IMG/VR virus record: IMGVR_UViG_3300006803_000046
Location: 1-33,627 of that record
Strand: one strand, 5' to 3'
DNA from: a virus
DNA: 33,627 bases
The position numbers and the translations under genes were made by a program. The notes below the pieces were generated by a model. That model made no database searches. It saw nothing but the letters and a program-made list of their open reading frames with translations, and had not been told where the DNA came from. Of this stretch, positions 1-33,627 are shown in pieces (positions within the stretch are counted from its first letter, which is position 1; each line of letters starts with the position of its first letter).

Positions 1-10
1 ATATAAAATC

Positions 11-205
11 ATGACAAAATATACACTCTGGAGTGAGGTACAACGCGCTGATTTCTTGCCAGAAGACGGCAAGAGCTATCGCAAAATCGGGCAATATGTT
101 GTTGCCTGTTCATTCGATGCTATAGATGCGGCCGCGGTCGCTGGCTACAATGTCAAGGCAGGCGATAAAATATCGCTGGCTAACGGCTTCGAGATTACGC
201 TATGA
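11..205 (+). CDS. Small hypothetical protein, 64 aa
   Basis: No family is recognised. It is a soluble-looking small protein with a mildly acidic first half and a C-terminal stretch (AGDKISLANGFEITL) that reads like a beta-hairpin. The ATG at 11 is the only start inside the window, and any promoter lies upstream of it. Its stop codon overlaps the ATG of the next small gene (ATGA), as expected for a translationally coupled phage operon. Codons here are richer in G/C third positions than in the genes after 3.5 kb. Confidence 0.55.
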   Translation: MTKYTLWSEVQRADFLPEDGKSYRKIGQYVVACSFDAIDAAAVAGYNVKAGDKISLANGFEITL

Positions 206-312
206 TAGCTGAAGCCGCTGTTCAAGCAGGCTTCGGTATTCTTGGCATGATAATTGCCTTTGCAATTATCTTGCCACTTGCAGGGTTACTCCTGCTCAAC
301 CTTATACCTTAA
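202..312 (+). CDS. Tiny membrane protein, 36 aa
   Basis: The start ATG overlaps the preceding stop (ATGA). The product has one predicted transmembrane helix spanning about residues 10-34 (GFGILGMIIAFAIILPLAG, then LLLLNLIP) and almost no soluble part. Function is unknown. Single-helix mini-proteins like this are common in phage early regions and often act on host membranes, but nothing here shows the target. Confidence 0.5.
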   Translation: MIAEAAVQAGFGILGMIIAFAIILPLAGLLLLNLIP

Positions 313-349
313 TCGCATATCGTTATGCTATTTCGGTATATAAAAAGAC

Positions 350-378
350 TGGACAATTACAGGATACCCCTGTAAAAT
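350..378 (+). promoter_or_regulatory. Promoter with internal inverted repeat
   Basis: A -35 box TGGACA (350-355) and a -10 box TAAAAT (373-378) are separated by exactly 17 bp. The spacer and first -10 bases contain a perfect inverted repeat, TACAGG (358-363) and CCTGTA (369-374) around 5 bp, placed where a repressor would block RNA polymerase. It precedes the SANT/HTH-like gene at 425, so autoregulation is plausible but inferred. Confidence 0.6.
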
Positions 379-424
379 CCTACCCATGCAATCAAGCATA
401 ACACTACTAGAAAGGAAATAAATT

Positions 425-721
425 ATGTCTACTTACACTGATAAAATGGTCAAGCGAATGCGCGATATGGCCCCGCTTGATCTTGATAAGGCTAAAAAAC
501 TTGCCGACGAATTCGGTTCTGTATCTTATCGCTCTATCATCGCAAAGGCTAAAAGCGAGGGCGTTGACTATATCGCTAAAGCTCCTGCTTCAAAGCGGCC
601 CAAAGGCCCAACCAAGCGCGAGCTAGTTGGTGCTATCGAAAAGTCTCTTGGACTGCCTCAGTCAGATCGAGAAAACTTAACGGTTGACGCTCTTAACATG
701 GTTTTAGCTAATCTTGGATAA
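425..721 (+). CDS. SANT/HTH-like DNA-binding protein, paralogue 1
   Basis: This 98-aa protein has the same two-part layout as the genes at 4513 and 6862. An N-terminal helical unit (about residues 3-50) ends in a recognition-helix-like segment SYRSIIAKAKSEGVDY. A basic linker (KAPASKRPKGPTKRE) and a C-terminal helical segment (ELVGAIEKSLGLPQS...LANLG) follow. The unit resembles Myb/SANT or sigma-region-4-like helix-turn-helix domains, so DNA binding is inferred. A ribosome binding site AAAGGA (411-416) stands 8 bp before the ATG. It is the only paralogue in the GC-richer left segment and ties that segment to the rest of the phage genome. Confidence 0.7.
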   Translation: MSTYTDKMVKRMRDMAPLDLDKAKKLADEFGSVSYRSIIAKAKSEGVDYIAKAPASKRPKGPTKRELVGAIEKSLGLPQSDRENLTVDALNMVLANLG

Positions 722-920
722 GATCGCAATAGGTTGCGGTTGGATTGGGGCGGCTTGTATGTCAGTCGCCCCTTTCATTATCGACACGCCAGCAGGTAAG
801 GCTCTGGCAATTGTAGGGCTTGGACTCTTAACGGTGCAGGCTATTTGCAACCGGACAATAAATCTGGTATGCTTAAATCTCATTTCAATACTTGGATTTT
901 CTTATGCACTTTATTTTTGA
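714..920 (+). CDS. Small two-helix membrane protein, 68 aa
   Basis: Two to three hydrophobic helices are visible (IAIGCGWIGAACMSVAPFII, ALAIVGLGLLTVQAI, LNLISILGFSYALYF). The layout with an N-terminal GWIGA and a second TIN-LVCLNL segment recalls small conserved inner-membrane proteins of T4-like phages, from memory only. The TTG at 714 overlaps the stop of the upstream gene and keeps the first helix, so it is preferred over the ATG at 759. The 3' end overlaps the HAD gene. Confidence 0.5.
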   Translation: MDKIAIGCGWIGAACMSVAPFIIDTPAGKALAIVGLGLLTVQAICNRTINLVCLNLISILGFSYALYF

Positions 921-1365
921 TTTAGATGAAACGGTTATCGACTCAAGCCACCGCCAAGGTGAAACGCTTGCGGAATGGATAGCCTTAAACACTCCCGAAA
1001 ATGTGGCTAAGGATACGCTTTTGCCTCTGGCCGACCAGATGCAAAAAGTTTATGATGCTGGTCACACCGTGACGGTTTGCACTAGCAGGGTATTATCTGA
1101 CCACGATTTTGATAGCTTTCGAGCCTTGGGATTACGATTCGATAACATGCTTTCACGCAGTCTATTAGATGGCAATGAAAACCCAGGATCTCTAAAATTG
1201 AGATTGTTGCAAGGCCTTGCAAAACGTCAAGGTATATCATGGGCGCGCTTTTGTCGAACGGCTATGATGTTCGATGATAATCAAGACGTTATTGATACGC
1301 TAAAAAACAATAGCCTCCGCGTTATTAATCCGGTAAACTACAACTCACGAAATAAGGCGGTATAA
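904..1365 (+). CDS. HAD-superfamily phosphatase
   Basis: A 153-aa protein with all HAD motifs. Motif I is DLDET at residues 6-10 (nucleophile D6, acid D8). Motif II is TVCTSR around T60. The motif III lysine is K98 and motif IV is FDDN with D124/D125. The lack of a large cap fits 5'-nucleotidase or polynucleotide-3'-phosphatase-like phage HADs that hydrolyse small phosphate esters. The ATG at 904 is chosen because motif I begins right after it; a TTG at 892 would add four residues. It overlaps the end of the preceding membrane protein gene and is followed within 5 bp by the exonuclease, suggesting one transcript. The exact substrate is not visible. Confidence 0.8.
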   Translation: MHFIFDLDETVIDSSHRQGETLAEWIALNTPENVAKDTLLPLADQMQKVYDAGHTVTVCTSRVLSDHDFDSFRALGLRFDNMLSRSLLDGNENPGSLKLRLLQGLAKRQGISWARFCRTAMMFDDNQDVIDTLKNNSLRVINPVNYNSRNKAV

Positions 1366-1369
1366 AAAA

Positions 1370-2101
1370 ATGACTAAACAATATTTTGCTACAATCGACA
1401 GCGAGACAACTCAAAACGAAAAAGTTGCGGATTTTGCTTGCGTTATCACCGACCGGAAAGGCCGCATTCATGCACAGTGCGCTGTTTTGGTTGACGGTAT
1501 TTTTACCGATTCCGAAAATCATCCGCTCTTTTTTGATAAATCAGCGCCTCGCGATGCTCTATGGTCTAAGGCTTCGGCGGATCGTCGTTATGCCAAATAT
1601 TCTAAAATGGTCGCAGATGGCTCGCGGATGGTCGCCTCGGTCGCGGCGATTAATCGCTGGCTTGAACGTGCCGTCGGAAAATATGACCCGATTTTAACCG
1701 CGTATAATCTTGCTTTCGATGCTGGCAAAATGTCAAATACTGGCATTGATCATACTATTTTTTCTCGCCGCTTTTGCCTCTGGCAGACGGCTTGCGTTAA
1801 ATGGGCTTCAACAAATCAATACAAGAATTTTGTGATGCAAAACCATGCCTTTAATGCGCCCACAAAATTCGGCAACATGACCTATAAAACCAATGCCGAG
1901 GTGATGGCGCGATTCGTTACAGGTCAAGACTTGCCAGATGAACCCCACACGGCGTTGGAAGATATTATCGATTATGAATTGCCAATTTTAAATGCGCTGG
2001 TAAAGCGCGGCAAAATGCAAGATATTATCGATTCGGGTGTGGGCTATAGCTGGAGAGATTACCAAGCAAAAAATCATTTTACTGCAAAAAAGGTTGCATG
2101 A
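1370..2101 (+). CDS. DnaQ-like DEDDh 3'-5' exonuclease
   Basis: A 243-aa exonuclease of the RNase-H fold. Exo I is the D-x-E of TIDSETT (D10, E12). Exo II is AYNLAFDAGK (N113, F116, D117). Exo III is H-T-A-L-E-D (H193, D198), which makes it the DEDDh subtype used in proofreading subunits, ExoI/ExoX and oligoribonuclease-like enzymes. It should degrade single-stranded DNA or RNA 3' to 5' with two metal ions. No polymerase domain is attached. The start ATG follows the HAD stop closely, and the tiny gene at 2103 follows one base after the stop. Confidence 0.85.
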   Translation: MTKQYFATIDSETTQNEKVADFACVITDRKGRIHAQCAVLVDGIFTDSENHPLFFDKSAPRDALWSKASADRRYAKYSKMVADGSRMVASVAAINRWLERAVGKYDPILTAYNLAFDAGKMSNTGIDHTIFSRRFCLWQTACVKWASTNQYKNFVMQNHAFNAPTKFGNMTYKTNAEVMARFVTGQDLPDEPHTALEDIIDYELPILNALVKRGKMQDIIDSGVGYSWRDYQAKNHFTAKKVA

Positions 2102-2102
2102 T

Positions 2103-2210
2103 ATGAAAACGAAAATTCTAGCACTTGCGTTTAAACTTTATATTGCCTATTCCATCACCGCCGATTTTCTGTTAATCTGTGGCATTATCTACTTAATCAT
2201 TGGGGCTTAA
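2103..2210 (+). CDS. Tiny membrane protein, 35 aa
   Basis: The ATG begins one base after the exonuclease stop, and the gene ends one base before the PPK2 ATG, so it fills the gap exactly. The product is one hydrophobic helix (about residues 5-34; ADFLLICGIIYLIIGA at the C end) with a short lysine-bearing N terminus. No function can be assigned. Confidence 0.5.
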   Translation: MKTKILALAFKLYIAYSITADFLLICGIIYLIIGA

Positions 2211-2211
2211 C

Positions 2212-2826
2212 ATGAATCAAATTGAGACTTTACAGGCTGAGTTAAATGAGATTGTCGAAGGGTTGACAGGGCCGGTTGCGGTTCTGTTAGAAGGGCGCGA
2301 CACTGCCGGAAAATCCAGCACGATTCGCGAGGCCACGCATTATTTGCCCATGAATCGCTTTTCTGTTCATTTGAGCAAAAAGCCTAGCAAGCGCACCATG
2401 AAAAATTGGCTTGCTTATTGGGCGCACAAAATGCCACGCGGAAATCAAATCGTTTTTTATGATCGCTCATGGTATTCTCGGGCGATGGTTCAGCGCTTGA
2501 ATGGCTGGTGCTCACCTAAGCAATACGACAATTTTATCAAATCACACAAAATCTGGGAACGTGATCAGAATGTCACTATGATAAAAATGTGGTTATCGAT
2601 TACTGAAGCTGAACAACACCGGCGAATTGAAAAGCGCAAAAAATCACCCTTGACCTATTGGAAATTTTCGCCCAATGATGAGCGCGCGCTTTCCTACTAT
2701 GATGAGATGACCGCGCTTAAAAATGCTTGCATCGATGACGATTGGATTCATGTTGACTACAATAATAAAAAGACTGGTATTGAGAATTTTTTGCGAGAAT
2801 TAATATTTGCATTAGGAGAACAATAA
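2212..2826 (+). CDS. ppk2: Polyphosphate kinase 2 family protein
   Basis: A 204-aa PPK2-fold enzyme. The Walker A loop is EGRDTAGKS (27-35), the Walker B segment FYDRSWYSR (82-90), and the lid with its arginines RRIEKRKKSPLTYWKFSP (137-154), the three signatures of PPK2. The family transfers phosphate between inorganic polyphosphate and nucleotides (NDP/NTP or NMP/NDP). At 204 aa it is shorter than typical one-domain bacterial PPK2 enzymes (roughly 230-300 aa); the trimming is in the terminal extensions, not the catalytic motifs. The ATG at 2212 has a GGGG run 5' of it and is preferred over the TTG at 2200. In a phage its likely use is regenerating nucleoside phosphates from host polyphosphate; that is inference. 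Confidence 0.87.
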   Translation: MNQIETLQAELNEIVEGLTGPVAVLLEGRDTAGKSSTIREATHYLPMNRFSVHLSKKPSKRTMKNWLAYWAHKMPRGNQIVFYDRSWYSRAMVQRLNGWCSPKQYDNFIKSHKIWERDQNVTMIKMWLSITEAEQHRRIEKRKKSPLTYWKFSPNDERALSYYDEMTALKNACIDDDWIHVDYNNKKTGIENFLRELIFALGEQ

Positions 2827-2845
2827 TCGTGCCAACTTTTTCCGC

Positions 2846-2859
2846 GTTTCACGTGAAAC
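2846..2859. promoter_or_regulatory. parS-like palindrome, copy 1
   Basis: GTTTCACGTGAAAC is a perfect 14-bp palindrome equal to the core of the bacterial chromosome centromere parS (consensus TGTTTCACGTGAAACA, bound by ParB/Spo0J). With flanks, 15 of 16 consensus positions match. It lies just after the PPK2 stop in gene-free DNA. ParB binding is inferred; no parA or parB gene is in this window. Confidence 0.65.
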
Positions 2860-2885
2860 ATTTTTTAGCGTCAAAATTTTGGCGC

Positions 2886-2899
2886 GTTTCACGTGAAAC
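2886..2899. promoter_or_regulatory. parS-like palindrome, copy 2
   Basis: A second perfect GTTTCACGTGAAAC lies exactly 40 bp from the first, in the same context (GCG before it, ATTTTTT after it), so a unit of about 22 bp is duplicated. Four helical turns of spacing put both sites on one face of the DNA. Confidence 0.65.
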
Positions 2900-2934
2900 A
2901 TTTTTTGTGAAAAAAACGAAAAAAAGCTTGACAT

Positions 2935-2960
2935 GCCGAAAATTTCGGCGCGGGGGCGCC
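2935..2960. repeat. Adjacent palindromes in gene-free region
   Basis: GCCGAAA-A-TTTCGGC (2935-2949) is a 7-bp-arm palindrome. It runs straight into GGCGC-GGGG-GCGCC (2947-2960). They could be an operator, a transcript hairpin or a replication element. A TTGACA at 2928-2933 precedes them, but no -10 box sits at the right distance. Confidence 0.45.
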
Positions 2961-3149
2961 AGTGCGAAAGCGAAGTGCAAATCCGATTGGTGTTACGCTC
3001 TTGCGGGTCCGAGTACGGGTGTGAGAACCTTAGTCTCCGCACACGATTGCGAAAATTTCTTTTTGATTTTCAGCGCCGGACCGAAAGTGAAAAAGCGATT
3101 TATATTTGACCCCGTGCGCCGTTCCACGAGTGCAAAAACGAAGTGTAAA
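2961..3149. repeat. Imperfect 21-bp direct repeat pair
   Basis: AGTGCGAAAGCGAAGTGCAA (from 2961) recurs from 3129 as AGTGCAAAAACGAAGTGTAA. The copies are 168 bp apart; the three differences are G/A, G/A and C/T. No coding reason is visible. Confidence 0.5.
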
Positions 3150-3180
3150 AGCTACCGCGCGGGGATGTGGCAAACCGAAC

Positions 3181-3210
3181 TTAATTTGACTTAATTGAAC
3201 TTAATTGAAG
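3181..3210. repeat. Three tandem 10-bp iteron-like repeats
   Basis: TTAATTTGAC, TTAATTGAAC and TTAATTGAAG follow one another without gap, giving a 10-bp (one helical turn) periodicity. A fourth related copy, TTAATTTGA, stands near 3345. The arrangement resembles iterons or a DNA-unwinding element. Confidence 0.45.
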
Positions 3211-3324
3211 CAAATAGCCCCCAACCCCGCTCGCCCCGAGCATGAACACGGACTCCCAGTAGGTACATTATAGCGGGTTTTGCAGCAAATTGCAAGAGAT
3301 TTATGGTGGGCAGGGGACAAAAAG

Positions 3325-3338
3325 ACCCCGTACGGGGT
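3325..3338. repeat. Perfect palindrome ACCCCGTACGGGGT
   Basis: A 14-bp perfect GC-rich palindrome in AT-rich surroundings. Its first eleven bases (ACCCCGTACGG) recur in the gene-free stretch near 5776, which suggests a recurring binding site rather than a chance hairpin. Confidence 0.4.
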
Positions 3339-3457
3339 TACACTTAATTTGAAAAAATTTTGCGCCGAGTCTGCAAATAATTCTTGACCCCGAAAGGGCA
3401 AGAGCGGCCCCCGGGAATTAATTTGCGTTTTTTTATGACCAAAAGAGAAGTAAATAT

Positions 3458-3486
3458 TTGACAACCCAAACAAAAGGTATTATAAT
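3458..3486 (+). promoter_or_regulatory. Strong sigma70-like promoter
   Basis: TTGACA (3458-3463), 17 bp, TATAAT (3481-3486): full consensus. It drives the gene at 3511. From 3468 to 3511 the promoter, leader and ribosome binding site form a 44-bp block repeated perfectly at 3794-3837. Confidence 0.85.
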
Positions 3487-3510
3487 ATATCCCATGTTAA
3501 GGAGAATTAT

Positions 3511-3708
3511 ATGTGTAAAAATGAGATAAAATACTTCCGACCAGCAGGGTGGGACTATAAAGAAACTACAGTTAAGTGCGGTCGTACCGATTTCTTTGGG
3601 GATAAGCGTCTGTGTGATAGCTGTATTGATTTGGCTAGAAGCCAGCATGAATATGATATGGAAGCTGATAATGCTTGGCTCCGCTCTGCGGGCTGGGGAG
3701 AACTATGA
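3511..3708 (+). CDS. Small cysteine-rich (zinc-finger-like) protein, 65 aa
   Basis: Cysteines occur as C2, C23 (KCGRT) and the C-x-x-C of LCDSCIDLA, followed by an acidic helix (HEYDMEADNAWL). Such short zinc-ribbon-like proteins are frequent in phages and may bind nucleic acid or protein, but the role is unknown. AAGGAG precedes the ATG at proper spacing, and a consensus promoter lies 25 bp upstream of the gene. The stop overlaps the next ATG. Confidence 0.65.
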   Translation: MCKNEIKYFRPAGWDYKETTVKCGRTDFFGDKRLCDSCIDLARSQHEYDMEADNAWLRSAGWGEL

Positions 3709-3776
3709 TTACCAGTTTTGATTTCTGGAAAGTTGTGACCATATTAATTGGGCTAATATATTTCGTTGTAGGGTAA
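3705..3776 (+). CDS. Possible 23-aa membrane peptide
   Basis: The ATG overlaps the stop of the zinc-finger-like gene (ATGA). The peptide is a single hydrophobic helix (FWKVVTILIGLIYFVVG). It ends just before the next promoter. Its small size makes the call uncertain, but coupling and composition match other mini-membrane genes of this phage. Confidence 0.35.
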   Translation: MITSFDFWKVVTILIGLIYFVVG

Positions 3777-3783
3777 AAAGTTG

Positions 3784-3812
3784 TTGACTCTAAAAACAAA
3801 AGGTATTATAAT
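3784..3812 (+). promoter_or_regulatory. Strong promoter, duplicate of the one at 3458
   Basis: TTGACT (3784-3789), 17 bp, TATAAT (3807-3812). Bases 3794-3837 repeat 3468-3511 exactly, including the leader and the AAGGAG ribosome binding site, so two neighbouring transcripts start with identical 5' ends. Confidence 0.85.
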
Positions 3813-3838
3813 ATATCCCATGTTAAGGAGAATTATAG

Positions 3839-4003
3839 ATGAAACCAGGAACTTTTCGTAGCTGGTTGGAGCGTAAGTGGCAAGAACATATTGATGAAGT
3901 TGATATGTTTGAGGGTACAATGCCCAACTACAGTAAAAAATGTTACTTTAATAAATACAAGTATTGGTTGGTTCGTGAATTTAAGCATGAGATAGGGAGA
4001 TAA
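3839..4003 (+). CDS. Small basic hypothetical protein, 54 aa
   Basis: Starts with an ATG behind the duplicated AAGGAG leader. The protein is rich in W, K, R and aromatic residues (SWLERKWQEHIDE; YFNKYKYWLVREFKHEIGR), looks helical and soluble, and is recognised as no family. It is followed one base later by the metallopeptidase-like gene. Confidence 0.55.
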   Translation: MKPGTFRSWLERKWQEHIDEVDMFEGTMPNYSKKCYFNKYKYWLVREFKHEIGR

Positions 4004-4004
4004 T

Positions 4005-4445
4005 ATGAATACAATGGACAAGATGGATTTGTGTTTATTAACTATTGATGTAGTTAACGATTACTTCCAAAAAAGCGTAGATAGATGGCAGAAAGAACAA
4101 CAGTTCGAAGTGCCTCGCATTAATTTAGCAATATCTGAAATGGATGCTGATAGATATGCAGAGCTAGATACAGTAGATGCATTTCACGAATATACAGTTA
4201 CACTGAATAAGTTGTGGATGCTTGAGAAAGATTTAGACACAGAACTTCTAGTAGGTATTGTAGCGCATGAATGTGTACATGCCTTCCAACTAACTAGAGA
4301 AGCTATAGAAGAGTTTCCTAGTAGTGGTAAAAGTGGTAATCCTTATTGGTTTTGTGAGTATGAGATAGAGGCACGTGGGTATGAGAGAGCATTCGTATGG
4401 TTAGTAAATAAAAAAGTTAAGAAGCTTAGAAAAAAAAGTTCTTGA
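4005..4445 (+). CDS. HExxH zinc-metallopeptidase-like protein
   Basis: A 146-aa protein with the zinc-binding motif H-E-C-V-H (H88, E89, H92) on a predicted helix (LLVGIVAHECVHAF), followed by EYEIEARGYE (E118-E127), where a third metal ligand of gluzincin type could lie. The first 80 residues are helical and acidic. This matches the minimal catalytic core of small metallopeptidases (SprT/ImmA-like in size, exact family not determined). A protease could process a phage protein or destroy a host regulator; that is inference. The ATG follows the previous stop by one base. Confidence 0.6.
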   Translation: MNTMDKMDLCLLTIDVVNDYFQKSVDRWQKEQQFEVPRINLAISEMDADRYAELDTVDAFHEYTVTLNKLWMLEKDLDTELLVGIVAHECVHAFQLTREAIEEFPSSGKSGNPYWFCEYEIEARGYERAFVWLVNKKVKKLRKKSS

Positions 4446-4470
4446 CATTTAACTAAAATGCTACTATAAT
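4442..4470 (+). promoter_or_regulatory. Strong promoter before SANT/HTH-like gene 2
   Basis: TTGACA (4442-4447), 17 bp, TATAAT (4465-4470), in the phage's recurring context TTCTTGACATTT. The -35 box overlaps the stop of the metallopeptidase gene. Confidence 0.85.
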
Positions 4471-4512
4471 AGTTTACATAAATTAAAGAAAAAACAAAAA
4501 ACAAGGAATTTT

Positions 4513-4812
4513 ATGATGAGTAATTACACAGTAGAGCAAGTTGAAGAAATGGTAGCAGCATATAGCGAGAACCCTTCACGAGAAACAGTTTCTTTCTTCG
4601 CAGAGAAATTTGAAAAGACAGACCGCAGTATCATTGCTAAGTTAGCACGAGAAGGCGTATATCAAGCACAAGTTGCTGTAAAAAAGACTAGTGGAGTAAC
4701 TAAAGACTCTTTAGTACAAACTATTGAAGCTCAATTAGGTGTAGAACTGCCTTCACTAACAAAAGCTTCCAAAGTAGATTTAGAGGCCTTGGTACTTTCC
4801 ATTGGTAACTAA
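4513..4812 (+). CDS. SANT/HTH-like DNA-binding protein, paralogue 2
   Basis: The clearest member of the family (99 aa). The N-terminal helical unit is YTVEQVEEMVAAYSENPS, then FFAEKFEKTDRSIIAKLA with the recognition-like end REGVYQ. A short linker and a C-terminal module (TKDSLVQTIEAQLGVELPSL, then KVDLEALVLSIG) follow. The N part resembles SANT/Myb or sigma-4 HTH; the C part is unassigned but shared with the copies at 425 and 6862. AAGGA precedes a double ATG (4513 and 4516); the second gives the better spacing. It sits alone behind a consensus promoter, suggesting strong early expression. Confidence 0.75.
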   Translation: MMSNYTVEQVEEMVAAYSENPSRETVSFFAEKFEKTDRSIIAKLAREGVYQAQVAVKKTSGVTKDSLVQTIEAQLGVELPSLTKASKVDLEALVLSIGN

Positions 4813-5113
4813 GCTTAGAAAATCTACTTCTCTAAAGAGCTTTGACCTAGAGGAAGCTGTACGTCAGAAAGGCTACGGCTTCCAAATAGAGTTTGAGGGA
4901 GATATTGACTCCTCGGAGCATCATGCAAGAGATACCATTGTGTCAAACGTATGCTTTTGGAGTAACATACCTCAGTTTGATTTAGAGCAGTTAGCATATA
5001 AGGCTCCTAGCCAGATGGGAAACCTCTCTAGAGTGCATTGTAAGGTGTTATCAGTATGGGATCGGCCCTCGGTTCAGTATATTGTGATCAATACATGGAA
5101 AAAGGAACTGTAA
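4802..5113 (+). CDS. Hypothetical protein, 103 aa
   Basis: No family recognised. The frame begins at a TTG (4802) overlapping the end of the SANT-like gene, runs open for 103 codons and ends at 5113 where the next ATG begins, so coupling on both sides supports it. The sequence has an acidic middle (EFEGDIDSSEHHARDT) and a beta-rich end (GNLSRVHCKVLSVWDRPSV). No clear ribosome binding site is seen, so the exact start is uncertain. Confidence 0.55.
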   Translation: MVTKLRKSTSLKSFDLEEAVRQKGYGFQIEFEGDIDSSEHHARDTIVSNVCFWSNIPQFDLEQLAYKAPSQMGNLSRVHCKVLSVWDRPSVQYIVINTWKKEL

Positions 5114-5352
5114 TGGAAAGACAGTGGGAAATTAGAGTTATTGAAGAAGACGGGATACTATCTCTTCGAGAGATAACTTTTCATCTAGGGCAGCCATATA
5201 TGGTAGCTACTAAACAGTCTCAATGTTTTTTGACTATTGGAGAATCTGAAGGAACATGGAGATCACTTATAAAGAAAGCTTGTGAGCTTCCGACTATCGC
5301 ATACCCTTTTAATGAGTTTGTACAGTTAGATCTTTTTGACAGCAGAGGCTAA
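5113..5352 (+). CDS. Hypothetical protein, 79 aa
   Basis: The ATG at 5113 overlaps the preceding TAA (TAATG) with AAAGGAA just upstream. The product has beta-strand-rich segments (QWEIRVIEEDGILSLREITF, QPYMVATKQSQCFLTIG) and is followed by a small GAGGC/GCCTC hairpin across its stop. Function unknown. Together with the upstream gene it may encode a coupled pair of similar-sized partners. Confidence 0.55.
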   Translation: MERQWEIRVIEEDGILSLREITFHLGQPYMVATKQSQCFLTIGESEGTWRSLIKKACELPTIAYPFNEFVQLDLFDSRG

Positions 5353-5520
5353 GGCCTCGGGGAGTAGCGGGCCGCCTCACAAAAAAGGGCCTCGCACTAA
5401 TATTTATATAAATCATATATCCACATATGCTTTATATAAGTAAGTAGTGTTACTGCTCAGTTTTAGGCCAGGTTTCTGAATATCAAAAAACCTCCAACAA
5501 ATTAAATAAGGAGAAGCTTA

Positions 5521-5739
5521 ATGGCTGTTAAATTTAAACCAAATGAAATTATTCTGGATAGAGCTACGAAAGTAAAGACAAAGAAAGTTTTTCCTATAGC
5601 AGGAGTTAAAGCTTCTGAGCTCCTAGAACTATGTGCAAAACCTGAATCTGACTTACGAAGAGGGGAACGAAAAACCCGAGCAAAAGCACGAGTAGAACTA
5701 GCAAAACGAGGTATTGATTTCTCTAGGTCTGTAGTGTAA
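5521..5739 (+). CDS. Small basic hypothetical protein, 72 aa
   Basis: A good ribosome binding site (AAGGAG) precedes the ATG. The protein is rich in K and R (ATKVKTKKVF; SDLRRGERKTRAKARVELAK) and could bind nucleic acid, but no domain is recognised. No promoter is seen in the 168 bp upstream (5353-5520), which hold an AT-rich stretch with repeated TTTATATAA words. It is the last gene before the structured-RNA region. Confidence 0.55.
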   Translation: MAVKFKPNEIILDRATKVKTKKVFPIAGVKASELLELCAKPESDLRRGERKTRAKARVELAKRGIDFSRSVV

Positions 5740-5752
5740 CTACGTGAACACG

Positions 5753-5769
5753 CTAGTTTCCAAAACTAG
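5753..5769 (+). terminator. Hairpin after the 5521 gene
   Basis: CTAGTTT-CCA-AAACTAG forms a 7-bp stem 13 bp past the stop. The T-rich tract follows only after about 35 bp (near 5803), so this is a possible 3' hairpin rather than a standard intrinsic terminator. Confidence 0.35.
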
Positions 5770-5837
5770 AAATTGCGGTGCAACCCCGTACGGACCTGCC
5801 TATTTTTTAATTTTTTAACCTTTGGTTAAAATATTTC

Positions 5838-5866
5838 TTGACAAATATGGTTAGTCGAAGTATAAT
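5838..5866 (+). promoter_or_regulatory. Consensus promoter of structured RNA A
   Basis: TTGACA (5838-5843), 17 bp, TATAAT (5861-5866): a perfect consensus promoter with no sizeable gene downstream before the terminator at 6253-6290. Confidence 0.85.
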
Positions 5867-5872
5867 ATATAC

Positions 5873-6290
5873 TTATTCAAAAGATAGTTCCATGCCTGAA
5901 ATATGGTTGGATGGTCACTCGGAAGACTATAAAAACCGTATCTTGTTTATGGGCTTTATAAACAGGACGTCTGCCCCTTAAGGATTGGGGACTCGATAAT
6001 GTATTAATCCCTAAGTCTTGCAGGACACTTTGAGTCCCTAAGGAGTTATGCATCACTGGAAACCTCCTACAATTAAAAAAGTTCCGGGTGGGTTACTCCT
6101 ATTATAGCCCTACCAAGTGTGACGGGAGTAGCAAGTATGATCGTAGGATGGGGTTCATACAACCCTCTCGTAAAGAGAGGAGATAGACTCGATAAATTGC
6201 TAGTAATTGCTAAGAGTCTTTAAAACAATAGCTCATTGAACTATGTTTATGGCCCTCACTGGAGTTTTCTCCTCTGAGGGTCTTTTTTTA
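5873..6290 (+). ncRNA. Structured RNA A, about 420 nt, unassigned
   Basis: A transcript bounded by a perfect promoter and an intrinsic terminator with no gene longer than 29 codons. Many stems can be seen by eye. ATATGGTT (5901-5908) pairs AACCGTAT (5934-5941), enclosing ATGGTC/GACTAT (5911-5916/5925-5930). A 9-bp hairpin is 5942-5950/5958-5966. GGGACTC (5988-5994) pairs GAGTCCC (6032-6038), competing with CCCC (5974-5977) for the G run. CCTCTC/GAGAGG is 6064... no: 6164-6169/6175-6180, and AGACTC/GAGTCT is 6185-6190/6214-6219. GACTCGATAA occurs twice (from 5990 and 6186). I do not recognise a known RNA class. Three short frames (5892-5981, 6048-6107, 6137-6223) are an alternative explanation; only the last has a reasonable ribosome binding site. 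Confidence 0.65.
6253..6290 (+). terminator. Intrinsic terminator of RNA A
   Basis: CCCTCA (6253-6258) pairs TGAGGG (6275-6280), with an inner GGAG-TTTT-CTCC stem (6261-6272), followed directly by TCTTTTTTT. A textbook intrinsic terminator. Confidence 0.85.
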
Positions 6291-6313
6291 TGCCACCTAT
6301 CTGTAAAAAGTTC

Positions 6314-6342
6314 TTGACATTCAATCCAAAATCTCTTATAAT
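6314..6342 (+). promoter_or_regulatory. Strong promoter
   Basis: TTGACA (6314-6319), 17 bp, TATAAT (6337-6342) in the context TTCTTGACATTC. It starts about 25 bp after the RNA A terminator and drives the genes from 6379 on. Confidence 0.85.
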
Positions 6343-6378
6343 TCATTTTTCACCTGAAAAATATTTTTGGAAAATTTT

Positions 6379-6543
6379 ATGACTACGAAATATTCATACT
6401 CCTATGAGGAGCTATTTGAAGATATTCCTGGGGACGATGAGCATATTGCTTTTATTGTACCCGCAGAGATTTTGGATGAGGTAGCTGACTCTTCTTTTAA
6501 AGTTAAAGTAGAGAAAGGTATTGTAGTAATCCAAATCACATAA
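6379..6543 (+). CDS. Small acidic hypothetical protein, 54 aa
   Basis: First gene behind the 6314 promoter. The acidic N-terminal half (YEELFEDIPGDDEH) is followed by strand-like segments (IAFIVPAEIL; FKVKVEKGIVVIQI). The ribosome binding site is weak (TTGGAAA). No family recognised. Eleven bases separate it from the next ATG. Confidence 0.55.
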   Translation: MTTKYSYSYEELFEDIPGDDEHIAFIVPAEILDEVADSSFKVKVEKGIVVIQIT

Positions 6544-6553
6544 GAGAGAAATT

Positions 6554-6850
6554 ATGTCCAATATACTTGAATTTCCTATCGAACGAACCCTAAAAAACAG
6601 ACTAGACGTAGCATCTTCTCAGCTAGAGGAGTACTATGATGCTCTTGGCAGAATGGAGATGCTAGCATATACCCTTGAGGAGCAAGCTTTAGAAGTTGAA
6701 GAAGGCTATAAGCATTTGCTGAATCGGTATATAAAAATTGTAGGGCTTGAGAATACGGAAGCACGATACCTAGAGTACGGGGTCGTAACAGTTTATTCAG
6801 ATGAAGAAGGTAACTTTACCTTAGAAGCACCACTTAACCCTAACGACTAA
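6554..6850 (+). CDS. Coiled-coil-like hypothetical protein, 98 aa
   Basis: The first 65 residues form long amphipathic helices (LDVASSQLEEYYDALGRMEM; AYTLEEQALEVEEGYKHLL); the last 30 look like a small beta hairpin (GVVTVYSDEEGNFTLEAP). GAGAGAAA precedes the ATG. Function unknown. It is followed by SANT-like paralogue 3 in the same transcription unit. Confidence 0.6.
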   Translation: MSNILEFPIERTLKNRLDVASSQLEEYYDALGRMEMLAYTLEEQALEVEEGYKHLLNRYIKIVGLENTEARYLEYGVVTVYSDEEGNFTLEAPLNPND

Positions 6851-6861
6851 AGGAGAGAAGG

Positions 6862-7203
6862 ATGAATTATAGTCAGGAGGAGTCTCAGGTACTCATCCAA
6901 GAGTATGAAAAAAATCCATCAAAAGAAACGGTCGAAGCACTTGCTGAGAAGTTTCGAAAAAGCACTAAATCCGTAATCGGAAAACTAAGCAGAGAAGGAG
7001 TCTACAGACGAGAAGTTTATAGATCCAAAACTGGGGATGTGCCGATTACAAAAGTAGAAATCGTAACATCTATAGCAGATATGCTAATGTGCGAACCAGA
7101 ACACCTACAAGGGCTTGATAAAGCCCCAAAATCCTCATTAAAAGCTCTTGAAGACGCCTTACGCGGGGTCAGAGCGGGAAAAGAAATTATCTTCCAAGAC
7201 TAG
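6862..7203 (+). CDS. SANT/HTH-like DNA-binding protein, paralogue 3
   Basis: 113 aa, same architecture as paralogues 1 and 2. The N unit is YSQEESQVLIQEYEKNPSKE then LAEKFRKSTKSVIGKLS with REGVYR at the end of the putative recognition helix. The C unit is ITKVEIVTSIADMLMCEPEH then KAPKSSLKALEDALRG. It carries about ten extra C-terminal residues. AAGGAGAGAAGG lies before the ATG. It shares the core signature (S-V/I-I-x-K-L-x-R-E-G-V-Y) with paralogue 2 more closely than with paralogue 1. Confidence 0.72.
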   Translation: MNYSQEESQVLIQEYEKNPSKETVEALAEKFRKSTKSVIGKLSREGVYRREVYRSKTGDVPITKVEIVTSIADMLMCEPEHLQGLDKAPKSSLKALEDALRGVRAGKEIIFQD

Positions 7204-7211
7204 GATGAAAA

Positions 7212-7232
7212 GGGTAGGAACTAAACCTACCC
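7212..7232 (+). terminator. Hairpin after paralogue 3
   Basis: GGGTAGG (7212-7218) and CCTACCC (7226-7232) form a 7-bp stem eight bases after the stop. Only AAATTCATT follows, so it is a weak terminator or a processing/stability hairpin. Confidence 0.5.
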
Positions 7233-7373
7233 AAATTCATTCAAATCTAATAAAATCTGCAAAGATTACCCTCCCCATACGGAAAAGACCATAAAAACCC
7301 CGTCGCGAATTGGGCATGGTTGTGGGAATTAAAAAAGAAAATTGTAGTTAAGGCTTGATGTAATTGATGCGGG

Positions 7374-7600
7374 ATCGTAACAATTATTGTGCTTTTACGG
7401 GATTAAGACGATTAGGTCAGAATCAGTACATAAGCACGAATTGTTAGATTGAATGTTGGGTTTTGACTAGCTCATCATATCTTGCATAAATCCCGTAGTA
7501 GAGTGACGCCTTATCTTTCAGTAGAACGGCGTCACACTTGTACGAAACAATGCATTACGATTTTGCTAGTTTAGGTTTGTAAGAAAAGTGACTTACCTGA
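7374..7600 (+). ncRNA. Structured RNA B with a pseudoknot, unassigned
   Basis: No gene lies between 7204 and 7744. TAACAATT (7378-7385) plus TGTGCTT (7388-7394) pair AAGCACG (7432-7438) plus AATTGTTA (7439-7446), 15 base pairs with a 2-nt bulge. Inside that loop, TACGGGATT (7396-7404) pairs perfectly with AATCCCGTA (7489-7497) outside it, forming an H-type pseudoknot. GTGACGCC (7503-7510) then pairs GGCGTCAC (7528-7535), and GTAAG/CTTAC (7579-7583/7592-7596) makes a last hairpin. ATCGTAA (7374-7380) can alternatively pair TTACGAT (7555-7561). No clear own promoter or T-run is seen, so the ends and possibly the strand are uncertain. The class is not recognised. Confidence 0.6.
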
Positions 7601-7744
7601 TTAATCTTACGATTTAGAAATAAATTATAACATACGTTTTGGCATAACACAAGTAATATTTTTGAGCAGGTATACGGTTATCCGAACTGGAAAGGAAAGA
7701 GGTTACTAAAAAATATTTAAACTGAGGAGAGGTAAAAAAATATC

Positions 7745-7773
7745 TTGACTTTTTTCGTTCTTTCGTGTATAAT
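7745..7773 (+). promoter_or_regulatory. Strong promoter
   Basis: TTGACT (7745-7750), 17 bp, TATAAT (7768-7773). The roughly 145-nt leader that follows contains small hairpins (CGAG/CTCG at 7788-7802 and CGTG-TAAG-CACG at 7814-7825) before the gene at 7927. Confidence 0.8.
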
Positions 7774-7926
7774 ATGTGGTAAGAAATCGAGAAGAGAACT
7801 CGTAGAACATCTCCGTGTAAGCACGCCACGTTAATCAGATGGATCTAATGCCGGGTGTAGGTTTTATGGCTTTTTCCTCTTTCAAAAAAAGCTTTCTCAA
7901 AAACTTATTAGAAAAAGGAGACACCA

Positions 7927-8076
7927 ATGCCAGGAATCATTATTGCGATGATCTTAGTAGGAACTGTGCTGGTAAAAGATGGAAATCGAAAACTGGACGA
8001 AAAATGTGCCCAAGAAGTGTTAGATGGTATTGCTGAGTCACATCAGGAGTGTCGTCGCTACTATATGAGTAAGTAA
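7927..8076 (+). CDS. Small protein with N-terminal membrane helix, 49 aa
   Basis: AAAAGGAGA precedes the ATG. A short hydrophobic N terminus (GIIIAMILVGTVLV) is followed by a charged tail with two cysteines (KCAQEVLDG; QECRRYYMSK). It may be an exported or lipid-facing mini-protein. Unknown function. One base separates it from the next ATG. Confidence 0.5.
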   Translation: MPGIIIAMILVGTVLVKDGNRKLDEKCAQEVLDGIAESHQECRRYYMSK

Positions 8077-8077
8077 T

Positions 8078-8278
8078 ATGCCAAATTTTAAAGAAATAGA
8101 GCAGGATTTAACAGAATTAAACGGAGAAGGAAACCGGGAGCGGGGTCGCAACGGGGAAGAATTACCGTGGAGCTACGAAGAAAAACGAGACAGGAGGAAA
8201 GAAGCAGAAAAGGATTACATGGAAATTGTACTTCCTTTAGAAATTGCACCTACTGTGATTGGAATATGTGTGGAATGA
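8078..8278 (+). CDS. Small charged hypothetical protein, 66 aa
   Basis: Highly charged helical protein (FKEIEQDLTELNGEG; RGRNGEELPWSYEEKRDRRK) with a short hydrophobic end (IVLPLEIAPTVIGICVE). It contains one of the GCGGGGTC words. The stop overlaps the ATG of the following gene (ATGA). No family recognised. Confidence 0.5.
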   Translation: MPNFKEIEQDLTELNGEGNRERGRNGEELPWSYEEKRDRRKEAEKDYMEIVLPLEIAPTVIGICVE

Positions 8279-8580
8279 AGGAACTTCTGCAAAAATTGGA
8301 AAGTGGAATAATTATACTTTGCTTTCGAAAGCTGGAAGGACCGGAGCGCAATATGGTCTGTACTACCAATCCTCGATATATTCCTGGATCTCCAAAAGTT
8401 GGAAAACAATCCCCTGAGAGCAATACCTTTGGAATGTACGCACTCGATGTGTGTGCGTGGAGAGATGTACTCAAAAGCACAATTCTACACTGGAGAGAAG
8501 CTCCTGTGACCGATGATGGCTATGTAAATACGAGTGTAAGTGGAGAGATCCCGACATGGTTAAAAGTAACAATCAACTAA
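8275..8580 (+). CDS. WYL_2/DUF2693-like SH3-barrel protein
   Basis: 101 aa. The pattern L-L-x-x-L-E-x-G-I-I-I-L-C-F-x-K-L-E-G, followed by R-N-M-V-C-T and an NPRYIPG turn, then L-D-V-C-A-W-R and a short C-terminal part, is that of small phage SH3-barrel proteins annotated as DUF2693/WYL_2, common in T4-like phages. The molecular role is unknown; ligand- or RNA-binding has been suggested for WYL-type barrels. The ATG at 8275 overlaps the upstream stop. Confidence 0.6.
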   Translation: MKELLQKLESGIIILCFRKLEGPERNMVCTTNPRYIPGSPKVGKQSPESNTFGMYALDVCAWRDVLKSTILHWREAPVTDDGYVNTSVSGEIPTWLKVTIN

Positions 8581-8605
8581 AACAAATTAATAGAAGGAGA
8601 ACCCA

Positions 8606-8782
8606 ATGGTTCGCGAAATCGACAGCATCACAATTTACTTCGCAAATAACGGAGCCTACCTTGAATACTCAGACAACGGAGGAGACCGAGGGTATCAAAG
8701 CCATCGAGAAGTTTACCCCTCCGTCTTCGACGCCTGTACAGCAATAGAAAGGCTTTATGATGAAACAAAGAACGAAGACTAA
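8606..8782 (+). CDS. Small hypothetical protein, 58 aa
   Basis: AAGGAGA precedes the ATG. An acidic soluble protein with a beta-like N terminus (IDSITIYFANNGAYLEYSD) and a helical end (VFDACTAIERLYDETKNED). A longer open frame in the next phase (8556-8747) overlaps it but has low-complexity T/Q/S content and no ribosome binding site, so this frame is preferred. Function unknown. Confidence 0.5.
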   Translation: MVREIDSITIYFANNGAYLEYSDNGGDRGYQSHREVYPSVFDACTAIERLYDETKNED

Positions 8783-9023
8783 ACTTACACCGCTCGAAGT
8801 AACCGCAGCAAAAAGATCTTGGATGCCAGGAGTATCTGTGCGAGTGCATAGCGATCATCGAGGATCGGCAAAAGATTGGTGTAAAAACCTAGTGAGTAAG
8901 GAACTTCTGGACAAAGAAAACTATCATATGGTAATCTATACGAATGTATACGAAGATACCTTTCACTTTCTTTCTCCTCTCGTCGCACAAAGCTTTGCAA
9001 TGGAATTTAATGGAAAACTTTGA
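8757..9023 (+). CDS. Hypothetical protein, 88 aa
   Basis: Starts at a double ATG inside the end of the preceding gene. The N terminus is basic (KQRTKTKLTPLEVTAAKRSW), followed by SVRVHSDHRGSAKDWCKN and an aromatic tail (YEDTFHFLSPLVAQSFAMEF). It could be a small nucleic-acid-binding or enzyme-like fold, but no family is recognised. It overlaps the following gene by 14 bp. Confidence 0.5.
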   Translation: MMKQRTKTKLTPLEVTAAKRSWMPGVSVRVHSDHRGSAKDWCKNLVSKELLDKENYHMVIYTNVYEDTFHFLSPLVAQSFAMEFNGKL

Positions 9024-9279
9024 TCAGTGGGAAACACATATGGAGGTGCGCCTTACAATAGTTGCGGAAGAGCTTATTGAAATGCACTATAATAAGAGAG
9101 TATCTGAGCTAAGTAAAGAAGAAATTCAAGAACTTGACAATTTTGCATTTATGCATAATAACTCCGTCCTGTGTTACGGCCTCCGCCGTAATATTAGAAG
9201 ATGGGAAAAAGCTCATAAAACTACCGTAGATGGTGGGGAATATTTAAAAGAACTTAATCTACGGGAAGGAGAAGATTAA
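9010..9279 (+). CDS. Hypothetical helical protein, 89 aa
   Basis: All-helical and acidic (ELIEMHYNKRVSELSKEEIQ; NNSVLCYGLRRNIRRWEKAH). The ATG at 9010 is chosen as the first in-frame ATG near the end of the upstream gene; an ATG at 9040 (MEVRLTIVAEEL) is possible. The gene closes the 7745 transcription unit, because a new promoter follows at 9304. Confidence 0.5.
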   Translation: MENFDQWETHMEVRLTIVAEELIEMHYNKRVSELSKEEIQELDNFAFMHNNSVLCYGLRRNIRRWEKAHKTTVDGGEYLKELNLREGED

Positions 9280-9303
9280 AGACTATAGAGCCAAACAAAA
9301 TTC

Positions 9304-9332
9304 TTGACATTTATACTAAATTCTTGTATAAT
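9304..9332 (+). promoter_or_regulatory. Strong promoter
   Basis: TTGACA (9304-9309), 17 bp, TATAAT (9327-9332). The spacer ends in AAATTCTTG, the element shared by many promoters of this phage. It drives the run of small genes from 9359 to 11265. Confidence 0.85.
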
Positions 9333-9358
9333 ATCCTCTTACAAGAAAAGGAGTGGAA

Positions 9359-9592
9359 ATGATTGTTCATATTATTTTAGACCCAGAGCAGATGGAAGTA
9401 GTATTTATGTCGCCTTCAAACGTAGCTTTTGGCAAGTATATTGCGAACTTAAGAGATGAAATGATTGCGGATGACATGATCGAAGAAGACGGTGACTTTA
9501 GTGACAATGATATCTTAGAGATGTATGGCAATTGGTACTACGATTGTTACAATACTGACGAAACAGATGGCTGGGAGGAAGGTAACTGGTAA
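9359..9592 (+). CDS. Small very acidic protein, 77 aa
   Basis: AAAGGAG stands 6 bp before the ATG at 9359; a GTG at 9353 would add two residues. The protein is beta-like at first (VHIILDPEQMEVVFMSPS) and strongly acidic later (DDMIEEDGDFSDNDILEMYG; DETDGWEEGNW). Such acidity suggests a DNA mimic or protein-binding inhibitor, but that is only a guess. The stop overlaps the next ATG. Confidence 0.6.
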   Translation: MIVHIILDPEQMEVVFMSPSNVAFGKYIANLRDEMIADDMIEEDGDFSDNDILEMYGNWYYDCYNTDETDGWEEGNW

Positions 9593-9828
9593 TGGAAGAT
9601 AAGACTTTCGATGAGCTACTAGAGAGTGTGAAAGAGATGGACAATATGATTATGGATGCTAACGAATTAAGGTATAGATTTGCAAAGTTAGCAGAAGACG
9701 AATTCAGTTATTCGTATGTGTTAAAAGCGCTACTAGCAATGATGACACAGGCCGAATTAAAGGAGTATTATGACTATTTCAATCAACTTCATCCAGGAGT
9801 TTACGATGAAGACGGAAATCATATATGA
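9592..9828 (+). CDS. Small acidic helical protein, 78 aa
   Basis: Starts in the TAATG overlap with the previous gene. All-helical, acidic (TFDELLESVKEMDNMIMDAN; MTQAELKEYYDYFNQLHPG). Unknown family. It overlaps the next frame by four bases. Confidence 0.55.
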   Translation: MEDKTFDELLESVKEMDNMIMDANELRYRFAKLAEDEFSYSYVLKALLAMMTQAELKEYYDYFNQLHPGVYDEDGNHI

Positions 9829-9845
9829 TATTAGTGGGAGAAACA

Positions 9846-10073
9846 ATGAAAGATAGATTTGTACTAGAGCAGAACATAATGAACTGCTGGGAAATAATTG
9901 ATGATCTTCAACTATTATCAGAGAATATCATAGATAGTGATAGGTATAATCTGAGCACAGAAGAAGAAGAACGTCTTACCAGAAAGCTTGATGGAATTAA
10001 AGAACTTTATGAGATGAGATTTGATAGAATGTGGGATACCTTTGAGGAGATGATAAAACATGGACAACTATAG
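9846..10073 (+). CDS. Small acidic helical protein, 75 aa
   Basis: The ATG at 9846 has GGGAG at suitable spacing; an in-frame ATG at 9825 (MILVGET) overlapping the upstream stop is the alternative. The protein is helical with alternating charges (LDGIKELYEMRFDRMW). Unknown function. It overlaps the next gene by 14 bases. Confidence 0.55.
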   Translation: MKDRFVLEQNIMNCWEIIDDLQLLSENIIDSDRYNLSTEEEERLTRKLDGIKELYEMRFDRMWDTFEEMIKHGQL

Positions 10074-10185
10074 CTGGGAAGAAGAGCTGAAGTTTGCACG
10101 AAGAATGACGTGGCTAACAATTATTAACACGGTATGCTTATTCGCTTTTATGGGCGTCTTTGTATATACGATGGCTGCAGGGTAG
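10060..10185 (+). CDS. Tiny membrane protein, 41 aa
   Basis: A charged N terminus (NYSWEEELKFARRM) precedes one transmembrane helix (WLTIINTVCLFAFMGVFVYT). GAGGAGATG lies upstream inside the preceding gene. The orientation is likely N-in by the positive-inside rule. Unknown function. Confidence 0.5.
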   Translation: MDNYSWEEELKFARRMTWLTIINTVCLFAFMGVFVYTMAAG

Positions 10186-10189
10186 AAAA

Positions 10190-10294
10190 ATGACGTACAA
10201 AGAAGAACTTTCTATAAAATTTTGGAAAGGATTTCTTATGGGGTACTTAACAGGAATATTATTATTAGTAGGAATATACGTTATATTTAGCTAA
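10190..10294 (+). CDS. Tiny membrane protein, 34 aa
   Basis: Four bases after the previous stop. A short polar N terminus (TYKEELSIKFWKG) is followed by one transmembrane helix (FLMGYLTGILLLVGIYVIF). It looks like a sibling of the 10060 gene (charged N end then one helix), perhaps a duplicated or paired membrane factor. Confidence 0.5.
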   Translation: MTYKEELSIKFWKGFLMGYLTGILLLVGIYVIFS

Positions 10295-10311
10295 ATCGGA
10301 GCGGGGTTACT

Positions 10312-10524
10312 ATGAGCTGGAGCTACAGAATAATTAAAAAAGAAAAAGGTGATGCGGAGTGGTACGGCATTCACGAAGTTTTCTATGATGACGATGGCAA
10401 GCCTGAAATGTGTACGGAAGATCCAATCACATTAGAAGCAGAGTCTATGGAAGATTTTGATTGGATGTTAAGTCAATTTAAAATTGCAACCAATCAACCT
10501 TGGCTGAATTTTAACGACTTTTAG
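10312..10524 (+). CDS. Hypothetical protein, 70 aa
   Basis: Begins SWSYRIIKKEKGDAEWYGIH and continues with EVFYDDDGKPE, a pattern I have seen in small conserved phage proteins of unknown function. Beta-rich first half, helical end (MEDFDWMLSQFKIA). The GGAG upstream is 10 bp from the ATG. One base separates it from the next gene. Confidence 0.6.
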   Translation: MSWSYRIIKKEKGDAEWYGIHEVFYDDDGKPEMCTEDPITLEAESMEDFDWMLSQFKIATNQPWLNFNDF

Positions 10525-10525
10525 A

Positions 10526-10726
10526 ATGTATATAGTACATACCTTTTATAACAGAAAAACCGTGCATACCTATAAGTATCTAACACTAGAGGAAGCTTTT
10601 GGTGATTATAATACTTATACTTTTGCAGGTCTGAAAGAAGGTACTCCGTATAAATGCAAAAAAGCTCTTTATGTTAAAATTGGGGACAAATACTTTCGAT
10701 ATGAAGAAAATTTTAAAGGGGGCTAA
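10526..10726 (+). CDS. Hypothetical protein, 66 aa
   Basis: Aromatic and lysine-rich beta-like protein (YIVHTFYNRKTVHTYKYLT; KKALYVKIGDKYFRYEEN). No family recognised. The ATG follows the upstream stop by one base, and a GGGGG run just before its own stop could serve as ribosome binding site for the next gene. Confidence 0.5.
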   Translation: MYIVHTFYNRKTVHTYKYLTLEEAFGDYNTYTFAGLKEGTPYKCKKALYVKIGDKYFRYEENFKGG

Positions 10727-10729
10727 TAT

Positions 10730-10885
10730 ATGAAATGGCTAGGGTATGCTTTTTGGATATTCTATATAATTATACAGGGCGGAAAAGTACTCGATACGAC
10801 ATCTCCAGAGATGGTTATTATAATAGTCGGAATGATGTTTGGATTGATTGTGTTCCCCCTAACTTTTTTAGTTGAGAGCGATTAG
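10730..10885 (+). CDS. Small two-helix membrane protein, 51 aa
   Basis: Two hydrophobic helices (LGYAFWIFYIIIQGG and MVIIIVGMMFGLIVFPLTFL) joined by a short polar loop. AAGGGGG stands before the ATG. Function unknown. The stop codon overlaps the GTG of the following gene. Confidence 0.5.
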   Translation: MKWLGYAFWIFYIIIQGGKVLDTTSPEMVIIIVGMMFGLIVFPLTFLVESD

Positions 10886-11265
10886 TGAGCATAGACGAAG
10901 ATATTAAAGAGAAGTTTGAGGGAAGTACTATGAGCAAGGCAGGCCGTCTTGCCATGGAATTAACTGCGGAACGAAAGCGGTTGAAACAAGAAATGACAGA
11001 GCTTCAGATGGAAGTAGAGGATTTAAAGCCTACTACTCCTACGGGGACTATTGACAGTTATGTAAAATGGGCTGCTACAATTTCTGCGGTTACTGGAATA
11101 TTTCTACAGCAGGCAGACTTACTCATTGCAGGACAATCTCTGTATGCACTAAGTGCTCTATGTTGGATTTATGTTGGGAGTATATGGAATGATAAAGCCA
11201 TTATGATTGGCAGTGCTATATCAGGTACAGCCGTGTTACTAACATTAACGAAGTACTATTCTTAG
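10885..11265 (+). CDS. Membrane protein with coiled-coil N terminus, 126 aa
   Basis: About 50 residues of charged helix (LAMELTAERKRLKQEMTELQ) likely form a coiled coil. They are followed by two or three hydrophobic helices (WAATISAVTGIFLQQADLLI; LYALSALCWIYVGSIW; IGSAISGTAVLLTLT). The GTG at 10885 overlaps the previous stop; the ATG at 10930 is an alternative. It is the last gene of the rightward early region; the tRNA follows ten bases later. Confidence 0.6.
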   Translation: MSIDEDIKEKFEGSTMSKAGRLAMELTAERKRLKQEMTELQMEVEDLKPTTPTGTIDSYVKWAATISAVTGIFLQQADLLIAGQSLYALSALCWIYVGSIWNDKAIMIGSAISGTAVLLTLTKYYS

Positions 11266-11274
11266 GTATTGGAA

Positions 11275-11351
11275 GGGCTTTTAGCTCAGATGGTTAGAGC
11301 ATCCGACTCATAATCGGCAGGTCCAAGGTTCAAATCCTTGAAGGCCCACCA
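11275..11351 (+). tRNA. tRNA with CAU anticodon, Ile2-like or Met
   Basis: A complete 77-nt cloverleaf with encoded CCA. The acceptor GGGCTTT pairs AAGGCCC (one G-U), the D arm is GCTC/GAGC, the anticodon stem CCGA/TCGG has loop CTCATAA (anticodon 11309-11311), and the T arm is CAAGG/CCTTG. The CGACTCATAATCG context and GGTTCAAATCC resemble E. coli tRNA-Ile2, whose C34 becomes lysidine to read AUA, more than elongator tRNA-Met; the assignment needs comparison. It lies where rightward and leftward genes converge. Confidence 0.93.
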
Positions 11352-11352
11352 C

Positions 11353-11667
11353 CTATGGTACTCCATCCAAAATAGTAATATTTGCGTCCGACCCAAGTAT
11401 TGTTAATTCTACCTTATAGCTAGGAACTACTACTTGCACATCAAACGTATCAACCAAGATACTATCAACACTATAAGAAGACGGGGCAGTAGATCGTACT
11501 GATACACTGGCTTCAATATTCGTAGGGTTTGCAGTTACAATTGCAGAGTACGTCCCTGCAGTTGTAATCTCGATATCTTGTGCAGAGTAATATTTATCAA
11601 AAATACCCCCTCTCCAACCACGAGTTGCAAGGGATATTCTCCTACCAATGCCAGTATGGCTACTCAT
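11353..11667 (-). CDS. Virion/tail-associated protein, 104 aa
   Basis: Threonine/serine/valine-rich, Ig-like beta pattern (IEITTAGTYSAIVTANPT; ASVSVRSTAPSSYSVDSILV), typical of tail or baseplate decoration proteins. It begins with a glycine-rich RRISLATRGWRGGI segment. It is the last gene of the leftward structural operon, and its stop lies two bases from the tRNA CCA end. The start ATG overlaps the stop region of the upstream gene. Confidence 0.6.
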   Translation of the reverse strand: MSSHTGIGRRISLATRGWRGGIFDKYYSAQDIEITTAGTYSAIVTANPTNIEASVSVRSTAPSSYSVDSILVDTFDVQVVVPSYKVELTILGSDANITILDGVP

Positions 11668-12284
11668 TACTCTTCTCTTGAAACAATAGTAACTTCGTTA
11701 CTAGGATTAGTAATATTCATTTTCAGAGCAGTACCTGTAGTAATACTCTCATCAGTAATAATTTGAGGATTATCTTTATCAAGCCCGAGAGACCTCCAAA
11801 CTTCAAGAAGGCGGGTTTCCGTTTTCACGCCCCCTGCAATAGAAACGGTTGGGAGAGAGGATCGAGTTAATGCAATAGTTACTCCGCTCTGAGGATTTAC
11901 AGGATTGCCTCCCTCTTCCCGAGTATAAATATTACCTACAATATCAAGAATATAACCAGAAAGGTTTAAATCAGCAGGAATCCAAGGCTGTATTCTCCAT
12001 CCGTTTTCAAGAAAGTAAGAATCTCCCAAAGACGTAGTTTCGGTAATAGGATCTCCCCCAGTGGTAGTGATAGCTTCGTACCACTGAGAGTTTTTCCTTT
12101 GAAGCTTCCACTCTTTCCAATTACTATAGATATCGAGTTTTACATCGATAGATCCCTCGCCAGGATTAACTCGAATAAGCCTGTTCTCTCCATCAAATGT
12201 AACCTTCATACCCCCTGGAGTATCAGGCAAGTTTCGAGGAGCCCAATAGGACCATTCTCCGTAATTGAAAATTATGCTCGGCAT
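11667..12284 (-). CDS. Tail/baseplate structural protein, 205 aa
   Basis: Beta-rich structural protein. The segments IYSNWKEWKLQRKNSQWYEA, TTGGDPITETTSLGDSYF and LENGWRIQPWIPADL, followed by GNIYTREEGGNPVNPQSG, match a family of virion proteins I recall from environmental phages (host-interaction or baseplate part). The ATG at 12284 comes right after the upstream stop, with GAGA upstream; an upstream in-frame start at 12338 would lie inside the preceding gene. The C-terminal third changes to a helical TRLLEVWRSLGLDKDN stretch, resembling a short chaperone or attachment tail. Confidence 0.65.
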   Translation of the reverse strand: MPSIIFNYGEWSYWAPRNLPDTPGGMKVTFDGENRLIRVNPGEGSIDVKLDIYSNWKEWKLQRKNSQWYEAITTTGGDPITETTSLGDSYFLENGWRIQPWIPADLNLSGYILDIVGNIYTREEGGNPVNPQSGVTIALTRSSLPTVSIAGGVKTETRLLEVWRSLGLDKDNPQIITDESITTGTALKMNITNPSNEVTIVSREE

Positions 12285-12285
12285 T

Positions 12286-15036
12286 TTACTGTTCTCTTTC
12301 CTTCCACTGAAGATTGATTCGAATATTATGTTCTTCATCTTCTACAGGACGCTTGATAGGATTCCACATGAAGGTCCACGCTGCTTGAGGCGGAGGAGTA
12401 CCAATGATTAGACTACCTGTACCTTGAGTACCACTACCTTGAACTGCATTTAGTACGGTATTATAGTCTAATGGGTAAGAGTTAGCTGAAGTAGTAAATA
12501 CATCTAATGAAAACACATGATGATGGTAGCTAGTAGCTGTACCTGCAGTCTCTTGACCAGCAACTACATCTGTAGCATAGGTAAAATTATGATCGTCTAC
12601 TACAGTAACTGCTACTACTTCATATAAAGTATAAGTACCGGTAATCCCAGGAAAAGGAGCTACAAGAACAATTTCAGTATCAGTAATTGTAGAAATTTGT
12701 CCGTGCCTATCATCAACTTCGATAAAATCCCCCGGAGTTAATCCAGTTGCAGTAAACCCTATTCCTGTAATAGTAGCACTTCCATTAGTAACTACAGCAT
12801 TTGCGACACTAGCAGTATTGAAACTAGTAGTACCTGAAATCCTTACCTTATCATTACTAGTAAAATGGTGTTGCCACGAGCGAACAGAGGCAGTGCCTCC
12901 GGCAGCAACAATAGTATCGATAGAGCGTACTCTTTCTATACAGAACGAGTCTCCTGCTACAACCGAATCAATTGTAGTAGACTGTCTATCCCCTACTAAG
13001 AAATAATCAGTACTAGTACCTCTATAACCTAGCTCCAAGATTCTAACACGTTCATTAATTGCAGCTCCGGACTTAAAGATAATATGATCATTTTGATGGC
13101 CGTGATGTTCCCCAGTATAATTAGAACTTAATTCTCGAGTAGCCCTATCGTCTTCAAGCAGCTCAATAGTAGTATATAGTTGAGCTTCATCTCTATCCTG
13201 CAAAGCCATATTATAGGTATTACCATTTAAAAACGTTAAACCCGGCTCCGTAACTCCTGAGACTGTAATAGGTAGACGATCTTCAAAGTAATGAACATTA
13301 GTTTGAAAAATAGGGTTATTTATTACTTTAATTGTAACTGCAGTTCCTGTACCATAAGGATTATCGTCCCCCACAATAGATAATAGCTCTTGAGATCTAA
13401 CAGAAGTACTAGCCTCTGAGTTTACTCGCTCTGTACCATACTGAATTGTATTAAATAGTTCAGTAAAGTTTAAATCTGTAGGGCCTTTTATAGGTCTTCT
13501 AAATATTTCTGGTCCGTGCCCTTCATGACGCGCATCCTTGTCGATTTCAGTAGTAGCGTACCCAACTGGTTTATAGTTTTCTCCCCTCAGTAGACACTTC
13601 CGGAATATTCTAATTTCTCCACGAACATCGTCCCCATTTGCATCATAAGCATCAATAGTTAAATACTTAGGTAAATATAAAGAATGATTATCAATACCGT
13701 TAATTTGTGCGACTGGTCTCATAGAAAATAAATAATGAGTAGAGTTATCGACAGAGTCTGTTGTTACGGTAAAGCTTTCATCCAGGCTTCTAAAAGCACC
13801 TTCTTCTAAAATATTAGTATTACCCGTACCTTCGGAGAAGACCCCCGCACCATACGCAAATATAGATTTTTCTCCTGTAGCTAAAGTACCGTCCCAAACA
13901 TTGGTAGCCCAGCAAATAGGCAGATTAGGATTACCAGTAGCATTATGAAGCCAGGAGCCAGCCGCTCCCCCGTTTCCCATATCCATCTCATGACATACAA
14001 CTCGTTGGCCTTCATAATACACACCCCATCTAATTCGTCCACCTCCTAAATACTGATAATCAATCCAATATTGGTTAGACCTATTAACTAGTATTTCCAT
14101 GCCGGAAGGATTCGAACCACCCCCGTTACCTGACAGATTATCTTTATTCCACATAGCTTGCGGAATAATACTATCTGTTTTTATACCTCCAAAAGTTTTA
14201 CGATGAACAAGGTATAAACCGTTTCCTTTCCCATCTCCACCATTAGTGAGATCGCGTCCAAGCTGAAAGAAAAAGCCGTCGGCACCTTCAAACATACCCC
14301 ATCTACGAATACACCCATCAACGCCTGTGTCTCCTATTCTAGTCGCCATAACCACTAACTGATTAGCACCAGGAATGTAAGGGTGGTAAAGATTACTAGT
14401 ATGAGTGGACTTTGATCCAGTAATATCTTGAACTTTAACTTCTACTGCTTGATATGCTGGAATATATTCAACAGTTCCCCCATTACCTAAACTATTTGAA
14501 AATTGGTCTAATAAAGCATTTTTGGTGAATAAATACTGAGCAACTAACTGTTTATTTGAAGTACGAAGCTCTCCATATTGAGTTAACTCAGGCGCGCCTT
14601 CTTGGAAGGTAACCTGCCCTGAGCCAAACCTATCTACGTTCCACCCAAACTCTGGATTATCATATCCCATAATGTTTTGGGCGGGTATATAAATATCTTC
14701 CGCAGGTCCATTAACGTAAGCTATAATTTGTCCGTCTATACCACCAAATCTTATTTCCTGATTATCCTCAGGAGAATAGCCTAAGTGTTTTGCGGTAGAA
14801 TTATAGTGTACAGAAAGCACCCCTGTAGTAGACGTTTCTTGTTTTATTCCATGCACATGGAACATAAAGTCACTGTTACTATCAAGCACAGCCCCCGTTA
14901 GTTGGTACATAGAACCGACTTGCCAAATATGCGTTAATTCTTTGTTATCATACCTAATTTCAGCAGTGTGAATCATGTATACACGATCACCTGTACTTTC
15001 CGGAGGTATTCTAGTATATTTGCGTTCCCCTGCCAT
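12286..15036 (-). CDS. Large virion structural protein, 916 aa
   Basis: The largest product in the window. No enzymatic motif is visible. The first about 450 residues are glycine/tryptophan/tyrosine-rich with many beta turns (GADGFFFQLGRDLTNGGDG; YQYLGGGRIRWGVYYEGQ), as in receptor-binding or capsid-decoration proteins. Near residues 720-830 lie modules ending in AVTVVDDHNFTYATDVVAG, the beta-sandwich insert often seen in phage structural proteins. Histidine clusters (EHHGHQNDH, SYHHHVF) could bind metal as in tail-fibre tips. A tail/baseplate or adhesin role is inferred from position and composition. Confidence 0.65.
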   Translation of the reverse strand: MAGERKYTRIPPESTGDRVYMIHTAEIRYDNKELTHIWQVGSMYQLTGAVLDSNSDFMFHVHGIKQETSTTGVLSVHYNSTAKHLGYSPEDNQEIRFGGIDGQIIAYVNGPAEDIYIPAQNIMGYDNPEFGWNVDRFGSGQVTFQEGAPELTQYGELRTSNKQLVAQYLFTKNALLDQFSNSLGNGGTVEYIPAYQAVEVKVQDITGSKSTHTSNLYHPYIPGANQLVVMATRIGDTGVDGCIRRWGMFEGADGFFFQLGRDLTNGGDGKGNGLYLVHRKTFGGIKTDSIIPQAMWNKDNLSGNGGGSNPSGMEILVNRSNQYWIDYQYLGGGRIRWGVYYEGQRVVCHEMDMGNGGAAGSWLHNATGNPNLPICWATNVWDGTLATGEKSIFAYGAGVFSEGTGNTNILEEGAFRSLDESFTVTTDSVDNSTHYLFSMRPVAQINGIDNHSLYLPKYLTIDAYDANGDDVRGEIRIFRKCLLRGENYKPVGYATTEIDKDARHEGHGPEIFRRPIKGPTDLNFTELFNTIQYGTERVNSEASTSVRSQELLSIVGDDNPYGTGTAVTIKVINNPIFQTNVHYFEDRLPITVSGVTEPGLTFLNGNTYNMALQDRDEAQLYTTIELLEDDRATRELSSNYTGEHHGHQNDHIIFKSGAAINERVRILELGYRGTSTDYFLVGDRQSTTIDSVVAGDSFCIERVRSIDTIVAAGGTASVRSWQHHFTSNDKVRISGTTSFNTASVANAVVTNGSATITGIGFTATGLTPGDFIEVDDRHGQISTITDTEIVLVAPFPGITGTYTLYEVVAVTVVDDHNFTYATDVVAGQETAGTATSYHHHVFSLDVFTTSANSYPLDYNTVLNAVQGSGTQGTGSLIIGTPPPQAAWTFMWNPIKRPVEDEEHNIRINLQWKEREQ

Positions 15037-15046
15037 TATTTACTCC

Positions 15047-15622
15047 TTATTTTGCTGTAGACAGCAACTTCATAATTTTTGCCTTGAAATCATCGTCAAA
15101 TTCATCGATAGGCTTCAAGTCTAATTCGGTTTGTATACTGGTAGCCAGTGGGGCCTTAGCGGGTTCTTCAATTGTAGGCATTACTGGTTGGTTAATTTTA
15201 GTACTCAAATTGTTAACTTCTAACCGCTTACTTGCATAGTTAATGCTTATATTCCATTTCGTTTCGTAGCCGTTCCAGTCAATTTCTTGGCCTAAATAGT
15301 TTAAATCTACCATTTGATACACGTTTCTTTTCCGTGCGGGAAGTCCTTCTAGAATACTCTCTAATGCAAGCCCCATTTCCACCTTAGTCTTAATCTCAAT
15401 TAATGTCGAGTGGATAAATGTCTTGTCAGTTTCAGGAGCAATTCTTACAATATTATTTTTTGTTACAAAAAGATCCCAAGTTAAGGAAAAACCTGCCCAA
15501 GTATCCCCAGGCTCCATAACTTTTTCAATTTCTGCAATAATTAAATTTATTTCGTCATTAAACTGAGTAACACCATTTTTCATGGTATACGCAGTGTGTC
15601 TAACTTTCTTTCTTGAAAACAT
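15047..15622 (-). CDS. Structural-operon protein, 191 aa
   Basis: Mixed alpha/beta protein with a basic start (FSRKKVRHTAYTMKNGV) and an aspartate-rich helical C terminus (LDLKPIDEFDDDFKAKIMKL) after a proline-rich linker (INQPVMPTIEEPAKAPL). It lies between the two biggest structural genes in the leftward operon, so a virion or assembly (chaperone-like) role is likely. No family recognised. A G6/C6 hairpin lies just upstream of its start. Confidence 0.55.
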   Translation of the reverse strand: MFSRKKVRHTAYTMKNGVTQFNDEINLIIAEIEKVMEPGDTWAGFSLTWDLFVTKNNIVRIAPETDKTFIHSTLIEIKTKVEMGLALESILEGLPARKRNVYQMVDLNYLGQEIDWNGYETKWNISINYASKRLEVNNLSTKINQPVMPTIEEPAKAPLATSIQTELDLKPIDEFDDDFKAKIMKLLSTAK

Positions 15623-15644
15623 ATTTTTTCCTCGTTTTAGAAAA

Positions 15645-15666
15645 GGGGGGAAGAAACCCTCCCCCC
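15645..15666 (-). terminator. Leftward intrinsic terminator
   Basis: Read on the minus strand, GGGGGG (15666-15661), a 10-nt loop and CCCCCC (15650-15645) are followed by TTTTCT. It sits after the 15695 gene and before the next start, so it probably attenuates transcription past the abundant upstream gene. Confidence 0.7.
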
Positions 15667-15694
15667 GAATTTACATCTAATATTAAACTATAAC

Positions 15695-17914
15695 TTAGAC
15701 AGTACCTTCGTCGTAGTTACGTTCAAGAGCCGCAATAAGTGAAACGATGTTTGACTTAGAACGGTTAATTGTACCAGCAGATGATACGTACTGAGCTTCA
15801 TTCAATCCAAGTGCCACAACGATAATTGGAGCAGGAGTAGAAGCAGAACCTGCCCCACGCTGAACGTTACCATCATAGTCATATGAGAAGGTAGCAGAAG
15901 CACGCTTAGTTGGCCAAGAAGGGTTTACTAAGCCTGAGATAGGAGTACTATCCTTGTCTTGTACAATTACAGCCAGTGGCGTATTGTAGTTTTTTCCTTC
16001 TGGAGAAGTAGCAGCCAAATCATTTTCGAAGAATACGAAGAACTTAGCAAACTCATCATCCTGCAACGTAGAGCCAAAGTTGACGTTAAGCGTTGCTAAG
16101 AAGTTGAATAATCGAGTTCCGTTCTGAGCATCAACGAATTCAATAGCGTTAGTATCTGCTTCCGCAAAACTATCGATATATACACCTGATGCGGTTACAA
16201 GAGTGTCCCCAACAAATCGGAGTAAGCTATCCCCTGTTTTACCAACAACAGTACCAGTACCATCGGCATCGATATCGCTATTTTGACGTAAGAAGTACTG
16301 TACTTTTTCATAGATATCTACAGTAGTATTTACACCACCAGCGCCTTCACCAGCAACGTTAGTATCCCCATCAATGATTACAGTAAAGGGATAGTTAGTG
16401 CCCGCAATTTCACGTGAGCCTGCGAATACTTCCCAGTTAGTAGGATCACTTGGAGGAGCAGTAGCAGTATTGACACCAGTCTTATTGATGTACCACTCAC
16501 CTGCTTCTTGAATAACATCACCAATTGCATAGTCGCCAGCCCCAGTAGTATGTGTAGCGCCTGAGATCTTATCGTTAGTAACAAGATCACCGTTAGCGTC
16601 ACGAACATAAGTGATAGTTGTAAGATCATAAGAAGGACGAACAGCAGAACCACCGGTATCAGTACTGCTATTAGCAGTTGCTACTGTAGGGGTCATAGTA
16701 AAGGTTGTATCACTAGGAATCGACAGAATTGCCGTAGTAGTTTCGTTGAAATCAGTCTCAGAAGTAAAACCAGTAATAGTCAAAACTTCCCCAATAGCTA
16801 AGCCGTGAGCACTAGGAGTAGTATAAGTATGGATAGTACCGTCAGAAGAAGCACTAACACTAACACCACCAGAAAGGAAGCCTTCGAGATGAGGTACCTT
16901 CAAGTCTGCCTGAGACGTAAGAGGGAATCGATATGCTTGATACGTTACTGAGGATACACCGATATCACTGAAGCGTGAAGTACCGTATGTAGACTGCCAC
17001 TCACGAACAAACAACTTCAGAATATTAGTTGCACCTGTTTGATCCCGATAATCCGCTCCACCATTTTCGTACATTTGAACTGCCTGATTAACTGCACCAA
17101 ACTGTTTAAAGTTAAAAGTATTGGTAGTAGAAGTTTCATCTTGTACTTGCTGATAATATACTTGGTCAGTTGCCCCAAGAATACCAAGAGAGATAATAGC
17201 AGCCCATTCTTCTTGAATGACGTTAGACGTATCTTTAACAGACCAACCACCATCACGAATTAATTCAATAGTAGTGGCACTAACAGTACCAGAAGTTTCA
17301 ACTTTATCCCAGTTCCAGCCGTTGATCATTTCGAACTGCTCGTCCGTAATTGGACCCATTGGGAAAGGGAATTTAATCAAAAGTGCGTCAGACTGCCAAG
17401 CATCTTTGAGAGATGAGTAGATAGCTTTCAAAGAAGCCCCATCATCGCCTAAGTTACCTTGAACAACCAAACCAATTTTCTTGAGGTCCCAATCAATAAT
17501 AATTTCGTCAGCAGTAATAGCCGCAGAAATATTGTCCGTACCAGTAGTTAAGTCAAAATTGGTGCCTGCTTGAGAAGCCCCGCCGGTTACAGCAGATTGG
17601 GTAAGAGTTGCAGCAGCAGCAGTATTTGCCCCACCAACTGTAGTTACTGTAAAACCAGTAACAGCTCCGGTGCTTACAGAAGTAACAGTTACTTTAGAAC
17701 CATCAGATAATTCAATTACATTATCTACGACATACCCCGAACCAGCAGTAAAAGTTCCGTTGTTGCCTACGTTATCGTAGTCAGCAGCGGCTGTTTGTCC
17801 ATTAATAATATCACCACCAATACTGGATGCGATAGGAGTGGATACTGTCGGTACGTGTACTGACAATTGATCCGGATCCTTCTGGACGTTAGAAGTTTGA
17901 AAGAAATTAGCCAT
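15695..17914 (-). CDS. Major tail-type structural protein, 739 aa
   Basis: Glycine/threonine/alanine-rich virion protein. A conserved-looking core (IIIDWDLKKIGLVVQGN; LIKFPFPMGPITDEQFEMI; IELIRDGGWSVKDTSNVIQ; WAAIISLGILGATDQVYYQQ) surrounds two inserted low-complexity modules: FTAGSGYVVDNVIELSDGS near residues 50-120, and an Ig-like domain (HGLAIGEVLTITGF...) near 360-420. The size, abundance-type composition and own terminator fit a major tail (sheath- or tube-like) protein, but the sheath assignment cannot be proved by eye. A palindrome (17961-17982) and TATAAT-like sequence lie upstream. Confidence 0.65.
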   Translation of the reverse strand: MANFFQTSNVQKDPDQLSVHVPTVSTPIASSIGGDIINGQTAAADYDNVGNNGTFTAGSGYVVDNVIELSDGSKVTVTSVSTGAVTGFTVTTVGGANTAAAATLTQSAVTGGASQAGTNFDLTTGTDNISAAITADEIIIDWDLKKIGLVVQGNLGDDGASLKAIYSSLKDAWQSDALLIKFPFPMGPITDEQFEMINGWNWDKVETSGTVSATTIELIRDGGWSVKDTSNVIQEEWAAIISLGILGATDQVYYQQVQDETSTTNTFNFKQFGAVNQAVQMYENGGADYRDQTGATNILKLFVREWQSTYGTSRFSDIGVSSVTYQAYRFPLTSQADLKVPHLEGFLSGGVSVSASSDGTIHTYTTPSAHGLAIGEVLTITGFTSETDFNETTTAILSIPSDTTFTMTPTVATANSSTDTGGSAVRPSYDLTTITYVRDANGDLVTNDKISGATHTTGAGDYAIGDVIQEAGEWYINKTGVNTATAPPSDPTNWEVFAGSREIAGTNYPFTVIIDGDTNVAGEGAGGVNTTVDIYEKVQYFLRQNSDIDADGTGTVVGKTGDSLLRFVGDTLVTASGVYIDSFAEADTNAIEFVDAQNGTRLFNFLATLNVNFGSTLQDDEFAKFFVFFENDLAATSPEGKNYNTPLAVIVQDKDSTPISGLVNPSWPTKRASATFSYDYDGNVQRGAGSASTPAPIIVVALGLNEAQYVSSAGTINRSKSNIVSLIAALERNYDEGTV

Positions 17915-17960
17915 TTAGTTTTTCTCCTAATAGCTTGCCCTAAGTCTAGGACATTATAAT

Positions 17961-17982
17961 ATATACTTGTTTATAAGTATAT
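17961..17982. promoter_or_regulatory. Inverted repeat upstream of the major structural gene
   Basis: ATATACTT (17961-17968) and AAGTATAT (17975-17982) are perfect 8-bp arms around 6 bp. On the minus strand a TATAAT follows within 20 bp, but no -35 box is at 17 bp. It could be a late-promoter activator site or an mRNA hairpin protecting the abundant message. Confidence 0.4.
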
Positions 17983-17999
17983 CTAAGTAGCCTCGACTG

Positions 18000-19673
18000 T
18001 TAGACCGTTCCCGAATCATATTGCCTGTCAGAACTCTGAAAGAGCGATATAGTCGTATCCGCACTAGCAGTCAAAACTTTTTGAACTCGAAAGAATTCAA
18101 AGTTTAAATTATGTGCTACAATTACTACATTAATATCTCCTCCGGAGGTATCATATGAGCTTGTAACTTTATACTTTCCAGCATTTACTGGATCTGCTGC
18201 TATACTATCAAAAGTACTAGAGTCGGGGGTAGCCCCAACTCTTTCAGCCCCTACTAATTCCGTATAGGTTAAAGGATTATTTAAATCAGTATAACTGTAG
18301 ACTCTTAGCTCAGTTTCATCTTCGATATTATCAATAACCAGTGCTTTTGCTGCGACAAAAACTACAGAAGAGCCCGCACCCACATTAGTTACAGTAGGTG
18401 TATTACTAGTACCATTCAAAGCAACTGTAATTTCAAACCCACTTGTATTTCTTATAGCGGCACTAGTAGACCCATTAGCCCCAAAAGTAGTATTATCAAA
18501 TACTATATTTGTAAAAGTAATCGAGGTATCGGCAGTATAAGTAGTAGCTGTAAATTCAAAAGCGTGCCCAGAGCCTACATTAATTATATTACAGTTATTT
18601 ATTCCAGTAGTGGTTCCGAAAGCAGCATCTGTAATCATGGCTACTGCAGAAGCGGAGCGGGGTCGTATATCTGCATTTTCTATTGAGCCTCCCCCTAAAG
18701 TAAGGGCTATTGCATCTACTGTGCCTCCAGTAATTTCTACACTACTATTCATAGTAATAAGTCTTAATCCTAGCAAAGCACAGGAGCTAATTGTTGCTGT
18801 TCCTGTAGTGCCTGTAAAAATTAAGTCAGGTCTATTAGTAGCAATAGATACTGCTGAAGACTGAAAGTTGCAGTTAGTCATACTAAAAGTAGTAGAAGCA
18901 TTTCCAAGGTTTACTGTCCAACCAAGCCACGCAGTATCAATAGCTGCTTGATCTACGTGAATAAAAGTTTTATCTGATTCTGAAAAAGTTGTTGCAATTG
19001 CAGTACCTGCAGTAGCTCCTTCCCCTATTGTAAGTCGACAGTAAAATAAATCTGCTCCTGCTTGAGTTACTAATAAACCTTTATATCCGTTAGTTTTGTT
19101 AGACTCTGTAGTTCGAATAAAGGCTATAGTATTATCTGTAGTTCCATTTATATAGAATGGAGAGACTTGACTGCCCACAAATGTAATAAAATTATCTAGA
19201 AAGGTATTAGGTTTATTACCAGATCCGGCATCGGTATTACTTACTCGAAACCCTATGGCTTCGACATTACTAGTAGTAATACTTCCTGATAGTGAGGGTA
19301 CGTCACACCAAATAGGAGTATAACCTCCTGTAGCCGGATAGAAAGACCCTAAATTAACAATACCATTATTGCTACCATCATGAATTAAGACATCATAAGA
19401 AGTAAGAGTACTACCTACAGAGGTATTTAACCAGTAGAGAGTAGCGCTACCAGAGCTTGATAAATTTCTGCTAGCATTATTGCTCGCACCTACGGCTTGA
19501 ATAAAGTTATTTTCATTGTCAAAACGAGTTTCGATACAACCAGTACCTTGCAATTCAAATCCATCCGCTACGTTAACGTCTATAGTATTACCCCCTCCAG
19601 GGGTATACTCAAGGGTGCCGACATTGTCGGCATCCATGTTATTGAATACTGTGGTACGTGTACCGAAAGCCAT
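18000..19673 (-). CDS. Tail-fibre-like beta-helix protein, 557 aa
   Basis: Serine/threonine/asparagine-rich with regularly spaced short strands (IISS-, ITGGTVDAIALTLGGGSIEN; ATISSCALLGLRLITMNSSV), the texture of a right-handed parallel beta-helix as in tail fibres and spikes. The first about 150 residues look like a lectin/jelly-roll (FDNENNFIQAVGASNNAS). The last six residues (YDSGTV) resemble the last six of the 739-aa protein (YDEGTV), which suggests a shared C-terminal capping or recruitment signal. The upstream gene's stop overlaps its start. Confidence 0.6.
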   Translation of the reverse strand: MAFGTRTTVFNNMDADNVGTLEYTPGGGNTIDVNVADGFELQGTGCIETRFDNENNFIQAVGASNNASRNLSSSGSATLYWLNTSVGSTLTSYDVLIHDGSNNGIVNLGSFYPATGGYTPIWCDVPSLSGSITTSNVEAIGFRVSNTDAGSGNKPNTFLDNFITFVGSQVSPFYINGTTDNTIAFIRTTESNKTNGYKGLLVTQAGADLFYCRLTIGEGATAGTAIATTFSESDKTFIHVDQAAIDTAWLGWTVNLGNASTTFSMTNCNFQSSAVSIATNRPDLIFTGTTGTATISSCALLGLRLITMNSSVEITGGTVDAIALTLGGGSIENADIRPRSASAVAMITDAAFGTTTGINNCNIINVGSGHAFEFTATTYTADTSITFTNIVFDNTTFGANGSTSAAIRNTSGFEITVALNGTSNTPTVTNVGAGSSVVFVAAKALVIDNIEDETELRVYSYTDLNNPLTYTELVGAERVGATPDSSTFDSIAADPVNAGKYKVTSSYDTSGGDINVVIVAHNLNFEFFRVQKVLTASADTTISLFQSSDRQYDSGTV

Positions 19674-20029
19674 TAAGGATTAGCTCTGGTAACGTCCTTG
19701 ACTACTTTAACTTTTCCAATAAGTAGAGTTTGAACATTGCCCGAATCATCAACTTGTTGAATATCATAGTTATAGGTTTTAGGGTCTAAGGCTCCTGTAA
19801 GGGTGCGGGACGCATTAAGATAAACAATTCCTACAGCAGCACTTGGCCCTATAGGAACAACAGAAACTTGAAGATCTCCCGGGTCGGGATCATCAATATT
19901 TGCTTTTAGAGTAAGGGTGTAAGTATAGTTTGTTACATCCGTAATAGTGCCGTCAGAGCTGATTACTAATTTAATAGTCCAATCGTCTCCGCGCACTAAA
20001 GGATTTAAATCTTTTGCTGTATATGACAT
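19673..20029 (-). CDS. BppU-like baseplate/fibre adaptor protein, 118 aa
   Basis: The N-terminal pattern LNPLVRGDDWTIKLVISSDG followed by Y-T-L-T-L-K-A matches the 'RGD, then hydrophobic strands' signature of BppU/DUF2479-type N-terminal domains that dock receptor-binding proteins on the baseplate. It is the first gene after the leftward promoter. The ATG at 20029 lacks a ribosome binding site; a TTG at 20053 would add eight residues. An alternative reading is a generic virion Ig-like protein. Confidence 0.6.
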   Translation of the reverse strand: MSYTAKDLNPLVRGDDWTIKLVISSDGTITDVTNYTYTLTLKANIDDPDPGDLQVSVVPIGPSAAVGIVYLNASRTLTGALDPKTYNYDIQQVDDSGNVQTLLIGKVKVVKDVTRANP

Positions 20030-20086
20030 AGTAGGTTCACGGTGCCTGGCCAATAATTATTAGCCTAGTAAAACATTTCATAGCAA

Positions 20087-20115
20087 ATTATAGCAAGTGT
20101 CACCTACTATGTCAA
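20087..20115 (-). promoter_or_regulatory. Leftward promoter of the structural operon
   Basis: On the minus strand TTGACA (20115-20110), 17 bp, TATAAT (20092-20087), in the same TTCTTGACAT context as the rightward promoters. It can drive the genes from 20029 leftward. Confidence 0.85.
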
Positions 20116-20167
20116 GAACTATTTTTTGAAAGGTGAATCCCCTCAAAAGGAAGGTTACTGACAATTT

Positions 20168-20551
20168 TTAAAAGTCTAAAACATACTCCAAGTTAGGTTT
20201 AAAAAATCCAGGCCCTTTTAGTACTTTTCCATCTTCTCTATAGATAGGTTTACCATCTTCCCCTAGTTTACTCATATTGCTAGCATGTACTTCTGCAAAA
20301 CAACAGTCTAAATCAAGCCCAAAAGAATGCCCTGCTCCATATACAACATATAATAGATCTGTAAGAGCATCAGCAACTTCTACAATATCCATAGCATCCA
20401 TAGCATCTTTAAACTCTTGTAACTCTTCAGCTATTAGTTCATATCTTAGCTTTTGAGTGTCTTCATCTGCCATCTCAGGAATATCTTTTACTTCCTGCCC
20501 AAATACTTGCATAAAGTCTCCTACAAGTTCGAAATTAGTACCATTTGACAT
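20168..20551 (-). CDS. MazG-fold pyrophosphohydrolase-like protein
   Basis: 127 aa. A helical all-alpha NTP pyrophosphohydrolase pattern: YELIAEELQEFKDAMDAM supplies the E-E-x-x-E metal site, and IVEVADALTDLLYVVYGAGH supplies the second E-x-x-D. The C terminus (SKLGEDGKPIYREDGKVLKG) matches phage MazG-like/phosphoribosyl-ATP-diphosphatase-like proteins. The family cleaves NTPs or dNTPs to NMP plus pyrophosphate. The ATG at 20551 has AAGGAG upstream and lies inside the end of the bS21 gene. One of three MazG-fold genes in the window. Confidence 0.8.
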   Translation of the reverse strand: MSNGTNFELVGDFMQVFGQEVKDIPEMADEDTQKLRYELIAEELQEFKDAMDAMDIVEVADALTDLLYVVYGAGHSFGLDLDCCFAEVHASNMSKLGEDGKPIYREDGKVLKGPGFFKPNLEYVLDF

Positions 20552-20732
20552 TGCTATTAGCTCCTTGTCTTTTTCTCTCTCTTTTGATTGCCGCTTTGTG
20601 AGATAGGTGTTTATTAACACTAGGTTTCTCATAGAACTCTTTTGATCTATAGTCCCAAACTATATCAGCGCTCTTTCTCTTAAATATCTTTAATGCTCTT
20701 TCAACATTATTATTTTTTACAGTAACTTTCAA
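20535..20732 (-). CDS. rpsU: Ribosomal protein bS21 homologue
   Basis: 65 aa. KNNNVERALKIFKRK aligns with the N terminus of bacterial S21 (valine, asparagine, A-L-x-x-F-K-R), and RSKEFYEKPSVNK carries the diagnostic E-F-Y-E-K-P; a basic KAAIKRERKR tail follows. bS21 sits on the 30S platform near the anti-Shine-Dalgarno and helps start translation. Phage-encoded bS21 has been reported in marine phages, including a Pelagibacter phage. It starts with TTG behind AAGGA and is coupled to the MazG-like gene. It may replace host S21 to favour phage messages; that is inference. Confidence 0.88.
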   Translation of the reverse strand: MKVTVKNNNVERALKIFKRKSADIVWDYRSKEFYEKPSVNKHLSHKAAIKRERKRQGANSNVKWY

Positions 20733-20740
20733 ATTATTCC

Positions 20741-21229
20741 TTAATTTTTCCCGTCTGTATAAAAAATATGAGTACCTATTTTATTAGTAATAGTCATATT
20801 CTTAGTCCAGACTGGAGCTTCTATATAATCAGCATGATACCACATAGCTCCGTCCGTTACATCCCATATTAAACGATTAGCGTAGAATAGCTTCCATGCT
20901 AGGGATAAAGCTTCTGAGTACGCATCATGGTCATTAATAACCTTACGTGATGGTTTTGAACAATACCATGTAAATTGGCACTTTCTTTTGCTTTTCTGAG
21001 TAACAACCCTACATATAGTATTAGGAAATCTATTAGATGTTACTCTATTAATAGTAACATACCCTACTGCTGTTCTACCCTCTAAGCTTTGGTTTCTACT
21101 CTCAAAATAAATATTATTAGCTAAACAAAATATTTCATTTTTGTCGTTAGACGTCATGTAAACTTCTGCATTCACTGACTGGCTAGATATAGCTAATAGT
21201 ACTGCTGTTATTGCTTTTTGAAAAACCAT
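20741..21229 (-). CDS. SleB/CwlJ-type cell-wall hydrolase
   Basis: 162 aa with an N-terminal signal peptide (FQKAITAVLLAISSQSVNA, cleavage after about residue 21). The Hydrolase_2 pattern follows: LANNIYFESRNQSLEG with the probable catalytic E43, AVGYVTINRVTSNRFPNTIC, CQFTWYC, then DGAMWYHADYIEAPVW and IGTHIFY. The family degrades peptidoglycan as a lytic transglycosylase. The signal peptide suggests export by the host Sec system. It stands apart from the GH24 lysozyme, so it may act in a different step (release, or entry if packaged). Its start overlaps the small SANT-like gene. Confidence 0.85.
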   Translation of the reverse strand: MVFQKAITAVLLAISSQSVNAEVYMTSNDKNEIFCLANNIYFESRNQSLEGRTAVGYVTINRVTSNRFPNTICRVVTQKSKRKCQFTWYCSKPSRKVINDHDAYSEALSLAWKLFYANRLIWDVTDGAMWYHADYIEAPVWTKNMTITNKIGTHIFYTDGKN

Positions 21230-21384
21230 CCTCTATCCTTTAAATACTTGGCTTGTTTTACACAGGCATTGTATGTTCTGTCTGGAAAAAGCTCTTCCAA
21301 TTCTAATCTGGAGCTTTGATGATACACTTTACTCAGCAGCTTTCGCTCATCATGAGTCCATGGTCTTTTTATATATTTTTTCAT
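21208..21384 (-). CDS. Mini SANT/Myb-like protein, 58 aa
   Basis: One SANT/Myb-like helical unit: RPWTHDERKLLSKVYHQSS (helix 1 with the W), RLELEELFPDRTYNACVKQA (helices 2 and 3) and KYLKDRGWFFKKQ. The layout W-T-x-x-E-x-x-x-L and 'PDRTYNACVKQAKYLK' equals that of small phage DNA-binding proteins. It is the first gene behind the leftward promoter at 21414-21442 and overlaps the hydrolase start by 22 bp. It is too short to be picked up by a standard length cut-off. Confidence 0.7.
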   Translation of the reverse strand: MKKYIKRPWTHDERKLLSKVYHQSSRLELEELFPDRTYNACVKQAKYLKDRGWFFKKQ

Positions 21385-21413
21385 AGAAACCTGTATGAAT
21401 ATATTTAAAATGT

Positions 21414-21442
21414 AGTATAGAACATTTCACCTGAAAAGTCAA
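21414..21442 (-). promoter_or_regulatory. Leftward promoter
   Basis: On the minus strand TTGACT (21442-21437), 17 bp, TATACT (21419-21414). It drives the mini SANT-like protein, hydrolase, bS21 and MazG-like genes, and is back to back with the rightward promoter at 21473. Confidence 0.8.
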
Positions 21443-21472
21443 GAAGAATTTTTAGCTAACAAAAAATTTTTC

Positions 21473-21501
21473 TTGACTTTCACTTCATATTTATGTATAA
21501 T
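21473..21501 (+). promoter_or_regulatory. Rightward promoter, divergent partner
   Basis: TTGACT (21473-21478), 17 bp, TATAAT (21496-21501). Only 30 bp separate its -35 from that of the leftward promoter, so a single bound regulator could control both arms. Confidence 0.85.
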
Positions 21502-21538
21502 AGTATAAATTCACAAGAACATATCTCGGAGATATAGT

Positions 21539-21694
21539 ATGTTTTTCGGCGTCGACACAATTATTTTTGTTTTTTGCTTAATAGGCTGCGGGATTACTAC
21601 GTGGAGCCTAGGGCATAGAGATGGGGTGGAAGATGCCGTTCAATATTTTATTGATAACGGAGTTATAGATGTGGATGAAGATATAGAAGACTGA
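21539..21694 (+). CDS. Small membrane protein with acidic tail, 51 aa
   Basis: CGGAGA stands 8 bp before the ATG. One N-terminal helix (IIFVFCLIGCGITTWSLG) is followed by an acidic soluble tail (DNGVIDVDEDIED). Unknown function. First gene of the rightward arm. Confidence 0.55.
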   Translation: MFFGVDTIIFVFCLIGCGITTWSLGHRDGVEDAVQYFIDNGVIDVDEDIED

Positions 21695-21726
21695 TATGTC
21701 TATAACTATCAAAATAATATAACTAT

Positions 21727-21763
21727 TGAGTACCGAAAGGGCTCACGCCTAGCGAAAGCAGGC
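21727..21763 (+). promoter_or_regulatory. Leader with two GAAA-loop hairpins before hsp20
   Basis: TGAG-TA-CC-GAAA-GG-G-CTCA (21727-21745) and GCCT-A-GC-GAAA-GC-AGGC (21747-21763) are two consecutive short hairpins, each capped by a GAAA tetraloop, 27 nt before the Hsp20 start. They could be an RNA thermometer part, a riboswitch fragment or a stability element. Confidence 0.45.
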
Positions 21764-21789
21764 TAAGATCATAAAATGAGGAGACATTT

Positions 21790-22218
21790 ATGACAAATTC
21801 AAGATTAGGTATGGCAGACTTAAACAAAGTATTGTTTGGTTTTGACCGTTTCATGAACAACACGGCACTGTTCCAAGAGAACTTTGATGGTACTTATCCT
21901 AGATTTAACATTTTATCAAATACTGAAAGTGGTAACAAAAGGATTGAGATTGCTGTGCCCGGATGGAATAAAGCGGATATCGAAATATTCCTTCACGAGG
22001 GTGTTCTAACTGTAGAGGGCAAAAAGAAGTTAGATACAAAAGAAGAATCTGAAACATATGTTTACAAGGGCTTAAGTGGTAAAGCGTTTAAAAGAGTCTT
22101 TGGCGTTCCTGAACACGTTCATGTAGTTTCCGCTTATTGTGAGCGGGGCCTGCTTTGCATTGATTTGCATGAAGAAGTCCCTGAAGCATTGCAACCGAAA
22201 AAAATTGCAATTACTTAG
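21790..22218 (+). CDS. Small heat-shock protein Hsp20
   Basis: 142 aa. A short N-terminal arm (NKVLFGFDRFMNNT, like IbpA) leads into an alpha-crystallin domain (about 38-130): KRIEIAVPGWNKADIEIFLH, GVLTVEGKKKLD and SGKAFKRVFGVPEHV, ending with GLLCIDLHEEVPEALQPKKI. It holds unfolding proteins in soluble oligomers without ATP. GAGGAG lies before the ATG. Hsp20 genes are a known feature of cyanophages and other large marine phages, where they may aid virion protein folding late in infection. Confidence 0.92.
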   Translation: MTNSRLGMADLNKVLFGFDRFMNNTALFQENFDGTYPRFNILSNTESGNKRIEIAVPGWNKADIEIFLHEGVLTVEGKKKLDTKEESETYVYKGLSGKAFKRVFGVPEHVHVVSAYCERGLLCIDLHEEVPEALQPKKIAIT

Positions 22219-22227
22219 GAGAAACGT

Positions 22228-22338
22228 GTGAGAGATATTAACAAGGCTGATATGGTAGAGTTAATGGCAACGATCATAACTGTATTATTAGTTCCTGTTG
22301 GGTTAATAGGACTTATCTTTACGCCTTTAATGGCGTAA
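22228..22338 (+). CDS. Small membrane protein, 36 aa
   Basis: GTG start with AGGAG upstream. A short charged N terminus (RDINKADMVELM) and one strong transmembrane helix (TIITVLLVPVGLIGLIFTPL). Lying directly before the holin and lysozyme, it is a candidate second holin or antiholin; that is by position only. Confidence 0.5.
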   Translation: MRDINKADMVELMATIITVLLVPVGLIGLIFTPLMA

Positions 22339-22384
22339 GATAGAGATGGGGGGCGTAAGTCCCCCTATTTTAAGGTGTGATAGT

Positions 22385-22762
22385 ATGGCACTACAAATTT
22401 TAGGGGGCTTAATCTCCTCTGTAGCTGGACTAGGGAAAACCTATATAGAAGGCAAAAATGCTGTAAGCAAAGCTAAATCTGAAGCACAAGCGGCAGTAAT
22501 AGTTAAAGCAGCAGAAAGTGAGGCAGACTGGGAAAAGATCATGGCAGAGAATAGTGGTCAATCTTGGAAAGATGAGTGGTTGACTCTTCTATTTAGTATT
22601 CCTTTAATTATGGCTTTTTTGCCAAGCATGGTTCCCTATGTAAAAGAAGGCTTTATAGTATTAGAACAAATGCCTGACTGGTACCAGTACACTCTAAGTG
22701 TAATAGTTGCTGCTTCCTTCGGGGTAAGATCAGCAGTAGGGCTTATGAAGGTTAAGAAATAG
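22385..22762 (+). CDS. Three-helix holin (GTA_holin_3TM-like)
   Basis: 125 aa. The layout GLISSVAGLGKTYIEGK, an alanine-rich charged helix, WKDEWLTLLFSIPLIMAFLP and then YQYTLSVIVAASFGVRSAVG matches the 3TM holin family first noted in gene transfer agents and many phages. Holins form lesions in the inner membrane that let endolysin reach the wall. ATG at 22385; the gene is followed after 2 bases by the lysozyme, the classic holin-endolysin order. Confidence 0.8.
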   Translation: MALQILGGLISSVAGLGKTYIEGKNAVSKAKSEAQAAVIVKAAESEADWEKIMAENSGQSWKDEWLTLLFSIPLIMAFLPSMVPYVKEGFIVLEQMPDWYQYTLSVIVAASFGVRSAVGLMKVKK

Positions 22763-22764
22763 AT

Positions 22765-23226
22765 ATGTATTACAACAAAGAATTAGATAAAGATAAATTA
22801 GAAGCACAATTGAAGATTGATGAGGGAGTACGATATGAGGTCTATCTTGACCATCTTGGGTATCCTACTTTTGGTATTGGTCATCTTATTTGTGAAGATG
22901 ATCCGGAATATGGCTACTCTGTTGGTACAAAAGTATCAGAAGAGCGCGTTGCGGAAGTATTTCAAAAAGACTTAGATTTAGTATTGGAAGATTGCAAGAT
23001 ACTATATAAAAATATTTGGGAGGGGTTCCCTTCAGAGGTAAAAGCAATTTGTGCTAATATGATGTTTAATCTAGGCCGTACTCGACTAACTAAATTTAAT
23101 AACATGAGATTAGCACTCGCAGCGGGGTCATGGAAGCTCGCAGCTGTAGAGATGCAAGATAGTAAGTGGTACTACCAAGTAGGAGACCGTTCTAAAAGAC
23201 TAGTAGCTCGAATGAATAGCGTATAA
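22765..23226 (+). CDS. T4-type lysozyme (GH24 endolysin)
   Basis: 153 aa. The catalytic triad E20, D29 and T35 lies in DEGVRYEVYLDHLGYPTFGIGH-type context with spacing 9 and 6, identical to E11/D20/T26 of T4 lysozyme. The later NMMFNLGRTRLTKFNNM and a W-x-x-A-A-x-E-M motif belong to the same fold. It hydrolyses the MurNAc-GlcNAc bond of peptidoglycan. No signal peptide is seen, so it depends on the holin. The stop overlaps the next ATG. Confidence 0.93.
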   Translation: MYYNKELDKDKLEAQLKIDEGVRYEVYLDHLGYPTFGIGHLICEDDPEYGYSVGTKVSEERVAEVFQKDLDLVLEDCKILYKNIWEGFPSEVKAICANMMFNLGRTRLTKFNNMRLALAAGSWKLAAVEMQDSKWYYQVGDRSKRLVARMNSV

Positions 23227-23378
23227 TGTATTTATGCGTATGTAATAAAATAACTGAAAAAATGCTAGAAGAAAACTCTTCTTTAGCCCATAAAATAGGG
23301 AGTAAATGCGGAATATGTATAAAGGATCAAAAGATAATAACGGAACAAATAACGTATCTAAGGGAGCAGAGCAGTTAG
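23226..23378 (+). CDS. Bfd-like [2Fe-2S] ferredoxin, 50 aa
   Basis: Starts MYLCVCNKIT and ends with KCGICI, giving cysteines at 4, 6, 28 and 31. This is the C-x-C, then C-x-x-C pattern of bacterioferritin-associated ferredoxin, which binds a [2Fe-2S] cluster and releases iron from bacterioferritin. It is shorter than the cellular protein (about 64 aa) but keeps all four ligands. The ATG lies in the TAATG overlap with the lysozyme. It could mobilise stored host iron or act as a redox partner; its place in the lysis cluster is odd. Confidence 0.75.
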   Translation: MYLCVCNKITEKMLEENSSLAHKIGSKCGICIKDQKIITEQITYLREQSS

Positions 23379-23477
23379 ATGCCTGTTACCAAGGGCTTTT
23401 CTATTGCCATATTCGCGAAGAGTTTCATAGGTGGCCCGAACATATTAGCTTTTACACTAGCAAAAGAATCTAGATAG
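23379..23477 (+). CDS. Possible 32-aa hydrophobic peptide
   Basis: Begins one base after the ferredoxin stop (TAGATG). It reads TKGFSIAIFAKSFIGGPNIL and ends in a short polar tail. Weakly hydrophobic and possibly membrane-associated. Retained because it fills the gap exactly; no other support. Confidence 0.3.
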   Translation: MPVTKGFSIAIFAKSFIGGPNILAFTLAKESR

Positions 23478-23493
23478 GTAGAAGGAAGAACCC

Positions 23494-23694
23494 ATGTTGC
23501 CTTGCCCTTTTTGTAGAAACCCTTTAGGCTTCTCACTTGACTTCATAATAAAAAATCCTATATCTGCCTGTCCGGGGTGTAAAACAGTATTCAACTTTGC
23601 TGTTGAAGATGATATCAAGAGTAAAATGAATAAGGCGCTGCATGAAATTGAAACCGTAAAAAAGCGTTACCAAGGTTTGGTAAAATTTAATTAA
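23494..23694 (+). CDS. Zinc-ribbon protein, 66 aa
   Basis: Two C-x-x-C pairs (LPCPFCRNP and SACPGCKTV) about 25 residues apart form a zinc ribbon in the first half; a charged helix (KSKMNKALHEIETVKKRYQG) follows. Such domains bind nucleic acid or proteins. AGAAGGAAGAA precedes the ATG. Exact role unknown; it directly precedes the DUF2589 pair. Confidence 0.7.
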   Translation: MLPCPFCRNPLGFSLDFIIKNPISACPGCKTVFNFAVEDDIKSKMNKALHEIETVKKRYQGLVKFN

Positions 23695-23702
23695 GGATAT
23701 AA

Positions 23703-24305
23703 ATGGCTAATATAGCGAACAAATTTGTCGGTCTTCCGATTGAGCAGTTGATTACTGCCCCAATTATCGGCATGGCAAAGGGTCAAGCACAACTTAACGA
23801 TGTTACTTGGCAATACATTCAAGAAGTAGCATTTACAAAAGACGAAAAAACAGGCAAGACAGTAGCACGTTCTCTCGATGTAGAGATGAACCGAGTTATG
23901 ACAGATGGCGACACTGGGGAGCAATCAGTACAAACTTTGTACAGTAAAGTTCCAATGTTACCTTTGGTACCTCTGCCCTCCCTTGCAATCACATCAGCAG
24001 ATATTAGTTTCATGATGGAAGTGCAAACTTCTAGTCAAGATACTAGTTCGGTTGATACAGAAAGTGAGATAAAAGCGTCTATTTCTGGCGGCTTCTGGGG
24101 AGCGAAGTATAAAGCTTCTATCTCTGGTAAAGTATCCACCAGTAAAGAAAGTATTCGAAAAACTGATAATACTGCAAAGTATGAAGTAGCCGTGCACGCG
24201 GAACAACTACCCCCTACTGAAGGTATGTTAAAATTATCTGATTACTTGACACAAATGCTTGAACCTTCTTTAATTCCACTGACGCAAGACCCTAACGGCG
24301 GCTAA
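23703..24305 (+). CDS. DUF2589 family protein
   Basis: 200 aa. The order FVGLPIEQLITAPIIGMAKG, then a helix with Q-A-Q (QLNDVTWQYIQEVAF), then KVPMLPLVPLPSLAI-x-x-A-D-I-S-F and a serine/threonine-rich beta region, is that of DUF2589 proteins. The family has no established function; it is usually found as tandem genes, and here it is directly followed by a companion. No signal peptide or membrane helix. The beta-sandwich-like design suggests a structural or particle-forming role, but this is inference. Confidence 0.75.
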   Translation: MANIANKFVGLPIEQLITAPIIGMAKGQAQLNDVTWQYIQEVAFTKDEKTGKTVARSLDVEMNRVMTDGDTGEQSVQTLYSKVPMLPLVPLPSLAITSADISFMMEVQTSSQDTSSVDTESEIKASISGGFWGAKYKASISGKVSTSKESIRKTDNTAKYEVAVHAEQLPPTEGMLKLSDYLTQMLEPSLIPLTQDPNGG

Positions 24306-24331
24306 ACTACACTAAATTCTAGGATAAGAAT

Positions 24332-24811
24332 ATGTCAAAATTAAGTATTGAAGAGCTAGTTTCCGGACTGTTGGAAAGTGCGATGGTAGCCCAAAGCATT
24401 AGTCAAAAGCAACATATCAATTCATTAAAAAATTACTTTAATGATGACGGTACTCCCAAAGTAGTCTCATTCCAAGTTGATGGTAGGCACATAGATTTCC
24501 CTCTTTATATTCTAGCAGATCATGGGTCTGTTGGACTAGATAAGTTAGATATTGAATTCGAAGCTAGGTTATTATTTGGCCAAAGTGGGGATGAAGTATC
24601 TCAAGTAAAGAAAGATGTTATGGGTTTATTCAAAGAAAAGGGAGATTCTTATAAGCATAATATTAAATCTATTACTGTAGACAGTTCAAAATCTGAAAAT
24701 TCTGGTGTTGCAAAAATTAAAGTACGTTTTAAAGCAGACGAGAGGCCGGAAGCTGTATCCCGGCTTCTCGATTTATACATTAATAGTTTAGAAGATCCTA
24801 CAAAAAGATAA
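24332..24811 (+). CDS. DUF2589-associated companion protein, 159 aa
   Basis: Begins LSIEELVSGLLESAMVAQSI and continues with a beta-rich part (VVSFQVDGRHIDFPLYILAD; LDKLDIEFEARLLFG) ending in VAKIKVRFKADERPEAVSRL. This 'helix then beta-sandwich ending in an acidic R-P-E-A-V helix' is the second gene type that accompanies DUF2589. The two are 26 bp apart and likely one operon. No enzyme motif visible. Confidence 0.65.
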   Translation: MSKLSIEELVSGLLESAMVAQSISQKQHINSLKNYFNDDGTPKVVSFQVDGRHIDFPLYILADHGSVGLDKLDIEFEARLLFGQSGDEVSQVKKDVMGLFKEKGDSYKHNIKSITVDSSKSENSGVAKIKVRFKADERPEAVSRLLDLYINSLEDPTKR

Positions 24812-24836
24812 AAATAACATTAAGGAGAGGAAAAAC

Positions 24837-25088
24837 ATGGAATTGAATAAGTTGAAACAATTAGTAATTACTATGGAAGAATGTGGTGAATTAATTCGTG
24901 CCTGCTCCAAAGTGTTAAGACACGGGACTGAAGAGGACCCTAAGTATCTACAAAATCTTACTGAAGAAATAGCGGATGTTATCGCTATGACACGTATGCT
25001 TAGAACAGCTTACCATATAGATAGTAGTAACTTAGAAGATTTAGTTCAGAAAAGATTAACAAAAATGAAACAGCAGGGATATAACTAA
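24837..25088 (+). CDS. MazG-like nucleotide pyrophosphohydrolase, 83 aa
   Basis: A compact MazG domain: LVITMEECGELIRACSKVLR gives the E-E-x-G-E metal site, and LTEEIADVIAMTRMLRTAYH the E-E-I-A-D site. It hydrolyses NTPs/dNTPs to NMP and PPi. AAGGAGAGG precedes the ATG. In phages MazG proteins are proposed to change alarmone or dNTP pools. Second of three in the window. Confidence 0.85.
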   Translation: MELNKLKQLVITMEECGELIRACSKVLRHGTEEDPKYLQNLTEEIADVIAMTRMLRTAYHIDSSNLEDLVQKRLTKMKQQGYN

Positions 25089-25180
25089 TGTTTAGCTTAG
25101 TCGTACTATTTTGGATTCTCATTCTAGCATTATGTTCTGGGTCTGTATATTTAGATAGAAGAGACGAAGAAAATCTTTGA
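25088..25180 (+). CDS. Tiny membrane protein, 30 aa
   Basis: The ATG overlaps the MazG stop (TAATG). One transmembrane helix (SLVVLFWILILALCSGSVYL) with a charged end (DRRDEENL). The -35 box of the next promoter overlaps its 3' end. Confidence 0.45.
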   Translation: MFSLVVLFWILILALCSGSVYLDRRDEENL

Positions 25181-25205
25181 CATTTTAGTCAAAATCTTAT
25201 ATAAT
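25177..25205 (+). promoter_or_regulatory. Strong promoter
   Basis: TTGACA (25177-25182), 17 bp, TATAAT (25200-25205). The spacer carries AAAATCTTA, as in other promoters of the set. It leads into the conserved phage gene starting at 25235 and ThyX. Confidence 0.85.
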
Positions 25206-25234
25206 AACATTTCAACTAGCGGGAGTATACCAAA

Positions 25235-25828
25235 ATTAATCTGTTTTATTTAGATGAAGACCTCGATCTTTGTGCCCAGTATCATGTGGATAAACACGTA
25301 AATAAAATGATATTAGAAGCTGCACAGCTTATATGCACAAATCTATGGATAGACCATTTATTTGGTTTCGTGCCCCGACCTATAACAAAAGAAGAAAACA
25401 CAGTGCTGCAGACTACTCGCAAAGAGCAGAAAGAACTTCCTATGGAAGCACGTGTGTTCCCTTATCTTCCTACAATGCAAAACCACCCCTCAGCTGTATG
25501 GGTGCGTTCTTCTTTAGAAAATTTTTGTTGGACACATAACTATGCAAATGCACTAGGAAGCGAAGCCCATTATAGGTATGGCAGCAATCATAAGAGCTTA
25601 GAGATGATTAATAATCTTCCAGAGCCAAAAAATATGGAAGACCAGGGCTTTACTCAATTCGCCCTTGCAATGACAGAAGAATTGAAAGATTACGATAATC
25701 CTATAGATTCTTATAGAATGTTCTATATGCTAGACAAAGGTACTATGGCTGAGTGGAAATATAGAGACAAGCCCCATTGGTGGGACGAAGAATTATGTGA
25801 TTATGAAACTAGAATTAGTAGGAGATAA
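25235..25828 (+). CDS. Conserved phage protein with probable ATT start, 197 aa
   Basis: The frame extends upstream of the GTG at 25286 by 17 codons that read NLFYLDEDLDLCAQYHVDKH, matching the N terminus I recall for a widespread phage family ('N-I-F-x-L-D-x-D-x-x-x-A-A-x-x-H-x-D-K-H-V-x-K-M-I-x-E'). There is no ATG, but GGGAG (25221-25225) lies 9 bp before an ATT at 25235, so ATT is the likely start; CTG at 25241 is another option. The D-K-H-V-N-K-M-I-L-E-A-A-Q-L core and later histidines (NHPSAVWVRSS; HNYANALG) suggest an enzyme, function unestablished. Confidence 0.65.
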   Translation: MNLFYLDEDLDLCAQYHVDKHVNKMILEAAQLICTNLWIDHLFGFVPRPITKEENTVLQTTRKEQKELPMEARVFPYLPTMQNHPSAVWVRSSLENFCWTHNYANALGSEAHYRYGSNHKSLEMINNLPEPKNMEDQGFTQFALAMTEELKDYDNPIDSYRMFYMLDKGTMAEWKYRDKPHWWDEELCDYETRISRR

Positions 25829-25831
25829 ATA

Positions 25832-26509
25832 GTGACAAAAGTAAATCTAGTAGGAATGACAACACCAAGTGCAAGTACAGGCTGCCATTCAGCAGCAGAG
25901 TTAATTGCTTACACTGCTAGGGTTAGTAACCCTAATAATCAAAATAATGCCAAAACAGCTAGCAAGCTTTTAGGGTATTTGATTAGAGAAGGCCACTGGT
26001 CTCCTTTTGAGATGGTAAGTGTAACTATGGAGATAGAGACGACTAGAGATATTGCAAGGCAGATTCTGCGTCATAGGTCGTTCTCTTTTCAAGAGTTTAG
26101 CCAAAGATACGCAGATCCTACCAAAGATCTAGACTTTAGCACTAGAGCTGCAAGGCTACAAGATATAAAAAACAGGCAAAATAGCATACCCTCAGACAAT
26201 GATGGACTAGAGGTTGCATGGCATCAGATACAACGAGAGGTAATCAGAGCGTCTAGTGAGGCATATAAGTGGGCTATTGATAAAGGTATTGCCAAAGAGC
26301 AGGCAAGAGCTGTATTACCAGAAGGAAATACTATAAGCCGCCTATATATGAGCGGAACTCTTCGTTCTTGGATTCACTATTGTGAATTGAGACGTTCTCA
26401 CGGTACCCAAAAAGAGCATACGGATGTCGCCAATATTGCCTGGGAGATATTAGGCGTACACTTTCCTGATATTATTAAAGCGGTGCAGGAGAATGAATAC
26501 AATGTCTAA
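25832..26509 (+). CDS. thyX: Flavin-dependent thymidylate synthase ThyX
   Basis: 225 aa. The ThyX signature R-H-R-x-x-S-x-x-x-x-S-x-R is present as RHRSFSFQEFSQR (80-92), after GHWSPFEM (54-61), with the C-terminal LYMSGTLRSWIHYCELR. It makes dTMP from dUMP using FAD, NADPH and methylenetetrahydrofolate. GTG start at 25832 behind GGAGA. Together with the MazG-fold enzymes it forms the nucleotide supply group of this phage. Confidence 0.95.
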   Translation: MTKVNLVGMTTPSASTGCHSAAELIAYTARVSNPNNQNNAKTASKLLGYLIREGHWSPFEMVSVTMEIETTRDIARQILRHRSFSFQEFSQRYADPTKDLDFSTRAARLQDIKNRQNSIPSDNDGLEVAWHQIQREVIRASSEAYKWAIDKGIAKEQARAVLPEGNTISRLYMSGTLRSWIHYCELRRSHGTQKEHTDVANIAWEILGVHFPDIIKAVQENEYNV

Positions 26510-26687
26510 TATAAAAAACAGAAGAACTAATGATTCTATTACTGGTTCATATGATAGACGGAAAAAGACCGAGTTTAGCTGGGAGACTACAGATCGCACA
26601 TCCTCTATGCTCGACTTCTGCTATAAACTATGCACAACTACTATGGTTGTATCAATATTACTAATGGGATTATTTTTAATATTATGA
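26502..26687 (+). CDS. Small membrane protein, 61 aa
   Basis: A polar, basic N-terminal half (NIKNRRTNDSITGSYDRRKK) and one C-terminal transmembrane helix (LCTTTMVVSILLMGLFLIL). The ATG at 26502 has AGGAG at 10 bp; an ATG at 26493 is too close. It overlaps the end of thyX and touches the start of the next gene (ATGAG). Confidence 0.5.
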   Translation: MSNIKNRRTNDSITGSYDRRKKTEFSWETTDRTSSMLDFCYKLCTTTMVVSILLMGLFLIL

Positions 26688-26977
26688 GCGATGGAAAAAA
26701 GTTTGACTCAGAAAAACCCAGAATGTACCTACTGCCTCCTAAAGCTACTATAGAAGTAGCAAATGTTTTGACTTTTGGAGCAAAAAAGTATGATGAACAA
26801 AACTGGAGAAAATTAGATAATCTACAAAATAGATATACTGGTGGTGCACTTCGGCACATATTTGCACATATTGATGGAGAAACTCAAGACGAGGATTCTG
26901 GGCACAGTCACTTAGCCCATGCAATATGCTGTCTATTATTTAAATTGGAGATAGAATTAGAAAATGGGAAGAGTTAA
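26684..26977 (+). CDS. dATP/dGTP pyrophosphohydrolase-like (DUF5664/MazG-like)
   Basis: 97 aa. KKFDSEKPRMYLLPPKATIE followed by VLTFGAKKYDEQNWRKL, GALRHIFAHIDGETQDEDSG and HLAHAICCLLFKLEIE is the pattern of the phage dATP/dGTP diphosphohydrolase N-terminal domain (DUF5664). In 2-aminoadenine phages a relative, MazZ, works with PurZ, but no purZ is in this window, so a general dNTP-pool role is more likely. The ATG overlaps the upstream stop. Third MazG-type gene. Confidence 0.78.
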   Translation: MSDGKKFDSEKPRMYLLPPKATIEVANVLTFGAKKYDEQNWRKLDNLQNRYTGGALRHIFAHIDGETQDEDSGHSHLAHAICCLLFKLEIELENGKS

Positions 26978-27677
26978 GAAAAAAGATTACGAGGATCTGA
27001 CGGATACCAATATTCAGAAAGTTATAGGCTTAATGAACACGGAGACGGAGAAACCAATAACTAAAAAACAAGCGTGTGATATTCTAAATATAGCTTACAA
27101 TACTACTAGGCTAGATAAAATTATATCAGAGTATCTAGACCATAAAGAGTATGTCCTAAGACGAAAAAGTGTTAATAAAGGTAAAAAAGCAACGGCTGGA
27201 GAAATTAATAGTGCTATTAGTGACTATTTAAGTGGAGATAGTATTTCTGTTATTGCTAAAAGTCTTTATAGGTCTCCTTCTTTTGTTAAGAATATTATAG
27301 AAAAGTCCGGAGTACCTCAACGTCCTAATAAGAGAGCTGAGCGATTACAGCCAATGTATCTGCCTGAGGAGTGTGTAGCCGACTCCTTTGTTAAAGGACA
27401 GATTGTTTGGTCCGCCAAATACTACAGCGCCGCTGAAGTACTAGATGAAATTTCTGTAGACTATCAAGCTGAGAAGCTAGGCTACAATGATACAGACTAT
27501 GAAAAGAAGTATTCAAGTAAAAGCTACTCTATCTACGTAATGAAACCTATAGCTACTAGTGATGAATTTTTAGTACAAGGACCAAGTATGGGCGGCTTCT
27601 ATGCCTTTGCATTAGCCTGCGAATTAGGAAGTCTAGAACACCTTAAAGAACACGGAATTGACTTATCACGTATCTAA
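26964..27677 (+). CDS. HTH transcription-regulator-like protein, 237 aa
   Basis: Two helix-turn-helix-like segments: ITKKQACDILNIAYNTTRLD (about 32-51) and SGDSISVIAKSLYRSPSFVK (about 91-110), the latter followed by NIIEKSGVPQRPNKRAER. The C-terminal half is mixed (IVWSAKYYSAAEVLDEIS; SYSIYVMKPIATSDEFLVQG) and may bind a partner. I recall similar proteins in T4-like phages as hypothetical DNA-binding proteins. It overlaps the previous gene by 14 bp. A strong new promoter follows its stop. Confidence 0.65.
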   Translation: MGRVKKKDYEDLTDTNIQKVIGLMNTETEKPITKKQACDILNIAYNTTRLDKIISEYLDHKEYVLRRKSVNKGKKATAGEINSAISDYLSGDSISVIAKSLYRSPSFVKNIIEKSGVPQRPNKRAERLQPMYLPEECVADSFVKGQIVWSAKYYSAAEVLDEISVDYQAEKLGYNDTDYEKKYSSKSYSIYVMKPIATSDEFLVQGPSMGGFYAFALACELGSLEHLKEHGIDLSRI

Positions 27678-27686
27678 AAAAATCTC

Positions 27687-27715
27687 TTGACATTTATATA
27701 AAATTCTTCTATAAT
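27687..27715 (+). promoter_or_regulatory. Strong promoter before SANT/HTH-like gene 4
   Basis: TTGACA (27687-27692), 17 bp, TATAAT (27710-27715), with the AAATTCTTC spacer end. Drives the gene at 27741. Confidence 0.85.
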
Positions 27716-27740
27716 ATATTTTTATGAAGAGAGGAAACCA

Positions 27741-28184
27741 GTGGGCGACCGATTTTATATGCAACAATTAGAAACTCTGGGCACTTGTCCAGGATATTAT
27801 GGAAAACCAAAAAGGAAAAGACCAATGGCGTGGGATGACGACAAAAAAGCACAAGCAGTATCAATGTATGAAGAAGCTGCCCCTACCCCCGAAACCTCAG
27901 TAGAGATCGTAAAAGATATCGCTGATGAAATAGGAGAAACTGCAAATGGTGTAAGAATGATTCTTACCAAAGCAGGAGTCTATATCAAGAAAACCCCAGC
28001 TACTGGAGCATCTAAAGCTCCGTCTAGCACTGGTGGCACACGAGTATCAAAAGCAGCAGCTATTGAAGCTCTTAGTCAAGCACTAATTGATGCAGGACAA
28101 GAAGTAGATGAAGATGTTGTTAGTAAATTAACAGGTAAAGCGGCACAATTCTTTACTGGAGTTGTAACAGCCCTTAACACTTAA
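27741..28184 (+). CDS. SANT/HTH-like DNA-binding protein, paralogue 4
   Basis: 147 aa. After a 30-residue N-terminal extension comes the family unit AWDDDKKAQAVSMYEEAAPT, VEIVKDIADEIGETANGVRM and ILTKAGVYIKK (putative recognition helix), then a low-complexity linker rich in A/S/T/P and a C-terminal module (VSKAAAIEALSQALIDAGQE; KAAQFFTGVVTALN). GTG start behind AGAGG. It keeps the W-x-x-x-x-K-x-x-x-x-x-x-x-Y spacing that paralogue 5 repeats. A separate consensus promoter suggests independent control. Confidence 0.7.
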   Translation: MGDRFYMQQLETLGTCPGYYGKPKRKRPMAWDDDKKAQAVSMYEEAAPTPETSVEIVKDIADEIGETANGVRMILTKAGVYIKKTPATGASKAPSSTGGTRVSKAAAIEALSQALIDAGQEVDEDVVSKLTGKAAQFFTGVVTALNT

Positions 28185-28208
28185 TAGTTTTTCTCCAAAG
28201 CAGCCCTG

Positions 28209-28237
28209 AAGCCCCCGTCAGAAATGGCGGGAGGTTT
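28209..28237 (+). terminator. Stem-loop between 28184 and 28292
   Basis: AAGCC-CCCGTC (28209-28219) pairs GGCGGG-A-GGTTT (28226-28237), 11 pairs with one bulge, loop AGAAAT. A T-run is only part of the stem, so it could be a weak terminator or leader attenuator for the next gene. Confidence 0.4.
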
Positions 28238-28291
28238 CCCTATATTCAGTACGGCAAAAGATTTTGCTAACCTGCTTTATAGGAGCAAACT

Positions 28292-28561
28292 GTGAAGAAA
28301 GAAGAACTGACGCACTTAATGGGTCTCTATGGTGATGCTGTTATCACCTATAGAAGTCAGAACTCGAATAAACTAAAGTATAATGTGTGTACTCTAGAGT
28401 TCAGTATTGATTATATCCAGAAAAAGAAAAATAGGGCTAAAGAAACTGATGATACATTATTAATGTTTTGTTGGGATACTGATTCTTTTCGGTTAATGAA
28501 ACCGAAAAATATCACAAGTGTTGTTCCGTTAGCTTCGATTCTTAAAAACAATCGGAGTTAG
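28292..28561 (+). CDS. Conserved phage small beta-barrel-like protein, 89 aa
   Basis: The pattern DAVITYRSQNSNKLKYNVCT-x-E-F, then TLLMFCWDTDSFRLMKPKNI and T-S-V-V-P-L resembles phage SH3/Sm-like barrel proteins (compare the C-T-L motif of DUF2693-type proteins). Probably nucleic-acid- or ligand-binding; not established. GTG start with AGGAG upstream. It immediately precedes the PC4-like gene. Confidence 0.55.
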   Translation: MKKEELTHLMGLYGDAVITYRSQNSNKLKYNVCTLEFSIDYIQKKKNRAKETDDTLLMFCWDTDSFRLMKPKNITSVVPLASILKNNRS

Positions 28562-28563
28562 AT

Positions 28564-28866
28564 ATGGAATTATTCGAAGAGCCTAGTATTTATGAAAGGA
28601 TAATACACACTGATGAAATTAAAGGAGATCAAGTACGACTTACCGTTAATACTTTTCGTGGGGTTGAGTATATTAGCCTCCGAAAGTTTTATCTGGACTT
28701 CCATGAAGAATGGAAACCTACCAGAGACGGCGTTACAATGCCTATTGATTTCACAAACTCCCGAGAATTATTTATTGGGCTTACCGAAATTTTGTCCCTT
28801 GCTGAGTCAAGAGATGTAATTGAGGAAAATTTTAAAGACCTACTTGTAGATCTTTACTCAAAATAA
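28564..28866 (+). CDS. PC4-like ssDNA-binding protein, 100 aa
   Basis: VRLTVNTFRGVEYISLRKFY followed by LDFHEEWKPTRDGVTMPIDF matches the strand-loop core of the transcriptional coactivator p15/PC4 domain (R-x-x-x-V-x-x-F-R-G-x-x-Y-I-x-x-R-x-F-Y, then W-K-P-T-x-x-G-x-x). PC4-fold proteins dimerise and bind single-stranded DNA; T4-like and T5-like phages encode relatives that help late transcription or recombination. The acidic C-terminal helix (EENFKDLLVDLYSK) is extra. Starts 2 bp after the preceding gene. Confidence 0.7.
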   Translation: MELFEEPSIYERIIHTDEIKGDQVRLTVNTFRGVEYISLRKFYLDFHEEWKPTRDGVTMPIDFTNSRELFIGLTEILSLAESRDVIEENFKDLLVDLYSK

Positions 28867-28890
28867 TTCTTAGGAACTGGTAAATAGTTC

Positions 28891-28919
28891 TTGACTTTTA
28901 TAACTTATGCCAGTATAAT
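28891..28919 (+). promoter_or_regulatory. Strong promoter of ligase subunit gene 1
   Basis: TTGACT (28891-28896), 17 bp, TATAAT (28914-28919). Gives the first ligase gene a promoter of its own. Confidence 0.85.
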
Positions 28920-28948
28920 ATACATTCAAATTTAGGGAATACTATAGA

Positions 28949-29908
28949 TTGAAAACTTTTATTGACAAAGCTTCTAAAGCATACTATGAGGGCAACCCCA
29001 TTTTATCTGATGCTGAGTTTGACTCTTTAGCTGCTAAATACAACTATAATTCAGTAGGGCATTCTGTCACAGATGGTACGCCTCACTTATATAGAATGTA
29101 TTCACTAGAAAAAGAGTCGCTAGAAGATATAACCTTTATTACTCGACTCGTAGAGTTAGAGACACTAGAGGGTAGAATCTGTACCCCTAAATTAGACGGC
29201 GCTGCAATATCTATTGTATATGTTAATGGCTACTTTGCGGTAGCTCTTACCAGAGGCGATGGTAATCTTGGCAGAGATATTACTGATAAAATTAGTACTA
29301 TCGTTCCTAGAACGATAACTCATCCAGGTACAGTGCAAATTACTGGGGAAGTTGTATGCCCAGAGTCTGTAAATAATTCTCGTAATGCGGCAGCGGGGTC
29401 TCTAAATCTCAAAAGCTTAGCAGAATTTCGTGCTCGTCCAGTAACTTTTGTTGCTTACGATGCACAGAGTACTGTTGGTTTTGCTGCGAACGAAGACAGC
29501 TATGCAGATATGTTAGATAAATTGGCTTTAGAAGGCTTCAACGTTATTACACGATTTGATGCATCAAACTATCCGACGGATGGGATGGTTTGCCGAGTAT
29601 CTTCTAACAAGAAATATAACAACCTAGGTTTTACTAGTCATCATCCTCGGGGAGCTATTGCTCTCAAATCAAAGAAAGATGGTGTAGTAACTACTCTAGA
29701 AGATGTAGTATGGCAAGTAGGTAAATCAGGAGCAATAAGCCCTGTGGGTATATTGACCCCTGTACTTATCGGAGATGCGGAAGTATCCCGAGCCACTCTA
29801 CATAATATAGAGTACATCAGAGACTTAGACTTAGAGATAGGTTGCAGTGTTGAGGTAATACGGAGTGGAGAAATCATACCCCGCATTTTACGACGAGTTG
29901 ACACTTAG
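28949..29908 (+). CDS. ligA: NAD+-dependent DNA ligase, adenylation and OB part
   Basis: 319 aa, TTG start at 28949. A short NMN-binding-like N terminus (AYYEGNPILSDAEFDSLAAK) is followed by the nucleotidyltransferase domain. The catalytic K81 lies in K-L-D-G (81-84), with TRGDGNLGRDIT and RNAAAGS (145-151). The OB fold contains WQVGKSGAISPVGILTP, RATLHN and R-S-G-E-I-I-P-R-I-L. It ends where a standard LigA (about 670 aa) would enter the zinc finger. The missing part is supplied by the next gene, as with the two-gene NAD+ ligase of phage T5. The product forms the AMP-enzyme and seals nicks together with the second subunit. Confidence 0.9.
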   Translation: MKTFIDKASKAYYEGNPILSDAEFDSLAAKYNYNSVGHSVTDGTPHLYRMYSLEKESLEDITFITRLVELETLEGRICTPKLDGAAISIVYVNGYFAVALTRGDGNLGRDITDKISTIVPRTITHPGTVQITGEVVCPESVNNSRNAAAGSLNLKSLAEFRARPVTFVAYDAQSTVGFAANEDSYADMLDKLALEGFNVITRFDASNYPTDGMVCRVSSNKKYNNLGFTSHHPRGAIALKSKKDGVVTTLEDVVWQVGKSGAISPVGILTPVLIGDAEVSRATLHNIEYIRDLDLEIGCSVEVIRSGEIIPRILRRVDT

Positions 29909-29932
29909 AGGTCACCTGGCGAAAAATATACC

Positions 29933-29961
29933 TTGACAGACAACTAATTTTCTTATATAAT
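29933..29961 (+). promoter_or_regulatory. Strong promoter of ligase subunit gene 2
   Basis: TTGACA (29933-29938), 17 bp, TATAAT (29956-29961). It falls between the two ligase genes, so each half has its own promoter. Confidence 0.85.
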
Positions 29962-29993
29962 TATTCTTTAAATTCTGGAGCTACATCATCATA

Positions 29994-30749
29994 ATGACAA
30001 CTATACTTCCTCCTACAAATTGCCCTAGCTGCGATTCTGTCTTAGAGTGGGTAAACAATGTTATTTATTGTAGAAACTACAATTGTAGCGCTAGAATAGA
30101 GAAAAAGGTAGAGCATTTTGCAAAGACTCTTAAAATTAAAGGTCTCGGCCCTGCTACTATTGCAAAGCTAGGCTTGTCTGAGTTATTTGAAATATATGAT
30201 ATGGATGAGACTCAGATTGCAGATGCCCTCTCTTCAGAGAAACTTGGTAGTAAACTTTTTATGGAAATCGAAAATAGCAGAAATGCTCCGTTAGACTTAG
30301 TTCTACCTGCTTTCGGTATTCCATTGATTGGTAATACGGCAACTAAAAAGCTGTCCACAATTATATATTGCTTATTTGAATTAAATATTGAGACATGCAA
30401 AGCTGCTGGATTAGGCCCAAAAGCTACAGAATCTTTAATGAATTGGTATGGGACTTTTGATTCTGCTCCCTATCCTTTTGATTTTTGTTTTTCTAGTAAC
30501 CAGCCTGTTTATGAGTACGAGTTTGGTAATAAGGGCATTGTATGTATAAGCGGAAAATTGAAGAGTTTCAAGACTAAAGCTGAAGCTACAGAAGCCTTGA
30601 ACCATGCTGGCTATGAAGTAAAAAGTAGTCTTACCAAGCAAGTAACTATTCTATTAAATGAAAGTGAGATAGAATCGAGTAAAACAAAACAAGCCAGAGA
30701 CTCTGGCATACAAATTTCAACAAACATTAATGAATTATTGGAGATATAA
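29994..30749 (+). CDS. ligB: NAD+-dependent DNA ligase, zinc-finger/HhH/BRCT part
   Basis: 251 aa. A zinc finger with C10, C13, C26 and C31 (NCPSCDS...YCRNYNC) matches the LigA zinc site. It is followed by helix-hairpin-helix segments (KIKGLGPATIAKLGLSELFE; FGIPLIGNTATKKL; GLGPKATESL) and a C-terminal BRCT domain (KGIVCISGKLKSFKTKAEAT to the end; G-Y-E-V-K-S-S-L-T-K and T-K-Q-A-R-D). Together with the 28949 product it rebuilds a complete LigA. The 85-bp gap and a separate promoter show a genuine split, not a frameshift. Confidence 0.9.
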   Translation: MTTILPPTNCPSCDSVLEWVNNVIYCRNYNCSARIEKKVEHFAKTLKIKGLGPATIAKLGLSELFEIYDMDETQIADALSSEKLGSKLFMEIENSRNAPLDLVLPAFGIPLIGNTATKKLSTIIYCLFELNIETCKAAGLGPKATESLMNWYGTFDSAPYPFDFCFSSNQPVYEYEFGNKGIVCISGKLKSFKTKAEATEALNHAGYEVKSSLTKQVTILLNESEIESSKTKQARDSGIQISTNINELLEI

Positions 30750-31480
30750 TGGCACTTCCTAAGTGGACCGATGAGCGTACAGCTCAATTAACAGCTTTCG
30801 TAGGTGACGAAAGCCCTATTTCTCAAGCAACTGTTGCAGAAGCTGCAGGCACTCTTGAAACCACCCCTCGTTCAGTTTCTAGCAAGCTGCGTAAGATGGG
30901 CTTTGATGTAGAATTAGCTTCTGCAGCAGCAGGTAAGTCTTTTTCAGACGCTCAAGAAGCTACTTTGCGCGCTTTTGTTACTGACAACACTGGTGAATAC
31001 AACTACGTTCAAATTGCAGAGCATTTTGAAAACGGGGCATTTTCTCCTAAATCAATCCAAGGCAAGATTTTGTCAATGGAATTGACAGACCACGTTGCTC
31101 CTATGCCTAAAGTAGAGCCTGTACGAACGTACAGTGCAGATGAAGAAGCTACTTTCATCAGCATGGTTGAGAAGGGCGCTTTTGTAGAAGATATTGCTGC
31201 TTCTCTTGGTCGAGAAATCAACTCTATCCGTGGTAAAGCCCTTAGCTTGCTACGATCTGGCGATATTGAAGCTATTCCTCGTCAGCAAAATACTAAAGGT
31301 GGAGCAGCAGCAGATCCTTTTGCTGGTCTCAGCAACGTTGCTGGCATGACGGTTGAAGAAATTGCTGATGCAATTGGTAAAACTCCTCGTGGAGTTAAAA
31401 CTATGCTTACTCGTCGAGGCTTAACGGCTTCCGACTATGATGGCGAAGCACGGGCAGCAAAAGCTTCCGCAGCTAGCTAA
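30749..31480 (+). CDS. Four-repeat SANT/HTH-like DNA-binding protein, paralogue 5
   Basis: 243 aa with four consecutive helical units: KWTDERTAQLTAFV...PRSVSSKLRKMGFDV (about 5-52), SFSDAQEATLRAFV...PKSIQGKILSMEL (63-112), TYSADEEATFISMV...INSIRGKALSLLRSGD (125-172) and GMTVEEIADAIGKTPRGVKT plus MLTRRGL (about 198-225). Each resembles the unit of paralogues 1-4. Codons and GC content are higher than in the flanking genes, with many GCT/GCA alanines. ATG in the ATAATG overlap with the ligase stop. A multi-site DNA-binding or chromatin-like role is inferred. Confidence 0.72.
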   Translation: MALPKWTDERTAQLTAFVGDESPISQATVAEAAGTLETTPRSVSSKLRKMGFDVELASAAAGKSFSDAQEATLRAFVTDNTGEYNYVQIAEHFENGAFSPKSIQGKILSMELTDHVAPMPKVEPVRTYSADEEATFISMVEKGAFVEDIAASLGREINSIRGKALSLLRSGDIEAIPRQQNTKGGAAADPFAGLSNVAGMTVEEIADAIGKTPRGVKTMLTRRGLTASDYDGEARAAKASAAS

Positions 31481-31513
31481 TAAGTATTTACTAATATAAC
31501 TTAGTATAAAATG

Positions 31514-31541
31514 ACCACTGCGGGGTTCGCTCCGCAGTGGT
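31514..31541 (+). terminator. Strong hairpin after paralogue 5
   Basis: ACCACTGCGG (31514-31523) pairs CCGCAGTGGT (31532-31541), 10 perfect pairs, with a G-TTCG-C inner loop. Only a short TATCTTT follows, so it is an intrinsic-terminator-like or processing stem. Confidence 0.65.
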
Positions 31542-31567
31542 ATCTTTAATGTTCGGGGGAACGACAG

Positions 31568-32923
31568 TTGAATATAGCAAGTGCTTTAATTAAACAGACT
31601 ATTGAAGGAGGAGATCTAGAAACTTGGTCATATATCAAGAAAGATTACCTTCCGTCTGAATATCATAGAGTATTTGACTATATTGATAATTATTTCGATA
31701 ACTATTCCCGATTACCTACTTTTGAAGACCTTACTCTGTCTTTGCGCCACGCTCAGACAAAAGAAAAAATTCTAGCAATACAATCTCTTGAGGTAGAAGC
31801 AGATGCTTTTACTCTTTTGCAGTACTTAAAGAATGAGTACACTCAAAAAGAGATATTTACTTCCCTAGACTCCTATATTGATAACACGGCTTTGTTTGCA
31901 GAAGCAGAAGAGTCTGTGGAAGCACTACATCAAATTGTTCTAGATATACAAGATAAGGTAGACTTAGAAGTACCTTCAGAATCTATGCAGAGAATATCTT
32001 TGTTTGACTCTGAAGACGATTTAGGAAAGTACCTGCCCCTCGGCCTCAATACAGAGTACGACCAAAGCATTTCGTTTTCCCCCCGAGACCTTGTGCTCGT
32101 TGGTGGTAGACGAGGGGCAGGGAAATCTATTGCATGTGCAAATGTTGCAGCAGCAGCATATCTTACAGGCAAGTCCTCTATGTACTTTACTATCGAAATG
32201 GATAGTAGGCAAATTCTTCAGCGTATCTGTTCAATCGCAACGGGTGTGCCAACTAATAGAATTAAAAGTAAGAACCTTAGCATAACAGAATGGGATAAAG
32301 TAGCCTCCTGGTGGGCTGCAAGATTTACAATGGGACAAGAGCGCCTGGATGAGTACAGAGAGCATAGAGATTTTGATAAATTTCACCAAAAACTTAGCGT
32401 TGGAGAACTTACTCCAGAGCAGCAAGTAGATGTTATCTATGATCCCTCTCTTACTCTTGGAAAGATACGAGCTGAGTTAGATAAAAAAGTTTCTATTCTA
32501 AAGCCATCAGTTATTATTGTTGATTACATCAATCAGGTAAAGAGATCAAATATACCTAGTAGAAGTGGTGGACAGTATGACTGGACAGAGCAAATAGAGG
32601 TAAGTAAAGCTCTCAAGTCTATGGCACAAGAGTATGAAGTATGCGTATTTAGTCCATATCAGACAGATGCTACAGGCGAGGCTCGCTTTGCTAAAGGTAT
32701 TCTTGATGCTGCTGATGCTGCTTATTCTTTAGAAGCTTGGGATGAAGTCGATAATTGTATTAGTTTTAATTGTGTAAAAATGCGTTCAGCTCCTATGCAC
32801 AGTTTTACTTCTACAATGAACTGGGATACTTTAAAAATAGGCCCAGATAGCTCTTTAACCCCTAAAGAGAGGGAAGGGTCTTCTCATAAGACTGGCGAAG
32901 AAATTGATGATAACATAGGGTAA
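31568..32923 (+). CDS. DnaB-type replicative helicase
   Basis: 451 aa, TTG start behind GGGGGA. An N-terminal helical domain (about 1-140) is followed by a RecA-type core: Walker A GGRRGAGKS (179-187), SMYFTIEMDSRQILQRI (DnaB motif 1a region), Walker B VIIVDYINQV (315-324) and a C-terminal SFNCVKMRSAP motif. It should form a hexamer that unwinds DNA 5' to 3' at the fork. The primase start downstream supports a replisome block. A T4 gp41-like relation is possible; I call it DnaB-like. Confidence 0.88.
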   Translation: MNIASALIKQTIEGGDLETWSYIKKDYLPSEYHRVFDYIDNYFDNYSRLPTFEDLTLSLRHAQTKEKILAIQSLEVEADAFTLLQYLKNEYTQKEIFTSLDSYIDNTALFAEAEESVEALHQIVLDIQDKVDLEVPSESMQRISLFDSEDDLGKYLPLGLNTEYDQSISFSPRDLVLVGGRRGAGKSIACANVAAAAYLTGKSSMYFTIEMDSRQILQRICSIATGVPTNRIKSKNLSITEWDKVASWWAARFTMGQERLDEYREHRDFDKFHQKLSVGELTPEQQVDVIYDPSLTLGKIRAELDKKVSILKPSVIIVDYINQVKRSNIPSRSGGQYDWTEQIEVSKALKSMAQEYEVCVFSPYQTDATGEARFAKGILDAADAAYSLEAWDEVDNCISFNCVKMRSAPMHSFTSTMNWDTLKIGPDSSLTPKEREGSSHKTGEEIDDNIG

Positions 32924-32931
32924 AATATTTC

Positions 32932-32960
32932 TTGACTCTTTATCTATATTCTTGTATAAT
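32932..32960 (+). promoter_or_regulatory. Strong promoter
   Basis: TTGACT (32932-32937), 17 bp, TATAAT (32955-32960), spacer end ATTCTTG. Drives the gene at 32986 and on towards the primase. Confidence 0.85.
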
Positions 32961-32985
32961 ATACTTTCAATTAATGAGGATTCTA

Positions 32986-33270
32986 ATGATAATTTCAGGT
33001 TCTATAAATCATACTTTCTCAGGAAGAAAGCGCTCTACTATATCAAAAGTTAAAAAAGTTACACCAGTATTTAAAGCTATGGATGCTCCTCTATTTAAAA
33101 ATAATAGAGGAGACGAGCTAAAACAGTATCCTAGCGCTCCGATGACTCCATACAAAGCAGGCAAAGATACATCTTATAAAACACAGCATAATTTTACCGT
33201 AGCACCTGCATATAACAAAGGTGCCTATATGGTAATTCCACGAAGTGAAGTAAAGGATATTGGACGATGA
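32986..33270 (+). CDS. Small basic hypothetical protein, 94 aa
   Basis: GAGGA precedes the ATG at 32986. A basic N-terminal half (SGRKRSTISKVKKVTPVFKA) and a tail with QHNFTVAPAYNKGAYMVIPR. No family recognised. Its position between helicase and primase suggests a replication-linked role. Four-base overlap with the next gene. Confidence 0.55.
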   Translation: MIISGSINHTFSGRKRSTISKVKKVTPVFKAMDAPLFKNNRGDELKQYPSAPMTPYKAGKDTSYKTQHNFTVAPAYNKGAYMVIPRSEVKDIGR

Positions 33271-33527
33271 TAGACGAAAGAACTAAAATAGAAGAGCATC
33301 TTATTAATTTGGAAGTCGCACAAGAGTTTGGGGACTTGCATCAAATGCAAACTGCACTCGCTAGATTATCTAGATACTATTCGTCTCTTACAGAGGAAGA
33401 AGTGAATAAATTTCTAGAGTTTGAGTTAATGGTAGAGACAGGTAATCTGAATATTGATGAGAATGAAGATTATTATGAGGAGCCTTCTTGGGAGCAAGAA
33501 TGGTACGATTTTGACCCGGACTGCTAA
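33267..33527 (+). CDS. Small acidic helical protein, 86 aa
   Basis: Helical first part (IEEHLINLEVAQEFGDLHQM; ALARLSRYYSSLTEEEVNKF) followed by a strongly acidic tail (NIDENEDYYEEPSWEQEWYD). ATGA overlap with the upstream gene. Function unknown. Confidence 0.55.
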   Translation: MIDERTKIEEHLINLEVAQEFGDLHQMQTALARLSRYYSSLTEEEVNKFLEFELMVETGNLNIDENEDYYEEPSWEQEWYDFDPDC

Positions 33528-33627
33528 ATGAACGTAGAAGACCTATTAACAAGTAAGGAGATTGCCTTTATTCCTAAAGGGGGAGACTTTCTCGTGCGCT
33601 GCCTAAACCCAGAACACGCAGATAGAA
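33528..33627 (+). CDS. Primase (DnaG-type) N terminus, cut by window end
   Basis: Only the first 33 codons are present. LLTSKEIAFIPKGGDFLVRC followed by LNPEHADR has the pattern of the CHC2 zinc-binding domain of DnaG-like primases ('K-G-x-D-x-x-V-x-C-x-N-P-x-H-x-D'). The catalytic TOPRIM part would lie beyond the window. The position right after the helicase fits. Confidence 0.65.
   Translation, partial: MNVEDLLTSKEIAFIPKGGDFLVRCLNPEHADR

Follow-up and report, generated by a model that had tools for sequence, protein, structure and literature searches.

Results

A predicted transcription unit beside a tRNA gene in a T5-like phage

The stretch of DNA analyzed here (the window) makes up a 33.6 kb virus record. 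It comes from a marine virus of bacteria, and a split NAD-dependent ligase, a D5-like regulator and a DnaB-like helicase mark this virus as T5-like. The annotated phage collection contains nothing closely related to it at the DNA level. A gene for PPK2 (polyphosphate kinase 2; Pfam, 127 bits) is also present in this T5-like phage, at 2200–2826. The region of interest, 5838–6290, follows an ORF (5521–5739) whose end is overlapped by a tRNA-Trp gene (5725–5800), and it contains no ORF of at least 60 amino acids within its predicted transcript, which we call RNA A.

Neighbor-gene searches led to a second contig, L002, that carries a diverged RNA A homologue at 13993–14412. The homologue is identical in L048, and a contig of 95.8 kb has this RNA region without a single difference. 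The window and L002 have the same gene order: a 5521-like gene, a promoter, the RNA, a terminator, a further promoter, and 6379-, 6554- and 6862-like genes. The tRNA-Trp gene is absent from L002. A second conserved noncoding stretch, downstream of the gene at 6862–7203 (7290–7740 in the window, 15480–15960 in L002), has long invariant blocks (CTCATCATATCTTGCATAAATCCCGTAGTAG and others) and may be either an RNA or a DNA element.

RNA A is preceded, on the plus strand, by a sigma-70 promoter (5838–5866) that matches the consensus at 12 of 12 positions (TTGACA-17-TATAAT) and has a counterpart in L002, TTGACA-18-TATAAT at 13962. At its other end is an intrinsic terminator (6251–6290; GGCCCUCA...UGAGGGUC followed by a T run), in which a stem of 6251–6258 with 6275–6282 precedes TTTTTTT; it is kept in L002 and has a probability of 1.00 in both sequences. 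A simple terminator scan missed it, probably because of an internal loop in the stem. Both signals had been noted in a preliminary description of this DNA, and both hold up in the second phage. With the start placed from the promoter, RNA A would extend from 5873 to 6290 on the plus strand (~418 nt), and the signals argue that 5838–6290 is a single transcription unit with its own start and stop. The promoter had been singled out as perfect; the match is indeed exact, but it is nothing special, as positions 1–12000 of the window contain five perfect promoters (3458, 4442, 5838, 6314 and 9304) and three that are near-perfect. It is ordinary for this region, marking RNA A as a unit of its own without being a surprise in itself.

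Constraint acts on the RNA rather than on a peptide

Could the unit instead encode micro-proteins? An ATG at 6137 has GGAG eight bases upstream, and the 28-codon frame that it opens (6137–6223) is still open in L002, in which 10 nt have been inserted and 1 nt deleted (net 9). However, the differences between the window and L002 in this frame are spread 11/13/12 over codon positions 1/2/3, and its changed codons comprise 2 synonymous against 16 nonsynonymous, whereas the neighboring genes are enriched for differences at position 3 (20/18/41, 20/11/30, 29/19/43 and 21/18/50). The 29- and 19-codon frames, as read from the alignment, are broken in L002. With no codon-position bias and no sign of purifying selection on a reading frame, a small protein gene was rejected, and we consider it very improbable that RNA A encodes micro-proteins. 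The earlier preference for an RNA over micro-ORFs is thus upheld, both by these frames and by the compensatory changes described below; constraint on RNA, rather than on a peptide, appears to account for the region.

Comparison with a single diverged homologue

The 3′ part of RNA A lies in a block of ~76% identity (369 aligned columns) that extends past the terminator, and the middle is far more diverged. A covariance model built from window positions 6020–6162 alone scored L002 at 74.7 bits versus 39.7 bits for a sequence-only model of that stretch, a gap that is indicative, because information per position is not the same in the two models. In the model alignment, which was itself fitted to the model, both sequences have standard pairing at 23 of 23 pairs, and in 6 of these both partners have changed; in a control with the partners displaced by one to three columns, 0–1 double changes were left. 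The comparative evidence comes from two distinct sequences, too few for covariation by the standard of R-scape.

Further relatives were sought in several ways. Searching 50,697 phage records by blastn with RNA A and its homologue gave either nothing or matches that a promoter stretch of 44 bases produced by chance. Five pattern scans, four over viral contigs and one over GTDB genomes, returned only the known homologue; the other matches, inspected in their context, did not have the sequence that should surround the pattern. Neighbor-gene searches around RNA A found the same relative only, a DNA search of 16 related viral records matched the L002 record and the identical contig of 95.8 kb and no other, and covariance models R1 and R3, run over up to 21 loci, found no third homologue. 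Within the window's own record there is no second copy of RNA A and no long antisense match to it.

As for known families, RNA A has no match in Rfam 15 at gathering scores; at a relaxed threshold there were sub-gathering matches only, never to one family common to both homologues. Membership of GOLLD, ROOL or another Rfam family was rejected, as no covariance-model match was obtained. A group I intron was likewise rejected (no Rfam match up to E 10), RNA A being intergenic with its own promoter. A tmRNA was rejected too: ARAGORN and Rfam found no tmRNA in the window, and in L002 a distinct tmRNA exists alongside RNA A, a permuted (alpha-type) gene at 16171–16551 with the tag ANDVYEQELALAA (Rfam RF04321, 107.8 bits).

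A conserved fold with an H-type pseudoknot

The minimum-energy fold of 5873–6291 is −128.2 kcal/mol versus a mean of −107.7 for shuffled sequences (z −3.57; 0 of 100 dinucleotide shuffles were as low), and the L002 homologue has a z of −2.35. For the helices, we compared those that are possible in both sequences at matching places. By pairing probabilities in both sequences, helices Pd and Pf and the terminator are near certain, and pairing-preserving double changes occur in Pc1, S1 and Pe. Folding the window by itself gives a minimum-energy structure whose middle domain is not the one that the two sequences share.

RNA A contains an H-type pseudoknot (6041–6087, plus strand), formed by S1 (6041–6045 with 6064–6068), S2 (6056–6061 with 6082–6087) and an A-rich loop 3 (6069–6081). 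For S1, the window has AGGAG/CUCCU and L002 has UCCAG/CUGGA, with 3 of 5 pairs changed on both sides. For S2, they have CUGGAA/UUCCGG and GUCGGU/ACCGAU, respectively, with 4 of 6 pairs so changed when counted on hand-defined helices, as MAFFT places the S2 arms about one column off. Together, 7 of 11 pairs are doubly changed, and the loops are of similar size (10, 2 and 13 nt in the window; 9, 2 and 11 nt in L002). By broad criteria, each variable region has exactly one H-type pseudoknot, in the same place, a coincidence reached by 5 of 4000 dinucleotide-shuffled sequence pairs under criteria set after the helices had been seen. From the paired changes, the fold with its pseudoknot appears to be conserved although the letters have diverged.

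Since a type III toxin-antitoxin system can be countered by pseudoknot RNAs from phages (PMC3475682), RNA A could conceivably serve as a decoy or mimic an antitoxin, like the pseudo-ToxI RNA that phage PhiTE deploys against ToxIN, with the RNA A pseudoknot binding a host defense RNase. Both RNAs are phage-encoded and have an H-type pseudoknot, which in RNA A is conserved and has an A-rich loop. However, antitoxins of the ToxI type are short tandem pseudoknot repeats acting on ToxN, whereas in RNA A a single pseudoknot is embedded in a large fold. Tandem repeats of a type III antitoxin were rejected on the same grounds, one pseudoknot per variable region and no Rfam match, and we regard the decoy reading as improbable.

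The remaining helices, all on the plus strand, vary in how well they agree between the two phages. Downstream of the pseudoknot, Pd (GUUACUCC/GGAGUAGC; 6092–6132; probabilities 0.97 and 0.90) closes a conserved loop that includes AGCCC (6106–6110). Pe (GUAUGA/UCAUAC; 6135–6160), whose loop includes the conserved AGGAUGGGG, is GGUAUGU/ACAUACC in L002, with one compensatory change. Pf (AGACUC/GAGUCU; 6185–6219) has probabilities of 1.00 and 0.97, and in Pg (AAAC-A-AUAG/CUAU-GUUU; 6223–6248) L002 has ACAG/CUGU for AUAG/CUAU, one U-A to C-G change as read from the alignment. Directly upstream of the pseudoknot, Pc1 (GGAC/GUCC with loop ACUUUGA; 6023–6037) is CAAC/GUUG in L002, with 2 of 4 pairs doubly changed.

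The 5′ third is weakly supported: with a covariance model of this domain, L002 reaches just 16.6 bits, and several pairs are broken. In our model Pb stands and Pa and Pc0 are tentative. Hairpin Pb (5942–5966), with an invariant 7-nt loop, GGGCUUU (5951–5957), is paired in both sequences (probabilities 0.90 and about 0.5), with one double change and one broken pair in L002. Pc0 (GGAUUGG/UUAAUCC; 5982–6010) has a 7-pair hairpin of different letters in the same place in L002 (UGUACAG/CUGUGUA), and its thermodynamic probability is low in both sequences. Pa (5901–5908 with 5934–5941; feature 5901–5941), which encloses a GGUC/GACU hairpin, was one of two helices for which the preliminary description had looked to compensatory changes; five pairs with one such change remain in L002, which is moderate agreement only. 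The other, Pe2 (CCUCUC/GAGAGG; 6164–6180), did not bear out the expectation, as L002 has a different hairpin there. The strongest helices are others, above all those of the pseudoknot, which that description had overlooked. It had also pointed to an internal repeat, GACTCGATAA; this does occur at 5990–5999 and 6186–6195, but it is not a conserved feature, because only the second copy is recognizable in L002.

The Pb loop GGGCU (5951–5955) is complementary to the Pd loop AGCCC (6106–6110), so that a kissing contact is possible; as both loops are invariant, covariation leaves the contact unproved. An invariant 6-base palindrome, GACGUC, could be a dimerization site.

Competing pairings and the downstream genes

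Competing pairings for one G-run, noted earlier from the window, do exist, but the fold of the middle domain predicted from the window alone departs from the structure that the two sequences have in common. Such pairings raise the possibility of a cis-acting leader: RNA A could be riboswitch-like, or a domain bound by a protein, and its alternative pairings could control the 6251–6290 terminator and with it readthrough into 6379–7203. RNA A lies directly upstream of three co-directional genes that are conserved with it in L002, and both sequences can form GGGUUA/UAGCCC versus GUUACUC/GAGUAGC, AGACUC/GGGUCU versus a terminator arm, and UAGCAA/UUGCUA (UAGCAG/CUGCUA in L002). However, most of these alternatives do not vary between the two sequences, and in the fold their probability is close to zero. 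Moreover, the downstream genes (6379–6543, 6554–6850 and 6862–7203) have a separate consensus promoter on the plus strand at 6314–6342 (12 of 12), with a near-perfect counterpart at 14437 in L002, placing it between terminator and start codon in both phages. As this promoter would make attenuation redundant, we think a leader unlikely.

Discussion

In our preferred reading, to which we give a probability of roughly 0.7, a lineage of marine T5-like phages encodes RNA A as a structured noncoding RNA that stands alone and acts in trans. The separate promoter, the strong terminator and the conserved compact fold are what argue for a folded object acting in trans. In this model, host sigma-70 RNA polymerase would transcribe RNA A strongly, probably early in infection, and the folded transcript would be compact, with the Pb loop (GGGCU) docked onto the Pd loop (AGCCC) next to the pseudoknot. 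RNA A would then act as a folded object, not as a message or leader: it may bind or titrate a protein of the host or of the phage, or engage in RNA-RNA assembly as ROOL and GOLLD do.

RNA A is most likely nearest in kind to these two RNAs, though outside their families. Both are encoded by phages, often in the vicinity of tRNAs, and use kissing loops to assemble (PMC12286853); homo-oligomeric assembly from RNA only is a mark of the two families. Like RNA A, ROOL is phage-encoded, lies near a tRNA gene and has pseudoknots or kissing contacts, without a known protein partner or function (PMC12286853); however, it is 659 nt long in the described example and occurs in many phages, whereas RNA A, at ~418 nt and without an Rfam match, is known from two phage lineages. 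GOLLD is also phage-encoded near tRNAs, and its 3′ part is conserved and its 5′ part variable (PMC12286853), but it often exceeds 800 nt, and RNA A does not match it in Rfam.

What might such an RNA be for? Counter-defense would, by analogy, be the most plausible purpose. The suggestion is reasonable because a T5-type tRNA-rich region counters retron defense via a strongly expressed tRNA from a strong promoter (PMC11555353). The published case resembles ours in its T5-like phage and strong promoter; the counter-defense RNA there is tRNA-Tyr (PMC11555353), whereas RNA A is no tRNA.

At other marine phage loci that have a neighboring gene in common with this one, the noncoding stretches are different, and some of them follow consensus-like promoters (L010 and L025), which fits a fast-changing cassette. 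In the marine phage contigs L010 (18690–18870) and L025 (16115–16440), a promoter-like site, an ORF-free stretch and a terminator-like hairpin follow one another, and these stretches are not recognizably related to RNA A. In L006, a tandem repeat, CTCGGAGTAAACGTTATTCAAA, lies at 5490–5610, upstream of a promoter-like site. L008 has a structured noncoding stretch at 14565–14780 (z −3.85) that has only the GACUAUAAAA motif in common with RNA A; we judged the shared motif (GACUAUAA) too short to support a claim of homology. A bolder proposal, which we hold as doubtful, is that RNA A represents a new compact family of phage RNAs, a folded object that self-assembles via loop contacts or disarms a host defense protein, in a T5-like cassette where relatives carry unrelated promoter-driven noncoding units.

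Few large structured RNAs of unknown function are known from phages, and they are difficult to find. With its own transcription signals, a comparatively supported pseudoknot and a defined T5-like neighborhood, RNA A offers a concrete structural model, and the tRNA-rich region of marine T5-like phages may be a place to look for more such RNAs.
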